A stretch of DNA of 64,000 bases. It comes from a bacterium (lineage in GTDB: Bacteria > Pseudomonadota > Alphaproteobacteria > Acetobacterales > Acetobacteraceae). Below the pieces are notes generated by a model. It was not told where the DNA came from. It saw only the letters and a list, made by a program, of their open reading frames with translations, and did no database searches. This document shows, piece after piece, positions 1-64,000 of the stretch. A program made the translations under genes and the position numbers. The DNA lies in NCBI GenBank assembly GCA_026224825.1, contig JAMFRO010000092.1, forward strand, positions 26,880-90,879, in the 5' to 3' direction. The first letter of the stretch is position 1; each line of letters opens with the position of its first letter.

Positions 1-927
1 GTCTTCTTGAGCCGCGCTAACGATCGCACTGAATGTGCCATCACCCGGCACCGGCGCCTCGTTAAGCGGCTCGCCAAACCACCGGTCGAGTATCTCCGTT
101 GACACATTATGCCGCCCACCGTGGTGAGGAACCTGGAACCTGTGCACGCCTCCTGGCAAAGACAAACCGACGGACGGGGCATAGTCCGCTGCTTCAGCAA
201 GACCATCTCGTCCTGCGTCTGCGGTCAGCACAATCGCCTTGCCACAGATCCGGGCAAACTGGATTACGCTCATCTCGTTTTCGTTGCTGGTTCCGCTGGA
301 CGGGAATGTTTCTTCTCCCCACAAAGCTTTGATAAAAGTTGCGGCTTTTCTTGCCGCCGTGAGAAGCACAGTTTCCGCCTTAACGAAAAAGCTATCTTCC
401 GTGACATGATCCGGGGTTTTGGCGGACGTAACAACCATATCGAGATACCTGGGCAACGACGGCGCAAGTACTGTGAACGCCCCGATTTTTGCCCCCTGCA
501 GAGGGGCGCGGATAGGTATTCCGTTCTTCTTCGCGAGATCTTCCAGTTCAGCAATGTAGGGATATGCTTCCTGGAGCCGTTTCTTTAGGTTCTCGGGGTT
601 GGTGTACCGCTCAAAGCGGTCAATAATGGTCTCAACGTAATTCCACGGAATAAGCATCCAGAGGCAACCGACCGTAAAATTCTCGATGACCGCTTGAAGT
701 CCTGCGGCATGATCTTGATCGGGATGCGTGAGGACGACGTGATCGATATAAGACGGATCATCGTAGTATTCGTTGATATGTTGCACCATATCCTCGCCAG
801 TCGTCCTATAGCCGCCATCGACGACATGTATATACGTGGCGCCCCCAATTTCGTACCGGACACCGATGGCGTCGCCGCTTTTCTTGGTCTTAACTTCCAA
901 AAAGTCGATCTCAAAATAATCAGACAT
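1..927 (-). CDS. ComEC-type metallo-beta-lactamase-fold protein (3' end beyond window)
   Basis: The reverse strand is open from an ATG at 927 to the left edge (309 codons, no stop), so the ORF track missed it. The product begins MSDYFEIDFLEV and carries THPDQDHAAG, the metal-binding signature of ComEC/Rec2-like MBL hydrolases (HPDxDHxxG rather than HxHxDH). A second histidine pair lies in a VPHHGG segment near residue 275. An AAGGAG-like site precedes the ATG. It is divergent from the ATPase-TPR gene, suggesting a functional pair. MBL proteins beside P-loop/TPR proteins are seen in defence-type loci, but the substrate (nucleotide, nucleic acid or other) is unknown. The C-terminus lies outside the window. 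Confidence 0.85.
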   Translation of the reverse strand, partial: MSDYFEIDFLEVKTKKSGDAIGVRYEIGGATYIHVVDGGYRTTGEDMVQHINEYYDDPSYIDHVVLTHPDQDHAAGLQAVIENFTVGCLWMLIPWNYVETIIDRFERYTNPENLKKRLQEAYPYIAELEDLAKKNGIPIRAPLQGAKIGAFTVLAPSLPRYLDMVVTSAKTPDHVTEDSFFVKAETVLLTAARKAATFIKALWGEETFPSSGTSNENEMSVIQFARICGKAIVLTADAGRDGLAEAADYAPSVGLSLPGGVHRFQVPHHGGRHNVSTEILDRWFGEPLNEAPVPGDGTFSAIVSAAQED

Positions 928-1016
928 AAGAGCTCCTTGTCCCGTGCGGGGTGTCCGCCCAGTCATTGTGGGTGCCCCAAGGCAGTATTCATTGACCTGG
1001 AAGCAGGTTCATGAGA

Positions 1017-1095
1017 TGATGCCAGCAAATTTGATGGCAGCAAAACTGATGGTTCATATATCACGTCCAAAAAATAATGCCAGCAAAAACGATGG
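1017..1095. repeat. three direct repeats in the divergent MBL/ATPase promoter region
   Basis: A 19-bp unit close to ATGSCAGCAAAAMYGATGG occurs at 1019-1037, 1034-1052 (overlapping the first by four bases) and 1077-1095. The last two copies start 43 bp apart, about four helical turns. The repeats lie between two divergent start codons, so they are best read as a protein-binding array controlling both genes. This is inferred from position; the binding protein is unknown. Confidence 0.55.
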
Positions 1096-1155
1096 TAAGA
1101 CAAAAGAAAATAAAATTGCGTTGATTTGCCCCATGTTCGTGAAAGGTTCTGCACG

Positions 1156-4100
1156 ATGACGGCGTCAGGTACAACTTCTGGTTATAAATTTAATCCAAGT
1201 TTTCAGACGGATTCCGAGGCAATTGAGGGCTTCGTAGTTCGCCAGGCCGAGTTCGAGGCGATTGTGGAGACATTGCGCGCGAATTCGCATGCCCCCCGGA
1301 ACCGCAACATCCTAATCACCGCTCCGCGAGGGGCGGGGAAGACTACGCTCGTCCGACGGATTTTGGCTGAAATTCGCACCATACCTGAGCTGGCGAATTC
1401 CTGGCATCCGGTGTTTTTAGGAGAAGAGAGCTATACAATCACGACACCAGGTGAGTTTTTCTTGGAGTGTTTGTTCCATCTTCAGGATCACTTGCAGGAC
1501 GATCGGTGGCGGCTGATCTACGAAGAAGTTGAGGCGCAGCGAGACGATGCAACGCTGATGTCAGCAGCGATAGTTGCTCTAAAGGAATTTGCGGCTGAAC
1601 AAGGAAAGCGGATGCTGCTTATTGTAGAGAACGTGCATATGTTAATGTGCGAGCAGATCGGCACAGGCATAGAGGTGTTGCGCCGCACGCTCAACGACGA
1701 CCCGGATTTTATGATGCTCGCCACCTCCGTGAAGGACCTGGCCGACGAAAACGACGAAGAGAATTATCTCGCATTTGTAAATGAGTACGAACTCCTTCAA
1801 CTCCGGCCGCTGAAACTATCAGAATGTCAAAAGTTATGGGAAGCTCTAACGCGGCAAGAAGTAAAACGAGAGAGAATTCGCCCATTGCAGATATTGACTG
1901 GTGGGAGTCCTCGTTTGCTTAGAATAATGGCTGAATTTGCCGTCGCGCCATCTCTTCATAACTTGATGGAAAATCTGAACCTCCTAATTGACCAAAATAC
2001 AGAATACTTCAAAAGCCAATTGGATAGCCTTCCGCCAATAGAAAGAAAAGTTTTCGCTGCTCTTTTGGACATCTGGGATCCATGCACGGCGAAGCAGGTT
2101 AGCGATAGCGCTCGCGTGAATGTCAATGTGGCTTCGGCTATGCTAGGGCGTTTAGCCGAGCGTGGCGCGGTCATTAAGCTTCCTGGGAAGGGGCGTGCCG
2201 TAACTTACCATGCGGCGGAACGCCTATTTAATATTTATTACCTAATGCGGAGGCGCAGCCACCCGTCCAGCCGTGTACGAGCATTGGTAGCGTTTATGAC
2301 GCAATATTATCGCGGAGACGAATTGATCGATACCACCGCGAAGTTAGTTGCTGAGGCGTGCTCGCTGGATCCTTTAAGCAGAGAAGAATATCATTCCACT
2401 TTCAGGGCGATCATTGCCCAATCGAGTCAGGAAGACCGGCAGAGAATTCTGGCTCAAACTCCGAGTGATTTTCTCTCTTCGATTAATGTTGGTTCTGAAT
2501 TGCAGATTGCCAATTCACACGATCCGTCAAACGTGGGCGAAGAAGCAATGTCTAAAAAACGGGGGAATCGAAAAGAGAAGACGAAATCCAGTGGGGCCGC
2601 CTCAACTCGCTCCGATAAAGGAATTTCGGCTCTGTTTAAAAGGGTCACAGCGGCTACCGATGCAGAGGATTACGGGGAAGCAGAAAGTTTATTGCGCGCT
2701 GCTATTGCAGATGATGGGTCAGATGGATTGCTCTGGCTCCAATTGACTTCAGTTCTAAATAGTGCGGGCAAGGGTGAGTTCGAGATTTTGGAGTCCGCGG
2801 AAAAAGCAGTTGAATTATTGCCGGACAATTCGGCCTCTCACGCGATTTACGGCGCTACATTATTCCGGTACAATAAGGATAATGCGCAAATAGAAAGTCA
2901 TTTGACGCAAGCGATTGAGCTGGATCCCACTAATGTTATGGCGTTATCGATCTACGGTGACGTGAAACACGTGTCACGGGATCTTGATGCTGCCCTCGAT
3001 TACTACCGTCGTGCTTGGGCTGAGGTGCCCGACAGTGAGTTTGCTCTTAGTGATGTCGTCTCGGTTCTCGGGCCGCATCTTGGCAAGTATGACGAGGCAG
3101 AGGAGTTGCTAAAGGAGGCGTTAAAAAGGCACCCCGAATGGCGTTTGGCCCGAAATGCACTGGTCGACAGTTTGGCTCGTCGGCATAGCTATTCGGAGGC
3201 GGAAAAAGCACTTCGAGATGGTATAAAGATAGACAAAAAATCGTCGAAGCGTTGGGCGGATCTTGGTCGTTTTCTTTTTTTCAAGCAACAACGATACGAT
3301 GATGCAAAAAGAGCGCTTGAACAGTCGCTGAAATTGGATCGTAAAGCCCCCAACGTTTGGATCACGTACGCGCGTGTATTAGAGCAAGTCGATAATTCAT
3401 TTGAGGAGGCGCTTAAGGCCGCCAATAGTGCAATTGAACTAGAGCCAGAATCGACCGAAGGCTGGCTCACATTGGGCAATATTTCCGGCAAAGGTGGAAA
3501 AGTATCGGAGGCCGAGGATGCGTTCCGAAGGGCAATTGCTCTAAACAGTGAGTCGGCGCGACTGTGGTATTATTTTGGTATGTTTCTAAAGAGGCAACCT
3601 GAAAGGATCGCAGAAGCGGAAGATGCATTTCGAAATGCGATGAAAGTCGAGGATGACTATCCGTGTACGGTACCGAATGAATTAGCGGCACTTTTAATCC
3701 ATCGCGGCGAAGACAAAGAAGCTGAACCGTATTTGACGCGGGCCATGGAGGTTAATAGCGAGTGCTCCTGCAGCCTAAATTTGTTGGGGGGCATCGCTGG
3801 TCGAGCGAGGGAAACTGCCAAAGCCAAAAATTATTTCGAGAAAGCCTTAGAGGTGGATCCGGACGGAATTGCCGCTATGACCGGGCTTGCCCAGCTCAGT
3901 TTGGAGAACGACGTAGATATTGGATTGGCCGAGTCATTAATAACCAAGGCCATGGGTATAAGGCCAAGAGACCCCCAGGTTCTATTGGCGCGAGCGTTTT
4001 TGAAGCGACATCAAAACGCAATGAATGAGTGTTTAGATGATCTGCGATCCGCACTCGACGAGGAAGCTGATTTTGTGGAAGCGAAGGTCGTGTTGGCGTC

Positions 4101-4419
4101 GGTTGAAGCTCAGCACGGTGACAGTGATAAGGCGCTGATTTATTTAACCGAACTAATGCGGAACCTGAAGTACAGGCGAGATCTTCTCCCGACGCTTGTG
4201 GAGACGTCCACAGCTTTGATGGTTCGCGGTTACGGCGCAGCCGTATTCCAGGCGATACAAGACACTGATACTGCCGAGTATCTGGAGCCTCTTTGTGTCG
4301 CTTTGCAACTGCTCCAGGGAGAAACGCCACTTGTTGCTAAAGAGGTAGAAGAAGTCGCCAATGACATCTTACGGCAAGTTCGTAGCAGAGGCGGCAGTGA
4401 GATGATCGATGAAGATTAA
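1156..4419 (+). CDS. P-loop ATPase with winged helix and C-terminal TPR array
   Basis: A 1,087-residue protein if started at the ATG at 1156 (GAAAGG upstream; the track start at 1126 has no such site). Residues 56-64 hold Walker A (APRGAGKTT). A hydrophobic strand ending IVENVH stands where Walker B is expected. A winged-helix segment of the kind that follows the ATPase core in STAND/AAA regulators lies around residues 300-365. After a lysine-rich linker, the rest (about 485 onward) is roughly a dozen TPR units with recurring AEDAFRRAI-like helices. The architecture suggests a signal-sensing switch ATPase: TPRs bind a ligand and the partner acts. The divergent MBL gene is the obvious partner. 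Base composition is clearly lower in GC than the trb genes, which points to transfer. The function is not established. Confidence 0.8.
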   Translation: MTASGTTSGYKFNPSFQTDSEAIEGFVVRQAEFEAIVETLRANSHAPRNRNILITAPRGAGKTTLVRRILAEIRTIPELANSWHPVFLGEESYTITTPGEFFLECLFHLQDHLQDDRWRLIYEEVEAQRDDATLMSAAIVALKEFAAEQGKRMLLIVENVHMLMCEQIGTGIEVLRRTLNDDPDFMMLATSVKDLADENDEENYLAFVNEYELLQLRPLKLSECQKLWEALTRQEVKRERIRPLQILTGGSPRLLRIMAEFAVAPSLHNLMENLNLLIDQNTEYFKSQLDSLPPIERKVFAALLDIWDPCTAKQVSDSARVNVNVASAMLGRLAERGAVIKLPGKGRAVTYHAAERLFNIYYLMRRRSHPSSRVRALVAFMTQYYRGDELIDTTAKLVAEACSLDPLSREEYHSTFRAIIAQSSQEDRQRILAQTPSDFLSSINVGSELQIANSHDPSNVGEEAMSKKRGNRKEKTKSSGAASTRSDKGISALFKRVTAATDAEDYGEAESLLRAAIADDGSDGLLWLQLTSVLNSAGKGEFEILESAEKAVELLPDNSASHAIYGATLFRYNKDNAQIESHLTQAIELDPTNVMALSIYGDVKHVSRDLDAALDYYRRAWAEVPDSEFALSDVVSVLGPHLGKYDEAEELLKEALKRHPEWRLARNALVDSLARRHSYSEAEKALRDGIKIDKKSSKRWADLGRFLFFKQQRYDDAKRALEQSLKLDRKAPNVWITYARVLEQVDNSFEEALKAANSAIELEPESTEGWLTLGNISGKGGKVSEAEDAFRRAIALNSESARLWYYFGMFLKRQPERIAEAEDAFRNAMKVEDDYPCTVPNELAALLIHRGEDKEAEPYLTRAMEVNSECSCSLNLLGGIAGRARETAKAKNYFEKALEVDPDGIAAMTGLAQLSLENDVDIGLAESLITKAMGIRPRDPQVLLARAFLKRHQNAMNECLDDLRSALDEEADFVEAKVVLASVEAQHGDSDKALIYLTELMRNLKYRRDLLPTLVETSTALMVRGYGAAVFQAIQDTDTAEYLEPLCVALQLLQGETPLVAKEVEEVANDILRQVRSRGGSEMIDED

Positions 4420-4838
4420 CGCCGAAACGCATGCCGCTCTGCAACGGTGGCGAGGCTGCGACACCCTGACGCATGGTGCTTTATGCGGATCGGGGCCCAG
4501 TTCTGCTGTATTGTCTTGTCTACGCCGAAGCCGGCTGAAGGCGTGCTCTCGCGCAGCGGCGTCCGTACAAGCGCCGGAAAGTGAGGAGCGTGCGTGGGCG
4601 GATTTGTCTCCCGGTCATCATCCTGACTGGAGCCTAGGCTAGCGTGCCTTTTGGATGATCTCCTGCGGCCGCTGCCAGGATCAATTCCCGGACTATGACG
4701 CCTTTGTAGGGGGCTGGTCCGCCTATGCCATCAACCCCGCAAGGGGGTTCCCCACGCTGCGCTCGGTGACGGCGGCGTCCCGCCTCCTTCTTTGGCGTCA
4801 CCGGGGAATGATCCCCGAGCAACCGAAGGAGACAGACC
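4420..4838. other. intergenic stretch without a recognisable gene
   Basis: No ORF here resembles a known protein. The 77-residue frame at 4409-4642 overlaps the ATPase end and has no family features. GC rises sharply relative to the upstream gene, so the boundary between the low-GC cargo and the conjugative-element backbone probably lies near 4420. A small hairpin (CGGGGAATGATCCCCG, 4802-4817) sits just before the ribosome-binding site of the DUF736 pseudogene. Confidence 0.5.
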
Positions 4839-5162
4839 ATGGCGACCATTGCTACCCTGACCCAGAAGGCCGACGGCACGTTCGAAGGCCAGCTCTCACC
4901 ACCCTCAACGTCACCGCCCCGATCGCGCTGGTGAAGAATGGCCGCAAGACGAAGCACAACGAGCCCGACTACCGGATCGTCAGCCGTAAGAACGGTTTCG
5001 GAACTCGGCGGGGGCTGGAACCGCATCTCGAAGGCCAGCAACGAGGAATACATCTACGTTTCCCTCTCCGCCCCGGAATTCGGCACTATATACGGCAACG
5101 TTGCTCCGGCTCCCGGCGACGATCCGACCAAGAAGGTCATCATCTGGAACCCGGCGAGCTGA
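4839..5162 (+). pseudogene. DUF736 gene broken by two frameshifts
   Basis: The ATG at 4839, preceded by GAAGGAGA, starts MATIATLTQKADGTFEGQL, the usual N-terminus of DUF736 proteins of alphaproteobacterial conjugative elements. The frame is lost after about 19 codons. It continues in a second frame (TLNVTAPIALVKNGRK to VSRKNGF) and then a third (ELGGGWNRISKAS to VIIWNPAS). Two small indels, one apparently an extra G near TTCGGAACTC, therefore disrupt a protein of about 105 residues. DUF736 genes usually sit at the edge of ICE backbones, and the family's function is unknown. Sequencing error cannot be excluded from one sequence. Confidence 0.8.
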
Positions 5163-5169
5163 CCATCTG

Positions 5170-5204
5170 AACCGGCCTCGCCCCGCGAGGCCGGTTCTTT
5201 TCGT
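5170..5204 (+). terminator. rho-independent terminator after DUF736
   Basis: An 11-bp perfect stem (AACCGGCCTCG with CGAGGCCGGTT) with a short loop is followed by CTTTTCG. It starts eight bases after the DUF736 stop and would also separate it from the convergent PIN remnant. Confidence 0.75.
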
Positions 5205-5212
5205 GCATTCGA

Positions 5213-5527
5213 TTATTCGCCATCAATCTGGCGGTAGCACGAGAAGGGGTCACGTACGGCCACGCCGAGCGGCTTAAAATGCCGGAGATTGCGTGACAGG
5301 GTTGTCAGGCCATGGCGTCGAGCTGTTGCCGCGATCATCACGTCGGCGAAGCCTGGTGCAAGGCTTTTTTCACGCGGGAGGTCCGATAGTGTGGCGGCGA
5401 TTCGTGCCGTCTCCAAATCGAAGGGAAGGATAGCGATGTCACAATGCAGTAGCATTTCCAGATCCCGCGGTTGCTGGGTTAACATTTTTTGGATACTCTC
5501 GGAGTTGTTCGTTATATTCAAAGACAT
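5213..5527 (-). pseudogene. truncated PIN-domain (VapC-type) toxin, C-terminal part only
   Basis: The reverse-strand frame encodes FADVMIAATARRHGLTTLSRNLRHF, the conserved C-terminal half of VapC-like PIN ribonucleases, including the acidic residue of the ADVMIAATA helix. The N-terminal half with the first catalytic aspartate (normally LLDTNVL-like) is absent, and upstream sequence in any frame does not restore it. No VapB antitoxin gene is visible. It is probably a remnant of a toxin-antitoxin cargo that once sat in the slot upstream of traG. Residual activity is unlikely because the active site is incomplete. Confidence 0.7.
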
Positions 5528-5869
5528 GTTTAATTAGGAATAAATTATCAATCTCTGAACGAATCGATACAAAAAACTGTTTCGGACATATCTTAAGAAA
5601 ATCGCAACCCACTGAAGGTCGCGAGGGCAAGAAAAATTTGCAAAGTCTTGATTGCGTAGGTGCCGCGCCGAAAGCCGCGCCAACATGACGATAGCGCTAC
5701 TTCCCACTTTTTCAAATCGTACGTGCTCAACCTGCGTCTTTTTCAAGTTTCGGAAAAAGAAGCGTAACGCGTGTTATTTCGGCGTATATAAAGTAGATTT
5801 CTCCGTTCGCCATTTTGTACGATTCTTGTCTCCTAGTTCGAGCGGAGTTTGGTCCGGCGGAGATGCAAA
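5528..5869 (+). promoter_or_regulatory. traG upstream region with a leader segment duplicated at 16307
   Basis: About 340 bp without a convincing gene. The last ~95 bp (from about 5774) contain ATAAAGT, GCCATTTTG and TTGTCTCCTAG in the same order and spacing as the segment before the traG remnant at 16307-16413. This conserved leader probably contains the traG/trb promoter; no strong -35/-10 pair was recognised. A GGAG precedes the chosen traG start. The rest of the stretch holds only the missing upstream part of the PIN gene and nothing recognisable. Confidence 0.5.
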
Positions 5870-7915
5870 ATGACCCCCACGAAGCTGCTCATGGGCCAAA
5901 TTCTACTGGTGTTCGCCATTGTCATCGCTGGTTCCTGTTTTGCGACAGAGTGGTGCGCCTCCCAGCTTGGGTTCCAGTCCCGCTTGGGTATCCCATGGTT
6001 TTCGATTGCGGGCACGCCATTCTATCCGCCATGGCGGCTGTTCGAATGGTGGTATTCCTATGACGCCTATGCGCCGGTGCTGTTCAACGAGGCGGGCGGA
6101 ATCGCGGCATCAAGCGGAATCGCTGGCTGCGCGGTTGCGGTCATCGGCTCTTTATGGAGAGCTCGGCAGAACCGTCTAGTAACTACTTACGGCTCCTCAC
6201 GCTGGGCGACAAAATTGGAAGTCGAGGCTGCTGGTTTATGTCGGCCCGCCGGTGTTTTCTTGGGCCGATTGGGCCATCAGTATCTACGTCATGACGGACC
6301 AGAACATGTCTTGGCCTTTGCGCCGACCCGTTCTGGCAAAGGCGTAGGCCTGGTTGTCCCGACGCTGTTGGCCTGGACGGGCAGCGCAGTTATCCACGAC
6401 ATTAAGGGCGAGAATTGGCAGCTAACCGCCGGTTGGCGGGCAAAGTTCTCGCACTGTCTGCTCTTCAATCCAACCGATCCGCGGTCCGCGCGCTATAACC
6501 CGCTACTAGAAGTGCGCAAGGGCGCGGACGAGGTCCGTGACGTCCAGAATATTGCCGATATTCTGGTTGATCCGGAAGGGGCGCTTGAGCGCCGGTCACA
6601 TTGGGAGAAGACCAGCCACAGTCTGCTCGTTGGCGCGATCCTGCACGTCCTATACGCAGAAGAAGAGAAAACGCTCGCCCATGTCGCGACCTTTCTTTCC
6701 GACCCACAGCGGAGTTTTGCGCAGACGCTGCGCCGCATGATGGACACAAACCACCTTGGCACGCCGGAGCGCCCCTGTGTTCATCCTGTCGTCGCCAGTG
6801 CCGCCCGCGAGGTACTGAACAAATCCGAAAACGAACGCTCGGGCGTACTCAGCACCGCGATGTCATTCTTGGGGCTATACCGTGATCCCACGGTGGCAGC
6901 GGCAACATCCGCCTGTGACTGGCGTATTAGCGATCTGGTCGATACCGAGCGCCCGATCTCGCTTTATCTGGTCATCCCGCCCTCCGACATTTCGCGCACG
7001 AAGCCGCTAGTGCGTCTGGTGCTAAACCAAATCGGTCGCCGCCTGACCGAACGCCTCGAAGGCGACCCCGCCAAGAGCAGCAAGCATCAACTCCTGATGA
7101 TGCTTGACGAATTTCCGGCATTAGGGCGCCTCGACTTCTTCGAGACGGCGCTTGCCTTCATGGCTGGCTACGGCATCCGTGCTTATCTCATTGCCCAGTC
7201 CCTGAATCAGATTTCAAAAGCCTATGGCGAAAACAATGCGATTCTCGACAATTGTCACGTCCGCGTCGCCTTTTCTTCGAATGACGAACGCACGGCCAAA
7301 CGGATTTCTGACGCGCTGGGCACCGCGACCGAATTCAGGGCGATGCGCAACTACGCCGGCCACCGGCTGGCGCCCTGGCTGTCGCACGTAATGGTTTCGC
7401 GCCAGGAGACTGCCCGCCCGCTATTGACGCCAGGCGAGGTGATGCAACTGCCACCCACCGACGAACTGGTGCTCATCTCCGGCCTATCACCGATCCACGC
7501 CAAAAAAATTCGCTACTATGAAGACTCCAATTTCTCGACGCGTTTATTTCCAGCACCGGTGTTGGCGGAGGGCGTCTATCGCGACTGCCCTGCACCGCGC
7601 CCCGATGAGTGGGGCGGGCAGGTGCGGGGTCCCCATATGCGCCTGACCGCGGCAGTCGACGAGGAGGCGGGCGTTTCAGAAGAGGAAGGCGGTCTGCAGC
7701 AACAGCGCCATCCCGGCCTGCCCGAAGAGGATGTCGCCAGGCAGAACGCAGCCGAACATGTCACCGACCTCGGCATTGATGATGACGTAGATGCCGCAGT
7801 CGATGCGCAGGTGATGAAGCGAGCCCCCGGCCTCGGTGCAATCGGGCGTGCCCATGCCATCAACGAGGCAGACCCGCATCGGAATGCCGATCGCGATCTC
7901 TTGCCGGATTTCTGA
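5870..7915 (+). CDS. traG: conjugal transfer coupling protein TraG (VirD4 family)
   Basis: A 681-residue inner-membrane ATPase that brings the relaxase-DNA complex to the type IV secretion channel. The ATG at 5870 is chosen because MTPTKLLMGQ is the usual TraG N-terminus and a GGAG lies just upstream. An N-terminal membrane segment (VFAIVIAGSCF) and a second hydrophobic region are followed by Walker A (APTRSGKGVG, near residue 154) and Walker B (LLMMLDEFPALG). The C-terminal tail includes the common QQQRHPGLPEE segment. It heads the traG-copG-trbB...I transfer operon. The cognate relaxase is not in the window. Confidence 0.95.
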   Translation: MTPTKLLMGQILLVFAIVIAGSCFATEWCASQLGFQSRLGIPWFSIAGTPFYPPWRLFEWWYSYDAYAPVLFNEAGGIAASSGIAGCAVAVIGSLWRARQNRLVTTYGSSRWATKLEVEAAGLCRPAGVFLGRLGHQYLRHDGPEHVLAFAPTRSGKGVGLVVPTLLAWTGSAVIHDIKGENWQLTAGWRAKFSHCLLFNPTDPRSARYNPLLEVRKGADEVRDVQNIADILVDPEGALERRSHWEKTSHSLLVGAILHVLYAEEEKTLAHVATFLSDPQRSFAQTLRRMMDTNHLGTPERPCVHPVVASAAREVLNKSENERSGVLSTAMSFLGLYRDPTVAAATSACDWRISDLVDTERPISLYLVIPPSDISRTKPLVRLVLNQIGRRLTERLEGDPAKSSKHQLLMMLDEFPALGRLDFFETALAFMAGYGIRAYLIAQSLNQISKAYGENNAILDNCHVRVAFSSNDERTAKRISDALGTATEFRAMRNYAGHRLAPWLSHVMVSRQETARPLLTPGEVMQLPPTDELVLISGLSPIHAKKIRYYEDSNFSTRLFPAPVLAEGVYRDCPAPRPDEWGGQVRGPHMRLTAAVDEEAGVSEEEGGLQQQRHPGLPEEDVARQNAAEHVTDLGIDDDVDAAVDAQVMKRAPGLGAIGRAHAINEADPHRNADRDLLPDF

Positions 7916-7926
7916 GGGAGCATGCC

Positions 7927-8370
7927 ATGACAAAGCAAACCAGATGCCGGAACCAGCTCTATCTCGCGGAAGACATCAGCGCGAAGTTGGAGCAACTGGC
8001 AGCCAAACCCGGCGCATCCAAATCGGCAATCCTCTCTGATGCCGTAAAAGCCTGGCTGGCCCGGCGCGGCACCCAGGAACTCGACGATCGCTTCGGCCTC
8101 CGGTTGGACCGGATCACCACGCAGCTTGGCCGCGTCGAGCGCGACCAGCAAATCGTGATGGAAAGCCTTGCCCTCTTTGTCCGCTATTACCTCACCACCA
8201 ACGCACCGCTTCCGGAGCCGGACCAGGCTGCTCGCGCGGTCGGCCGGGATCGCTTCCAGGCATTCATCGATCAGGTCGGGCGCCAGATCGCCGGCGGTGG
8301 CCGCACACTCGGGCGAGCCGACGTTCCGGACGTTCGCCCCAATGCTGCCGGTGCTGGAGCAAGATCATGA
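7927..8370 (+). CDS. CopG-type ribbon-helix-helix protein of the trb cluster
   Basis: A 147-residue protein, 11 bp downstream of traG and overlapping the trbB start by four bases (ATGA). The N-terminus (RNQLYLAEDISAKLEQLA...SKSAILSDAVKAWLARRG) is a ribbon-helix-helix fold of CopG type, and the remainder is a predicted helical extension. The gene occupies the usual place between traG and trbB in alphaproteobacterial elements. It may regulate the operon or assist transfer; its exact target is unknown. Confidence 0.85.
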   Translation: MTKQTRCRNQLYLAEDISAKLEQLAAKPGASKSAILSDAVKAWLARRGTQELDDRFGLRLDRITTQLGRVERDQQIVMESLALFVRYYLTTNAPLPEPDQAARAVGRDRFQAFIDQVGRQIAGGGRTLGRADVPDVRPNAAGAGARS

Positions 8371-9359
8371 GCAGCCAGTCCCATCCTGAAGCGCAAGGCC
8401 GGCGCCGCACGATGCTTCGCACTGCCATGGGGCCGGATATTGCAGCGGCTTTGGCTGATCCCACGATCATAGAAGTCATGGTGAATCCCGACGGCGGCCT
8501 ACGCTTAGACCGCCTCGGCGAAGGACGAATCAATACAACTATAAAATTCGGCGCCGCCGAGGTCGAGCGGATTATCCGCCTCGTTGCCTCGCATGTCCGG
8601 ATCGAGGTCCACGCGGGCAATCCTATCGTCAGCGCCGAATTGCCGCCCCGCGATGAAGGTGTCGCAGGGGAACGCTTCGAGGGCATTTTACCACCGGTGT
8701 CTTTGGCACCATGCTTTACGATCCGTAAGCCCGGAGCACGGGTCTATACGCTCAGCGATTACGTCGCCGACCGCATCATGCTGCCGGATCAGGCGCGCAT
8801 TTTGAGCCAAGCGGTCCTTGATCGCCGCAACCTGCTGATCGTAGGTGGGACCAGCTCTGGCAAGACCACGCTTGCCAACGCCCTGCTTGCCGAAATGGCG
8901 GAGCTTGATGAGCGAGTCATACTGCTGGAAGACACGCGCGAACTACAATGTACCGCGCCCGATTGTGTGGCGCTGCGCACCAAGCCCGGCGTCGTATCGC
9001 TCGCCGATCTGGTGCGCTCGACACTGCGCTTCCGACCGGACCGCATCATCGTCGGCGAAGTCCGTGGGGCCGAAGCTCTCGACATGCTGAAGGCGTGGAA
9101 CACCGGCCACCCCGGCGGAATCGCCACCGTGCACGCCAATTCCGGCCGGGCCGCGCTGTATCGGCTGGAACAGCTGATCCAGGAAGCCGTGGTCACGGTG
9201 CCGCGCCGGCTGATTGCCGAGGCAATCGACATCATTGTCTTCATCCAAGGCCGCGGCGTTGCCCGGCGCATCGACAGCATCAGCGAAGTCACCGGCCTCA
9301 ATGCCGATGGCGATTACGCCGTCACCGATCTCAATCCCCACCGACTCCACACCCCCTAG
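8367..9359 (+). CDS. trbB: conjugal transfer ATPase TrbB (VirB11 family)
   Basis: A 330-residue hexameric traffic ATPase of the type IV secretion system, acting at the cytoplasmic face to power pilus assembly and substrate transfer. Walker A is GGTSSGKTT (residues 160-168), and the ILLEDTREL and HPGGIATVHANS segments match the Asp-box and His-box of the VirB11/PulE family. The length is normal. It is translationally coupled to the copG-like gene by a four-base overlap. Confidence 0.95.
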   Translation: MSSQSHPEAQGRRRTMLRTAMGPDIAAALADPTIIEVMVNPDGGLRLDRLGEGRINTTIKFGAAEVERIIRLVASHVRIEVHAGNPIVSAELPPRDEGVAGERFEGILPPVSLAPCFTIRKPGARVYTLSDYVADRIMLPDQARILSQAVLDRRNLLIVGGTSSGKTTLANALLAEMAELDERVILLEDTRELQCTAPDCVALRTKPGVVSLADLVRSTLRFRPDRIIVGEVRGAEALDMLKAWNTGHPGGIATVHANSGRAALYRLEQLIQEAVVTVPRRLIAEAIDIIVFIQGRGVARRIDSISEVTGLNADGDYAVTDLNPHRLHTP

Positions 9360-9387
9360 AATCTCTGACCATCAGAAAGGACACGCC

Positions 9388-9726
9388 ATGCCTTTTTCTT
9401 CATCCCGTTTGCCCCGCCGCATCCTGCGCCGTCTCGCGCCGAGTGCCGCGATGCTGCCTCTGTTCTGCGGCACCGCCTATGCCGCAGGCTCGAACATGCC
9501 GTGGGAACAGCCCCTGCAGCAGATCCTCGATTCCGTGCAGGGGCCGGTCGCCAAGATCGTCGCCGTGCTGATCATCATCGTCACCGGCCTGTCGCTCGCC
9601 TTTGGCGAAACCAGCGGCGGCTTCCGTCGCCTGATCCAGATCGTCTTCGGCCTCAGCATCGCTTTTGCCGCTTCCAGCTTCTTTCTATCATTCTTCAGTT
9701 TCGGCGGCGGAGCGCTCGTCCAGTGA
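9388..9726 (+). CDS. trbC: conjugative pilin TrbC (VirB2 family)
   Basis: A 112-residue prepilin. The ATG at 9388 has AGAAAGG upstream; the longer track ORF starts inside trbB. An arginine-rich signal sequence ends near GTAYAAGS. Two hydrophobic segments follow (IVAVLIIIVTGLSLAFG and IVFGLSIAFAASSFFLSFF), the standard two-helix VirB2 layout. The small mature protein would form the conjugative pilus. Confidence 0.9.
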   Translation: MPFSSSRLPRRILRRLAPSAAMLPLFCGTAYAAGSNMPWEQPLQQILDSVQGPVAKIVAVLIIIVTGLSLAFGETSGGFRRLIQIVFGLSIAFAASSFFLSFFSFGGGALVQ

Positions 9727-9986
9727 GCGTCCATATCGAAGGCTTCGAAGCGCCGCTACATCGCGCCCTGACCGAGCCCATTTTGCTGGGCGGTTCGCCA
9801 CGCGGCATCGCCATCGTCAACGGTACGCTGGCCGCGGCGCTCGGGCTGGGTTTGCAGATGTGGCTGGCCGGACTTTTATTCTGGGTCATCGGTCACACGC
9901 TCAGCGTCTTCGCGGCAAAGCGTGAGCCCGATTTTGCGCCGGTGCTGGCCCGACATCTCCGCCAACGAGGATGGCTCGCATGCTGA
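9723..9986 (+). CDS. trbD: conjugal transfer protein TrbD (VirB3 family)
   Basis: An 87-residue membrane protein starting at GTG (9723), overlapping the trbC stop by four bases. MSVHIEGFEAPLHRALTEP followed by GGSPRGIAIVNG is the typical TrbD N-terminus, with two hydrophobic segments in the middle. It assembles with TrbE in the inner membrane. The ORF track lists this frame only from an earlier, unlikely start at 9501. Confidence 0.9.
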   Translation: MSVHIEGFEAPLHRALTEPILLGGSPRGIAIVNGTLAAALGLGLQMWLAGLLFWVIGHTLSVFAAKREPDFAPVLARHLRQRGWLAC

Positions 9987-12451
9987 ATCTCTCCGAATAT
10001 CGTGCGACCGCCGACCGGCTGGCTGATCATCTGCCCTGGGCGGCACTCGTCGCCCCCGGCGTTGTTTTGAACAAGGACGGCAGTTTCCAGCGCACATTGC
10101 GTTTCCGCGGACCCGATCTGGAAAGTGCCACCGAAGCCGAGCTGGTAAGTGCCTGTGCCCGACTCAACAACGTGCTGCGCCGCTTCGGCTCCGGCTGGGC
10201 GTTGTTTTTCGAAGCCGAACGCTTTGAAGCGCCAGGTTATCCCAAATCGGCGTTCCCGGACGCAGCGTCATGGCTGGTGGATGAGGAACGGCGTTCGAGT
10301 TTCGAGCATCACCAGGCGAACGGGAAGAGTTCCGTTTGGCAGAGCCCACAGGGTGCGGCCGCAGCACAAGTTTATTTCGAGAGCGCGTATTACCTCACTC
10401 TTTTATATATGTCGCCGGGCGATCAGGTCGCCCGCGCGGAACAGGCGCTACTCGAACGGGCCGAGGCTGAGAAGGGCAGGGACTGGCGGCAAGACCTCGC
10501 GGCCTTCGTCGCTGAATCGGAACGGGTGCGCGATCTGCTGACCGGCTTCATGCCCGAGGTCGAGGCGCTCGACGATACCGGGACGCTGACCTATCTGCAC
10601 GGCACGATCTCGGGCCAGCGGCATAGGATCGAAGCACCTGAGACACCGCTCTATCTTGACGCCATCCTGGCCGACACGCCGTTGAGCGGCGGTATTGAGC
10701 CCATGCTTGGTGACCAGCATCTGCGCAGCGTCACCGTACTGGGTTTCCCGAATTTCACGCAACCAGGGATTCTCGACACCCTCAACCATCAGGATTTCGC
10801 CTATCGTTGGATGACCCGTTTTATCGCGCTGGATAAAACCGAGGCGACGAGAACGCTGACAAAACTCCGGCGCCAATGGTTTAACAAACGCAAATCCATC
10901 ACGGCGCTGCTGCGCGAGGTGATGTATAGTCAGCCCGTCCAACTTCTCGATTCCGATGCTGACAATAAAATGCTGGATGCGGATCTGGCACTCCAGGCGC
11001 TCGGTGGCGATCACGTGGCCTTTGGCTACCTCACCACCACCATCACGGTCATGGATTCAGACCGACTCCGCGCCGAGGAAAAGCGCCGGGCTGTCGAACG
11101 TGTCGTCAATAGTGCGGGCTTCACCTGTATTCGTGAAAGCATCAATGCGGTTGAGGCATGGCTAGGCTCGTTGCCTGGCCATGCCTACGCGAACGTCCGC
11201 CAGCCCATCGTCCACACGCTGAACCTCGCCCATCTCGTCCCGCTCTCTTCGGTCTGGGCCGGGCCCGCGCGCAATGATCATCTGAACGGCCCGCCTCTGC
11301 TTTACGGCCAGACCAGCGGCTCTACCCCGTTCCGCTTCTCGACCCATGTTGGGGATGTCGGACACATGCTGATCGTCGGCCCAACGGGTGCTGGAAAATC
11401 GGTGCTGCTGGCGCTGCTCGCGCTGCAATTCCGCCGCTACACCGGGTCGCAAATCTACATCTTCGACAAGGGTTTCTCGGCCCGCGCCGCGGTTCTGGCG
11501 ATGGGTGGAGAACACCATGCCCTTGGCGCGGATGGCTCGCTCGCCTTCCAACCATTGCGAGGCATTGATGATCCGGCTGAACGCAGCTGGGCAGCCGAAT
11601 GGATTTCTGCGCTGCTGGCGCACGAGAAGGTCGACGTCACACCGGAGGTGAAGGAGGCGGTCTGGTCAGCACTGAGCAGCCTCGCCTCCGCACCGCCTGA
11701 AGAGCGGACGCTGACCGGCCTGTCCGTTCTGCTGCAATCGAACGCCATCAAAACGGCATTGATGCCATACACATTGGACGGCCCTTTTGGCCGCCTGCTC
11801 GATGCTGCAGAGAACCGCCTCGACCTGGCAGACATGCAATGCTTCGAGACCGAGGAGCTGATGCACGAAGCCAGCGCGGTCCCGCCGGTGCTGACCTATC
11901 TCTTCCATCGGCTTGAGGAGCGGTTCACCGGACGGCCGACCCTCCTGATCCTCGACGAGGCCTGGGTGTTCCTTGACAACCCGCTCTTCGCCGCGCGCAT
12001 CCGCGAATGGCTGAAAGTCTTGCGCAAGAAAAATGTCGCGGTGGTGTTTGCCACACAATCTCTCGCCGACATCGCCGATAGCACCATTGCACCGGCTATC
12101 ATAGAGTCCTGCCCGCAACGCATTTTCCTGCCGAACGACCGTGCGATCGAACCACAAGCCCGCGCCGCCTATGAGCGCTTCGGGCTGAATGAGCGCCAGA
12201 TCGAGCTGATCGCGCGCGCCACCCCCAAGCGGCAGTATTATCTGCAATCCCGCCGTGGCAACCGCCTGCTCGAGTTGGGGCTCGGACCCATCGCGCTCGC
12301 CCTTTGCGGCGCGTCATCTCCAGCCGATCAGCAGCGCATCGATACGGCTCTCGCGGAATACGGTGCCGGCGGATTTCTCGCGGGCCTGCTTGATGGCGCT
12401 GGTCTGGAATGGGCTGCGGATCTGCTCGCTTTTTATCACAGCAAGGAATAG
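9980..12451 (+). CDS. trbE: conjugal transfer ATPase TrbE (VirB4 family)
   Basis: An 823-residue ATPase, the largest energy-providing component of the channel. The second ATG (9980) is preferred because AACGAGG lies nine bases before it but abuts the first ATG at 9971. Walker A is IVGPTGAGKS and Walker B is LLILDEAWVF, with the VVFATQS motif following. It overlaps the end of trbD. The family length is matched and no internal damage is seen. Confidence 0.95.
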   Translation: MLNLSEYRATADRLADHLPWAALVAPGVVLNKDGSFQRTLRFRGPDLESATEAELVSACARLNNVLRRFGSGWALFFEAERFEAPGYPKSAFPDAASWLVDEERRSSFEHHQANGKSSVWQSPQGAAAAQVYFESAYYLTLLYMSPGDQVARAEQALLERAEAEKGRDWRQDLAAFVAESERVRDLLTGFMPEVEALDDTGTLTYLHGTISGQRHRIEAPETPLYLDAILADTPLSGGIEPMLGDQHLRSVTVLGFPNFTQPGILDTLNHQDFAYRWMTRFIALDKTEATRTLTKLRRQWFNKRKSITALLREVMYSQPVQLLDSDADNKMLDADLALQALGGDHVAFGYLTTTITVMDSDRLRAEEKRRAVERVVNSAGFTCIRESINAVEAWLGSLPGHAYANVRQPIVHTLNLAHLVPLSSVWAGPARNDHLNGPPLLYGQTSGSTPFRFSTHVGDVGHMLIVGPTGAGKSVLLALLALQFRRYTGSQIYIFDKGFSARAAVLAMGGEHHALGADGSLAFQPLRGIDDPAERSWAAEWISALLAHEKVDVTPEVKEAVWSALSSLASAPPEERTLTGLSVLLQSNAIKTALMPYTLDGPFGRLLDAAENRLDLADMQCFETEELMHEASAVPPVLTYLFHRLEERFTGRPTLLILDEAWVFLDNPLFAARIREWLKVLRKKNVAVVFATQSLADIADSTIAPAIIESCPQRIFLPNDRAIEPQARAAYERFGLNERQIELIARATPKRQYYLQSRRGNRLLELGLGPIALALCGASSPADQQRIDTALAEYGAGGFLAGLLDGAGLEWAADLLAFYHSKE

Positions 12452-12455
12452 CTCC

Positions 12456-13181
12456 ATGAAACTTCAAACGCGCAGGGCGGCCCTGACCGCCATCGCTATT
12501 ATTATCGCTGCTCCACTTGTCATGCCCTGGCATGCTGATGCGCAGGTTGCAGTCATTGATGCCGCAAATCTAACCCAGAATATTTTGACGGCGGCGAGGG
12601 AGCTTCAGCAGATCAACAACGAGGTCCAGTCGCTGCAAAATCAGGCGACAATGCTGGAGAACCAGGCAAAGAACCTGACCAGCCTGAACTTCTCGTCGCT
12701 CGATGGCATCACAAACGATCTCCAGCAGATCAGCAATCTGATGAACCAGGCACAGGGAATAGATTTCGATGTTCAATCGGTTGAGACAGCCTTTCAACAA
12801 GCTTATCCCCAACAATACGCCGCAGGCACAAGTTTTCCACAACTCCTGACGGACGCCCAAACGCGCTGGCAGAATTCACGGGATGCGTTTCAGCAGACCA
12901 TGACTGTGCAGTCGCAGATCGCGCAAACGGTGCAGACCGACACCGGCAAGCTCGCCGATCTCGTCGATGCCAGCCAGAGCGCGGTTGGCAACCTGCAAGC
13001 CCAACAGGCAACGAACCAGCTTCTCGCCCTTTCGATCAAGCAGCAGCTTCAAATCCAGACGATGATGGCAACGCAGGGTCGCGCCGAGGCGTTGAACGAC
13101 GCCAACAACGCCGAGTCCGAGGCGGAAGGCAGTGCTGCTTTCTCCACCTTCCTCGGCAGCAGCAACGCTTACGCCCCTTAA
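12456..13181 (+). CDS. trbJ: conjugal transfer protein TrbJ (VirB5 family)
   Basis: A 241-residue exported protein that starts four bases after trbE. A signal peptide (AALTAIAIIIAAPLVMPWHADA) precedes a coiled-coil-rich helical body (repeated QINNEVQSLQNQATMLENQ). It is a minor pilus component of the VirB5 type. The last ~50 codons (LSIKQQ to SSNAYAP) are repeated at 16560-16740 with a few substitutions, flanking the AbiEi/HipA insert. The expected next gene, trbL, lies 3.6 kb away, and no trbK-like entry-exclusion gene is seen. Confidence 0.93.
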   Translation: MKLQTRRAALTAIAIIIAAPLVMPWHADAQVAVIDAANLTQNILTAARELQQINNEVQSLQNQATMLENQAKNLTSLNFSSLDGITNDLQQISNLMNQAQGIDFDVQSVETAFQQAYPQQYAAGTSFPQLLTDAQTRWQNSRDAFQQTMTVQSQIAQTVQTDTGKLADLVDASQSAVGNLQAQQATNQLLALSIKQQLQIQTMMATQGRAEALNDANNAESEAEGSAAFSTFLGSSNAYAP

Positions 13182-13248
13182 CAATAGCACCAACCATCAT
13201 CTCCAGTTCCGTCTCGACTAAAGGAAATGCGGATCGTCGAGCGCGAGA

Positions 13249-14124
13249 TCAGGCTTTGACATTAAGCGATAGCATCCAATTTTCTGAGTATATTGGGGCG
13301 TATGGATTCTCAGGGTCGAGTTTTTGTGAGCTGCCACGCTGCGCGAATTTGCGCCAATCTAATACTCGTTCGTCTGTAACACCCAAAACTTCGTCCAAAA
13401 TATACCCCGCGCGGACCTTTGGAAGTTTTGCCTCGTGCTCATTTACGGCATCGATGATTTCATCGAGGTAGTCGTTGGCCTTTCTCCGCCAGACTTTGAG
13501 AACATTAGAAATACCACCGCACCAAGATGGGCGCACAACCATATCCAAAAAAATTTGTCCGGGTGTTGCTACCCGGCCGTATGGGGCCATGGTGCCCCAC
13601 TTGCCAGGATAAATCGTGTCATGGACAAGTATCGATCTTAATCGAACCTTTTCGGGAAAACGATATCTTGGGCGCTGGTAAGGGGCGGGCTCAATTGGAG
13701 TAGGTGTCTTGCTTTCTCTTAGATGCCACATTTCCCTCCACAGCTTGGATGCCGGGCGTGTGAGCATTAAGGTTTTGGAGCTTTGCTCGGTAAGACCCCT
13801 GAAGCGCATTGCAGACAAGTGCGAGATATATACAAATGGATCGGCTAAACAGCAGGTTGCTTCGGCATCTTGCTCAAAAACGCCGAGAACCTCATAATGT
13901 GTAGAACAGAAATCGCGATCTGGGCGAACGATCTTCGCCGCTTGGAGGCGTTTAATGACTCTCGAGATGTCTTGATCGACGACTGGTTTTGAGGCGGACG
14001 GCTTTCTGCTGGATTTTGAATGCTCTCCCGCGAGCACTCTTCGTACGAGGCGTTCCAAATCGCTCGCTGCGATAATTGAGGCATTTTGTTGTGTCAGGAT
14101 TTGACGAATAAGCGTCTTGGTCAT
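13249..14124 (-). CDS. AbiEi-like winged-helix protein, candidate antitoxin/regulator
   Basis: A 291-residue protein on the strand opposite to the trb genes. The track start is a TTG at 14130; the ATG at 14124 is preferred. The N-terminal ~75 residues look like a winged helix (ISRVIKRLQAAKIVRPDRD). The following segment (PFVYISHLSAMRFRGLTEQ, then TLMLTRP) is the signature of AbiEi-type antitoxin domains, in which 'SHLSAL..HGLT' is conserved. In classical AbiE loci the partner is an AbiEii nucleotidyltransferase, but none is present here. The divergent neighbour is a HipA-type kinase with a similar N-terminal domain. Lower GC than trb supports acquisition as cargo. The role as antitoxin or repressor is inferred. 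Confidence 0.65.
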   Translation of the reverse strand: MTKTLIRQILTQQNASIIAASDLERLVRRVLAGEHSKSSRKPSASKPVVDQDISRVIKRLQAAKIVRPDRDFCSTHYEVLGVFEQDAEATCCLADPFVYISHLSAMRFRGLTEQSSKTLMLTRPASKLWREMWHLRESKTPTPIEPAPYQRPRYRFPEKVRLRSILVHDTIYPGKWGTMAPYGRVATPGQIFLDMVVRPSWCGGISNVLKVWRRKANDYLDEIIDAVNEHEAKLPKVRAGYILDEVLGVTDERVLDWRKFAQRGSSQKLDPENPYAPIYSENWMLSLNVKA

Positions 14125-14175
14125 TTGCAACCCGCATTTTCATGGTTTGAGGGAGAACCAATGCAATATTTGGGA

Positions 14176-14222
14176 GCATAGGATAGATTTAATGTCCTAA
14201 GGACATTAAATCTATCCTATGC
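14176..14222. promoter_or_regulatory. 47-bp perfect palindrome upstream of the AbiEi-like gene
   Basis: Arms of 23 bp (14176-14198 and 14200-14222) are perfectly complementary around a single A, with the core ATGTCCT-A-AGGACAT. The palindrome starts about 50 bp upstream of the AbiEi-like start codon. Odd spacing and perfect symmetry suggest binding of a dimer or tetramer, most likely the product of one of the flanking genes. It could also act as a cruciform or RNA hairpin in the leader. Confidence 0.65.
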
Positions 14223-14305
14223 GTATGTCTATAGGCGAAGCGTTCTTTTTAAAAATTCTTTATTTATCAACAAGTTGAATTTGATGCAGGCAAGGAAAAC
14301 GGCCC

Positions 14306-14407
14306 AAAATATAACTATCCCGTACTTCAAGTGCGGGATAGTTATATTTTTCTTGAATTTGGTGCCACATAATACTAACTATCCCGTACTTCAGGTACGG
14401 AAAAGTT
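14306..14407. promoter_or_regulatory. two copies of a palindromic operator before the HipA-type gene
   Basis: The first copy (14306-14350) has 22-bp arms around a C with one mismatch (AACTATCCCGTACTT / AAGTGCGGGATAGTT). The second (14377-14407) repeats AACTATCCCGTACTTCA but has a decayed right arm (AGGTACGGAAAAGTT). The second ends three bases before the TTG start at 14411, so protein bound there would block transcription or translation initiation. Autoregulation by the encoded module is the simplest reading. Confidence 0.6.
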
Positions 14408-14410
14408 AGA

Positions 14411-16249
14411 TTGGCACTTCACTTGATCGGCGACACGCTGGATAAGACCCGCAGTCATTATCGTGCTGGGACGGGGCAATTAATCCAGCTTATGCGCGGA
14501 ATTTATGTGGACTCAGACGACGATATTGACGCCGTCATCATGAAGCATGCTGTGCGCATTGCCAAATATCTTTATCCGCAAGCGTATCTCTCGGCAGCTT
14601 CAGCTGTGTTGCTTGGCCCGACCCAGGACGGTCGGTTATTTTTGAGTGCGAGACGCAAGCAGCGTACCCGCATTCGTTCCCTGGAAATTATCCAGAATCA
14701 AGCGCCGCTACATCCATCGGTGGGTGCAGCTATTGTTGATGATGGCATGGGTGAGTTCCGCATAAATGCTTCATCGATCCGCCAGCGCTTCCTGGAGGCG
14801 TTCCGAATTCGCAGTGAACATGCGGCGGCTATTGATGAAGAAATGCGAAAGGCGATCGCAATTCGCTTGAGCGAGGAATATGGGAGTCCGCACGCGGCAG
14901 CCGACGCTATTTGGGTCCTGGCTCGAGAGAACGAATGGTACCGCGAAGGAGAAGCCGCTGAGCGTTATTTACGCCGCACTCCCACTGTAGGATTGGTAAA
15001 AAACCGGGCTGCTTTCGATTTGATCGTCGCGTGGCACGGAAGACCGATCGGCCAGCTAAATCATGATGGCTTCGAATGGCGGTGGAACGCTATCAAAGAA
15101 AATGGCCCGGCACTCATAAGGCAAACCACCCCCGGAAAGCTTCCTCCGTTCATAGTATCGCTAATGCCGGAGGGGTGGCTGGAATCTGTGCTAAAAAATG
15201 CAGACGAGCGTACCCAACTCAAATCGGGTAAGCGCTATATGTCAAACGTCACGATTGTTGAGCAGCAAAGCGAGCTTGCGACTTTACCAGAAGATATATT
15301 GATCACGCGCCTTCTAGACTACGATAAAGATGGCACGTTCACGGGTCGTTACGCGGGGCCAGGTCGAGATCTTATGGATCATAATTTCGAGCGTAATCTT
15401 GCGAGCATTTATCAAAATGCAGAGACACCAAGGCTATCTGGCATTCAAATCAAAGCGCCCATGTACCTGGATGTCCACGGAGTGCTATCCCCAAGCACAG
15501 ATAAGCCTTTCACGCACATCCTAAAGCCAGCTGGTACGAGTGGATTCGATTTTCTTCCCATTATAGAATGGTTGGACATGTCGCTAGGGCGGGCCATCGG
15601 TTTCGATGTGCCGGCAGCCGTTCTCATTAAAATGCCCGATGGAATGCCCCCAGCATTGCTGGTAGAACGCTTTGATATACGTGAAGGACGTAATGACAAG
15701 CGTATGCTGGCATTGGAAGATTTTTGCTCAGTTCTCGATCTCTCAACGGCCGAAAAATACACTGGAACGATGGAACGTGTCGCGCGTGCGGTAAGATCAC
15801 TTTCGACCTCACCGGAAGAAGATTTGCTGATCCTCGTGAAACGGGCGCTTTTCGCTTGGTTGGTTGCGGATGGCGACATGCATCTCAAGAATATGGCTCT
15901 TCTGAAAACTGCTGAACCAGGCGACAAGACGTTTCGAACTGTCCGAGTGGCGCCTCTTTATGACTCGGTCACGACACGCGTATTTCCGGGACTGCAGCAT
16001 GATCGAATGGCTCTAAAATTGAATGGAAAAGATGAAAGACTACGTCGAGCGGATTTTCGGGCCCTCGCCAAAATCGCCGGTTTAAGTGTGACGGATACGG
16101 ATAACGCTATTGACGAGATGCTTGAGCGCATGAGGGCAGCGGTTGATGAGATCGTGCTTCCGCCAGACCTAGACTATGCAGACGAGGCCGCAAGACAAGT
16201 TGAACGGGTACTCGAAATCTGCCGTAACAGGCTAAATTCATTTAAGTAA
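14411..16249 (+). CDS. HipA-type Ser/Thr kinase with AbiEi-like N-terminal domain
   Basis: A 612-residue protein, well above the usual ~440 of HipA. It starts at TTG; no ATG or GTG lies between the upstream stop and this codon. Residues 1-100 resemble an AbiEi-type winged helix plus its companion domain (LIQLMRGIYVD, then AYLSAASAVLLG). Residues about 200-256 match the HipA N-subdomain (VAWHGRPIGQLNHDG ... SLMPEGW). The kinase core follows: SGIQIKAP (343-350), THILKP with the ATP-binding lysine near 372, the catalytic loop DGDMHLKN (487-494) and the metal-binding APLYDSVT (D518). All key kinase residues appear present, so it should be active. HipA kinases phosphorylate translation factors such as GltX and cause growth arrest. 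No HipB (Xre-type) gene is present, so the fused domain or the divergent gene may neutralise it. Confidence 0.8.
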   Translation: MALHLIGDTLDKTRSHYRAGTGQLIQLMRGIYVDSDDDIDAVIMKHAVRIAKYLYPQAYLSAASAVLLGPTQDGRLFLSARRKQRTRIRSLEIIQNQAPLHPSVGAAIVDDGMGEFRINASSIRQRFLEAFRIRSEHAAAIDEEMRKAIAIRLSEEYGSPHAAADAIWVLARENEWYREGEAAERYLRRTPTVGLVKNRAAFDLIVAWHGRPIGQLNHDGFEWRWNAIKENGPALIRQTTPGKLPPFIVSLMPEGWLESVLKNADERTQLKSGKRYMSNVTIVEQQSELATLPEDILITRLLDYDKDGTFTGRYAGPGRDLMDHNFERNLASIYQNAETPRLSGIQIKAPMYLDVHGVLSPSTDKPFTHILKPAGTSGFDFLPIIEWLDMSLGRAIGFDVPAAVLIKMPDGMPPALLVERFDIREGRNDKRMLALEDFCSVLDLSTAEKYTGTMERVARAVRSLSTSPEEDLLILVKRALFAWLVADGDMHLKNMALLKTAEPGDKTFRTVRVAPLYDSVTTRVFPGLQHDRMALKLNGKDERLRRADFRALAKIAGLSVTDTDNAIDEMLERMRAAVDEIVLPPDLDYADEAARQVERVLEICRNRLNSFK

Positions 16250-16306
16250 TTGGGAACTTGTCGAGACCTGCTCACCTTAAATAGCGGTCCGGCTGTTCGA
16301 GCGTAG

Positions 16307-16413
16307 ACCCGCTTGTTTCAGCGTAGATAAAGTGACTGTTTCTTTTGGCCATTTTGCACGAGTCCTGTCTCCTAGAGTGCGCGCGCCATTCGCGCCTTTT
16401 CGGAGAGCGGTAG
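16307..16413 (+). repeat. second copy of the traG leader
   Basis: ATAAAGT, GCCATTTTG and TGTCTCCTAG appear in the same order and spacing as at 5774-5868 upstream of traG, with scattered substitutions. It is followed by a GGAGAGCGG ribosome-binding site and the first codons of a traG-like gene. It may still act as a promoter driving trbL-trbI after the insertion. Confidence 0.7.
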
Positions 16414-16740
16414 ATGATCCCCACCCGTTTGCTAGAGGCAGCCTTGCAACGGCCTTGTCCCAAACACTGCGCTGAGGTGGGGAGTTTTCGACAGCTGCCG
16501 ATCGATATCGCAGCTACCGACAGAACACGAGGGGCAGCTTTCAGCAAACCGTGTCCAGCCCAGCAGGGGACGCACCAACTCGTCGCCCTCTCGATCAAGC
16601 AACAGCGCCTGATCCAGACGATGATGGCAACGCAGGGCCGCGCAGAGGCGCTGAACGATGCCAACAACGCAGAGTCTAAAGCGGAAGGCGGTGCCGCCTT
16701 TTCGACCTTCCTCGGTAGTAGCAACGCCTACACCCCTTAG
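16414..16740 (+). pseudogene. chimeric remnant: traG start joined to the trbJ 3' end
   Basis: The frame opens MIPTRLLEAA, matching the start of TraG (MTPTKLL), then becomes unrecognisable. It ends in LSIKQQRLIQTMMATQGRAEAL to SSNAYTP, an almost exact repeat of the TrbJ C-terminus. A short FQQTVSS-like stretch in another frame before it matches an earlier part of TrbJ, so a further internal deletion is likely. This is what remains if traG to trbJ of a second element copy was deleted. The ORF could be expressed but would lack the TrbJ signal peptide and body. Confidence 0.8.
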
Positions 16741-16790
16741 CATAGCGGCGAACGTCAACCGGGCCACCACGAGAAGGACGCGAGGACGAT

Positions 16791-18110
16791 ATGGATAATC
16801 TCAATATCATTGACCAGTTCATGCAGATTTTCAGCCGCTATATCGACAGCGGATTCGGCCTGCTGAACGGTGACGTGGTTGGTCTCACCTCGATCCTCAT
16901 CGGTATCGACATCACGTTGGCCGGCCTGTTCTGGGCGCTAGACCACGAGGGCGATGTACTCGCCCGCCTGATTAAGAAAGTGCTCTACGTCGGCGTCTTC
17001 GCCTACATTATCGATAACTTCCAGAACCTCGCCACCATCATCTTTAACTCCTTTTCGACCATGGGGCTGAACGCCACCGCAACGGGGCTGACAGCCGCCG
17101 ATCTGCTGTTGCCGGGCAAACTCGCCAGCACTGGGTTCACAGCGGCCTATCCGCTGTTGCAGCAAGCCGGCTCACTGATCGGTTTGACCACCTTCGTCAC
17201 ACATTTCGTGACCATCGTGGTGCTGCTCATCGCCTGGTTCATCGTCATCATCTCATTCTTCATCCTGGCGGTGCAGCTTTTCATCACCGTGCTCGAATAC
17301 AAGCTGACGACACTTGCGGGCTTCGTGCTGGTGCCCTTCGCCCTGTGGAACAAGACCTCATTCCTGGCTGAGCGTGTGCTCGGCAATGTCGTGTCCTCGG
17401 GTGTGAAGGTGATGGTGCTGGCCGTCATCATCGGGATCGGCAGCACATTGTTCAGCACATTTACCGGTGCCGCCCAGGGGCAGGAGCCCAGCCTGGCCGA
17501 AGCCATGTCGTTGGTACTCGCGGCAATAACCCTGCTGGGGCTTGGCATCTTTGGCCCTGCCATCGCCACTGGACTCGTCGCTGGGGCGCCGCAGCTTGGC
17601 GCAGGTGCGGCGATCGGCACGGTAGGTGCTGCGGCCGGCGCCATGATGCTGACCGGTGCCGCCGCCGTGGGCGGCGCACGCTTGCTCGGAGGCGCCGGTG
17701 CCGGCGGCCTCGCCGCGATCCGCGCCGGCACCGCGATGGGTACGGCCACATCGACTGCCTATGGGCAGGGGCAGGCGTCCTCTGGCGCCTCCGGAATGGC
17801 AGGTGTTGCCGCAGGACTTGGAGGTGTGGCGCGTGCTGGCGGAGGCGCCGTTATGCAAGGTGCTCGTTCCGTTGGTCAGCGCGCCGGCAGCTCTCTTGCA
17901 GGGAGCTCTCAGTCTGCACGGCATGCCGCAGGTGGTGGCACGCCATCGGCTGCTCAGCCGGACGGCAACGGCGCAGCACCCGCCTGGGCGCGCCAGCTGC
18001 AAACCGCGCAGCGCGCACGTCATCAGCGCCAGGCCACGGCCCAGGCCGTCAAGGAAGGCGACCGTCCCGGCGCGCCGGCCAATCCCGAACTCGACGGAGG
18101 GGAGACATAA
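16791..18110 (+). CDS. trbL: conjugal transfer protein TrbL (VirB6 family)
   Basis: A 439-residue polytopic inner-membrane protein of the channel. The N-terminal ~270 residues contain about six hydrophobic segments (for example ILIGIDITLAGLFWAL, LLIAWFIVIISFFILAVQLF). The C-terminal ~150 residues are Ala/Gly/Ser/Gln-rich and low-complexity, as usual for this family. The start has AAGGACGCGAGGA upstream. It lies just beyond the trbJ remnant, so normal trbJ-trbL adjacency is restored at the sequence level. Confidence 0.93.
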   Translation: MDNLNIIDQFMQIFSRYIDSGFGLLNGDVVGLTSILIGIDITLAGLFWALDHEGDVLARLIKKVLYVGVFAYIIDNFQNLATIIFNSFSTMGLNATATGLTAADLLLPGKLASTGFTAAYPLLQQAGSLIGLTTFVTHFVTIVVLLIAWFIVIISFFILAVQLFITVLEYKLTTLAGFVLVPFALWNKTSFLAERVLGNVVSSGVKVMVLAVIIGIGSTLFSTFTGAAQGQEPSLAEAMSLVLAAITLLGLGIFGPAIATGLVAGAPQLGAGAAIGTVGAAAGAMMLTGAAAVGGARLLGGAGAGGLAAIRAGTAMGTATSTAYGQGQASSGASGMAGVAAGLGGVARAGGGAVMQGARSVGQRAGSSLAGSSQSARHAAGGGTPSAAQPDGNGAAPAWARQLQTAQRARHQRQATAQAVKEGDRPGAPANPELDGGET

Positions 18111-18115
18111 TCACC

Positions 18116-18814
18116 ATGATTTTCAAACGTACTCTGCAACGCTACGGCCGCACGCCGGAGCCGACCACGCCGTACCAGCGTGCTGGGCAGCTTTGGGACG
18201 AGCGCATCGGCTCCGCCCGCGTCCAGGCGCGGAACTGGCGCCTCATGGCATTTGGCTGCCTGATGTTATCGGGCGGGTTGGTCACCGGCCTCATCTGGCA
18301 ATCGGCGAAAAGCCGCGTCATCCCCTTTGTCGTAGAGGTGAATAGCCTTGGTCAGGCCCAGGCGGTCGCGCCTGCGGTCCAAGACTACCAGCCAACAGAC
18401 GCACAGATCGCCTGGTTCCTGGCGCATTTCATCACCGATGTGCGGGCACTTCCCACGGACCCCGTGCTGGTGCGCAAGAATTGGCTGGAGGCATATGAGT
18501 TCGCGACGAGTCACGGGGCTGTTTTCCTCGATGGCTACGCCGGCACCAACGATCCGTTCAAAGCAATCGGTGACCGCAGCGTCTCGGTGGATGTCACCAG
18601 CGTCGTGCGTGCGTCAGACAGCTCCTTCCAGGTCAAATGGACCGAACAGGCCTACCGGCAGGACAGCCTTGTCTCGACCGAGAACTGGACCGCTATCCTC
18701 ACCATCGCGATCAAGCCACCAGCAACGGCGGAGGTCCTGCGGGAGAACCCGCTCGGCCTCTACGTCGATGGCATTGCCTGGTCGCGCGAATTTGACCCCG
18801 GTTCCACCCCATAA
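18116..18814 (+). CDS. trbF: conjugal transfer protein TrbF (VirB8 family)
   Basis: A 232-residue bitopic inner-membrane protein. A cytoplasmic N-terminus (PYQRAGQLWDERIGSARVQARNWR) precedes one membrane helix (LMAFGCLMLSGGLVTGLIW) and a periplasmic NTF2-like VirB8 domain. It follows trbL by five bases with a strong GGAGGGGAG site. VirB8 proteins nucleate assembly of the channel. Confidence 0.93.
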   Translation: MIFKRTLQRYGRTPEPTTPYQRAGQLWDERIGSARVQARNWRLMAFGCLMLSGGLVTGLIWQSAKSRVIPFVVEVNSLGQAQAVAPAVQDYQPTDAQIAWFLAHFITDVRALPTDPVLVRKNWLEAYEFATSHGAVFLDGYAGTNDPFKAIGDRSVSVDVTSVVRASDSSFQVKWTEQAYRQDSLVSTENWTAILTIAIKPPATAEVLRENPLGLYVDGIAWSREFDPGSTP

Positions 18815-18826
18815 AAGGAGACCGTC

Positions 18827-19822
18827 ATGCGTAATATCCGAAGCATTTTACTCATATCCTTTCCCGCTCTGGCATTGGCCGCTTGCGGGGGCAACACGCC
18901 GCCACCTGCCATCACCTATGACAGTGGCGATTTTAAGCCGGCGGTTGTTCAGCCCGCCCCGCCGAAACCGGTGCAGATCGTCACCGTGCCAGAGCCGTTA
19001 CCGCTCCCCGGCCAGCTCATGCCTCCGCCGTCTACGATGGGCGCCCAGGATAATTCCTCCCCGACACAGCGCGTCGATACGGCCAACCACGTGGCGCTGC
19101 AGGAGCCGACCAAGTACGGCTACGTGAACGCCATCCAAGTCTACCCCTTTACCGAAGGTGCGCTGTATCGGCTCTATGCCGCACCAGAGCAGGTGACGGA
19201 CGTTGCCTTGCAGCCCGGCGAAAAACTTCTTTCTGTCGCGGCCGGCGATACCGTCCGCTGGGTGGTCGGCAATACCACGAGCGGAACCGCCATCGCGGCG
19301 CAGGTGCACATCCTGGTCAAACCCTTCGCGCCGGGCCTCACCACCAACCTGGTCATCATGACCGACCGGCGCAGCTATCATCTTGAACTGGACAGCACAG
19401 ATCATACCTCGATGGCAGCCATCTCCTGGACCTATCCCGACGATCAGCTCCTTGTGCTGCAGCAACAAAATAGCGAGGCCGATGCCGCTGCGCCGATCGC
19501 CGACAATCTCGCGCTCGGAGACCTGCATTTCCGCTACGCGATCACTGGTGATGATCCGGCATGGCGACCGGTGCGCGCCTTCGATGACGGCAGCAAGGTC
19601 TACATAGAATTTCCCGATCGCATCAATCAGGGCGAAGCGCCTCCGCTCTTCGTGGTCGGGCCGCAAGGCGACGATCAACTCGTCAACTACCGCGTCCGCG
19701 ACAACTACTACGTTGTCGACACGCTTTTCGCGGCGGCAGAGTTGCGGCTCGGAGAGAAACCGCAGCAGGTCGTGCGCATCAACCGTACTGATACGGCATC
19801 TGCAACCGGCACCGGCGGGTAG
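18827..19822 (+). CDS. trbG: conjugal transfer lipoprotein TrbG (VirB9 family)
   Basis: A 331-residue exported protein with a lipobox (LALAACGG) near residue 20 and a proline-rich spacer. The body has features of the VirB9/CagX family: KYGYVNAIQVYPFTEGALYRLYAAPEQVTDVALQPGE, then the C-terminal NYRVRDNYYVVDTLF. It forms the outer-membrane core complex with TrbI. It is 12 bp downstream of trbF. Confidence 0.93.
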   Translation: MRNIRSILLISFPALALAACGGNTPPPAITYDSGDFKPAVVQPAPPKPVQIVTVPEPLPLPGQLMPPPSTMGAQDNSSPTQRVDTANHVALQEPTKYGYVNAIQVYPFTEGALYRLYAAPEQVTDVALQPGEKLLSVAAGDTVRWVVGNTTSGTAIAAQVHILVKPFAPGLTTNLVIMTDRRSYHLELDSTDHTSMAAISWTYPDDQLLVLQQQNSEADAAAPIADNLALGDLHFRYAITGDDPAWRPVRAFDDGSKVYIEFPDRINQGEAPPLFVVGPQGDDQLVNYRVRDNYYVVDTLFAAAELRLGEKPQQVVRINRTDTASATGTGG

Positions 19823-19833
19823 GGGGGAGTCCC

Positions 19834-21069
19834 ATGAGTGGTTCTATCCCTCCGAAACTCGATCCGGAAACCCTGGTACTGAAGGGCACCCCGCGCCGCG
19901 TTGTCAGGTTCAAGCGTAACCTTCTCATTGCCATTGCGGCCATCGGCTGCGTCTCAGTAGCAGGAATCACTTGGGTGGCGCTTAAGAGTTCGAATTTGCA
20001 TGCCAATATCGGCGGCGACAATCTCTACAACACCAGTAATAACCCCACGCCGGACGGCCTTGCCGGCTTGCCCAGCAATTACGGCCAGATCCCTCAACCC
20101 AAGGCCGTGCCGCAACTGGGGCCGCCATTGCCAGGCGACCTCGGGCCGCCAATTGTGGAACGTGAGAAGGAGCTCGGGCTTAACCCGGCCGGACCCAGTA
20201 CAGAGGATGAAGCCGCCCGTGCCGAGCGGCTTCGTATCGCTCAGCAGGCGCAGCAGGCGAGCGAAGCCGGCGTATTCTTCCAGCTCAACCAGCAGGGCGG
20301 CGGTGCGTCGACCATATCTGCGCTGGCCGGAAGCGCTGCGTCCGACGTGTCAGCATCCGCAGCATCGAAAGTCGGAGATGCCGCTCATCTCGGTCTTGAT
20401 TTGGCAAATGATCAGAATGACCAGCAGCGCAAACTTGATGTCGTCAACCAAGCATCGGCCGATGGCACCTACAACGACCATGCGCTTGAAACGCCGGCTT
20501 CACCTGATGAAGTGCTCGCCGGTACAGTCATCGCCGCCAGCCTGATCACAGGCTTGAATTCCGACCTGCCCGGCGAGGTGACCGCCCAGGTGACGGAAAA
20601 TATCTACGACACCGTTACTGGTAGGGTTTTGCTTATCCCGCAGGGATCGCGGCTGATCGGCAGCTACGACAGCGTCGTCGCCTTCGGCCAAAGCCGCGCA
20701 TTGCTCGTCTGGCAGCGCATCGTCATGCCGGACGGCTCGTCGATTCAGATCGACAACCTGCCAGCAACCGACGCCGCGGGTTATACCGGACTGAAAGACC
20801 ATGTCGATTACCACACCTGGACGCTGCTCAAGGGCATCGCGATGTCCACACTCCTTGGTGTCGGCACCGAGACTACGTTCGGTAGCAGCCAGAGCGACCT
20901 CGTGCAGGCGATCGAGCAGTCTGCCCAACAAAGCACAGACCAAGCCGGGCAACGGATCGTCGAAAAGGACCTCAACATCCAGCCGACCATCACCGTCCGT
21001 CCCGGTTGGCCGCTACGCGTTATCGTTTCCAAGGATCTCGTGCTTCGGCCCTACCAAGGGCAGGATTGA
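19834..21069 (+). CDS. trbI: conjugal transfer protein TrbI (VirB10 family)
   Basis: A 411-residue protein that spans the periplasm and joins the inner-membrane ATPases to the outer-membrane pore. One membrane helix near residues 31-48 (LLIAIAAIGCVSVAGITW) is followed by a proline-rich region and the TrbI/VirB10 beta-domain (VLAGTVIAASLITGLNSDLPG, IPQGSRLIGSYDSVVAFGQ). It ends IVSKDLVLRPYQGQD. Last of the Trb channel genes. Confidence 0.95.
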   Translation: MSGSIPPKLDPETLVLKGTPRRVVRFKRNLLIAIAAIGCVSVAGITWVALKSSNLHANIGGDNLYNTSNNPTPDGLAGLPSNYGQIPQPKAVPQLGPPLPGDLGPPIVEREKELGLNPAGPSTEDEAARAERLRIAQQAQQASEAGVFFQLNQQGGGASTISALAGSAASDVSASAASKVGDAAHLGLDLANDQNDQQRKLDVVNQASADGTYNDHALETPASPDEVLAGTVIAASLITGLNSDLPGEVTAQVTENIYDTVTGRVLLIPQGSRLIGSYDSVVAFGQSRALLVWQRIVMPDGSSIQIDNLPATDAAGYTGLKDHVDYHTWTLLKGIAMSTLLGVGTETTFGSSQSDLVQAIEQSAQQSTDQAGQRIVEKDLNIQPTITVRPGWPLRVIVSKDLVLRPYQGQD

Positions 21070-21083
21070 GGGGGGGATGTACC

Positions 21084-21392
21084 ATGCCGGAATTGAAGCT
21101 GTCGAAGCTACCTGACCGGACGCCGGTGAAGATCACGATCACTGTCATGCCCGAGTTGTATCAGGCGCTACAACAATATGCAGGCGTCTATCGGGCCACG
21201 TATGGAGAGGCCGAATCCATATCCGAGCTGATTCCATTCATGCTTGGGTCTTTTCTCGAAAGCGACCGCGGCTTTGCCAAAGCTCGCAAGGATGGCTTGC
21301 CCGAGCCTACTAGCCCTTTCCCCAGTGAGCCAGTGCGGCGGGGTCGCCGTGCGAGCGAGGCGCCTCTATCTACTGTGAACGAGGAGGCATAA
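21084..21392 (+). CDS. DUF2274 protein
   Basis: A 102-residue protein starting at 21084 (ATG after GGGGGGATG). The segment LSKLPDRTPVKITITVMPELYQALQQYAGVYRATYGEAES is the DUF2274 signature. Genes of this family follow trbI in alphaproteobacterial conjugative elements. The fold looks helical, perhaps a ribbon-helix-helix-like regulator. Its function is unknown. Confidence 0.85.
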   Translation: MPELKLSKLPDRTPVKITITVMPELYQALQQYAGVYRATYGEAESISELIPFMLGSFLESDRGFAKARKDGLPEPTSPFPSEPVRRGRRASEAPLSTVNEEA

Positions 21393-21394
21393 AG

Positions 21395-21619
21395 ATGTCC
21401 GAGAACGCGGTTCCCTTCGCGCAGCGCCTCACGTGCACTGTTGACGAGGCTTGCTCTGCAACAGGCCTTGGTCGCACGAAGCTTTACGAGCTCATTGGAG
21501 ACGGGAGCCTCACCACAACCACGATTGGGCGGAGGCGATTGGTCTTCGTGGATTCGCTTCGGACCCTGCTTGAAACCAGGCCACAGGAGTTGGCTAAGCG
21601 GTTCCAAACGATGGGGTGA
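21395..21619 (+). CDS. AlpA/excisionase-type helix-turn-helix protein
   Basis: A 74-residue protein two bases after the DUF2274 stop. LTCTVDEACSATGLGRTKLYELIGDGSLTTTTIGRRRLVFVDSLRTLLE is a MerR-like winged helix of the HTH_17/excisionase family, which recognises element ends or controls integration genes. An excisionase at this edge, close to the att-like sequence at 22440, fits a mobile-element boundary. Whether it promotes excision or regulates transcription is not clear. Confidence 0.8.
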   Translation: MSENAVPFAQRLTCTVDEACSATGLGRTKLYELIGDGSLTTTTIGRRRLVFVDSLRTLLETRPQELAKRFQTMG

Positions 21620-21656
21620 AGCCGACGCTGTGGTATAGGGGACAATTTTTCTTCAC

Positions 21657-21692
21657 TTCACAGTTAATCTTCACTTCGTCTATAATCGGGAT
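21657..21692 (+). promoter_or_regulatory. promoter of the small toxin-antitoxin pair, apparently leaderless
   Basis: TTCACA (21657-21662) and TATAAT (21681-21686) are separated by 18 bp, a near-consensus promoter. The antitoxin ATG is at 21693, only six bases after the -10 box, so transcription should start at or next to the start codon. The decamer TCTTCACTTC occurs at 21650-21659 and 21668-21677, overlapping the -35 box and spacer, and is a plausible operator. Confidence 0.65.
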
Positions 21693-21866
21693 ATGGAAGA
21701 CTTGGATCTACCCGGATTGCCGACCGAAACTGAGATCAACGCTGCTCTCGATGAGAGTGAGCGCGACCTGGCGGCTGGGCGCGTCACCTCGTTGAACGAC
21801 TACATCCGGCGAGCGCGGGCGAGAATCGTGACTCGCGACACAGCCAAACGTCCGGAACAGCATTAA
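21693..21866 (+). CDS. small antitoxin-like protein
   Basis: A 57-residue protein (MEDLDLPGLPTETEINAALDES...), below the ORF-track cutoff. It is acidic at the N-terminus and basic at the C-terminus (VTSLNDYIRRARARIVTRD), resembling short antitoxins of ParD type that wrap the toxin with an extended tail. The stop is six bases before the toxin start, indicating an operon. No family was identified with certainty; the call rests on size, position and partner. Confidence 0.65.
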   Translation: MEDLDLPGLPTETEINAALDESERDLAAGRVTSLNDYIRRARARIVTRDTAKRPEQH

Positions 21867-21872
21867 ACCTGC

Positions 21873-22202
21873 ATGCTTGCCCTAACCAGGACGGCAGAGA
21901 TCCTGCTCGACAGCCTGTTGGCCGACTACGAACGCAAAAATCGAGTCGAGGCCCAGCTTAAGCTTCTGAAAATTTTGGAAGAAGTAAGCGAAGAGGTACT
22001 TTATGGGAGCCCCCGGTATCTTCCGGCACCCCGGCCGTTCCCGCGTCTGGCTGCCCACGGCTATAATTGGATACTCTACGAGGACTACTGGTTTGCCTTC
22101 ACAAAAGACGCGATACCGGCGATCGTCTACGTGTTCTACGCAAGTGCGAGGGTGCCCGGCCTGATCAAGATGGCCGAGAGGAAACTCGCCCAAACGAAGT
22201 AA
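21873..22202 (+). CDS. RelE/ParE-type toxin candidate
   Basis: A 109-residue protein. The C-terminal part (YNWILYEDYWFAFTKDAIPAIVYVFYASARVPGL) resembles the last strands of RelE/ParE toxins, which are ribosome-dependent mRNA interferases or gyrase inhibitors. The N-terminal half is helical (LDSLLADYERKNRVEAQLKLLKILEEV). It is paired with the 57-residue gene just upstream. Such modules stabilise integrative elements. Which activity it has cannot be told. Confidence 0.6.
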   Translation: MLALTRTAEILLDSLLADYERKNRVEAQLKLLKILEEVSEEVLYGSPRYLPAPRPFPRLAAHGYNWILYEDYWFAFTKDAIPAIVYVFYASARVPGLIKMAERKLAQTK

Positions 22203-22554
22203 TTGTCGTGCTATTCGAATTAATCCTCTCTCTGGCTATCAGGGATGGTATGATGGGGGGCGAATCTGATCTCAGTGCCATTTGGCACGCATGAGGAGGG
22301 TGCGGGAGCACCCCGGTTCCGCGGAATAGAACCGAACCAGTGGGAAATTGCAACGAATTATTTTGGGGGCCTTATCGGGGGCCTTGCCGAAAATCGAATT
22401 CGAAAAAACCGTTGTAATTGAATTGATTAGTAGGTGTTATTCGATTCCCGCTACCGCTCCAGATTTTGCGCCGGCGATACCCGCCGGGCGTTAAAAACCC
22501 TTTATTTTCAGATGATTTAGGTCAGTCTCGGGCTGTCAGTACGAGCCCCCCAAG
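22203..22554. other. non-coding end of the conjugative element
   Basis: About 350 bp with no supported gene. It holds a small hairpin (GTGCCATTTGGCAC), two direct repeats GGGGGCCTT at 22365-22373 and 22377-22385 that resemble integrase arm sites in placement, AT-rich sequence, and the att-like tRNA fragment listed separately. Confidence 0.5.
22440..22461 (+). other. att-like fragment: tRNA-Gly 3' end
   Basis: TTCGATTCCCGCTACCGCTCCA matches the T-loop, T-stem and acceptor end of a bacterial tRNA-Gly (normally ending CTACCCGCTCCA), with one C missing. The rest of a tRNA is not upstream. Integrative elements commonly target tRNA 3' ends and leave such a direct repeat at one end. An integrase N-terminus begins 93 bp downstream in the same orientation, the usual tRNA-att-int order. 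The intact tRNA-Gly is not in the window. Confidence 0.45.
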
Positions 22555-22629
22555 GTGGCCCTGGCCGATACAGCCGTCCGTAATGCCAAACCCAAGGACC
22601 AGATGACCGTGCAGGGATGCTTTAAGTAA
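22555..22629 (+). pseudogene. N-terminal remnant of a tyrosine integrase (DUF4102 arm-binding type)
   Basis: A GTG-started frame reads VALADTAVRNAKPKDQ..., the invariant start of P4-like tyrosine recombinases ('LTDTAVRNAKPKDK'). After about 15 codons homology ends, and a stop follows at 22627-22629. The remaining ~380 residues, including the catalytic domain, are missing. Too short for the ORF track. It marks one end of an integrated island whose integrase was lost. Confidence 0.7.
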
Positions 22630-22685
22630 GCGCCGGCCGGTTTGCCGCGGGGCGTCTGCGCGCACCATCGACAGGGGCGACAGTG

Positions 22686-22702
22686 TGTCATATAAAAATA
22701 CG
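22686..22702 (+). promoter_or_regulatory. degenerate TetR-type operator before the hydrolase gene
   Basis: GCGACA-GTG-TGTCATATAAAAATACG matches the first half and spacing of the five conserved sites downstream (TTGACA-N3-TGTC-N9-GACA), but the distal GACA half is TACG. It is 48 bp upstream of the hydrolase ATG. Confidence 0.35.
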
Positions 22703-22749
22703 AAGTGTCCACAAAAACATGGTGGCGGTGAGGACAAGGGGAGCAGAAC

Positions 22750-23595
22750 ATGGCGCGGATCACCATAAAAAACCTTGAAATCGACTACGAGCTTTTCGGG
22801 CCCAAAGGTGCCCCGGCAATCGCGCTCACACCCGGCGGGCGTTTCCCGAAAGAGATCGCCGGCTTGCCGCAACTGGCGCAAGCCCTGGCCGATGCCGGGC
22901 GCCGCGTGCTGCTGTGGGACCGGCCGAATTGCGGCGCCTCGGATATCACCTTCGATACCGATAGCGAATCCGGAACTCAAGGGCGCATTTTGGCCGCTTT
23001 GATCCGCGAGTTAGAGCTCGGCCCGACAGCGCTTGCCGCAGGCTCCGGCGGCTCGCGCGTCTCGCTCATCGCAGCGGCAACCGATCCTGATGCCATTTCC
23101 CATCTCGTGCTGTGGTGGATCAGCGGCGGCACGTTGGGCATGATCCAGCTCGCCTATTATTACTGTGTCGAGATGGCCATCGCCGCCAGCAAGGGCGGCA
23201 TGCAGGCTGTGGCCGCCATGCCCGGCTGGGCGGTGCAGATCGAGCGCAATCCGCGCAACCGCGAGATCATCCTGGCCCAGGATCCGGCGCGGTTCATCAA
23301 AACCATGGAACGCTGGGCGGCGTTTTATTTTCCGTCAGAAACCTCGCCGGTACCGGGGCTGACCCCGGCGGATTTCACCCGGCTGCGCATGCCTTCCCTC
23401 ATCTACCGCAGCGGGGCGAGCGACCTCAGCCACACGCGGCGCACCAGCGAATGGGTGCATGAACTGATCACGCAATCCGAACTGCGCGAGCCGCCCTGGG
23501 CGGATGACGAATGGAACCGCCGCTCCGGCACACCGGGCATTTTCGCCGGCTGGCCGGCCCTTGCCTCGGCGATATTGGAATTTACGGGGCGGTAG
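22750..23595 (+). CDS. alpha/beta hydrolase
   Basis: A 281-residue cytoplasmic enzyme. The fold is indicated by TPGGRFPKEI (oxyanion-hole loop), VLLWDRPNCGAS and the nucleophile elbow LAAGSGGSRVS, in which the first serine of GSGGS takes the usual G-x-S-x-G position. A C-terminal histidine is not obvious from motif alone. Such enzymes near Baeyer-Villiger monooxygenases hydrolyse the ester or lactone products. It is the first gene of the catabolic island and lies convergent to the BVMO gene. Confidence 0.8.
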   Translation: MARITIKNLEIDYELFGPKGAPAIALTPGGRFPKEIAGLPQLAQALADAGRRVLLWDRPNCGASDITFDTDSESGTQGRILAALIRELELGPTALAAGSGGSRVSLIAAATDPDAISHLVLWWISGGTLGMIQLAYYYCVEMAIAASKGGMQAVAAMPGWAVQIERNPRNREIILAQDPARFIKTMERWAAFYFPSETSPVPGLTPADFTRLRMPSLIYRSGASDLSHTRRTSEWVHELITQSELREPPWADDEWNRRSGTPGIFAGWPALASAILEFTGR

Positions 23596-23645
23596 GGCCG
23601 AAGACCCGGCGCAACGCCGGTATATCCGGTGCAGCGGGCGCGGCA

Positions 23646-25259
<1,614 letters not shown>

Positions 25260-25317
25260 GGCCGATCTCCCCTTGCTCTATCCGCCCCGGCAGTCTGCCT
25301 GGCGCTGTTTTCGTATA

Positions 25318-25343
25318 TTGACACGCTGTCTATTATGTTGACG
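25318..25343 (+). promoter_or_regulatory. TetR-type operator/promoter, site 1
   Basis: TTGACA (25318-25323), three bases, then TGTCTATTATGTTGACG (25327-25343). The spacing of the -35-like hexamer and the inverted repeat is the same as in four other sites. Orientation favours the SDR gene downstream, but the site lies between divergent genes and could affect both. Confidence 0.6.
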
Positions 25344-25393
25344 AATACGCATCTAGATCCAGAATAGTCAAATCCGATATGAATGGGGCGAAC

Positions 25394-26173
25394 ATGAGCG
25401 CCAGGCTGAAAGATAAAATCATCTGCATCACCGGTGCCGCGAGCGGCATCGGGCGCGCTACGGCGCTGCTTATGGCGCGTGAGGGCGCGCTGGTGGTGGC
25501 CACCGACCTCCAGGCGGATACAGGTGCCGCCCTCGCCGGGGAGATAACGCAAACCGGTGGGCGGGCAATATTCTTGCAGCATGACGTAACCGATGAGGAC
25601 GGTTGGCGTGAGGTCATCGCCATCATCCGCGCCCGCCACGGCCGGTTGGATGTGCTGGTGAACAACGCCGGCATCGGCCTCTCTGGCCCGGTGGTGGAGA
25701 TGAGCCTGGCGGATTGGCGGCGCCAGACGGCGGTCAATCTGGACGGCGTGTTTCTGGGCGTGAAACATGGCTTGCCGCTGCTGCGCCAGAGCGGCGGCGG
25801 CAGCGTGGTAAATGTCTCCTCCATCGCCGGGATAAAGGCCTCGGCCAACGCCGCCGGCTATTGCGCCACCAAGGCGGCGGTGCGCCAGTTTACCAAGGCC
25901 GTGGCGTTGGAATGCGCCGCCGCAAAGGACAATGTGCGGGTCAACTCCATCCACCCCGGCATCGTGGAAACCGCCATCTGGGACAGTCTCATCGGCACCA
26001 CGCAAGGCGCGCGCGGAACGCGGCTGGAGGCGCTGACAGCCCCCAGTATCCCGCTCGGGCGCACCGGCACGGTGGAGGAGATCGCCGCCGGTATTCTCTG
26101 GCTGGCGAGCGATGAGAGCCGCTACGTGACTGGCACTGAACTGGTGATTGACGGTGGACGCTCGATTGCCTGA
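25394..26173 (+). CDS. short-chain dehydrogenase/reductase
   Basis: A 259-residue classical SDR. The second ATG (25394) is preferred, with GGGGCG just upstream; the track start is 25379. TGAASGIG (NAD(P)-binding), NNAGIG, the catalytic serine in NVSSIAG, YCATK (Tyr-x-x-x-Lys) and the C-terminal GTELVIDGG are all present. An acidic residue after strand 2 (VATDLQAD) suggests NAD rather than NADP. It probably oxidises the secondary alcohol that precedes the BVMO ketone substrate. Confidence 0.88.
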   Translation: MSARLKDKIICITGAASGIGRATALLMAREGALVVATDLQADTGAALAGEITQTGGRAIFLQHDVTDEDGWREVIAIIRARHGRLDVLVNNAGIGLSGPVVEMSLADWRRQTAVNLDGVFLGVKHGLPLLRQSGGGSVVNVSSIAGIKASANAAGYCATKAAVRQFTKAVALECAAAKDNVRVNSIHPGIVETAIWDSLIGTTQGARGTRLEALTAPSIPLGRTGTVEEIAAGILWLASDESRYVTGTELVIDGGRSIA

Positions 26174-26199
26174 GGCGCAACGCTCAAGCGAAATGTGAA

Positions 26200-26225
26200 T
26201 TGACACAGTGTCCTTTATAGAGACA
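26200..26225 (+). promoter_or_regulatory. TetR-type operator/promoter, site 2
   Basis: TTGACA-CAG-TGTCCTTTATAGAGACA, with the 17-bp operator at 26209-26225. It lies 27 bp after the SDR stop and 133 bp before the half-DUF1329 gene, which it probably controls. Confidence 0.65.
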
Positions 26226-26357
26226 ATTAGTACAACACATGGGGTGATCGCCATTCCGCCTGATGAGCCGGTACGGCCACAAGCGGAAGCGGCATCGGGG
26301 AAACAATAATGCGCTCCCATAAGCCAGCTTTTTCCACGGCACGCAGACGGTGGCGCG

Positions 26358-26825
26358 ATGAATATGCAGCATAAGAAGATCGGTGAAAAATTCAGAAGAT
26401 TTCTGGGTGAGGCGTTTAAGTGCCAGGATGCCGCCGAATCCGACACGCTGGAATTATACGACGATGACGCTCTGTGCAGCGATCCGGCGCAGTATGCGTG
26501 GCGCTATGCGGGCACCCAGGAGATGCTGGTGCCGTCCAACTGCATCGTCATGCATAGCGGGGCGCCGGGCGAGGCCGGGTCCTGCGCATCCCTGAACACC
26601 CAGCCCATCCGCTGGGCAAATCACCAGGTGCTGATCGTCGAGGGCATGCTGCGCCGGGGCGAAAGCAATATCCTGCCGCGCCGCGTTTTCTATATCGACG
26701 CGCAGTCCCATCTGGTGGTGCTGGGCGAAGCCTATGACATCGGGGGCGCGATGCAGAAAATTTATCTGCTTGATACCTATCTTTCCGGCCAACCCCGCCC
26801 CTTGGGGCGCTGGTACCATCTGTAA
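26358..26825 (+). CDS. half-length DUF1329-like protein
   Basis: A 155-residue protein similar to the C-terminal half of the DUF1329 protein encoded 700 bp downstream: both have EMLVP.NC followed by I.RW..H.V.VVE...R.G..N...RRV.Y.D. There is no signal peptide or N-terminal half. Full DUF1329 proteins are about 450 residues and often accompany hydrocarbon or steroid catabolic genes. It has its own upstream operator and a plausible start, so it may be a genuine single-domain version rather than debris. Confidence 0.65.
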   Translation: MNMQHKKIGEKFRRFLGEAFKCQDAAESDTLELYDDDALCSDPAQYAWRYAGTQEMLVPSNCIVMHSGAPGEAGSCASLNTQPIRWANHQVLIVEGMLRRGESNILPRRVFYIDAQSHLVVLGEAYDIGGAMQKIYLLDTYLSGQPRPLGRWYHL

Positions 26826-26843
26826 CCTGTGCAAGAGAGAGCC

Positions 26844-27239
26844 ATGAAATTCCTGGAACATCCAAATGCCATCGTGAAGCAAGAGTTTGTGGCCGCCGTG
26901 TTTGCCGGTGACTTTGATACGATCAGACGCCTGGCGCATCCCGATTTTGAATTGCATGAAGGCTCGGGCATGCCGTTTGCCGGCATCTATCGCGGCGCCG
27001 ATGGATTTATCAAATTTCTCGGCATTTTTGCAGCAACTTTCGATATCAAAAAGCTTGAAGAGGCAGGCGCCTACGCCTCAAATCATCCCGACCACATGGC
27101 ATTTTCGTTCGAGCTGGAGGCGGTTTTGCGCAGCTCCGGTGCGGCATTTTCGTCATCTCTCGTCGAAACCTGGGTGTTCAGGGACGGTCTGGTCGCAAAA
27201 ATCTCAGCGCATTACTTCAACGCGCCGTTCCGATCCTAG
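26844..27239 (+). CDS. SnoaL/NTF2-like protein
   Basis: A 131-residue protein (ATG at 26844 after AAGAGAGAG). VAAVFAGDFDTIRRLAHPDFELHEGSGMPFAGIYRGADGFIKFLGIF is typical of the SnoaL-like cone-shaped fold used by polyketide cyclases, steroid isomerases and dehydratases. It follows the half-DUF1329 gene by 18 bp in one operon. It may isomerise, cyclise or dehydrate a pathway intermediate; catalytic residues are not assignable. Confidence 0.75.
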   Translation: MKFLEHPNAIVKQEFVAAVFAGDFDTIRRLAHPDFELHEGSGMPFAGIYRGADGFIKFLGIFAATFDIKKLEEAGAYASNHPDHMAFSFELEAVLRSSGAAFSSSLVETWVFRDGLVAKISAHYFNAPFRS

Positions 27240-27250
27240 GCTGACGGGGA

Positions 27251-27276
27251 TTGACATTGTGTCCTATAATAGGACA
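27251..27276 (+). promoter_or_regulatory. TetR-type operator/promoter, site 3 (perfect palindrome)
   Basis: TTGACA-TTG-TGTCCTATAATAGGACA. The operator (27260-27276) is a perfect 8-bp inverted repeat around an A and is the best copy for a consensus. It is 234 bp upstream of the DUF1329 start, leaving a long leader. Confidence 0.7.
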
Positions 27277-27510
27277 ACCTGACAAAAATAACATAGAGAG
27301 CGGCAGCGCTGGTTGCGGGCGTGGCATCGCCGGGGACGGAACGGAAAACACGTAGGAACAGCAACAAATTTTTGAATAAGTAAGACGCCGGAAGCACGGC
27401 AAAGGATACGCGTCTGGGAGACGCGAGGCCGGATATGAGCCGTGGCGGGGCCCGAACCGCGATACGCGACATAAAAAGATGAACAAGAATTGTTGGAAGG
27501 AATGAGCAGG

Positions 27511-28893
27511 ATGAAGAGGCGTGAATTTAACCTTTTGCTGGGCACCACCGCCGCGGCCGCGAGCCTTGCGCGCGCGGCGCCGGCGCAACCGGCCGCGCCC
27601 GATGCCACGCTGTTGACGACGACACTGACGCCGATCGGGGCCGAGCGCGCCGGCAATGCGGATGGCTCAATCCCGGCCTGGACGGGTGGCCTCGTATCGC
27701 CCCCGCTGCCGGTGGACCAATCCATCGTCGTGCCGATGTTTGCAGATGAGCAGCCGCTCTATACCATCGACGCCGGTAACATGGCGCAATATGCGGGCAT
27801 GCTCTCGGAGGGTACGCAGACCCTGATGCAAAAATCCGGCTTCAAGGTCAAAGTCTATCAAACCCACCGTACCGCATCCGCGCCACAATATGTTTACGAT
27901 AACATTGCCAAGAATCTGACACGCTCACAACTGGAGCCAAGCGGCGGCCGGTTTGGCTTCACCGGCGGCTATGGCGGCGTGCCCTTTCCCATCCCCGACA
28001 CGGCCGATGCGAATACCGCCGGCGTGCAGATCATCTGGAATCATCTCGTCGCCTGGCCCGGCTATTCCTACAAGTCGGATTCGACCGCCTGGGTCGTCGT
28101 CAGGGGAAAACCCAATCTGGCATTTGGCGGCTACCAGCGTTTTCTCGCACCGTATTATGACCCGGATGGCACGGCTGAAAACTATCAGGGCTATTACGGC
28201 TACGTGCATCAGGTTGCCACATCACCGGCCGGGATTGCCGGTCAGGAGTTTCTGATCTGGCATACCAGCAACTCCCTGGAGAAGCCCGATATCGTCTGGG
28301 AACTTCTTACCGGGCAGGGGCGGGTGCGCAAGGCGCCCAACGAGGCTTTCGACACACCGAACTCGCAGTCCAACGGCATCAACAATCTCGACGATGCCAC
28401 GGGTTTTTACGGTAGCCCGCAGAAATACGACTGGAAACTCATCGGCAAGAAGGAGATGCTCGTACCCTATAACTGCAATGGCGTCGCGGAAAGCGAGGCG
28501 CTGGATTTCCTCCAGCCGGCATTCCCCAATCCCGAGATCGTGCGCTGGGAAAAACACCGCATGTGGGTGGTTGAAGCGACGCTGCATCCGGGCCAGTTCA
28601 ACACCACGGCGCGGCGCGTATGCTATATGGACGAAGACACCTGGCAGATCCTGCAGTCCGATTGTTACGATGCGCAGAATCAACTGGTCAAAACCCTGGT
28701 GGTGCACAACCGCGTCGTCCCTTCGCTGCCGGGCACGGTTTTTGTCGGCTTTGGCTGCTGGAACCTGCTGTCGGGCGATTACTCCTGGGTGGGCGGCATC
28801 AAGGCCCCATCCAACGACGGTAAGGAATGGGAACTCTCGCAACCGGCCAGTTTCTTCAATGCGGAGCAGATGGCGGCACAGGCGAGCTTCTGA
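27511..28893 (+). CDS. DUF1329 protein with Tat signal
   Basis: A 460-residue exported protein (ATG at 27511, with GGAAGGA nine bases upstream). The N-terminus MKRREFNLLLGTTAAAASLARA is a twin-arginine signal, so it is likely exported folded. The remainder matches DUF1329, a LolA/LolB-like outer-membrane-associated family often found with genes for hydrophobic substrate catabolism (for example ERAGNADGSIPAWTGGL near the N-terminus, DWKLIGKKEMLVPYNC in the C-terminal half). A role in substrate uptake or envelope lipid handling is inferred, not shown. Confidence 0.85.
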   Translation: MKRREFNLLLGTTAAAASLARAAPAQPAAPDATLLTTTLTPIGAERAGNADGSIPAWTGGLVSPPLPVDQSIVVPMFADEQPLYTIDAGNMAQYAGMLSEGTQTLMQKSGFKVKVYQTHRTASAPQYVYDNIAKNLTRSQLEPSGGRFGFTGGYGGVPFPIPDTADANTAGVQIIWNHLVAWPGYSYKSDSTAWVVVRGKPNLAFGGYQRFLAPYYDPDGTAENYQGYYGYVHQVATSPAGIAGQEFLIWHTSNSLEKPDIVWELLTGQGRVRKAPNEAFDTPNSQSNGINNLDDATGFYGSPQKYDWKLIGKKEMLVPYNCNGVAESEALDFLQPAFPNPEIVRWEKHRMWVVEATLHPGQFNTTARRVCYMDEDTWQILQSDCYDAQNQLVKTLVVHNRVVPSLPGTVFVGFGCWNLLSGDYSWVGGIKAPSNDGKEWELSQPASFFNAEQMAAQASF

Positions 28894-28940
28894 GCGGGCG
28901 GACAGAAGGATGTGGACAAAATGTCGGCCTGTATGACATG

Positions 28941-28989
28941 GTGCCCGCACCCGCCTGGGTGCCATTGTGCCCGCACCCGCCTGGGTGCC
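28941..28989 (+). repeat. tandem duplication, 26-bp period
   Basis: GTGCCCGCACCCGCCTGGGT... occurs at 28941-28963 and again at 28967-28989. It lies between the DUF1329 stop and the Rieske start, and lengthens the open frame upstream of the true start. Confidence 0.7.
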
Positions 28990-29037
28990 GTGGCATCCCA
29001 TGGCGCCAATAAAAACGGAAACGGGAGAGATCGCAAC

Positions 29038-30435
29038 TTGGATCAGATCACAATTTTGCCCCAGCCGGCGGCACTTTTCCCGGTCGAGAATCCACAGCTC
29101 ATCCCGGCCCGGCGCTATTACGACGAAGCGTTCTTCCAGGCCGAGGCCGAGCATCTGTGGCCGCATGTGTGGCAGATGGCCTGCCGGCTGGAAGAGATCC
29201 CCGAGATCGGCGATTATGTCGAGTATAAAATCCTCACCCAGTCTGTCATCGTGGTCCGCACCAGGTCAGGCGTAAAAGCCTTCCACAACGCCTGCCGGCA
29301 TCGCGGTGTGCGGCTCGTCGGCGGCCAGGGCAATTGCAAAACCTCCGGCTTCATCTGCCCCTTCCACGGCTGGCGCTGGAACATGGAGGGGGAGAACACC
29401 TTCGTCTTCGGCCGCCAGATATTCGACGAATCCGTACTCGCCCAGGCCGAGATCAACCTGGTGCCAGCCCGTGTCGAAACCTGGGGCGGCTGCGCCTTCA
29501 TCAATTTCGACGATGATGCCCCGGCCCTGCTCGATTGCATCGCCCCCGTGGCCAAGGTGATGGATGTCCGCAATGTCGAGAACATGCGCGTGGAATGGTG
29601 GACCTCCACCGTGCTGCCGACCAATTGGAAGCTCGCCATGGAAGCCTTCATGGAAGGCTACCACGTCATGCGCACGCATCCGCAATTGCACGAGGTTACG
29701 GTGCATGACGGGCATGAATTCGGCATGGATCACGCCGAATCAAGCCCCGGCCCCAAGCGCCACATAAATGGCAAGGAGGCCGTGGATGTCACGGTCGAAC
29801 ATTTTCGCCGCTTAAGCGATGGCATGGGCGGCATGATCCACGCCAATGACGTTGCGATCGCGGAGGATGTCGCCGCATCCATGGAATTTGCCGAGGACCC
29901 GCGCGCCGCCATGGGTGCCTGGATGCAAGGCGTCAACGCCGAGATCACCAGCCGCGCCCGCGCCCGTGGCATAGCGATGCCGGATATGAACGACCTCATG
30001 GTCAACCATCCCGCCTCCGCCGTGCAATTCGTCTTCCCGCATTATTTCATGCTGCCGATGTTCGGCAACATGTCATCCTACCGCATCCGCCCGCTCACGC
30101 CGGAAACCTGCCTGTTCGAACTCTGGTCGCTGACCCTCTACCCGGACAACATCACCGGCGCGCGCCCGCAGCCGCCGGAGCCCGTGCCGCATGACAGCAC
30201 TTCATTCCCCGCCATTCCGCAGCAGGATTATTCAAACCTGCCGCTGCAGCAGCTCGGCCTGCATGCCAAAGGCTTCGAGCACATGCGCCTCTCGGCCAAG
30301 GTTGAAGGCCTCATCAGCAATTATCAACGCCTCATCGATGGTTACTTGCAAGGTCTGGCCTCAGAGAAACTGCTGACAGCAATGCAATCGGTCAACGGCC
30401 CTTATGATTCGCCGATCCAAGACCTCGGCTTCTGA
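29038..30435 (+). CDS. Rieske non-heme iron oxygenase, alpha subunit
   Basis: A 465-residue oxygenase component if begun at TTG 29038, which has GGGAGAG upstream. The track start at 28912 runs through a tandem repeat and is unlikely. The Rieske cluster ligands are CRHRGV...CPFHGW (C-x-H, C-x-x-H). The mononuclear iron ligands fit MEGYHVMRTH (two histidines). It hydroxylates an aromatic or alicyclic compound using electrons from a ferredoxin/reductase that is not encoded nearby. Operon with the SnoaL-like gene nine bases downstream. Confidence 0.88.
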   Translation: MDQITILPQPAALFPVENPQLIPARRYYDEAFFQAEAEHLWPHVWQMACRLEEIPEIGDYVEYKILTQSVIVVRTRSGVKAFHNACRHRGVRLVGGQGNCKTSGFICPFHGWRWNMEGENTFVFGRQIFDESVLAQAEINLVPARVETWGGCAFINFDDDAPALLDCIAPVAKVMDVRNVENMRVEWWTSTVLPTNWKLAMEAFMEGYHVMRTHPQLHEVTVHDGHEFGMDHAESSPGPKRHINGKEAVDVTVEHFRRLSDGMGGMIHANDVAIAEDVAASMEFAEDPRAAMGAWMQGVNAEITSRARARGIAMPDMNDLMVNHPASAVQFVFPHYFMLPMFGNMSSYRIRPLTPETCLFELWSLTLYPDNITGARPQPPEPVPHDSTSFPAIPQQDYSNLPLQQLGLHAKGFEHMRLSAKVEGLISNYQRLIDGYLQGLASEKLLTAMQSVNGPYDSPIQDLGF

Positions 30436-30444
30436 AAGCGTGCG

Positions 30445-30936
30445 ATGACCCAGGAAGAGCGCCTCGAAAATCTCGAACGCCGGCTGCAAGCGGCGGAGGA
30501 TCAGCTCGCCATACTGAACCTGCTGAACAGCTACGGCCCGCTGGTGGACAGCGGCGCGGCGCGGGAAGCGGCCGCGCTATGGCTTGAGGGCGGCGGCTAT
30601 AATTACAGCGGCGGCAACAGCAATGGCACCAGGCTGGAAGCCCCCGCGGCGCTGGTGAATGTTTACGAAGGTGCCGGGCACAGGAGCCTCGTCGAAACAG
30701 GCTGCTCGCATCTCACCGCCACGCCGGTCATCACATTGCAGGGCGATAGCGCCACGGCCCTAGGCTACACCTACGTCATCCTGAAGGAAGGCGAGCGCTG
30801 GATATTGCTCCGCGCCGCGATCAATGAATGGAAGCTCACGCGCACACCATCCGGCTGGCGCATCGCCGAGCGCTTCAACCGCATCATCAGCGGCAATGAG
30901 GATAGTCACGAGGTCATGCGCCGCATCGCGGCATGA
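30445..30936 (+). CDS. SnoaL-like (NTF2 fold) protein, possible oxygenase partner
   Basis: A 163-residue protein. It opens with a heptad-like helix (ERLENLERRLQAAEDQLAILNLLNSYGPLVDSG) followed by a SnoaL_4-type domain (CSHLTATPVITLQGDSATALGYTYV, GWRIAERFNRII). Small NTF2-fold proteins next to Rieske alpha subunits can be beta subunits or separate isomerases. The long leading helix is typical of SnoaL_4 proteins in catabolic clusters. It starts nine bases after the oxygenase stop. Confidence 0.75.
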   Translation: MTQEERLENLERRLQAAEDQLAILNLLNSYGPLVDSGAAREAAALWLEGGGYNYSGGNSNGTRLEAPAALVNVYEGAGHRSLVETGCSHLTATPVITLQGDSATALGYTYVILKEGERWILLRAAINEWKLTRTPSGWRIAERFNRIISGNEDSHEVMRRIAA

Positions 30937-30985
30937 GTTCCTCATCGCCATCCACTTTCGAAACAAAGCCCCAAGGAAACCGAAC

Positions 30986-31126
30986 ATGGCCGATTTGAAG
31001 TCAGCCGGCTTCCTGAAGCACAGCATCTGCGCCGACGCCATTCCGGAGCCCATCGAAAGCGATGTCGGCAAATACCGCATGAACGGTTTCGATGGGCTCC
31101 GGGATGGCATTGGCAACCAGCCATAG
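30986..31126 (+). CDS. small ORF, 46 residues, unrecognised
   Basis: MADLKSAGFLKHSICADAIPEPIESDVGKYR... starts at 30986 with AAGGAAA upstream, 49 bp after the SnoaL-like stop, and is too short for the track. It does not match a family I recognise. It could be a small protein or the truncated start of a lost gene. It ends 39 bp before the end of the convergent esterase gene. Confidence 0.35.
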   Translation: MADLKSAGFLKHSICADAIPEPIESDVGKYRMNGFDGLRDGIGNQP

Positions 31127-31165
31127 CCATTGCTTCAGGGGCGGGGGAGGTTCCGCGAAGCCTGC

Positions 31166-32128
31166 TTATCGGGATATGGTCTTGATGAAATCGCTGATCT
31201 CCCCCATCGCCACCCCCGCCGCACCGGCAAAGAATGGCTCCAGCGTGAGAAACCCATGGATCATCCCGGCATGCTGGCTGAACCGCACAGGCACACCCTC
31301 TGCCGCCAGCTTGCGCCCATAGTCCACAGCCTGCGCCGTAATCAGATCATGCTCAGCCGTGATGATGAAGTTCGGCGGCAACAGGCCAAGGTCTCGCGCC
31401 AGCGCCGGCGCGAAATCCGGCAGCTCACGCGCCGCCGCATCCGGCAGATATTGCTCAAAACACCACAGCACCTCCGCCGCCTTTAAAAATGGCGGCTCGA
31501 ATGCGCGCAGCGACGGCGCCAGATGGTTTTCCGTGCACGGATAGGCGAGCACATTCGCGGCAATCGCTGCCTCCCGCGTCGCATGCAGCTTGCGTGTCGC
31601 CACGGTCGCCAGATTCGCCCCGGCGCTATCGCCGGCCAGCACCAGCGGCACCTCAGCCCCCGCCAGTTCCACCCGCCGCGCCGCCACCCATAATGTTGCG
31701 GCGATCACATCATCCAGCGGCACCGGGAATTTATGTTCCGGCGCCAGCCGGTAATCCACGGCGGCCACGGCGCAGCCGGTCGCCAGCGCCAGCGCGCGCG
31801 TATACGCATCGGATTCATCCACGCTGCCCAGCGCGAACCCACCGCCATGCACCCAGATGATAATGGCATGCGGCTGTGCAACCGGCCGGTACAGCCGCAG
31901 GTCGATCTCTCCGCCCGCAACCGGCACAGACAAATCTTCCACATGCGCCACCGGGCGCGGCTCACCCGGCGGCGTGGCTGCTTTCAGGGCCGCGCGCGTC
32001 TCGGCGGCGGGGCGCGTGGTCAGCCCCCGCCACACCGGGTCCATTGCATAATACGCCGCGAACTGCGCCGCCAGCGGATCAAGCGGCCCCAAAGCTTTGG
32101 CATCATCGGTCATCGGCATGTCATCCAA
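31166..32128 (-). CDS. HSL-family alpha/beta hydrolase (esterase)
   Basis: A 320-residue enzyme of the hormone-sensitive-lipase (family IV) esterases: oxyanion motif HGGGFALG, nucleophile GDSAGAN, and the acid/His region HDLIT ... GMIHGFL. No signal peptide, so cytoplasmic. It follows the SDR gene by 16 bp in one leftward operon. With Baeyer-Villiger enzymes on both sides, hydrolysis of the ester product is the likely role. Confidence 0.9.
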   Translation of the reverse strand: MDDMPMTDDAKALGPLDPLAAQFAAYYAMDPVWRGLTTRPAAETRAALKAATPPGEPRPVAHVEDLSVPVAGGEIDLRLYRPVAQPHAIIIWVHGGGFALGSVDESDAYTRALALATGCAVAAVDYRLAPEHKFPVPLDDVIAATLWVAARRVELAGAEVPLVLAGDSAGANLATVATRKLHATREAAIAANVLAYPCTENHLAPSLRAFEPPFLKAAEVLWCFEQYLPDAAARELPDFAPALARDLGLLPPNFIITAEHDLITAQAVDYGRKLAAEGVPVRFSQHAGMIHGFLTLEPFFAGAAGVAMGEISDFIKTISR

Positions 32129-32144
32129 TCCTGCAAACCAAAAA

Positions 32145-33002
32145 TCAACGCGAAATCACACCGCGCGCACGCCACACGGCGCGGTGCCCGCCATCCACCA
32201 CAAGGTCGATGCCGTTGATAAAACTCGCCGCATCGGAGGCGAGAAAATCAAGCACGGCAACGATCTCCTGCAGCGAACCCTCGCGCCGCAACGGTATCTC
32301 ATCCTTTTTTTCATCGCGCGGCACTTCGCGGTCGTCATTGCCATGGCTCGGCAAAGTCGCACCCTGGGCGCGCGCCATCGGCGAATCGATCATGCCGGGT
32401 GAGATGGAAATCGCCCGCACATTCATGGCCCCCCACGCCATGGCGCGTGTCTCGGCCAGGCGCATCATGCCGAGCTTGGCATAGGCGTAGGTGTCGATCC
32501 ATTTGGGATCATCGCCGAGCACAGCCTCCAGCGCATCCATAAACCCCGGCTGCAGCGGCGCATCCAGCAGCGCGTCGATGCGCGGATCGAGCGGCGGCAG
32601 ATAGCCCGCGAGCGAGCCGATGAACAGCGCCACCCCGCCCGGCACCAGATACGGCTCCACAACATCGGCCACCAGATGCGGCCCCAGCAGATCCACCGCC
32701 ATCATCACCCGCCAGTCCACAATCCCGCCCACCGCCGCGATATGCGCCAGCACCCGCACACCCTGGCCCAGGCTTTGGCCAAGTCCCGCCACCTGCGCCG
32801 GGTCGGTCACATCGCACTGCCGGCCGGACACCGTATAACCCTCAAGATGCAGGGCCTCCGCCGCCGCCGCCAGTCGCTCGGCGTCAATATCGACGATCAG
32901 CAGCGGGTGCCGCTTGCCCAGCGCCCGCGCCGTTCCCATGCCCATGCCGCCGCAACCGATGATCAGCGCCAGCGGCGCATTCGCAAAAAGCGGATTGCTC
33001 AT
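32145..33002 (-). CDS. atypical SDR-family oxidoreductase
   Basis: A 285-residue protein from ATG 33002; a GTG at 33011 is an alternative start. The nucleotide-binding loop is IIGCGGMGMGTA rather than TGxxxGIG. Tyr-x-x-x-Lys is present as YAYAKLG, and INGIDLVVDGG closes the domain. Acidic residues after strand 2 (IVDID) favour NAD. First gene of the leftward operon with the esterase, downstream of a TetR-type site. Confidence 0.8.
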   Translation of the reverse strand: MSNPLFANAPLALIIGCGGMGMGTARALGKRHPLLIVDIDAERLAAAAEALHLEGYTVSGRQCDVTDPAQVAGLGQSLGQGVRVLAHIAAVGGIVDWRVMMAVDLLGPHLVADVVEPYLVPGGVALFIGSLAGYLPPLDPRIDALLDAPLQPGFMDALEAVLGDDPKWIDTYAYAKLGMMRLAETRAMAWGAMNVRAISISPGMIDSPMARAQGATLPSHGNDDREVPRDEKKDEIPLRREGSLQEIVAVLDFLASDAASFINGIDLVVDGGHRAVWRARGVISR

Positions 33003-33116
33003 AGGCCGCACACCAGATGATCCCCATAACCCGAAGTCTCTTGTTGCACGTGGCTCTCCCCGCCGGCACCGCCGGGCCCGTTATTTTGTTGCTCGATGCG
33101 TGATTATCGTACATTG

Positions 33117-33142
33117 TGTCTTATTGAAGGACAGTATGTCAA
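33117..33142 (-). promoter_or_regulatory. TetR-type operator/promoter, site 4 (leftward)
   Basis: On the reverse strand: TTGACA-TAC-TGTCCTTCAATAAGACA. The operator occupies 33117-33133. It lies in the 250-bp space between the SDR/esterase operon and the tetR gene, so one site could control both the leftward operon and tetR itself. Confidence 0.65.
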
Positions 33143-33259
33143 TATCCTCGGCCGCACCTCCGCTTTGTCACAAAATATGCCGGGTGGCATCCTATTTTCG
33201 TAAATCCTGTTAAGCTTGTCCGTACGCGACCGATGTAACGCCTTTTGGTGAGATGATTT

Positions 33260-33919
33260 ATGGCTGTTGAACGCTCCGCACCCGCGAAAAACCCCACATC
33301 GCTGAGGGAAGCCCATCGCGACCTGACCCGTGGCCGGATCAGAACCGCCGCCCGCGACCTGTTCTACGAGCATCATTACGACTCCACGACAATGGACGAG
33401 ATCGCCCTGGCCGCCGGCCTGCGGCGGCAGACTTTGTACCTGCATTACAAGGACAAATCCGAGATCCTGACGGACATCATCGCCGACTGGATCCCCCGCG
33501 CCAAAACCTTCATGGCGACACTGCCCGGCCCCAAACCCTCGCTGAAGCAGTTACAAAAATGGATCGAAGAGGTCACGAAATTCGTGGCGACGGAACGTGC
33601 CCCGCTCTCGATCATCCTCGAAGTCCGGCGCACCAGCCGCAACCACATGCTCACGCTGGAAACCCTCACCGGCGAGCTGCTGGCGGGCCTCGGCGAACAT
33701 AACCCGCCCTTCCGGGACGCAGCGGCGGGCAAAAGTGCCGTAACCACGCGGGCCCGCGCCATTCTGCTGCTGCGTGCCCTCATCTATTCCTGCGATTTGT
33801 ATCTGGACGACCCCGCCAAGGAATATACCAAGGCCCTGCTACAGGTCACGGCCGAGGATTTTTACGCTTTCCTCGGCCAGGATGAAGCGCCCCGGCCAAA
33901 GAGCCGCACCAAAAACTGA
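33260..33919 (+). CDS. TetR-family transcriptional regulator
   Basis: A 219-residue repressor. The N-terminal helix-turn-helix is clear (RTAARDLFYEHHYDSTTMDEIALAAGLRRQTLYLHYKDKSEIL). The C-terminal ligand domain is helical and variable. It is the only regulator inside the catabolic island and is flanked by two of the five shared operators, so it is the best candidate to bind them. The effector is probably a pathway substrate or intermediate. Confidence 0.9.
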   Translation: MAVERSAPAKNPTSLREAHRDLTRGRIRTAARDLFYEHHYDSTTMDEIALAAGLRRQTLYLHYKDKSEILTDIIADWIPRAKTFMATLPGPKPSLKQLQKWIEEVTKFVATERAPLSIILEVRRTSRNHMLTLETLTGELLAGLGEHNPPFRDAAAGKSAVTTRARAILLLRALIYSCDLYLDDPAKEYTKALLQVTAEDFYAFLGQDEAPRPKSRTKN

Positions 33920-34004
33920 CCAGCCGCGGGTAACGCCAGCGCCGCAGCACCTGTAACCACGCCGCTTCACCGCCGGCCTGCCGGGAATCTGGCGGGCGGT
34001 GTAT

Positions 34005-34030
34005 TGACATCGTGTCGTCCAATAAGACAT
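34005..34030 (+). promoter_or_regulatory. TetR-type operator/promoter, site 5
   Basis: TTGACA-TCG-TGTCGTCCAATAAGACA (operator 34014-34030). It differs at two positions from the reverse-strand form of site 4. It lies 90 bp before the second BVMO gene. Confidence 0.65.
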
Positions 34031-34120
34031 GTTGACGCCAACGGCGGGAGGGCCGGCCACCAGGAGACCGGGACGTGCTGACGGACCGGCCCTGATCTCA
34101 CAAAGCACGGATGAAACGCG

Positions 34121-35974
34121 ATGACCTGTGAACCGACATCGACCCCGGATATCGACCTGCCGCGCTTACGCGAGAAATACCGCCAGCAGGCAGACAAGCG
34201 CCGCCGCCCCGAAGGCTTCGCGCAATACCGGGAAGTCACCGAAGACCTCGAGGAATTCCTTGAATTCGAACCCTACGAGCCGCTCCCCGCCCGCGCCCCG
34301 CTGGCGGATGAAACCGATGTTGTGGTGCTGGGCGGCGGCTTCGCCGGGCTCATCGCCGCCGGCCGGCTCAAGGCCGCCGGTGTCGGCTCCATCCGCATCA
34401 TCGACCGCAGCGGCGATTTCGGCGGCGTCTGGTACTGGAACCGCTATCCTGGCGTGCAATGCGATGTCGAATCCTACACCTACCTCCCGCTGCTTGAAGA
34501 GCTGGGCTACATGCCCAAGGACCGCTATTCCTACGGCAGCGAAATCTTCGCCTATTGCCAGCAGATGGGCCGCCATTTCGACCTCTACAAACACGCCCTC
34601 TTCGGCACCATCGTAAAATCCATCCGCTGGGACGAATCCCTCCAGCGCTGGCGCATCGGCACCAACCAGGGCGATGACGTCCGCGCCCGCTACATCGTCA
34701 TGGCACCCGGCCCGCTCAACCGGCCGAAACTCCCCGGTGTTCCCGGCATCGAGCGCTTCAAGGGCCACAGTTTCCACACCACCCGCTGGGATTACGATTA
34801 TACCGGCGGCGCATGGACCAGTCCGGAACTCACCAAACTCGCGGGCAAAAAACTAGCCATCATCGGCACCGGCGCCACCGCCGTGCAATGCGTTCCCCAT
34901 CTCGCCAAATATGCTGAACATCTCACCGTGTTTCAGCGCACCCCCTCGTATATCGACGACCGCGGCAACCGCCCGACGGACGCCGCATGGGCGGAGCGCC
35001 AAAAGCCCGGCTGGCAGGCCGCGCGCATGCGCAATTTCCACATCGCCATCAACGAGGTTTTCGACAAAAACGATACCGATCTGATCTGCGACGGCTGGAG
35101 CGAACTCAACCGCAACATCCAGGCCGCGCGCAAGGCCGCCGGCTGGCCGGAACTTACGTTCGAACAATTGATGGCGCTACGCGAGGTGGAAGACTACCGC
35201 GCCATGGAACGCATCCGCCAGCGCGTCGATACCATCGTGCAGGACCCCGCAACGGCGGAGATCCTGAAACCCTGGTACCGCTTCCTCTGCAAACGCCCCT
35301 GCTTCAACGATGATTACCTCCCCACCTTCAACCGCCCCAATGTCACATTGGTCGATGTCGCCGACGAAAAAGGCATCACCGGCATCACGGAGGGCGGCAT
35401 CATCGCCAACGGCCGTGAATACGAAGTCGATTGTATCATCTACGCCAGCGGCTTCGAAACCACCACCGATTTGCGCCGCCGCTATGGCATAGACATCGTC
35501 GAAGGCCGCAACGGACTCTCCCTCTACGACCACTGGTCCGACGGCTTCCGCACATTGCACGGCATGGCTGTACATAACTTCCCCGGAATGTTCTTCACCG
35601 GTTATCTGCAAGGCGGCGTCTCAGGCAGCATCACGCAAATGTACGACCAGCAAGGCAGCCACATCGCGCATATCGTCGCAGCGGCCATCGCACGCAATGC
35701 CGCAACGGTCGAGCCAAGCCACGAAGCCGAAGCCGCCTGGGTCGACACCATCCGCGCCAATCTCATGTACGACACCAGCTTCTGGGAGGGCTGTACCCCC
35801 GGCTACAATAATAACGAAGGTCTGGAGACCAAGCGCTACACCATCTTCGGCGAACCCTACGGCCCGGGCTTCCACGCCTTCGACGATCTGCTCCGCCAAT
35901 GGCGCGCGGCCGGCGATTTCGCAGGGCTGGTGTTCACCCCGCCCGGCCCGGCGCCAACTAATTCTGGAGAATAG
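34121..35974 (+). CDS. Baeyer-Villiger monooxygenase, long type
   Basis: A 617-residue flavin monooxygenase with a ~60-residue N-terminal extension, like cyclopentadecanone and some steroid monooxygenases. Features: GGGFAG (71-76), [15 protein letters not shown], fingerprint [12 protein letters not shown] (213-224) and GTGATA (249-254). It is only distantly related to the first BVMO. It heads an operon with a TauD-like dioxygenase (three-base gap) and an EthD protein. Likely acts on a bulky ketone. Confidence 0.93.
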
Positions 35975-35977
35975 AGA

Positions 35978-36829
35978 ATGTCCTACACCACCGTCGACCT
36001 GACCCCGCGCATCGGCACCGAAGTGAAGACGGATCTTGCAACGCTCACCAACGGTTCCATCGCCCGCGAGCTGCGCGCGCTGCTCGAACAGCGCGGCGTA
36101 TTATTGTTCCGTGGCCTCAACATCACCGATGCGGACCAGATCAAATTCGCAGCCTCGCTGGGCACCATCCGCCTCGAGCACGGGCTGCAAATCACCAAAA
36201 TCACACCGGATGAAGCCAAAAGCCCGATCTTTGCCGATTACACCAAAGGCACATATTACTTCCATATAGATGGCACCTACACGGACATGCCGGGCCTCGC
36301 CTCCATCCTGCACGCCCGCGCCGTGGCCCCCACCGGCGGCCAGACCGAATTCGGCAACACCTACGCCATGTATGACGATCTGACTTCGGAACAACAGGAA
36401 TATCTCGACGGCCTGGAAGTGATCCACTCCGCCGAAAAAGTTCAGCGCATGGCCTTCCCCAACCCCACACCGAAACAGCTCGCGGCATGGGGCGAATCCG
36501 TCAACCCGCCAAAACGCCACCCCATGGTCTGGCACCACCGCAACGGCCGCAAATCCCTCATCCTGGCACACACCATCAAATCCATCATCGGCAAAAACCA
36601 GGCGGAAAGCGACGAACTTCTGGCCAAGCTCATGGCCTGGGCCGAAAAACCAGAATATATCTACAGCCACAACTGGCAGGTCGGCGATCTGCTGATCTGG
36701 GACAATACCGGCACCATGCACCGCGTCGTTCCCTTCGACCTCGCCTGCGGCCGCGAGCTGGACCGCGTAACACTCCTCGGCGAAGAACCCATCACCGGCC
36801 CCTTCAAATACCAAAGCGCCCAGCAATAA
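35978..36829 (+). CDS. TauD/TfdA-family 2-oxoglutarate-dependent dioxygenase
   Basis: A 283-residue Fe(II)/2-oxoglutarate enzyme. The iron-binding HxD is FHIDGTY (near residue 94), the distal histidine is in NTGTMHRVV, and a conserved arginine lies shortly after. TauD relatives hydroxylate sulfonates, phenoxyacids, alkyl sulfates or carnitine-type substrates. The position between a BVMO and an EthD protein suggests hydroxylation or cleavage of a pathway intermediate. Confidence 0.88.
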   Translation: MSYTTVDLTPRIGTEVKTDLATLTNGSIARELRALLEQRGVLLFRGLNITDADQIKFAASLGTIRLEHGLQITKITPDEAKSPIFADYTKGTYYFHIDGTYTDMPGLASILHARAVAPTGGQTEFGNTYAMYDDLTSEQQEYLDGLEVIHSAEKVQRMAFPNPTPKQLAAWGESVNPPKRHPMVWHHRNGRKSLILAHTIKSIIGKNQAESDELLAKLMAWAEKPEYIYSHNWQVGDLLIWDNTGTMHRVVPFDLACGRELDRVTLLGEEPITGPFKYQSAQQ

Positions 36830-36844
36830 AAGCGAGCCAGACAC

Positions 36845-37228
36845 ATGATAAAAATAATATGGCTGCTGCGGCGCAAACCAGGCATCACATTCGAAGCATT
36901 CCAAGAACATTACGAGCGCAGCCACGCCGAACTCGGCAAAAAATACTTCGGGCACCTCATCAAACACTACCGCCGCAACTATAACGACCGCCAGATTCTA
37001 AACACCACCCCCGCCAACCTCGCGGGCCTGATGGCAGCCAAATCCTGGGATTACGACTGCATCACCGAATGGGAGCTGGAAGACGAAACAGCCATGGCCG
37101 AAATCGTCCGCCTACTGAGCGACCCCGCCATCCACAAAATCTTCCACGACGACGAAGAATACTTCCTGGACCGCACCTCCGTCCGCTACCTCCGCTGCGA
37201 CACCCACGACACCGGGGTGCAGCCGTAG
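36845..37228 (+). CDS. EthD-domain protein
   Basis: A 127-residue ferredoxin-like-fold protein: MIKIIWLLRRKPGITFEAFQEHYERSHAELGKKYFG is the EthD signature, with a conserved histidine in SHAELG. EthD proteins accompany ring-degrading or ether-degrading oxygenases; some are decarboxylases or cyclases. Last gene of the BVMO-TauD-EthD operon, followed by a strong hairpin. Confidence 0.82.
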   Translation: MIKIIWLLRRKPGITFEAFQEHYERSHAELGKKYFGHLIKHYRRNYNDRQILNTTPANLAGLMAAKSWDYDCITEWELEDETAMAEIVRLLSDPAIHKIFHDDEEYFLDRTSVRYLRCDTHDTGVQP

Positions 37229-37266
37229 GAGTTGTTCCAGGAGTGGGTTCTGGGGAGGGGGTATTG

Positions 37267-37305
37267 CACGGAAAAGGCCAGGGCAGAGCCCTGGCCTTTT
37301 CCGTG
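37267..37305 (+). terminator. terminator hairpin after the EthD gene; short relative of the long palindromes
   Basis: An 18-bp perfect stem (CACGGAAAAGGCCAGGGC and complement) around AGA. The GGCCAGGGC...GCCCTGGCC part is the same outer arm found in the long nested palindromes at 48,028, 57,613 and 63,788. It probably terminates the catabolic operon. Confidence 0.7.
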
Positions 37306-37380
37306 GAACACCCCCACCCTCAGGCTTCAACTGCGCAAGCTCTGCACCGCGGCCTGGGAGAAAACTGGTATATTGCGGTC

Positions 37381-38205
37381 ATGAGGTCTAATACTGAACG
37401 CGATTATTACCGGCGGATTGCCCGCGTCATCGAGGTGATTCTGCTTGACCCTGGGGCAGCGCATACGGTGGATAGCCTGGCGTCGGTGGCGCATCTTTCG
37501 CCGTTTCATTTTCATCGCATTTATCGCGCGCTTACCGGGGAGAGCATTGCGGGCACTGTGCAGCGTCTGCGCCTGGCGCAGGCCGCGCACAGGCTTACCG
37601 GTACAGGTGATTCGGTAATTTCCATCGCGCTTGAGGCAGGTTACGAAAGCCCGCAAGCTTTTGCGCGCGCCTTTCGCGGGCTTACCGGCGTCAGCCCCAG
37701 CGCCTTCCAGGCGCGGCAACGGCATCTCACAGGCCCGCGCACGCCGCTCATCGAGCCCATGCAGGTGCCCGCCACCAACGCGCTCTGCCTGCGGCATGAG
37801 GGGCCGATTGCCGCCATTGGCCAGACCTTCCGCAAGCTCCTGCGGATGCTGTGCTCGGATGGCGCCCCCGCAATCCCTCCGCGCATGATCGGCATCTGCA
37901 CCGGTGATCCGGAGGAGAGCGACGGTTTCTGCTATCACGCCGGACTAGTACCGGAGACGCCGACCGAACCCATGGCCGGTGTCGAATCCCTCCGCATCGA
38001 AGGCGGGCTCTATGCCGCGCATCGCCTGGTCGGTCCCTACGGACTGATCGCGCCGACATTCAGGGCCTTGTTCGGTGGCTGGCTGCCGGGCAGCGGTTAT
38101 GTGCCGGACGACCGGCCGGCTTTGGAATTCTACCACACCCCGCCTTCACCCGGCGCGCAAAAGGATTGCGTGACCGATCTCCTGATCCCCATCCGAAAGG
38201 CATAA
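37381..38205 (+). CDS. AraC-family regulator with GyrI-like effector domain
   Basis: A 274-residue protein from ATG 37381; the track ORF starts inside the EthD gene in another frame. Residues 1-110 hold two AraC helix-turn-helix motifs (TVDSLASVAHLSPFHFHRIYRAL; VISIALEAGYESPQAFARAFRGLTGVSPSAFQ). The rest matches the GyrI/SbmC-like small-molecule-binding domain. It probably controls the secreted hydrolase two bases downstream. Confidence 0.88.
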   Translation: MRSNTERDYYRRIARVIEVILLDPGAAHTVDSLASVAHLSPFHFHRIYRALTGESIAGTVQRLRLAQAAHRLTGTGDSVISIALEAGYESPQAFARAFRGLTGVSPSAFQARQRHLTGPRTPLIEPMQVPATNALCLRHEGPIAAIGQTFRKLLRMLCSDGAPAIPPRMIGICTGDPEESDGFCYHAGLVPETPTEPMAGVESLRIEGGLYAAHRLVGPYGLIAPTFRALFGGWLPGSGYVPDDRPALEFYHTPPSPGAQKDCVTDLLIPIRKA

Positions 38206-38207
38206 AC

Positions 38208-39299
38208 ATGTTCCGCCGCTGCCTTGCCGCCGGTGTTTTTCTGGCGATTTTTCTGACGCCTGGGTTAACGGATGCCGCCACGCTCTACCACGTAGGGGAA
38301 AGCACGCGCCTGTTTCACCCCCATGCCGTGCGCGATTGGCGTGGTGCGGCGACGCAAGGGCTTGTGACCAGGATCTGGTACCCCGCCGATGCATCCGCAC
38401 CCGAAACGGCGCATGACATAGGAGTGCCCGGCCATCCGATCTTTCAGGGGAATCCGGTGGCCATCGATGCCCCGTTATCGCCGGTACGGCATCAATACCC
38501 GCTGCTGCTGCTGTCGCATGGCACCGGTGGCAGCGCCGATAGTCTCGACTGGCTGGGGGCTGCCCTTGCGGCGCAGGGTTACATCGTCGTCGGTGTCAAT
38601 CATCCCGGCAATAATACGCTGGAGCCGCTAACCCGCGCAGGCTTCATGCTGTGGTGGGAAAGGGCCACGGATCTGAGCGAAGCGCTCGACGGTGTGCTGG
38701 CTGACCCGGTCCTGGGCGCCCATATCGACCAGAACCGGATCGGCGCCATGGGGTTCTCGCTCGGCGGCTATACCGTGCTGGAACTGGCGGGCGCGCGCAC
38801 GGATCTGCAAGCCTTCGCGGATTTTTGCCATTCGCCCGCTGCCGATACCGTCTGCCACCCGCCTGAGATGGGCGCTCTCAAGGGCGGCGCGGACGCGTCT
38901 GCCGCTTTGGCACCGGAGACGCAGGAGTCCTTGGTGCGTTCCGGCGCGTCGTATCAAGACAAGCGGATCAAAGCCGTTTTCGCCATCGCACCGGCTTTGG
39001 GGGAGGCTTTTGCACCCGCATCCTTTGCCGATATCACCATCCCCTTGTGGCTGGTTGGCGGTACAGCGGATGTCACTGTCCCGCCCGGCACGAATATCAA
39101 GCGCATAGCCGGCTTCCTGCCCAAGGCGGGCCTGACCATGATGCCGGGTGCAACCCATTACACCTTCCTGGATATATGTGTGCCGGCCGTGGCCGATCAC
39201 CTCCCGTCCCTTTGCAAGGACAACCCCGGGGTCGATCGTGGCGCGGTCCACGCCCAGACAATCGCATTGGCACGAGCCTTCTTCGCCAAGGCGCTGTAG
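38208..39299 (+). CDS. secreted alpha/beta hydrolase (dienelactone hydrolase/PAF-acetylhydrolase-like)
   Basis: A 363-residue protein from ATG 38208 (GAAAGG upstream). A signal peptide (CLAAGVFLAIFLTPGLTDA) indicates export. LLLLSHGTGGSADSLDWLGAALA and the nucleophile GFSLGGYT are typical of platelet-activating-factor acetylhydrolase/dienelactone-hydrolase relatives, with the histidine in PGATHYTFLD. Adjacent to the AraC regulator. Substrate unknown. Confidence 0.82.
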   Translation: MFRRCLAAGVFLAIFLTPGLTDAATLYHVGESTRLFHPHAVRDWRGAATQGLVTRIWYPADASAPETAHDIGVPGHPIFQGNPVAIDAPLSPVRHQYPLLLLSHGTGGSADSLDWLGAALAAQGYIVVGVNHPGNNTLEPLTRAGFMLWWERATDLSEALDGVLADPVLGAHIDQNRIGAMGFSLGGYTVLELAGARTDLQAFADFCHSPAADTVCHPPEMGALKGGADASAALAPETQESLVRSGASYQDKRIKAVFAIAPALGEAFAPASFADITIPLWLVGGTADVTVPPGTNIKRIAGFLPKAGLTMMPGATHYTFLDICVPAVADHLPSLCKDNPGVDRGAVHAQTIALARAFFAKAL

Positions 39300-39335
39300 C
39301 CGCCTCATGCTTGCGCCTCATGCTGGATTGCAGTC

Positions 39336-41723
39336 TCACCCCTTCCAGGGCTCCTCCGGCCAGTCATGCCTTGGGTAGCGCCCGCGCATGTCCTTGCGGG
39401 CATCGGCCCAGCCGCCGCGCCAGAAGGCGGCGAGGTCCGCGGTGATGGCGATGGGGCGTTGGGCGGGGGAGAGCAGTGCGAGTTGCAGCGGGATTTTTCC
39501 ACCTGCCAGTTTCGGTGTGGCATCCGTGCCGTAAAACGCTTTTGCCCGGGCGGAGGCGACGGGCACGGGGCCGGAATAATCGATGCGTATGGTACCGTTT
39601 TTCAGATGCAGCTCGGCCGGCAGCTCGCGGTCCAGACGCGTGGCCTGCTCATGCGATAAAATACCGCGCAGGAGTGAATAGACATCGACGGTTTTCGCCT
39701 CACGCAGATTGGTCATGCCCGCGAGATAAGGTGCCAGCCACTCCTGCACCGATGCTGCCAGGGCAGGGCGGGAGAGGTCTGGAAATTCCGGATCGATGGT
39801 TCGCATCACGGCGGCGCGGGCGGAAAAATTTTCCGCAGCCTCGGTCCAGTCGAGCTGGTCCATTCTTGTGGCGAGGGCCTGTGCCAGTGCGGCCTGGGTC
39901 TCCTCAGGGTTGGCGGGGGCATTGCGGTCGGCCAGCACCAGATTCCCCAGCCGCACCCGCTCGCGGAGCAAAACGCTGCCGGAGCTGGGGTCGAACCCGG
40001 TTTCCCGGGTGGTCTGCAGCCGTGCGTGCAGAAAATCTGGTAAATCATCGGCATCCAGCGCCGCCCCTAAGCGGATCACCTTACCCTTGGCATCGAGCGA
40101 GGCGGCAACCAGCAGCCGGGCGCGGGAGAGCGGATCGGCCGGGGCGAGATTGCCGGAGCCGCCGCCCGCCAACCGGTAGGAACCGGCCGCCCCCCGTGCC
40201 TGGCCGATGCGGTCTGGAAACCCCGCCGCGAGCAAGGCGCCGGGATGGCCGATAGCGGGGATACTCCCCACCCCCAGCCGGTTACGATAGATTTTCGCCG
40301 CCTGCCGTACCCGCGAGATGATGGCGCGATCCCCTTCGCCCTTGCCGGCCAAAGCGTCCAGCCGGAGCTGGATATCGGCCGAGGCGCCACGGGATAAAAA
40401 ATCCTTATCTTCCAGTATGGCGGCGATCTCGGCGGCCAAAGCGCGTTCGGGTTTTGCAGCACTCGCCAGCATCATGGCGGCCAGGCGCGGTTCAGCGCGC
40501 AGCCGCGCCATCTCCCGCCCGAAAACGGTGATGCGTCCAGCGCCGTCCAGCGCGCCAAGATCGGTGAGGAGTGCCACAGCGGCCTTCACCGCCCCCTCGG
40601 GTGGCTGGTCGATGAAGGGCAGGGCGGCGGGTGCCTCGCCCCAGGAGGCGCAGGTAAGCACCAGCCCGGACAGCTCCGCCGCGAGAATTTCCGGGGTTTC
40701 GAACAATGGCAAACCACGATGCAGCGCCTCGGACCACAGGCGGATGGCCACCCCCGGCCCAAGCCGCCCCGCGCGCCCGGCCCGCTGCGTGGCGGCGGCG
40801 CGAGAGATGCGTTGCGTCGCCAGCCTTGTAAGGCCCGAGGCGGAATCCAGCACCGGCGCCCGGCGGTACCCGCCATCGATGACGATACGCACGCCGGGCA
40901 CGGTGAGAGAGGTCTCCGCAATGGAGGTGGCCAGCACCACGCGCCGCTCGGCATGTTCCCGCAGCGCGGTGTCTTGGGATTCGCGGGACAAATCGCCATG
41001 TAAAGGCAGTATGAGGGCCGGGCATCTATCCAGCGCGGCCTGGGTGCGGCGGATTTCCCCCATGCCGGGCAGAAAGACCAGAATATCGCCGGGATGGGCG
41101 ATCAGCGCCTCACGCACCGCTTTGGCGGCAGCCTCCGGCAGGTCGCGGGGAGCAGAAATATCCCGCTTGCTGTGCTGGATTTCGATCGGGAAAATTTTTC
41201 CAGCACTCTCCAGCACCGGGGCGTCGAGGAGGCGCGCGAATTTTTCCGCCTCGGCGGTGGCGGACATGGCCAGGATGCGCAGTTCCGGGCGCAGGGTGCG
41301 TTGCAGGTCGAGCACGAGTGCCAAAGCCTGGTCGGCCTCCAGGCTGCGCTCGTGGATTTCGTCGAAAATGACCAAGTTTACGCCGGTGAGCCCCTGGTCG
41401 GTGAGCAGACGCGAGGTGAGCAGACCTTCGGTGATGACCTCCACTTGCGTGGCCGCACTCACGGCACTCTCCAGCCGGGTGCGGAAGCCGATGCGTTGGC
41501 CCACGCTCTCGCCCAGCAGATCCGCCATGCGCATGGCGGCGGCGCGGGCGGCGAGGCGGCGCGGCTCCAGGAGCAGAATTTTGCCAAAACCCGCTTGCAG
41601 AGCCGCGAGCGGCACCAACGTGGTCTTGCCGGCACCCGGCGGGGCGACGAGCACGGCGTTCTGCCCCGCCTGCAATGTGCGGATGAGGTCGGGCAGGATT
41701 TCGGCGACGGGCAGGTCGAGCAT
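39336..41723 (-). CDS. hrpB: ATP-dependent RNA helicase HrpB
   Basis: A 795-residue DExH-box helicase. The start at 41723 (MLDLPVAEILPDLIRTL) fits the family; the 99-residue extension in the track overlaps the divergent gene. PPGAGKTT is motif I, FDEIHERS is motif II (DEIH), SATAEAEKFARLL is motif III, and QRAGRAGR is motif VI. The C-terminal HrpB_C domain is present, including WLAPYLAGMTNLREAKTVDV. HrpB affects RNA processing, but its exact role is poorly defined in most bacteria. Confidence 0.93.
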   Translation of the reverse strand: MLDLPVAEILPDLIRTLQAGQNAVLVAPPGAGKTTLVPLAALQAGFGKILLLEPRRLAARAAAMRMADLLGESVGQRIGFRTRLESAVSAATQVEVITEGLLTSRLLTDQGLTGVNLVIFDEIHERSLEADQALALVLDLQRTLRPELRILAMSATAEAEKFARLLDAPVLESAGKIFPIEIQHSKRDISAPRDLPEAAAKAVREALIAHPGDILVFLPGMGEIRRTQAALDRCPALILPLHGDLSRESQDTALREHAERRVVLATSIAETSLTVPGVRIVIDGGYRRAPVLDSASGLTRLATQRISRAAATQRAGRAGRLGPGVAIRLWSEALHRGLPLFETPEILAAELSGLVLTCASWGEAPAALPFIDQPPEGAVKAAVALLTDLGALDGAGRITVFGREMARLRAEPRLAAMMLASAAKPERALAAEIAAILEDKDFLSRGASADIQLRLDALAGKGEGDRAIISRVRQAAKIYRNRLGVGSIPAIGHPGALLAAGFPDRIGQARGAAGSYRLAGGGSGNLAPADPLSRARLLVAASLDAKGKVIRLGAALDADDLPDFLHARLQTTRETGFDPSSGSVLLRERVRLGNLVLADRNAPANPEETQAALAQALATRMDQLDWTEAAENFSARAAVMRTIDPEFPDLSRPALAASVQEWLAPYLAGMTNLREAKTVDVYSLLRGILSHEQATRLDRELPAELHLKNGTIRIDYSGPVPVASARAKAFYGTDATPKLAGGKIPLQLALLSPAQRPIAITADLAAFWRGGWADARKDMRGRYPRHDWPEEPWKG

Positions 41724-41767
41724 CGCGCCCGGATACCAGAGCAAGGCGGCTCGTGCGATAGGAGGCC

Positions 41768-43633
41768 ATGCGCTGGTTTCTGCTCCTCCTGCTCGTGCCT
41801 CATCTGGCCTTTGCGGCGGCGAGTAATGTGTTCTCCTCGCCGCGCGATACAGTGCGGCTGGTCTCGGCCAGTAATGACGCGCCGGGCGGACAGGTGCGGC
41901 TGGCATTGGCGTTTTTTCTCCAGCCCGGCTGGCATATTTACTGGCAGAACCCTGGCGATGCCGGGTTTGCGCCGGTGGTTTCCGGGCCGGCGACGTTAGG
42001 GGCACTCGAATTTCCACCACCGGAATTACTGGTCCAGGGCGGTATCGGCGCCTATGTGCTCTCCGGCCATGTGGTGCTGCCGTTCACGGCGCAAAACGTG
42101 ACGAACCCTGTGCAGCTACGGGCGCGTTGGTTGGTGTGCGCCGATATATGCGTGCCGGAACACGCCGATTTTACGCTGGCTCTGCCTGGTGGGGCCTCGG
42201 CGGAGGCAGGGTTGTTTGCCCCTTCCGCCATCGTGCCCTCGCCCTTTGCCGCCACTCTGGCGCCGGATGGCACGCTGGCCGTAACCGGGCCGGGAAGGGC
42301 GCAGGTGGCGGCGGCGCGGTTCTTTCCACTGGCGCCGGAGGGCATTGTGAACGCGGCACCGCAGCCGCTCTCCTTCACCGCCACCGGGCTGGTGCTGCGG
42401 TTGAACCTGGCCCAGCCCGGCGCGGCTTTGCCGGGAGTTTTGGAGCTGACCGACCCCTCCGGGCAGATGCAGGCGCTCTCCTTAACACCCACGCCAGCAC
42501 CATTACCCGGCCATGCGCCGTATTGGGCGCTGGCTTTGCTGGGCGGGCTTATTTTGAACCTGATGCCCTGCGTGTTCCCGATCCTGGCGATGAAGGCCTG
42601 TGCCTTCGCCCGGCTGGGTGGGGCAGGGCATGGGCATATACGGCGCGAGGCGCTGGGCTATGGCGCGGGCGTATTGGTCTCGATGCTGGCACTCGCCGGG
42701 CTGCTGCTGGCCTTGCGCGCCGGCGGGGCGGCGGCGTTCTGGGGGTTTCAGTTCCAATCGCCGGTATTTGTGGCGCTGGCCGGCTGGGTGGTATTTGCCG
42801 CGGCGCTCAACCTGGCCGGGCTGTTCCATTTTAACCCGCCGGGCTTCCTCCGCCATGTCCCGGCGCAAAATAGCTTTTTCACCGGGCTGCTGGCGGTGGT
42901 GCTGGCAACACCTTGCACCGCCCCCTTCATGGCCCCGGCCGTGGCAGCGGCGTTAACACTCCCCACACTACCGGCGCTGGAGATTTTTGCCGCCCTCGGG
43001 CTGGGGCTGGCGGCACCCGTGCTGGTCCTGGCCTTCGTGCCCCAGCTCGCGGCGAAGCTACCCCGGCCCGGCGCCTGGATGTTGACCCTCCAGCGGGTGC
43101 TGGCCGTGCCGATGTTCGCCACCTTCGTCTGGCTGGGCTGGGTGCTGCTGCGCCAATCCGGCACCACCGGGGTATTTCTGCTCCTCCTGGGCGCGGTGTT
43201 TTTGCTCCTGGCCCTATGGCGCCGCCCGGTAGCGGCGCTGGCGGTGTTACTGCTGCTGCCGTTTCTGCACAGCGCCCCCATCGCCGCGCTGAACCTGCCC
43301 GGCGCACAGCCTTACAGCGCCGCAAGGCTGGCCGCCTTACAGGCCCAAAACCGCCCGGTGTTCATCGATTTAACCGCCGCCTGGTGCGTCACCTGCCTGG
43401 TGAATGAGCATGGCACATTGCTCTCGCCAGGGGTGCAGCGGGCATTCGCGGCCCGCGATATGGCGGTGCTGGTAGGGGATTGGACGGACCGCGACCCCGC
43501 CATCTCGGCCCTGCTGGCGGCCAACCACCGGGCCGGTGTGCCGCTGTATCTGTACTATCCGCCGGGCGGGGGCGTAAAAATATTGCCGCAGATATTATCG
43601 CCTGAAATGGTGGAACGCATTACCGCAGATTAA
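41768..43633 (+). CDS. ScsB/DsbD-like thiol:disulfide interchange protein
   Basis: A 621-residue membrane reductase that carries electrons from cytoplasmic thioredoxin to the periplasm. An N-terminal signal peptide and a beta-rich domain with a Cys pair (VCADICVPE) come first. A transmembrane domain follows with paired cysteines (LMPCVFPILAMK and ATPCTAPFMAPAV). The C-terminal thioredoxin-like domain carries WCVTC. This layout matches ScsB/DsbD. Divergent from hrpB with a 44-bp gap. Confidence 0.88.
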   Translation: MRWFLLLLLVPHLAFAAASNVFSSPRDTVRLVSASNDAPGGQVRLALAFFLQPGWHIYWQNPGDAGFAPVVSGPATLGALEFPPPELLVQGGIGAYVLSGHVVLPFTAQNVTNPVQLRARWLVCADICVPEHADFTLALPGGASAEAGLFAPSAIVPSPFAATLAPDGTLAVTGPGRAQVAAARFFPLAPEGIVNAAPQPLSFTATGLVLRLNLAQPGAALPGVLELTDPSGQMQALSLTPTPAPLPGHAPYWALALLGGLILNLMPCVFPILAMKACAFARLGGAGHGHIRREALGYGAGVLVSMLALAGLLLALRAGGAAAFWGFQFQSPVFVALAGWVVFAAALNLAGLFHFNPPGFLRHVPAQNSFFTGLLAVVLATPCTAPFMAPAVAAALTLPTLPALEIFAALGLGLAAPVLVLAFVPQLAAKLPRPGAWMLTLQRVLAVPMFATFVWLGWVLLRQSGTTGVFLLLLGAVFLLLALWRRPVAALAVLLLLPFLHSAPIAALNLPGAQPYSAARLAALQAQNRPVFIDLTAAWCVTCLVNEHGTLLSPGVQRAFAARDMAVLVGDWTDRDPAISALLAANHRAGVPLYLYYPPGGGVKILPQILSPEMVERITAD

Positions 43634-43721
43634 AAAAATCAGCGGATTCGCCCATTGCCTCGGCACGAGGTTCCGCGCAATGCTGTGCGGCAGTAAAATG
43701 ACAGCGGGCCAAGGAGCAAAA

Positions 43722-44381
43722 ATGGTGGATTCATACGGCGCGGCACTGCGCGGTCCCCGAGTCAGGTTGGACGCCGATGCTATCCGTACCGCCTATGGCC
43801 GCTACGCCAACTCCTACGACAGTTGGTTCGGCATGGTCTCGCACCCCGCGCGGCGGGCGGCGGTGGCGGCGGTGAACCAGTTGCCGGGCACCCAGGTGCT
43901 AGAGGTCGGCGTGGGCACTGGGCTGGCTTTGCCGCTCTATGCGCCGGAAAAGCGGATTACCGGCATCGATCTCTCACGCGCCATGCTGGCCCGCGCCCGC
44001 ACCCGTGCGACTGAGCTGGGGCTGCGGCATGTCGAGGATCTGCTGGAGATGGATGCGCAGGCAACCTCCTTCGAGGCCGGCAGTTTCGACGTGGCGGTGG
44101 CGATGTTCGTGGCCTCCGTGGTGCCGGACCCGCAGGCGATGGTGGCGGAATTGCGCCGCGTGGTGCGGCCGGGCGGCAAAATCCTCATCGTGAACCATTT
44201 TGCGCGCGACCGCGGGCCGATGTGGTGGGTGGAACGCGCCATGGCCCCGGCCTCGCGGCTGCTGGGCTGGCACCCGGATATCCGCATGGAGCATGTGTTC
44301 TGCGCCGCCGACCGGGAGGGCGCGAAAATTACCGATATGCGGCCGTTGGGCCTGTTCCGGCTGGTGGAGCTGTCCAACTAG
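43722..44381 (+). CDS. SAM-dependent methyltransferase, PmtA-like
   Basis: A 219-residue enzyme from ATG 43722, which has AAGGAG six bases upstream. The SAM-binding motif is VLEVGVGTGLALPLY with GIDLS after it, as in phosphatidylethanolamine N-methyltransferases of the PmtA type (AYGRYANSYDSWFG ... EVGVGTGL). PmtA makes phosphatidylcholine by three methylations. A ubiquinone-type methyltransferase is the alternative. Confidence 0.75.
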   Translation: MVDSYGAALRGPRVRLDADAIRTAYGRYANSYDSWFGMVSHPARRAAVAAVNQLPGTQVLEVGVGTGLALPLYAPEKRITGIDLSRAMLARARTRATELGLRHVEDLLEMDAQATSFEAGSFDVAVAMFVASVVPDPQAMVAELRRVVRPGGKILIVNHFARDRGPMWWVERAMAPASRLLGWHPDIRMEHVFCAADREGAKITDMRPLGLFRLVELSN

Positions 44382-44432
44382 GTTGACGTAACCGGAGGCG
44401 CGGCTACCCTTAGAGCCATAAGGGGACCGGTA

Positions 44433-45275
<843 letters not shown>

Positions 45276-45276
45276 G

Positions 45277-46470
45277 ATGTTCCTCGCCTTCTTCCTGGCC
45301 TTGCGCGCGGCGGGGATAAAAACATCGTTGCGCGAGTTCCTCACCTTGCAGGAGGCAATGGTGCAGGGCCTGTCGGGGTTCGATGCCGAGCATTTCTACT
45401 ATCTGGCGCGCGTGATTCTGGTGAAGGATGAGCGGCACCTGGACCGGTTCGACGTGGTTTTCGCAGAGCATTTCAAGGGAATTCTCAATCCCGCCCCTGA
45501 GGCGCCGGGCGAGGTGGCGATGCGCGAGCTGCCGGCGGAATGGCTGGAGAAGCTCGCGGAAAAGCACCTGACCGAGGAGGAAAAAGCGCTCATCGAGGCC
45601 ACGGGCGGGTTCGAGGCGTTGATGGAACGGCTGCGCCAGCGGCTGGAGGAGCAGAAGCAGCGGCACCAGGGCGGGAGCAAATGGATCGGCACGGCCGGAA
45701 CCTCGCCCTTCGGCGCGCAAGGCGCCAATCCGGAGGGCGTGCGCATAGGCCAGGAGAAGGGGCGCAACCGCACGGGCGTGAAAGTCTGGGACAAGCGTAA
45801 TTTTAAAAACCTCGCAGGCGACGCCGAACTTGGTACCCGCAATATGAAAATCGCCTTGCGCCGCCTACGCCGTTTTGCCCGCGAGGGGGCGGCGCAGGAG
45901 CTGGACCTGAACGGCACGATCCGCTCGACCGCGCGCAATGCCGGGTATCTGGATTTGCAGATGGTGCCGGAGCGGCATAACGCGGTGAAGATTTTACTCC
46001 TCCTGGATATCGGCGGTTCGATGGATGAGCATGTGCAATTATGCGAGCAATTGTTCACCGCCACCAAGACGGAATTCAAGCATTTGAAGCATCTGTATTT
46101 CCACAACTGCCCCTACGACTCACTCTATACCGATGCGCGGATGCGCCGCACCGATGCGATAGAGACCAATGACGTGCTGCATAAATACGACCATACATGG
46201 AAGCTGATCTTCGTAGGCGACGCCTCGATGAGTCCGTATGAGCTGACGCAGGCCGGCGGTGCGGCGACCTCGTGGAATGCCGAGAGCGGGCAGGTTTGGC
46301 TGCAACGGCTGACCACCGCTTACCCCAAATCCGTATGGCTCAACCCGACGGCGGAGACATATTGGAAACACACCCAGACCATCAGCGTCATCCGTAAAAT
46401 CATGGAGGAGCGTATGTATGGTCTCACACTGGCCGGGCTCGATACCGCCATGCGGAAGCTGATGCATTGA
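45277..46470 (+). CDS. CoxE-like VWA-domain protein
   Basis: A 397-residue partner of the MoxR ATPase, starting right after its stop (45277). The C-terminal VWA domain has the metal-ion-dependent adhesion motif as DIGGSMDEH, the DxGxS form. A charged Glu/Gln/Lys/Arg-rich region (MERLRQRLEEQKQRHQGG) precedes it. CoxE-type proteins help insert or activate metallocofactors. The track ORF from 45217 overlaps moxR in another frame. Confidence 0.9.
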   Translation: MFLAFFLALRAAGIKTSLREFLTLQEAMVQGLSGFDAEHFYYLARVILVKDERHLDRFDVVFAEHFKGILNPAPEAPGEVAMRELPAEWLEKLAEKHLTEEEKALIEATGGFEALMERLRQRLEEQKQRHQGGSKWIGTAGTSPFGAQGANPEGVRIGQEKGRNRTGVKVWDKRNFKNLAGDAELGTRNMKIALRRLRRFAREGAAQELDLNGTIRSTARNAGYLDLQMVPERHNAVKILLLLDIGGSMDEHVQLCEQLFTATKTEFKHLKHLYFHNCPYDSLYTDARMRRTDAIETNDVLHKYDHTWKLIFVGDASMSPYELTQAGGAATSWNAESGQVWLQRLTTAYPKSVWLNPTAETYWKHTQTISVIRKIMEERMYGLTLAGLDTAMRKLMH

Positions 46471-46502
46471 GCGAGATCGTGCCGCCGAAGGATGGAAGCG
46501 AA

Positions 46503-48029
46503 ATGATTTTTTCGCTCCTGCCCATGGGCAATGTCGGCAACCGCATGCTGGTGTACATGGTGGCGCAGGCGCTGGCGCATAAGCTCGGGCGAGCCGCCGT
46601 GTTCAATGCCGATCTGCCGGAATGGGGGCTGAGTTTCGACCAGGCGCTGCATCGCCGGCTGATGGCGAACAGGGAACACACCTGCCTTTTTGACGATAGG
46701 GACGGCACCACGCTGGATGAGATGGCGGCGCGCGTGCGGGCCAAAAATGCGAAATCCGTGGTGTTTCGTGGTTTTTTCCAGCGCCACTGGCTGCTGCGGG
46801 AGGTGGAATTCTACCGCGAACTATTCCCGCGCCAGCCGCTGGATGTAGAGACCTTCGCGGAGGATGAGCTGGTCATCAATATCCGTGCGGGCGAGCTGCT
46901 GCACGGTGGAACCTCCTGGTATCCGCTGGTGCCGCCCCACTTCTATCAAACATTGGTAAACCGTACCGGATTGCGCCCGGTGCTGCTCGGCCAGCTCGAT
47001 AACAGCCTGTATGTGGGGGAGATCATGCGCCTGCTGCCCGGCGCGCGGCTTTTGCCCAGCGCCGGGCCGATGGTGGATTTCAACCGGCTGCGTCACGCCA
47101 GGCATTTATGCGCCGCGGTCAGTACCTTCTCCTGGGCCGCGGCCTGGCTCTCAGAGGCGGCGCAGATCCATTACCCGCTGCTGGGTTTCATGCACCCGCT
47201 CTGCATGCCCCGCGGCTGGGAGAAGGGCGGCGGGGTGGACCTCACCCCGGCTGGCGATGAACGATATTCATACCATCTGTTCCCCATTCTCAACGCGGCG
47301 CCGGAGCTGGAATATCTGCAGCATGCCGTCTCCATCAGCCCTATCTCGGTGGCTGTCGGCGCGGATGTCGCGGCAAAGCTCTCGGCCCAGGCGCTGCAGC
47401 AGGAAGGGAATATCAATAATACCGCCGGCACCTCTTCCTGGTATCTGCGGCGCTACCCGGACGCGGCCTGGAGCGTGGCCATGGGGCAGTACGGCACGGC
47501 CCGCGCGCATTACGAGCAGTTCGGCCGGCAGAATGGCTATGAGTTCTGGCCGATGGAGCGGCTGGCCTGGCGGCACAACCGGCCGAATCTGGCCTATGGC
47601 AAGCCCGCACTGCAAAGCTCTGTCTCGCAATGGTCGAACAAACCCACCCCGGCGCAAGATGCGGCCGGGGCCGTGAACGGCGAGGTGGGGATGAGCCAAG
47701 GTTTCCACACGGAGCTGGAGGATGAGCCCTGGTGGCGGGTGGATCTGGGCATGATGTGCAGCATCACCGAAATCTGGCTGTTCAACCGCCTCGATAACGT
47801 AGCGGTGGCAAAACGCGCCTGCAAACTCGCGGTGGAAATCGCCGGTAAGCAAGCAGCCTACACAGAAATATGCCGCTACGACTCCCCCCAACACTTCGGT
47901 GGCGCAGACGGAGAGCCGCTGACCATCCGCTTTGACCCCGGCAAGGAAGGCCGCTTCATCCGCATCCGCCTGCTCGCCCGCGACTATCTCCACCTCAACC
48001 AAGTCGAAGTGTACGGAACGCCGCTTTGA
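46503..48029 (+). CDS. glycosyltransferase-like protein with C-terminal discoidin (F5/8 type C) domain
   Basis: A 508-residue protein. ATG 46503 (GGAAG upstream) is preferred to the TTG at 46467. The N-terminus MIFSLLPMGNVGNRMLVYMVAQALA and a later NIRAGELLHGG resemble alpha-1,2-fucosyltransferase/GT11-like enzymes (GGLGNQMFQYA; the HxRxGD site is here IRAGE). The last ~150 residues (NLAYGKPALQSSVSQWS ... WWRVDLGMM ... FIRIRLLARDYLHLNQVEVYG) form a galactose-binding discoidin domain. This domain combination is uncommon. No signal peptide, so a cytoplasmic role on a surface glycan is assumed. The stop lies at the edge of a long palindrome. Confidence 0.7.
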   Translation: MIFSLLPMGNVGNRMLVYMVAQALAHKLGRAAVFNADLPEWGLSFDQALHRRLMANREHTCLFDDRDGTTLDEMAARVRAKNAKSVVFRGFFQRHWLLREVEFYRELFPRQPLDVETFAEDELVINIRAGELLHGGTSWYPLVPPHFYQTLVNRTGLRPVLLGQLDNSLYVGEIMRLLPGARLLPSAGPMVDFNRLRHARHLCAAVSTFSWAAAWLSEAAQIHYPLLGFMHPLCMPRGWEKGGGVDLTPAGDERYSYHLFPILNAAPELEYLQHAVSISPISVAVGADVAAKLSAQALQQEGNINNTAGTSSWYLRRYPDAAWSVAMGQYGTARAHYEQFGRQNGYEFWPMERLAWRHNRPNLAYGKPALQSSVSQWSNKPTPAQDAAGAVNGEVGMSQGFHTELEDEPWWRVDLGMMCSITEIWLFNRLDNVAVAKRACKLAVEIAGKQAAYTEICRYDSPQHFGGADGEPLTIRFDPGKEGRFIRIRLLARDYLHLNQVEVYGTPL

Positions 48030-48256
48030 GGGTGGGTTTTAGGGGAAAAAGGCTGGGGCTCTGCCCTGGACCCGCTGGGGCCTGAGGCCCCAGACCCCCG
48101 CTACTTAAGACTTAAAAAAGAGGCCTGCGACTATGCTGTTTGAAACAGCACGGAGGCAGGCCTCTTTTTTAAGTCTTCAACTAATGGGGTCTGGGCCTCA
48201 GGCCCAGCGGGGTCAGGGGCGGAGCCCCAGCCTTTTTCCCTTAAAACCCACCCTCA
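48028..48256. repeat. long nested palindrome, copy with inner stem 1
   Basis: Outer arms run from GAGGGTGGGTTTTAGGGG to its complement CCCTTAAAACCCACCCTC. Inside are the shell hairpins GGGGCCTGAGGCCCC and TGGGCCTCAGGCCCA. The centre is a perfect 22-bp stem (48107-48128 with 48156-48177) that itself encloses TGCTGTTTGAAACAGCA. It lies between two convergent genes, overlaps both ends and can work as a bidirectional terminator. Confidence 0.75.
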
Positions 48257-48825
48257 AACACGAATTCCGACACTGGCTTGCGTGGGCTGGGGAATTCGCG
48301 GGCGGCGAGGGCTTCGGGTAGTTGGGTGGCGGGGGCTTGTTTGCCTATGGCGATGGCGGCGTGGACTTCGTGGCCTTCGGGGATGTTGAGTTCTTTGTAC
48401 ACGCGGTCCCATTCGATGCCGACCATGCCGTGTGCCTGCCAGCCGAGGAATGTGGCCTGCAAAGCGAGGTAGCCCCAGGCGGCGCCGGCATCCAGCGCGT
48501 GGGCCGGTGCGGGCACGGGGCCGTCCTTACCGGGCATGGATTTGGTGGAGACGATGAAGGCGAGGGCGGAGGCGGTTTTGGCCCAGCTCTGGTTGAAGGG
48601 GATGAGCAGGCTGAGGAGCTTGTCCCAATAGGCGTTGTCGCGGCGGGCGTAGACGAAGCGCCAGGGCTGGGAGTTGTAGGAGGAGGGGGCCCAGCGGGCG
48701 GCTTCGAACAGGGTGCGGAGTTCGCCTTCGGAGATGGCTTCGCCGGTGAAGGCGCGGGGCGACCAGCGTTCGAGGAAGATGGGGTTGATGTCGTGGTCGG
48801 CGGTGCGGGAGTTGGCGGTGGTCAT
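48241..48825 (-). CDS. nitroreductase-family protein
   Basis: A 194-residue FMN-dependent NAD(P)H oxidoreductase. FLERWSPRAFTGEAISEGELRTLFEAARWAPSSYNSQPWRFVYA is the classic nitroreductase N-terminus, with FMN contacts at RWSPRAF and SSYNSQPWR. A GGAGC precedes the ATG. The last codons (EGGF-stop) lie inside the arm of the long palindrome. Physiological substrate unknown. Confidence 0.9.
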   Translation of the reverse strand: MTTANSRTADHDINPIFLERWSPRAFTGEAISEGELRTLFEAARWAPSSYNSQPWRFVYARRDNAYWDKLLSLLIPFNQSWAKTASALAFIVSTKSMPGKDGPVPAPAHALDAGAAWGYLALQATFLGWQAHGMVGIEWDRVYKELNIPEGHEVHAAIAIGKQAPATQLPEALAAREFPSPRKPVSEFVFEGGF

Positions 48826-48904
48826 GCGGGGCTCCTTGAATTGGCGATACCAAAGTATGGGCCGGAGCTAAGCATGGCGATGCGCTGCGGCCAAATTTAC
48901 ACAT

Positions 48905-48934
48905 AAAAAAACCGGCCTTCAGGCCGGTTTTTTT
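48905..48934 (-). terminator. terminator of the CHAP gene
   Basis: AAAAAACCGGCCTTCAGGCCGGTTTTTTT: a perfect stem with A and T runs on both sides, 16 bp beyond the CHAP stop. It is bidirectional in form, and protects the upstream region of the nitroreductase gene. Confidence 0.85.
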
Positions 48935-48949
48935 GAATTTGGCTATGGC

Positions 48950-49717
48950 CTATTGCAGGTTGCGGTTGGGGGCGTCGTCGCTCACCTGGGTTACCGCCGG
49001 GGCTTCGGCCACTTCATTGCCCTGGCCATTGGCGGCGATGATGGTGCCGGTATCGGCCCGGTTATAGATGAAGCCGTAGGTGGGGTAGGACGCGCCCGAG
49101 GTGGCGGTGTCGCCGAGTTCGACCTTTACCTGGGTCCAGTCGTTATTAGGCGAGACGTCCTGAATGGTGACGTCGTTGGTGATGGTGCCGCGGACCCAGT
49201 TGGCCTGGGTGACGAGGATGGTGCGGTCATCCAGCACGGCGGTGACGACGGCGACATGGCCGAGCGGCATACGGCCGATGGCGCGGAAGTTGAGCACCGC
49301 ATTTTGCTCGGGCGCATTGCCGCGGGCGTAGCGGCCGGAGGCCTCAGCCCACCACAGGAAGGCGTTGCCGGAGAGGGAGATGTGCGAGATCTCGCGTGCA
49401 TAGGGTACGCATTGCAGGCCGGAATGGCGATACTGGGCGCGCGCATGGCGGTAGTGACGGTAATGCGGCGTGGCGTGCAGCCCGGCGGCATTGCCGTAAT
49501 AGGCCGTGTTAGTGAGGCGGGACGTGCCGTAATGGTGCAGCGTATGATGATAGGCGGTGTGGTGATAGCTGCCCGCGACAGCATGGCCGGTGTGGTGCCA
49601 GTTATGCACCGTCTCGGCGGAAACCGGTTTGGCGGTGAATACACAAAGGGCCAGGGAGGCGCCCAGAAGCATGGTGCGGGCGGTGGCCCGGATCATCCTT
49701 GTCGTCATAAAGGCCAT
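48950..49717 (-). CDS. secreted His/Tyr-rich protein with CHAP amidase domain
   Basis: A 255-residue exported protein from ATG 49717 (GGTGAGG upstream). A signal peptide (TMLLGASLALCVFTAKPVSA) is followed by a striking His/Tyr-rich stretch (HNWHHTGHAVAGSYHHTAYHH, later HYRHYRHARAQYRHSG), then a CHAP domain. The catalytic Cys lies in LQCVPYAREIS and the His in GHVAVVTAV, with LVTQANW following. CHAP enzymes cleave peptidoglycan cross-bridges. The His-rich segment may bind metal or act as a pH switch, which is inference. Confidence 0.82.
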   Translation of the reverse strand: MAFMTTRMIRATARTMLLGASLALCVFTAKPVSAETVHNWHHTGHAVAGSYHHTAYHHTLHHYGTSRLTNTAYYGNAAGLHATPHYRHYRHARAQYRHSGLQCVPYAREISHISLSGNAFLWWAEASGRYARGNAPEQNAVLNFRAIGRMPLGHVAVVTAVLDDRTILVTQANWVRGTITNDVTIQDVSPNNDWTQVKVELGDTATSGASYPTYGFIYNRADTGTIIAANGQGNEVAEAPAVTQVSDDAPNRNLQ

Positions 49718-49896
49718 TTTTTGCCTCACCCTGTTACAGCCAGTTCACGTTCAACCATGCTGTATCGCTACGGGTGGATTGCGTGGGGTGCAATACAAAG
49801 CTGCGACAAAATTGCCACATCTCTGACAAATTCGTAATTCGCACCCCGGCCATGCGGGCAAGTTATGACAAATTTCCTATCCGACTGGTGGCGTAA

Positions 49897-49922
49897 AAAA
49901 GGGGGCGCCGATTGGCGCCCCC
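49897..49922 (-). terminator. terminator downstream of the ridA operon
   Basis: On the reverse strand, GGGGGCGCC-AATC-GGCGCCCCC is followed by TTTTTT. It lies about 90 bp past the RidA-like stop. The rest of 49718-50009 contains the CHAP promoter region and no gene. Confidence 0.8.
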
Positions 49923-50009
49923 GAGTCGGATGCTGCGAACAATCACGAACCCGTGATATGTAAGCCCCTAATTCTTAACCATTAATGAATCGGACAGATT
50001 TCACTTTGA

Positions 50010-50360
50010 CTACCGGCAGGCGGTGATCATGATCTCCACCAGGTAGCGCGGGTCGGCCAGCTCGGCCTGCACACAGGCGCGCACGGGGGCGGCACCCTCC
50101 GGCAGCCACTTGGTCCAGACCTCGTTCAGCGCCGCGCGGTCCGATATATTCTTGAGCCAGATATGCGCCTGGAGCAGGCGGGTGTTATCCGTGCCATGCG
50201 TTTCCAGCAATGCGTCTATTTGCGAAAGTACATCCTTGGTCTGGGCGGTGACATCGCCCTCCGGGTCCAACGCGACCACGCCCATGGTGTAGACGAAGCC
50301 GTGATATTCGAGCGCCTTGGACAGGACGGGGCTGGGATCGGTGCGGATGATGCGGCTCAT
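50010..50360 (-). CDS. RidA-family protein
   Basis: A 116-residue protein of the YjgF/YER057c/UK114 family, which hydrolyses reactive enamine/imine intermediates or has related roles. Supporting segments: GFVYTMGVVALDPEGDVTAQTKDVLSQIDALLE and a conserved arginine in PVRACVQAELADPRYLVEI. Not all relatives keep the RidA activity. It is the second gene of a leftward pair with the lipoprotein gene 11 bp upstream. Confidence 0.85.
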   Translation of the reverse strand: MSRIIRTDPSPVLSKALEYHGFVYTMGVVALDPEGDVTAQTKDVLSQIDALLETHGTDNTRLLQAHIWLKNISDRAALNEVWTKWLPEGAAPVRACVQAELADPRYLVEIMITACR

Positions 50361-50371
50361 GGTAAACTCCC

Positions 50372-50695
50372 TTAGTTCGGTAGGATGTGCGGGGTGACCG
50401 CCGGTCCGTTAGTGGGGACGGGCTGGCCGTTGTTATTGCCGGTGTCCTCGCAATCCTGGATCAGATGGCCGCGCTGGCTTTGCGCGCCCATGGTCTCGGC
50501 ATCGAAGACATGGTTGGGCATGGCGGAATAGCGCTGGCCGACCTGCGCGGTGCGGGCTTGCTGGTCCACCGTGTCCTGCTGGTATTGCGTATCGCCCTGT
50601 GCGGTGCAGGCGGCGTTTTCGGCCTGCTGGGCGGGGGTGGTGGGGCTGGCGCAGCCGGCGAGGATAAGGCAGGCGGCGAGGATGATGGGTTTCAT
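50372..50695 (-). CDS. small lipoprotein
   Basis: A 107-residue protein from ATG 50695 (the track start is 21 bases earlier). MKPIILAACLILAGCASPTT is a lipoprotein signal with lipobox LAGC. The mature part is Gln/Thr-rich with two further cysteines (ACTAQGDTQYQQDTVDQQARTAQ; QDCEDTGN) and matches no family known to me. It probably resides in the outer membrane. Confidence 0.7.
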   Translation of the reverse strand: MKPIILAACLILAGCASPTTPAQQAENAACTAQGDTQYQQDTVDQQARTAQVGQRYSAMPNHVFDAETMGAQSQRGHLIQDCEDTGNNNGQPVPTNGPAVTPHILPN

Positions 50696-50752
50696 GAATT
50701 GCGTTCCCGGCGTCATGGCGGTGGCAATAGACTGAATCGCGCAAAACTCAAC

Positions 50753-51751
50753 CTAATCGGCCACACGCAGCATGATTTTGCCGATATGGGCGCTGGATTC
50801 CATCAGCGTGTGGGCGCTCGCGGCATCTTCCAGGGCGAAAACCTTGTCGATAACCGGGGCGATAATGCCCTTTTCCAACAACGGCCAGACCTTATGCTTG
50901 AGAGCGGCGGCGATGGCGGCTTTTTCTTGCCCGCTGCGAGGGCGCATGGTGGAGCCGGTGATGGTGAGGCGTTTGGTCATCACGCTCATCAGGTCCAGCT
51001 CGGCCTTGGAGCCCTGCATGAAGGCGACCTGCACCAGACGGCCGCGCTGGGCCAAAGCGCGGATGTTCTTCTGGATGTACGGGCCGCCGACCATGTCGAG
51101 AATGACATCCACCCCGCGCTTCTCGGTCTGCTCATGGATGATGGCGGCGAAATCCTGCTCTTTATAATTGATGGCGGTGACACCGTAGCGCTCGATGAAG
51201 GCGCATTTTTCAGCGCTTCCGGCGGTGGCGAAGACGCGCGAGCCGAAGGTGCTGGCAAGCTGCAAAGCGGTAAGGCCGATGCCGGAGGTGCCGCCATGCA
51301 CCAGCAGGCTCTCCTCGGGTTTTAACCCGGCGATGTCGAACACATTGGCCCAGACCGTGAAGAAATTTTCGGGGAGTGCTGCGGCGCGGATGGCGTCGTA
51401 GCCCTCCGGCCAGGGCAGGCATTGGCCGGCGGACACCGCCACATATTCAGCGTAACCCCCGCCATTGCAAAGGGCGGTCACCTTATGGCCGGGGAAAAAC
51501 CCGCTCGCCATGGCGCCGAGCGCCACCACCTCACCGGCGACTTCAAGCCCGAGCAGCGGGCTGGCGCCGGGCGGGGGCGGGTAGAGGCCTTTGCGCTGCT
51601 GCACATCCGGCCGGTTGACGCCTGCGGCCTGCACGCGAATGAGAATTTCATCGTCCCGCAGCACCGGGAGCGGGGCGGTGGTCAGTTTCATGGACTCCGG
51701 GCCGCCGGGTTCGGGCACCGTGATGCAGCGCATGGTCTCGGGAAGTTTCAT
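50753..51751 (-). CDS. NAD(P)H:quinone oxidoreductase (zinc-free MDR family)
   Basis: A 332-residue protein from ATG 51751; the longer track ORF overlaps the divergent gene. The sequence is typical of quinone oxidoreductase/PIG3-like medium-chain reductases: VQAAGVNRPDVQQRKGLYPPPPGASPLLGLEVAGEV, NADPH-binding VHGGTSGIGLTALQLA, no zinc ligands. It reduces quinones or enones with NADPH. Divergent from the solute-binding-protein gene. Confidence 0.88.
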   Translation of the reverse strand: MKLPETMRCITVPEPGGPESMKLTTAPLPVLRDDEILIRVQAAGVNRPDVQQRKGLYPPPPGASPLLGLEVAGEVVALGAMASGFFPGHKVTALCNGGGYAEYVAVSAGQCLPWPEGYDAIRAAALPENFFTVWANVFDIAGLKPEESLLVHGGTSGIGLTALQLASTFGSRVFATAGSAEKCAFIERYGVTAINYKEQDFAAIIHEQTEKRGVDVILDMVGGPYIQKNIRALAQRGRLVQVAFMQGSKAELDLMSVMTKRLTITGSTMRPRSGQEKAAIAAALKHKVWPLLEKGIIAPVIDKVFALEDAASAHTLMESSAHIGKIMLRVAD

Positions 51752-51799
51752 GGCGCGCAGAGTCCTCCTGCTAAGGGTAGCGGTCAAGCCTCGCCGCGT

Positions 51800-51848
51800 T
51801 TTGTTTGTGCGGCTTGCCGCAATGCTTTGTTTGTGCGGCTTGCCGCAA
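51800..51848 (+). repeat. tandem duplication, 26-bp period
   Basis: TTTGTTTGTGCGGCTTGCCG... occurs at 51800-51822 and 51826-51848, in the space between the divergent quinone oxidoreductase and solute-binding-protein genes. Each copy contains the small hairpin GCGGCTTGCCGC. Confidence 0.7.
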
Positions 51849-51875
51849 CGCGGCACAGATGCGAGTGAAACGGGC

Positions 51876-52994
51876 ATGATCTTGTCCCGCCGTTCGGCGC
51901 TGGGGTTGGCGGGGGCGGCACTTCTTGCCCCGGCCGCCCGTGCCGCCACTGCTTTAACCTGCGGTGCAGCGCTGCCGCTCTCCGGTGGTGCCGCGCTGCC
52001 GGGCAATGAAGTTTTGCGCGGCATTCAATTGGCGGCGGATGCGGTGAACGCGGCCGGCGGCATTGCCGGCAGGCCGGTGGCGGTGGTGTTCGCGGATATG
52101 CCCGCCCCCGCCGATGCCACGGGGGCGGTGAATGGGCTGATCACGGGCAGCCATGCCGGGGTGATGTTCGGCAGCGGCGATTCGGCTTTGTCCTTCCCCG
52201 CTTCGGCGGCGGCGGAGCTGGCGCAGATTCCCTTTATCGAGCTGACGGCCCCGGCCGATGGGCTGCTCACCCGTGGTTTCAAATTTTTACTCCGTACCGG
52301 GCCATCGTCGCAGATGGCGGCGGATTTGGCGGTGCAGACGCTGCAGGCGCGCTTCGCCGGGCGCAACCTCGGCCTCTTATATAATAGTGGCGTGACCGCC
52401 AGCGGCTTTGCCGGGGCGGTAAGTGCCGCGCTGGCGGCGGCAAAACTGCCCGTGACGCTGGCGGTGGGCTACCCCGAGGGGGTGGAGGATCTGCACGACG
52501 AGGCCGGGCGGCTGATGCGCGCGAAAGTGGATGTGCTGCTGCATGTCGCCGGGCCGGATGACGCTTCCGGGCTGGCTCTGGCTTGCGCCGCCCAGGGCTG
52601 GCAGCCGAAAACACTCATCGGCTATGGCGCGGGCTATGGCTACCGGCAGAGTGCGGCCGCCGTGCCGGGAGGGTTGTCCGGGGCTTATGTCATCGCAGCA
52701 CCCTTTTACCCGGCCGCCGCTGCCGCCGTGCAGGCCGCCTATCTCGCCCGCTTCGGCACCGCCCCCCGCGCGGCGGACAGCCTGACGGCATATGCTGGCG
52801 CAAAACTGGTATTCGACACGCTGAGCGGGGTGGATGGCGATCCGGCGAAGCTGCTGGCCGGTTTGCGCGCGGCTGCCCTGCCGCATGGTGCCCTGGCCAA
52901 CGGGTTTGGCGTGCAATTCGACCGCAACGGGCAGAATACCGGGGCCTATGTGACCCTGCAGCAATGGCATGACGGTGTTTTGACACCGCTTTGA
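51876..52994 (+). CDS. ABC transporter substrate-binding protein, branched-chain amino-acid type
   Basis: A 372-residue periplasmic protein from ATG 51876. Signal: MILSRRSALGLAGAALLAPAARA (twin-arginine-like SRRSALG). It resembles Peripla_BP_6 proteins: LPLSGGAALPGNEVLRGIQLAADAVNAAGGIAGRPV, then the two-lobed fold. No permease or ATPase genes lie next to it, so it is an orphan component. The ligand is not predictable; many relatives bind urea, amides or aromatic acids. Confidence 0.82.
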   Translation: MILSRRSALGLAGAALLAPAARAATALTCGAALPLSGGAALPGNEVLRGIQLAADAVNAAGGIAGRPVAVVFADMPAPADATGAVNGLITGSHAGVMFGSGDSALSFPASAAAELAQIPFIELTAPADGLLTRGFKFLLRTGPSSQMAADLAVQTLQARFAGRNLGLLYNSGVTASGFAGAVSAALAAAKLPVTLAVGYPEGVEDLHDEAGRLMRAKVDVLLHVAGPDDASGLALACAAQGWQPKTLIGYGAGYGYRQSAAAVPGGLSGAYVIAAPFYPAAAAAVQAAYLARFGTAPRAADSLTAYAGAKLVFDTLSGVDGDPAKLLAGLRAAALPHGALANGFGVQFDRNGQNTGAYVTLQQWHDGVLTPL

Positions 52995-53100
52995 AGCATA
53001 GTGGCGCGGGCGGCTTGATCTCACAGCTCCCGGCTTATATCACTGGCCCGCAGATAAGGGCCGATCGCACGGTTCGACAGTTAAGCGGGAAACCAGAGGC

Positions 53101-53994
53101 ATGAAGCGGAGTTTTGTAGCGGTTTTGGGCGCGGCCAGTGTACTTGTCCTGATAGGGCATGTCGCATTGGCGCAGGCGACGGCGCCAGACCCGACGGCGG
53201 CGGCGAATGCCTATGTCAACGCGCCGGTTAACTGGCAGTTGTGGTTTCCCAAATCGGGCTCGCCGATGCAGGCGAAGATCGACTGGCTGATGCAGTATGT
53301 GCTGTGGATCATGACCGCGGTGGTCGTGTTCACCGGTGGGCTGATGGTCTATGTGTTCATCCGCTTCAACGCCAAGGCCAATCCGAAGCCGGGGACGCTG
53401 ACGCATAATACGCTGATCGAGGTGATCTGGATCGTCGTTCCCGTGCTGATCCTGGCCGTGGTGATCATCCCTTCGCTCAACCTGATCTATTACGAGGCGG
53501 ATGACAGCAACCCGTATATGACCGTCACCGTGACCGGGCATCAGTGGTACTGGGAATATAACTATAATTCCGTGCCGGGGCTGGACTATACCAGCTATAT
53601 GATCCCCGATGACAAGATCCAGCCGGGCGAGATCCGCCGCCTCTCGGTCGACCATCCGATGGTCCTGCCTGTTGGCGAGAAGATCAAATTCATCATCACC
53701 TCGGGCGATGTGCTGCATGGCTTCTATCTGCCCTCGCTCGGTGTGCAGAAATACGCGATTCCCGGCACCAGCCAGACGAGCTGGACCATCATCAACCAGG
53801 CCGGCACGTATTATGGCCAGTGCAACCAGATTTGCGGGTTGAACCATGATGCGATGCCGCTTGAGATAAAGGCCGTGCCGCTGGCCGATTACCTGGCCTG
53901 GACCAAGGATGCGCTCGCCAATTACACGGATAACACCGTGGTGGCGCCGTTCTCTTCTCCTCTGCCCCATAACCAGCTCGCGCTGAGGGATTAA
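53101..53994 (+). CDS. coxB: cytochrome c oxidase subunit II
   Basis: A 297-residue inner-membrane protein. A signal sequence is followed by two transmembrane helices ([40 protein letters not shown]) and a periplasmic CuA domain. The aromatic patch is [10 protein letters not shown]. The CuA ligands are [21 protein letters not shown] (Cys-x3-Cys-x3-His-x2-Met). The Glu common between the cysteines (CSELC) is replaced by NQI. First gene of the aa3-type oxidase cluster. Confidence 0.93.
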
Positions 53995-53998
53995 GACC

Positions 53999-55597
53999 AT
54001 GTCCACCACACACGACACGCGTGCTCACGCGGACCACGGCCACCATAAGCAGAGTTTTGTTCAACGCTGGCTGATGAGCACCAACCATAAAGACATCGGC
54101 ACGCTCTATATCACCATGGCGTTCATTGGCGCCTGTGTGGGCGGCACGCTCTCGATGATCATGCGCCAGCAGTTGATGTACCCGCATAACGACTGGGTGA
54201 CGAACGGCAACACCTGGAATGCGATCATCACAGCACACGGGCTGCTGATGATCTTCTGGTTCGTGATGCCCGCACTCATCGGCGGCATGGGCAACTGGTT
54301 TGTGCCCTTGATGCTGGGCGCGCCGGATATGGCGTTCCCGCGCCTCAACAATATGAGCTTCTGGTTCCTGGCCTGCGGCTTCGTGTTCGTGATGCTGGGC
54401 CTGTTCATGGGCACCGGCACCGGCGCCGGCTGGACCCTCTATCCGCCTCTGGACAATGCGCAGTATTCGCCCGGCATGGCGACGGATTTCTCGCTCTTCT
54501 CACTGCATCTGGCGGGTATTTCCTCGCTGCTGGGCGCGATCAACTTCATCGCCACCATCCTGAACATGCGTGCCCCCGGCATGACCATGCATAAGATGCC
54601 GCTGTTCTGCTGGTCGATCCTGGTCACCGCCTTCCTGCTGGTGCTGGCCATCCCGGTGCTGGCCGGCGCCGTGACCATGCTGATCATGGACCGCAATTTC
54701 GGCACCTCGTTCTTCGAACCCTCCGGCGGCGGCGATCCGGTGCTGTTCCAGCATCTGTTCTGGTTCTTCGGCCACCCGGAAGTCTACATCATGATTCTGC
54801 CGGCCTTCGGCATCATCTCCCATGTGGTCTCCACCTTCTCCAAAAAGCCGGTGTTCGGTTATCTCGGCATGGCCTATGCCATGGTCATCATCGGCTTCGT
54901 CGGCTTCGTGGTCTGGGCGCATCACATGTTCGTCTCCGCCATCGGCACCGACTCCAAGATTTACTTCGAGGTCGCGACACTGGTGATCGCGGTCCCCACG
55001 GGCATCAAGGTTTTCTCCTGGATTGCCACCATGTGGGGCGGCTCCATCGAGTTCAAAACCCCGATGCTCTGGGCCATGGGCTTCATCTTCCTGTTCGTGC
55101 TGGGCGGGGCCACAGGCATCGTGCTGGCCAATGCCGCACTCGATCAGGAACTGCATAACGACTACTTCCTGATCGCGCATTTCCATTATGTGCTGAGCAT
55201 GGGTGCCGCCTTCGGCATCTTCGCCGGGTTCTACTACTGGATCGGCAAGATGACCGGGCATCAATACCCCGAGTTCTGGGGCAAGGTGCATTTCTGGTCC
55301 TTCTTCATCGGCGTGAACCTCACCTTCTTCCCGCAGCATTTCCTGGGGCTCGCCGGCATGCCGCGCCGCTACCCGGATTATGCCGATGCCTACGCCGGTT
55401 GGAACTATGTCTCCTCCGTCGGGTCGATGATCTCGGGCCTGTCCACTTTGGTGTTCTTCTACGTGTTGTACCGCGTGTTCACCGGCAAGGATAAGCTGGC
55501 CGACAACTACTGGGGCGAAGGTGCGACGACGCTGGAATGGGCCGTGCCATCGCCGGCACCGCAGCACACTTTCCTCGATGTTCCGGTGATCCGTTAA
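53999..55597 (+). CDS. coxA: cytochrome c oxidase subunit I
   Basis: A 532-residue heme-copper oxidase catalytic subunit holding heme a and the heme a3-CuB site. Visible are the low-spin heme region ([16 protein letters not shown]), [18 protein letters not shown] with the CuB His and cross-linked Tyr, the CuB pair in VWAHHMF, and the distal/proximal heme histidines in HFHYVLSMG. It starts four bases after coxB. Confidence 0.97.
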
Positions 55598-55601
55598 AAT
55601 C

Positions 55602-56519
55602 ATGACCACACAGGCCACCACATTCACGCCGCATCTGGGTGCCGATCCGGGAGACTGGATCGCACTCCTCAAGCCGCGCGTGATCAGCCTGGTGGTGTTC
55701 ACCGGCGCCATCGGCTTGATCATCGCCCCCGGGCATATCAATCCGATGATGGCGGCGATTGCGATTTTTGCCATCGCACTCGGTGCGGGCGCGGCCGGTG
55801 CCATCAACATGTGGTACGATGCCGATATCGATGCGCTGATGCGCCGCACCAGCGACCGGCCGATCCCGGCCGGGCGGATAGAGGCCGGCGGCGTGCTGGG
55901 CTACGGCATCGTGCTGGCCATTATTTCAGTCCTGCTGATGGGCATGGCGGGCAACCTTTGTGCCGCCGGTGTGCTGGCGTTCTCAATCTTCTACTACGCC
56001 GTGATTTATACCATGTGGCTGAAGCGCCGCACGCCGCAGAACATCGTCATCGGCGGCGGGGCAGGGGCGTTTCCCGCCGTCATCGGCTGGGCGGCGGTAA
56101 CCGGGCATATCAGCCTGTTGCCGATGCTGCTGTTCGCCATTGTGTTTTTCTGGACACCGCCGCATTTCTGGTCGCTCTCGCTCTACGCCGCCAAGGATTA
56201 CGAGAAGGCCGGCATACCGATGCTGCCCGTGGTGAAGGGCGCCAAACACACGCGGCTGAACGTGCTGGTTTACGCGCTGCTGCTGCTGCCGATCTCGATC
56301 TCGCCCTGGGTGCTCGGGCTGACCGGGCGGATTTACGGGATTACCGCGCTGGTGATGAGCTTGGCTTTTGCGGCACTTTGCTGGGGCGTTTATGCCGACC
56401 GCCAGGATGCCGCTGGCGTGAGCCTGAACAACGACAAACCAGCGCGTACGGCGTTCAAATTTTCGCTGCTGTATCTCTTCGTGCTGTTTGCGGCCTGCGC
56501 CGTGGATCGGCTGGTATGA
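55602..56519 (+). CDS. ctaB: protoheme IX farnesyltransferase (heme O synthase)
   Basis: A 305-residue UbiA-family prenyltransferase that converts heme b to heme o on the way to heme a. The Asp-rich prenyl-diphosphate motif is NMWYDADID. RRTSDRPIPAG and the second conserved region YTMWLKRRTPQNIVIGGGAGAFP are characteristic. Multiple membrane helices. It overlaps the next small gene by four bases. Confidence 0.95.
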   Translation: MTTQATTFTPHLGADPGDWIALLKPRVISLVVFTGAIGLIIAPGHINPMMAAIAIFAIALGAGAAGAINMWYDADIDALMRRTSDRPIPAGRIEAGGVLGYGIVLAIISVLLMGMAGNLCAAGVLAFSIFYYAVIYTMWLKRRTPQNIVIGGGAGAFPAVIGWAAVTGHISLLPMLLFAIVFFWTPPHFWSLSLYAAKDYEKAGIPMLPVVKGAKHTRLNVLVYALLLLPISISPWVLGLTGRIYGITALVMSLAFAALCWGVYADRQDAAGVSLNNDKPARTAFKFSLLYLFVLFAACAVDRLV

Positions 56520-56713
56520 TGGCAAAAGATGATTTCGACCGCATGCCACGCACGGAGCTTCGGGAGTCCAACTGGACACCCGAGGAGCGCGCGGAATTCA
56601 TCCGCCGCCGGCGTGGCCGCAACTGGCTGCTGCTGGCAGCACTCGGCGTGTTCAGCATGATGATCTACGGCATCGCCGTGGTGAAGCTGCATGAATACGG
56701 GCAGATGTGGTGA
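56516..56713 (+). CDS. small membrane protein of the cox cluster (CoxF-like)
   Basis: A 65-residue protein starting at ATG 56516 (or 56519), overlapping the ctaB stop. It is listed in the track only as the end of a long wrong-frame ORF. A charged N-terminus (ESNWTPEERAEFIRRRRGRN) is followed by one membrane helix (WLLLAALGVFSMMIYGIAVV). A small single-helix gene at this place is common in alphaproteobacterial cox operons. The ctaG gene that usually follows is absent. Confidence 0.75.
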   Translation: MMAKDDFDRMPRTELRESNWTPEERAEFIRRRRGRNWLLLAALGVFSMMIYGIAVVKLHEYGQMW

Positions 56714-56763
56714 GCGCCGATGCTGAATAATACGATAGATTTTAAGGCGATGAGGGAGCAAAC

Positions 56764-57615
56764 ATGAGCGGCACAGTTCATACCGCGACGGACCAGATCA
56801 AGGCCGAGGTCCCGCATCCGTACCATCTGGTGGACCCCAGCATCTGGCCGCTGCTTGGCGCCGTGGCGGCGATGACCACCTTCGCCGGCATCATCCTGGC
56901 CGCGCATTTGCATTTCTATTACCTGCTCGGCGCCGGGCTCATCTTCGACGGCACCATCATGTATGTGTGGTGGCGCGATGTTGTGCGCGAGGCGCGTACG
57001 CCTGGCATGCACCAGATCGTCACGCAGGTCGGCCTGCGTTACGGCATGGCGTTGTTCATCTCCTCGGAAGTGATGTTCTTCGTCTCCTTCTTCTGGAATT
57101 ACTTCAACTACTTCTTCTACCCGGATAAAATGGGCACGGCCTTCGCCGCCGTGTGGCCGCCGCAGGGCATCACCACCATCGATCCATTCGCGATCCCGCT
57201 GTTCAACACCATGGTGCTGCTGCTCTCGGGCACGACGGTTACCTGGGCGCATCATTGCCTGCTGGAGAATGACCAGAAGAATCTCGTGCGCGGCCTGGGC
57301 ATCACCGTCATCCTCGGCCTGATGTTTCTCTGTGGCCAGGCCTGGGAATATACGCATTCGCCGTTCCCGTTCTATCACGGCGGGATTTTCGCCTCGTCCT
57401 TTTTCATCGCCACCGGCTTCCATGGTCTGCATGTCATCATCGGCACCATCTTCCTCATCGTGTGCTACTTCCGCGCCAAGAGCGGGCAGTTCTCACCCGA
57501 GCGGCATTTCGGCTTCGAGGCCGCGGCCTGGTACTGGCACTTCGTGGACGTGGTGTGGCTGTTCCTGTTCGTCTGCATCTACTTCCTCGGCCGTTCGGCG
57601 ATCGTGGCTGGATAA
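56764..57615 (+). CDS. coxC: cytochrome c oxidase subunit III
   Basis: A 283-residue membrane subunit with seven predicted helices. HPYHLVDPSIWPLLGAVAAM at the start, FISSEVMFFVSFFW, HHCLLENDQK and the final AAAWYWHFVDVVWLFLFVCIYF are conserved features. It supports proton uptake and stability of the oxidase. A 50-bp gap follows the CoxF-like gene. Confidence 0.96.
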   Translation: MSGTVHTATDQIKAEVPHPYHLVDPSIWPLLGAVAAMTTFAGIILAAHLHFYYLLGAGLIFDGTIMYVWWRDVVREARTPGMHQIVTQVGLRYGMALFISSEVMFFVSFFWNYFNYFFYPDKMGTAFAAVWPPQGITTIDPFAIPLFNTMVLLLSGTTVTWAHHCLLENDQKNLVRGLGITVILGLMFLCGQAWEYTHSPFPFYHGGIFASSFFIATGFHGLHVIIGTIFLIVCYFRAKSGQFSPERHFGFEAAAWYWHFVDVVWLFLFVCIYFLGRSAIVAG

Positions 57616-57817
57616 GGAAAAAGGCCAGGGCTCTGCCCTGGACCCGCTGGGGCCTGAGGCCCCAGACCCCCGATACTACGGGAGTGAGGTGGGACGGTGT
57701 ACGGCCTAAGCGGGCCGTACACCGTCCCACCTCACTCCCGTAAAAGTAATGGGGGTTTGGGGCCTCAGGCCCCAATGGGGTCAAGGGGCAAAACCCCTTG
57801 GTCTTTCTTCCTTGTCC
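57613..57817. repeat. long nested palindrome, copy with inner stem 2
   Basis: The left arm GGCCAGGGCTCTGCCCTGG, CCGCTGGGGCCTGAGGCCCC and CAGACCCCC are nearly identical to those of the 48,028 copy. The right side has GGGGCCTCAGGCCCC and a weaker outer arm. The core is a perfect 30-bp stem (57677-57706 with 57713-57742) around TAAGCG, unrelated in sequence to the other cores. It separates coxC from the SURF1 gene and starts at the coxC stop. Confidence 0.75.
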
Positions 57818-57908
57818 GGCCCCAACGGCAGCGAAACTGACGGCGGGGTAAATGGCACAAGCTCGCAGAGAGCCGCACAGATTGCCGCCCCGGGGGACCC
57901 CACCTAAG

Positions 57909-58610
57909 ATGCCCCCCATGAGTAAATGGCGCCGCCTAATCGCCCCAGGCATCACCGCATTCGTGGTCTTCTGGCTGCTCATAGGCATGGGTGTGTGGCA
58001 GATACATCGCCTCGCCTGGAAAGAAGCCATTGTCGCTACCATCCGCCAGGCGCAGGCCGCTGCCCCCATAGCCCTGCCTGCAAACCCAACACCATTCGAG
58101 AAGGTCATCGTCACCGGCACCTGGGTGCCCGGCAAGGCCGCCCTCTACGGCGACGAAGTGCATGACTCACCGCATGGCCCAATTCCGGGCGCCGAGCTGA
58201 TCATGCCGCTACAACGCCCGGACGGCATAATCGTGCTGGTCAACCTGGGCTGGGTGCCGGAGCAGACACCAACGCCTCTGGCCAACCCGCCTCCCGCAGC
58301 CGTGGGCTATATCCACGCCCCCATCCGCGCCAACTGGCTTTCCCCGCCCGATGATCCCGTCCATGGGCTGTATTACACGCTCGACCCGCAGAGAATCGGC
58401 GCCGGGCTGGGGGAGCAAAATATCGCCCCCTATATTCTCATCGTGCTGGGCCCGTTGCCGCCGCCGGGGAGTGCGCAACCCCAGCCAGAGCAGGACCTGC
58501 CCACGCCGCCGAATAATCATTATGAATACGCCCTCACCTGGTTCGGCTTTGCCGGGGTATTGGTGTTTCAGTTCATTTTCTTCGCACGCAAAAGGTTGGC
58601 AGAGCCATGA
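57909..58610 (+). CDS. SURF1-family oxidase assembly protein
   Basis: A 233-residue protein from ATG 57909 (GGGGGA upstream; 57918 also possible). SURF1 proteins help insert heme a into subunit I. Two terminal membrane helices (ITAFVVFWLLIGMGVWQIHRL and WFGFAGVLVFQFIFFA) enclose a periplasmic domain with FEKVIVTGTW, VLVNLGWVP and the C-terminal NNHYEYALTWFGFA, all typical. The stop overlaps the M32 start by four bases. Confidence 0.9.
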   Translation: MPPMSKWRRLIAPGITAFVVFWLLIGMGVWQIHRLAWKEAIVATIRQAQAAAPIALPANPTPFEKVIVTGTWVPGKAALYGDEVHDSPHGPIPGAELIMPLQRPDGIIVLVNLGWVPEQTPTPLANPPPAAVGYIHAPIRANWLSPPDDPVHGLYYTLDPQRIGAGLGEQNIAPYILIVLGPLPPPGSAQPQPEQDLPTPPNNHYEYALTWFGFAGVLVFQFIFFARKRLAEP

Positions 58611-60076
58611 ATGCATACGCTGCTTTGGAGCAAAAATTCGCCCGTATCGCCTGTCTTAATGAGGCATCCTCGATGCTGGGCTGGGATGCCTCGGCGATGA
58701 TGCCGGAGGGCGGCGCCGAGGCGCGGGGCGAGCAGCTCGCCACCCTGGCCGGGCTGGCGCATGAATTCCTCTCCGCCCCCGACATTGGCGAGGCGCTGGC
58801 GGCGGCCAGGCCCGAGACGGATTGGCAGGAGGCGAATGTCGGGCTGATGCGCGAGGCGCATATCCGCGCCACGGCGCTGCCGCGCGAGCTGGTGGAGGCC
58901 AGCGTGCGGGCCGGGCGGGCGTGCGAGAGCATCTGGCGCCAGGCGCGCAAAGATGGGGATTTTGCAGCCGTGCGGGTGGCGCTGGGCGAGGTGGTGGCGC
59001 TGACGCGGGAGTCGGCCGGGATACTGGGCAAGGCTTTGGATCTGGCACCGTATGATGCGCTGATGAGCCAGTATCAGCGCGGTATAACGGCTGCCGATGC
59101 CGAGGCGATTTTTACCCGCTATGAAGGCTTCCTGAAGGATGCGTTGCCGCGCGCGGAAGCGCTGCAGGCCGCGCGGACGAAGGAGGAGCTACCGCCCGGC
59201 CCGTACCCCGAAGCCGTGCAGGAAGCTCTGGCGCGCAAACTCGCCGCCGCCGCCGGGCTGAAATTTTCATCCGCCAGGTTGGACCGTTCGGCGCATCCGT
59301 TCTGCGGCGGCACGCCGACGGATATCCGCATAACAACCCGCTATGACGAAGCGGATTTCGCCTCGGCGCTGATGGGCGTGCTGCACGAAACCGGCCACGC
59401 CCTCTACGAGCAGAACCTGCCCGCGGCTTTCCGCCGCCAGCCCGTGGGCGAAGCCGCCGGCATGGCGGTGCACGAGAGCCAATCGCTTATCGTGGAGATG
59501 CAAGCCGTGCGCTCGGATGCGTTCCTCGGCCACCTCGCCCCGCTCCTCACCGAGGCTTTCGGCAAGACCATCACCCTGGGCGGATTAAAAAACCGGCTGC
59601 GGCGGGTGCAGCGCAGTTTTATCCGCGTGGAAGCGGATGAGATGACCTACCCCGCGCATGTGCTGCTCCGCTTCCGGCTGGAGCAGGCGTTGCTCTCGGG
59701 CGATCTCGCGGTGGCCGACCTGCCCGGCGCCTGGAATGACGGTTTACACAGCCTGCTGGGGATTACGCCGCCGGATGACCGCCAGGGCTGCCTGCAGGAC
59801 ATCCATTGGTATGACGGCGCCATCGGCTATTTCCCCTCCTATACTTTGGGCGCCATGGCCGCGGCGCAGTTGATGGCAGCGGCAAGGCGCGCTCTGCCGG
59901 ATCTGGACGACGGGTTTGCGCGCGGCGATTTCTCGGGGCTGTCCGGTTGGCTGGCGCGGCATGTGCACGGGCTGGGCAGTTCGCTGGGGTATAATGAGAT
60001 TCTCGCCGCCGCCACCGGCGAGGCACTCAACCCGGCGCATTTCGAGGCGCATCTCACGGCGCGTTATCTGACGTGA
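58607..60076 (+). CDS. carboxypeptidase Taq (M32 family metallopeptidase)
   Basis: A 489-residue zinc carboxypeptidase. Zinc site HETGH (260-264) with the third ligand in HESQSLIVE (289 onward). The family motifs HPF (230-232) and DIRITTRYDE (239-248) are present. It trims C-terminal residues from peptides in the cytoplasm. Translationally coupled to SURF1 before it and mnmE after it (four-base overlaps), although the functions are unrelated. Confidence 0.95.
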   Translation: MNAYAALEQKFARIACLNEASSMLGWDASAMMPEGGAEARGEQLATLAGLAHEFLSAPDIGEALAAARPETDWQEANVGLMREAHIRATALPRELVEASVRAGRACESIWRQARKDGDFAAVRVALGEVVALTRESAGILGKALDLAPYDALMSQYQRGITAADAEAIFTRYEGFLKDALPRAEALQAARTKEELPPGPYPEAVQEALARKLAAAAGLKFSSARLDRSAHPFCGGTPTDIRITTRYDEADFASALMGVLHETGHALYEQNLPAAFRRQPVGEAAGMAVHESQSLIVEMQAVRSDAFLGHLAPLLTEAFGKTITLGGLKNRLRRVQRSFIRVEADEMTYPAHVLLRFRLEQALLSGDLAVADLPGAWNDGLHSLLGITPPDDRQGCLQDIHWYDGAIGYFPSYTLGAMAAAQLMAAARRALPDLDDGFARGDFSGLSGWLARHVHGLGSSLGYNEILAAATGEALNPAHFEAHLTARYLT

Positions 60077-61332
60077 CGGTGATTTTTGCGCCCATCACCG
60101 GGCGCGGCGGGGCGGTCACGGTGCTCCGCCTGTCCGGCCCGGGTTCATTGGCGATTGTGGCAAAACTGGCGGGGACACTGCCCGCACCACGCCGTGCCAG
60201 CCTGCGCAAATTGCACCATGCCGGCAAAATGCTGGATGAGGCGCTGCTCGTGACCTTCCCGGCACCGCATAGTTTTACCGGCGAGGATTGCGCCGAAATC
60301 TCGCTCCATGGCGGCCGCGCGGTGCTGGCGGCGGTGAGTGCGGCGTTGCTCGATCTGGGCGCGCGCCCGGCCGAGCCGGGAGAGTTTTCGCGCCGCGCCT
60401 TCGAGAATGGCAAATTCGATCTGTTGCAGGCCGAGGCAATGGCGGATTTGATCGCCGCCGAGACCGAGGCGCAACGGCAGCAGGCACTGGCCGGCGCCGA
60501 TGTGCTGCATGGCGCCTGCACGGCATGGCGCGAGCGGTTGCGGAACATCATGGCGCAGCAGGAGGCGCTCATCGATTTTCCCGATGAGGATCTGCCGCCC
60601 GAGGTGGAGGCGGCACTGCTCGCCGGGATAGAGGATTTGCGCGATGAGATGCGCGCGGCACTCCACGCCGCCCCGGCGGCTGAGCGGCTGCGCGAAGGGC
60701 TGGAATTCGTCATCCTCGGCCCGCCCAATGCGGGTAAATCCACTTTGCTTAACGCGCTGGCGGGGGAGGAGGTGGCGATCGTCTCCGACACGCCCGGCAC
60801 GACGCGCGATGCGGTGGGGGTGCGGCTCGATTTGGGCGGTGTGCCCGTGCATGTCACCGATACGGCGGGGTTGCGCGACACGGCGGATAGCATCGAGGCC
60901 GAAGGCGTACGGCGCGCCCAGGCGCGGGCGGCGAAGGCGGATTTTGTGATTCTCGTGGCCGGGCCGGGCGAGGATTTCGCGCCGGCACCGGAGAACGTGC
61001 CCGGGATGCAGTTGCGCACCAAGGCGGATCTGGGCGGTGATGGCGTTTCCGCCCGCACCGGGGCGGGCATGGCGGCGCTGCGGGCGCGGCTGGCGGAAAC
61101 CGCGCAAGCCCTGACCGACACCAAAGGCGTTGCCACCTTGGCCCGGCCGCGCCAGATTGCCTGTGTACGCGATACCGCCGAGGCGCTGAGCCGCGCCCTG
61201 GCGCTGCCCGAGCCGGAATTGCGCGGCGAGGAATTGCGGCTGGCGGCGGGCGCACTGGCCAGGCTGGTGGGTGGCATCGCCGTGGAGGAAGTGCTGGACG
61301 CCGTGTTCTCGGGGTTCTGCATAGGTAAATAA
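60073..61332 (+). CDS. mnmE: tRNA modification GTPase MnmE
   Basis: A 419-residue GTPase that, with MnmG, builds the 5-carboxymethylaminomethyl group on wobble uridines. GTG start. The N-terminal formyl-THF-binding domain (FAPITGRGGAVTVLRLSGPG) precedes the G domain: G1 GPPNAGKS (216-223), SDTPGTTRD, DTAGLRD. The C-terminal cysteine motif is FCIGK. The G4 element reads RTKADL where NKxD is usual. Length is slightly below the family average of about 450. Confidence 0.95.
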   Translation: MTVIFAPITGRGGAVTVLRLSGPGSLAIVAKLAGTLPAPRRASLRKLHHAGKMLDEALLVTFPAPHSFTGEDCAEISLHGGRAVLAAVSAALLDLGARPAEPGEFSRRAFENGKFDLLQAEAMADLIAAETEAQRQQALAGADVLHGACTAWRERLRNIMAQQEALIDFPDEDLPPEVEAALLAGIEDLRDEMRAALHAAPAAERLREGLEFVILGPPNAGKSTLLNALAGEEVAIVSDTPGTTRDAVGVRLDLGGVPVHVTDTAGLRDTADSIEAEGVRRAQARAAKADFVILVAGPGEDFAPAPENVPGMQLRTKADLGGDGVSARTGAGMAALRARLAETAQALTDTKGVATLARPRQIACVRDTAEALSRALALPEPELRGEELRLAAGALARLVGGIAVEEVLDAVFSGFCIGK

Positions 61333-61361
61333 GCCGGGGGCAAATAAGCCGGGGGGCAAAA

Positions 61362-62114
61362 ATGTTCGATTTGGCCGTGCGTCCGTTATACGTTGTGGTG
61401 GTGGCACTGCTGCTCCAGGGCCTCGCCGTGTTTGCCGGGGACTGGCTGCGCCGGCGGCGCAGCGAGGTTGAGGATACCGAGCGCAAGGATCTGGCGATCA
61501 TTCTGCCCGCGACCCTCACGCTGCTCACGCTGCTCATCGGCTTCAGCTTCTCCATGGCGGCCAACCGCTACGACCAGCGCAAGACGATGGAAGAGGATGA
61601 GGCAAATGCCATAGGCACGGAATACGCGCGGGCCGAGCTGATGCCGGCGCAGACGGCACATATACGCGGCCTGCTGAGCCAATATACCGACCAGCGGATT
61701 TTATTCTACAAGGTGACGGACAGCGCCCAGCGCCAGGCGGTGGATGCCGCCACTGCCAGGTTGCAGACCGCGCTCTGGGACAGCGTGACCCCCACGGCCC
61801 TCGCCACCCCCACGCCCATGACGGCGCTGGCCGTGTCCGGCATGAATGATGTGCTGAATGCGCAAGGCTATACCCAGGCCATGTTCTGGAACCGCCTGCC
61901 GCCCGGGGCCTGGTTTCTGATGATCTTGGTGGCCGGATTTTGCAGCTTCCTGTTCGGCTATAGCGAATATCGCACCTCCCGCCTGCGGTTGTGGGTATTG
62001 CCGGTGATCGTGGCCCTGCCGCTCGGGCTGATCGCCGATATGGACAGCCCGCGCTACGGGCTGATCCATGTGGTGCCGCAGAACCTCCTGGTGTTGCAGG
62101 CCACGCTAAAATAG
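61362..62114 (+). CDS. DUF4239 (bestrophin-like) membrane protein
   Basis: A 250-residue membrane protein. Two N-terminal and two C-terminal hydrophobic segments flank a soluble helical region (RKTMEEDEANAIGTEYARAELMP), the DUF4239 pattern. The family is suspected to form anion channels but this is unproven. A 15-bp tandem repeat (AAATAAGCCGGGGG, at 61327 and 61342) spans the mnmE stop and the leader; its second copy supplies the G-rich sequence before the ATG. Confidence 0.82.
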   Translation: MFDLAVRPLYVVVVALLLQGLAVFAGDWLRRRRSEVEDTERKDLAIILPATLTLLTLLIGFSFSMAANRYDQRKTMEEDEANAIGTEYARAELMPAQTAHIRGLLSQYTDQRILFYKVTDSAQRQAVDAATARLQTALWDSVTPTALATPTPMTALAVSGMNDVLNAQGYTQAMFWNRLPPGAWFLMILVAGFCSFLFGYSEYRTSRLRLWVLPVIVALPLGLIADMDSPRYGLIHVVPQNLLVLQATLK

Positions 62115-62254
62115 CCGGTTAGGTGCAAAAATCTGTCCGAAAGTTAATGAACTCAACTGGGCCTTAACGCGGAAATGATTGGTTTCTTGCGGTGAGGGCC
62201 CCAAATATGTTGGATATATGTGATCATGGGGCCGGGAAGGTAGAGGACACAGCA

Positions 62255-62590
62255 ATGCTCAGCATCCTCCGGCGCAAAACGGCGGCCAAAGTTATCCTGC
62301 ATGTGGTGGCGGGCAGTGTGCTGCTCATGGGGTGCAGCGCGCCGAAGCCCGTTGTAACCGCCCCGCCCAAACCCGGCTTCAGCGTGGACACACCGCTCGA
62401 TGTCATCGCCGCCGATGCGCGCGGCAAGGCGGTGCTGATGCAGGATGTGCCAGGCGTGATGAACAACGCCAAATACCCGCTGTTCGAGGATATGAGCCTG
62501 GCGCAGATCGCCATCATCTCCAACGGGCGGGTGACGCAGGCGCAACTGGATGCGGTGCGGGCGGATTTGGGCAGGCTGGCGGGTCAGTAG
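62255..62590 (+). CDS. small lipoprotein
   Basis: A 111-residue protein from ATG 62255 (TAGAGGA upstream; the track start is 63 bases earlier). The signal ends in the lipobox LLMGCSAP. The mature part contains GFSVDTPLDVIAADARGKAVLMQDVPGVMNNAKYPLFEDMSLAQIAIIS, a compact domain I do not recognise. The stop overlaps the end of the convergent gene by seven bases. Confidence 0.7.
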   Translation: MLSILRRKTAAKVILHVVAGSVLLMGCSAPKPVVTAPPKPGFSVDTPLDVIAADARGKAVLMQDVPGVMNNAKYPLFEDMSLAQIAIISNGRVTQAQLDAVRADLGRLAGQ

Positions 62591-63768
62591 GTGCTGTTGA
62601 TGGCGGCACGTGTTTTGGGCGGCGCCAGCGGGTTGATGCCGCGTTCCGCCAGACCGGCCCAGCTCGTGGCGCTCAGGCAAGGGCGGCGGTAGTAATTGAA
62701 GGGCAGTTCCGGTGTATTTTTTTGCAGCGCCGGACCCACGGTGAGCCCGGTGGAAAGGCTGGGCGCGACGGTGGCGTAGACGTAACCCTCAGGCGAAACA
62801 TTTTTGCCGATCGTTGCCATGAAAGACTCCGCGCGCTTGTCACCCATCTGCCGCAACGCCAGTGCCGCGAAGGCCGTGCCCTCCAGCCAGATGCCGGTGC
62901 CAGCATTCGAAAAACTGATGCCGTCGCCTTGCTGTAATGCTTTTATGGCCACCAGTGCGGTGGCATCATCGCCCAGCCCGGCGAGGTAGGGCCATATGCC
63001 AGCATCAGCCGCGAGTAAGTGATTTACGCTTCCATCGGGACCACATCCAGAATCGAAACGAGCGGAGGATACGTCGAGCATCGTGCTCACGAAATCCGTG
63101 GCGTGGCGCGCATCCTCATCACGGCCCAAAGCACGGAAAGCCGCTACCAGATCGAGATTCTGCTCCGTGCTCTGCCATAAAAGCCGTTGTTGAGACGGAT
63201 CGAAACCGTAAAACCCGCCGTAATAGCCGCGCGGCGCACGCAAGGCGGCGTCGATGAAATCCCCCGCCGCATCAGCCGGCGCACGCATGCCCAAAGCCGA
63301 CCATAACAGCATTGCCCAGGCCACCGGGCCGGTATCGGTTCCCACCTGGTATGGGTCTTCAGCCCAGTGCCCGGCCGCAGCATCCCAAAACCCGGCAAGC
63401 TTGGCGGGCGCACTCATCACCCCGGCCGCATAACAATTCCTCAAGCGCCCATCAGCAAACTTTCGGTCATGCGCCTGCGCGATCTCCAATGCCTGACCAA
63501 TCCGCAACGCCGCCGCACGCTCACCAGCGGCCAATAAAAACAGCCCAGCCAGCGCATTGTCATAAACATAGGCCGCATTCGCCTGGGTAAGATCAAAATC
63601 CCCCCCGCCGGGCTGCACCAGATAGGAATTCAACAACACCGGACCATCCCCCAGCGCCGCCATCTGCCCCAACACGGCCTGCACGTAGCCCGAAGCCGCC
63701 TGCGCACTACCGGCCGCCACAGCGGCAACCCCCACGCCGAAAGCCCTGCGGGTGAGGGTTATGGGCAT
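62584..63768 (-). CDS. Tat-exported alpha/alpha-toroid-like protein, function unknown
   Basis: A 394-residue protein from ATG 63768 (MPITLTRRAFGVGVAAVAAGSAQAAS, a twin-arginine signal); the track ORF adds 49 codons from the upstream palindrome. Repeated pairs of helices (AYVYDNALAGLFLLAAGERAAALRIGQALE; GIWPYLAGLGDDATALVAIKAL) and Gly/Trp-rich loops suggest a six-hairpin toroid as in glycosidases and lyases. No catalytic motif can be assigned. It is exported folded. Confidence 0.7.
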   Translation of the reverse strand: MPITLTRRAFGVGVAAVAAGSAQAASGYVQAVLGQMAALGDGPVLLNSYLVQPGGGDFDLTQANAAYVYDNALAGLFLLAAGERAAALRIGQALEIAQAHDRKFADGRLRNCYAAGVMSAPAKLAGFWDAAAGHWAEDPYQVGTDTGPVAWAMLLWSALGMRAPADAAGDFIDAALRAPRGYYGGFYGFDPSQQRLLWQSTEQNLDLVAAFRALGRDEDARHATDFVSTMLDVSSARFDSGCGPDGSVNHLLAADAGIWPYLAGLGDDATALVAIKALQQGDGISFSNAGTGIWLEGTAFAALALRQMGDKRAESFMATIGKNVSPEGYVYATVAPSLSTGLTVGPALQKNTPELPFNYYRRPCLSATSWAGLAERGINPLAPPKTRAAINSTY

Positions 63769-63787
63769 GGGGTGGTGTTTGGGGGGA

Positions 63788-64000
63788 GAAAAAAGGCCAG
63801 GGCTCCGCCCCTCGACCCCGCTGGGGCCGTCGTGCGCAGCACGCCTCCGGCGTGACGGCCCCAGACCCCCACTACTTCGGGTCTTGGAAAGGGATGCCCT
63901 GCACGGGCTATCCAACTACGTGATCTCGAGGGCATCCCTTTCCAAGACCCGGGTGGGATCCAAGGGCCTTTCGGCCCTTGGCGGGTCCAGGGCAGAGCCC
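63788..64000. repeat. long nested palindrome, copy with inner stem 3, cut by window edge
   Basis: It shares AAAAAAGGCCAGGGCTC, CCCGCTGGGGCC and CAGACCCCCACTACT with the other two copies, but has an extra hairpin arm (GTCGTGCGCAGCACG). The core is a perfect 22-bp stem (63878-63899 with 63930-63951), again unrelated to the others. The right arm runs to GGGTCCAGGGCAGAGCCC at the edge. It lies upstream of the Tat-exported protein gene. Confidence 0.7.

Follow-up and report, generated by a model that had tools for sequence, protein, structure and literature searches.

The closest described counterparts of the transfer genes considered here are the traG-trb operons of alphaproteobacterial ICEs (from Mesorhizobium, Sphingomonadales and Acidiphilium iwatense, L117), which have the same gene order as the window, by which we mean the whole 64,000-nucleotide stretch of DNA analysed, which comes from an acetic-acid-bacteria relative, and whose TrbE proteins show 71-84% identity to that encoded in it. 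None of these operons, however, has the 3.6-kb separation of trbJ from trbL or the second trbJ end found in the window. Two toxin-antitoxin families are relevant to the genes within this separation. The first is the AbiE type IV system, of which the window holds the AbiEi protein and an operator-like palindrome with the core ATGTCCTNAGGACAT, but not the AbiEii nucleotidyltransferase that overlaps AbiEi. The second is HipH (YjjJ), which represents one-gene Hip kinases with an N-terminal extension of ~100 aa and is recognised as a monocistronic kinase of clade X of the Hip tree with an N-terminal HTH (PMC8262856). The hipA-like gene in the window is likewise a one-gene HipA_C kinase, N-terminally extended and without a partner antitoxin gene, although its extension is ~200 aa; by layout it is a candidate member of this family.

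The trb operon and its interruption

Taking the best 80 TrbE matches among genome contigs as our sample of relatives, we found the order traG-trbB-trbE-trbJ-trbL-trbF-trbG-trbI to be common to these and to the window, where the P-type (trb) transfer operon is interrupted once, between trbJ and trbL (Table 1). All 76 operons of this sample in which both genes were found have a trbJ-trbL gap of 0-183 bp; in the window the intact trbJ lies 3.6 kb from trbL, while a remnant trbJ stands at the typical spacing of 51 bp. The intact traG-trbJ and trbL-trbI blocks make up one complete operon split by ~3.6 kb. The same contig also has a match to a relaxase profile that exceeds the cut-off, ~17 kb upstream of traG, and the relaxase and the trb operon probably share one element. 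The G+C content of the insert is 49-51%, compared with 61-62% for the flanking trb genes. Duplicated traG or trb genes were seen in none of the 80 relatives, and the host genome holds no further trbJ beyond the two matches in the window. Neither plasmids nor 397 genomes of the order yielded a closer relative, and viral contigs contained no relative.

Table 1. Coordinates, strands and supporting evidence for the features of the divided operon and its insert (positions in the window).
Feature	Position	Strand	Evidence
traG leader, copy 1	5774..5836	+	L056, L059 and L117 have like sequence in this position
traG (coupling protein), intact	5870..7915	+	Pfam T4SS-DNA_transf, E 1e-102
trbB	8367..9359	+	Pfam T2SSE
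trbE	9971..12451	+	Pfam CagE_TrbE_VirB
trbJ, intact copy (J1)	12456..13181	+	NCBIfam PRK13874 TrbJ, E 2e-81, over cut-off
trbJ 3' end, repeat copy 1	12998..13188	+	repeat match to 16557-16746
Filler of unknown origin, left junction	13182..13256	.	no convincing match in relatives, plasmids or genomes
abiEi, orphan antitoxin; AbiEii cut after ATGTC	13249..14130	-	PADLOC AbiEi, E 4e-81
49-bp palindrome, likely abiEi operator	14175..14223	.	core as in L137, L138, L139
hipA distal operator-like palindrome	14306..14350	.	paired palindromes in window and 10 homologs
hipA proximal operator-like palindrome, at start codon	14376..14412	.	paired palindromes in homologs
hipA-like kinase gene, 612 aa, TTG start, intact	14411..16249	+	Pfam HipA_C, E 6e-39
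traG leader, copy 2 (remnant)	16313..16375	+	match to 5774-5836
Second traG, first 7 codons (MIPTRLL)	16414..16434	+	aligned to traG starts of relatives
Second trbJ, decayed middle part	16435..16553	+	aligns with trbJ 12783-12902, small indels
Second trbJ (J2), 3' end	16557..16740	+	TrbJ profile match, E 6e-13
trbL	16791..18110	+	Pfam TrbL, E 6e-50
trbF, trbG, trbI	18116..21069	+	tblastn, order as in relatives

The second traG-trbJ copy beside trbL

The first-pass annotation had proposed that ~50 codons of the trbJ end occur on both sides of the abiEi and hipA genes, with a diverged traG leader and the codons MIPTRLL ahead of the second copy. Comparison of the window with itself, which had been suggested as a check, recovered both the trbJ-end and the traG-leader repeats, and the only other long direct repeats in the window are unrelated. 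The last 190 bp of trbJ recur on the far side of the insert with 83% identity (E 1e-52), so that the repeat itself is confirmed, while its extent is 61 codons rather than ~50. The two leaders are identical at 49 of 63 positions (78%, E 1e-8), and the sequence that follows the second, ATGATCCCCACCCGTTTGCT, agrees with how traG begins in relatives, L064 for instance having ATGACCCCGACCCGTTTTCT. Newly seen in this analysis is a decayed middle part of trbJ inside the remnant, the alignment of which to the intact gene scores 78, compared with a maximum of 56.5 in 1000 shuffles and a best score of 48.5 for other 541-bp blocks of the window. The remnant is laid out as the leader, 7-8 traG codons, the decayed trbJ middle, a gap and an intact trbJ end, and is a traG-trbJ block that has lost a large internal part and some smaller ones.

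The manner in which the two trbJ ends have diverged is informative about their past. Their amino-acid identity is 86.7% over the 60 codons compared, and the differences between them in the last 61 codons fall 6/4/22 on first, second and third codon positions (P 5e-5 for at least 22 of 32 at third positions). Over this short test region of 61 codons dN is 0.06 and dS 0.92, the latter being of the same order as the dS from J1 to L117 (0.90), to L057 (1.0) and to L059 (1.1). The low dN and the preponderance of third-position differences indicate that the copies diverged while both were functional, and their divergence as working genes seems to have lasted about as long as that of separate elements of the group. 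The trbJ tree pairs J1 with J2 to the exclusion of every other sampled sequence (support 0.91); J2 has the longer branch of the two, which loss of its function would lead one to expect. The trees for traG-trbB-trbE and for trbL-trbI both place the window as sister to A. iwatense L117, and since the two flanking blocks are placed alike, a hybrid joint is invisible from the flanking genes at this sampling; the trees did not separate the two halves.

A TCCTG-type motif occurs ~50 bp ahead of traG in many relatives and is also carried by the leader; we take this motif to resemble the RP4-type oriT nick core. Scans of the leader with the sigma-70 consensus found no promoter. The kept leader may help to transcribe trbL-trbI, the alternatives being transcription from hipA or by read-through. 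That the duplicated leader is more than debris, being a candidate nick site or operon promoter that either mediated the joining of elements or was retained to drive trbL-trbI, strikes us as quite unlikely.

The abiEi and hipA genes and their position

The two genes of the insert had been described together as toxin cargo; that they form one module is contradicted by the lack of AbiEii beside AbiEi and of AbiEi beside the relatives of HipA. In the homologs examined, AbiEii begins within the end of AbiEi, at AATGTCTGA; the window has AATGTC at this point followed by unrelated sequence, such that the toxin gene stops after five bases, and AbiEii was not found in the window. A reading of the filler as the surviving start of abiEii (MSKPDLALDDPHFL) was ruled out, given that the homologs have just ATGTC in common, and the 75-bp filler gave chance-level short matches alone when compared with relatives, plasmids and 195 genomes. 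AbiEi is an orphan antitoxin, the partner toxin of which was lost at the left junction. Near-perfect palindromes of 47-49 bp with the same core as that in the window lie upstream of abiEi in L137, L138 and L139, which suggests that the antitoxin retains its probable operator despite the loss of the toxin.

The hipA-like gene is intact and encodes a one-gene Hip kinase, which in other places is carried on its own. The catalytic motifs of HipA_C are present, with GDMHLKN and other kinase motifs being invariant across 11 homologs. Two palindromes ~65 bp apart, the second at the start codon, are found in the window and in L135, L136, L165-L168 and L172-L175, and the occurrence of such pairs in all of these homologs suggests that the gene represses itself. 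Full-length relatives with ~59-68% identity occur on plasmids as well as in six further genomes of the family, and no AbiEi was found in their compared flanks. A HipB helix-turn-helix antitoxin gene neither adjoins hipA in the window nor is annotated next to the plasmid homologs examined; a small helix-turn-helix-like ORF lies near the L005 homolog. An origin of the N-terminal extension from AbiEi was also considered and is unsupported by profile comparison, the profiles being shallow. The insert is, on these comparisons, made up of two unrelated leftovers and passengers rather than a single toxin module, and it illustrates that adjacent toxin-antitoxin genes in a conjugative element need not form a system, here pairing a broken AbiE remnant with a lone Hip kinase. 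Elsewhere, a HipA-like relative (L169-L170, G169:C140) is located on a contig with a trb operon, ~28 kb upstream of traG.

It had also been suggested that the position upstream of traG is a cargo slot, and this is borne out in so far as the site is variable within the clade. In L056 it is occupied by an RND efflux pump, in L059 by IrrE-like and other genes, and in L117 by MFS transporter and GMC oxidoreductase genes; the window has a TPR ATPase there, accompanied by PIN and DUF736-like pieces, the DUF736 call being made by eye. Neither AbiEi nor HipA was seen directly upstream of traG in any of the relatives searched. The window ATPase (1126-4419) is a protein of 1097 aa with an AAA ATPase and TPR repeats.

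A few other trb operons also hold cargo, although this is uncommon. In Sphingomonas L128 helix-turn-helix and HipA_C genes (12569-13899) stand between trbE and trbJ together with a hydrolase gene, a similarly sized insert being present at this place in L123, and in Brevundimonas L096 and L103 traG and trbB lie 2.1 kb apart, the L103 interval holding a hydrolase gene. The Sphingomonas operon also harbours Hip genes but is an independent case, differing from the window in the Hip gene concerned (the window HipA gave no tblastn match there), in its position and in having no trb duplication.

Origin of the divided operon

We consider it likely that the broken second operon part is the scar of two related elements recombining, with the spare copy then being deleted. 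The recombining partners would have been related ICEs or plasmids that share one traG-trb lineage, element A supplying traG-trbJ (5870-13181) and element B, which is not sampled, supplying a stretch in which abiEi and hipA directly preceded the traG leader of B, such that the join point would be the end of the trbJ of A and the first bases of the abiEii of B. Illegitimate recombination between about codon 8 of traG and mid-trbJ may then have removed the redundant traG-trbJ of B, so that what stayed beside trbL would be the leader together with a few traG codons and the end of trbJ. The normal spacing of the remnant trbJ from trbL supports this sequence of events, and the selection-shaped divergence of the trbJ ends favours recombination of two related elements over local duplication. 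The repeat and leader identities, the decayed trbJ middle, the truncation of AbiEii where it overlaps AbiEi and the unrelated genes ahead of traG in L056, L059, L117 and the window also speak for it. Counting against it are the failure to find any element with AbiEi or HipA directly upstream of traG, the status of J1 and J2 as closest relatives among those sampled, the like placement of both flanking blocks in the trees, the shortness of the test region and a filler with no known source.

The first-pass annotation left the choice between recombination and tandem duplication, each followed by deletion of traG-trbJ, and of these the recombination and deletion agree with our data, while a recent tandem duplication is disfavoured, given a dS of ~0.9. 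Duplication of traG-trbJ within one element, with cargo then inserted between the copies and one copy deleted, would account for J1 and J2 being sisters and for the two leaders matching one another better (0.78) than they match any relative (0.65-0.70). We nevertheless regard it as unlikely, because the high dS and low dN imply that both copies were long functional, as in separate elements, whereas a spare copy is expected to change at all codon positions, and the relatives have no duplicated trb genes. A fragment of another element, already bearing the traG-trbJ deletion, could also have been captured at the trbJ-trbL junction through homology at the trbJ end on one side and end joining on the other, with trbL-trbI being resident, and the non-homologous, filler-bearing left junction, the homology of the right side to the resident trbJ and the like placement of both flanking blocks in the trees would all fit. 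This route requires a donor with a transfer operon broken in such a way, none of which was seen among the relatives, and seems distinctly improbable. As the genome is a draft of 108 contigs, a mis-assembly fusing two elements from the same or a contaminating genome also has to be weighed, but an internally deleted, decayed remnant and a cut AbiEii are unlike the false join of intact contigs, and the host genome, with just these two trbJ matches, argues against a fusion of two operons, so we give this explanation very little credence.

If two elements did recombine as we propose, the process is ordinary mosaic evolution, unusually well preserved, and the locus can be read as a fossil of conjugative elements turning hybrid while one transfer operon keeps working. 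Recombination between the J1 and J2 ends is predicted to excise 3.56 kb and so to restore the usual trbJ-trbL junction. Elsewhere in the window, a dispersed intergenic inverted-repeat element occurs at 47969-48310, 57606-57821 and 63787-63828, its copies being ~80-95% alike.
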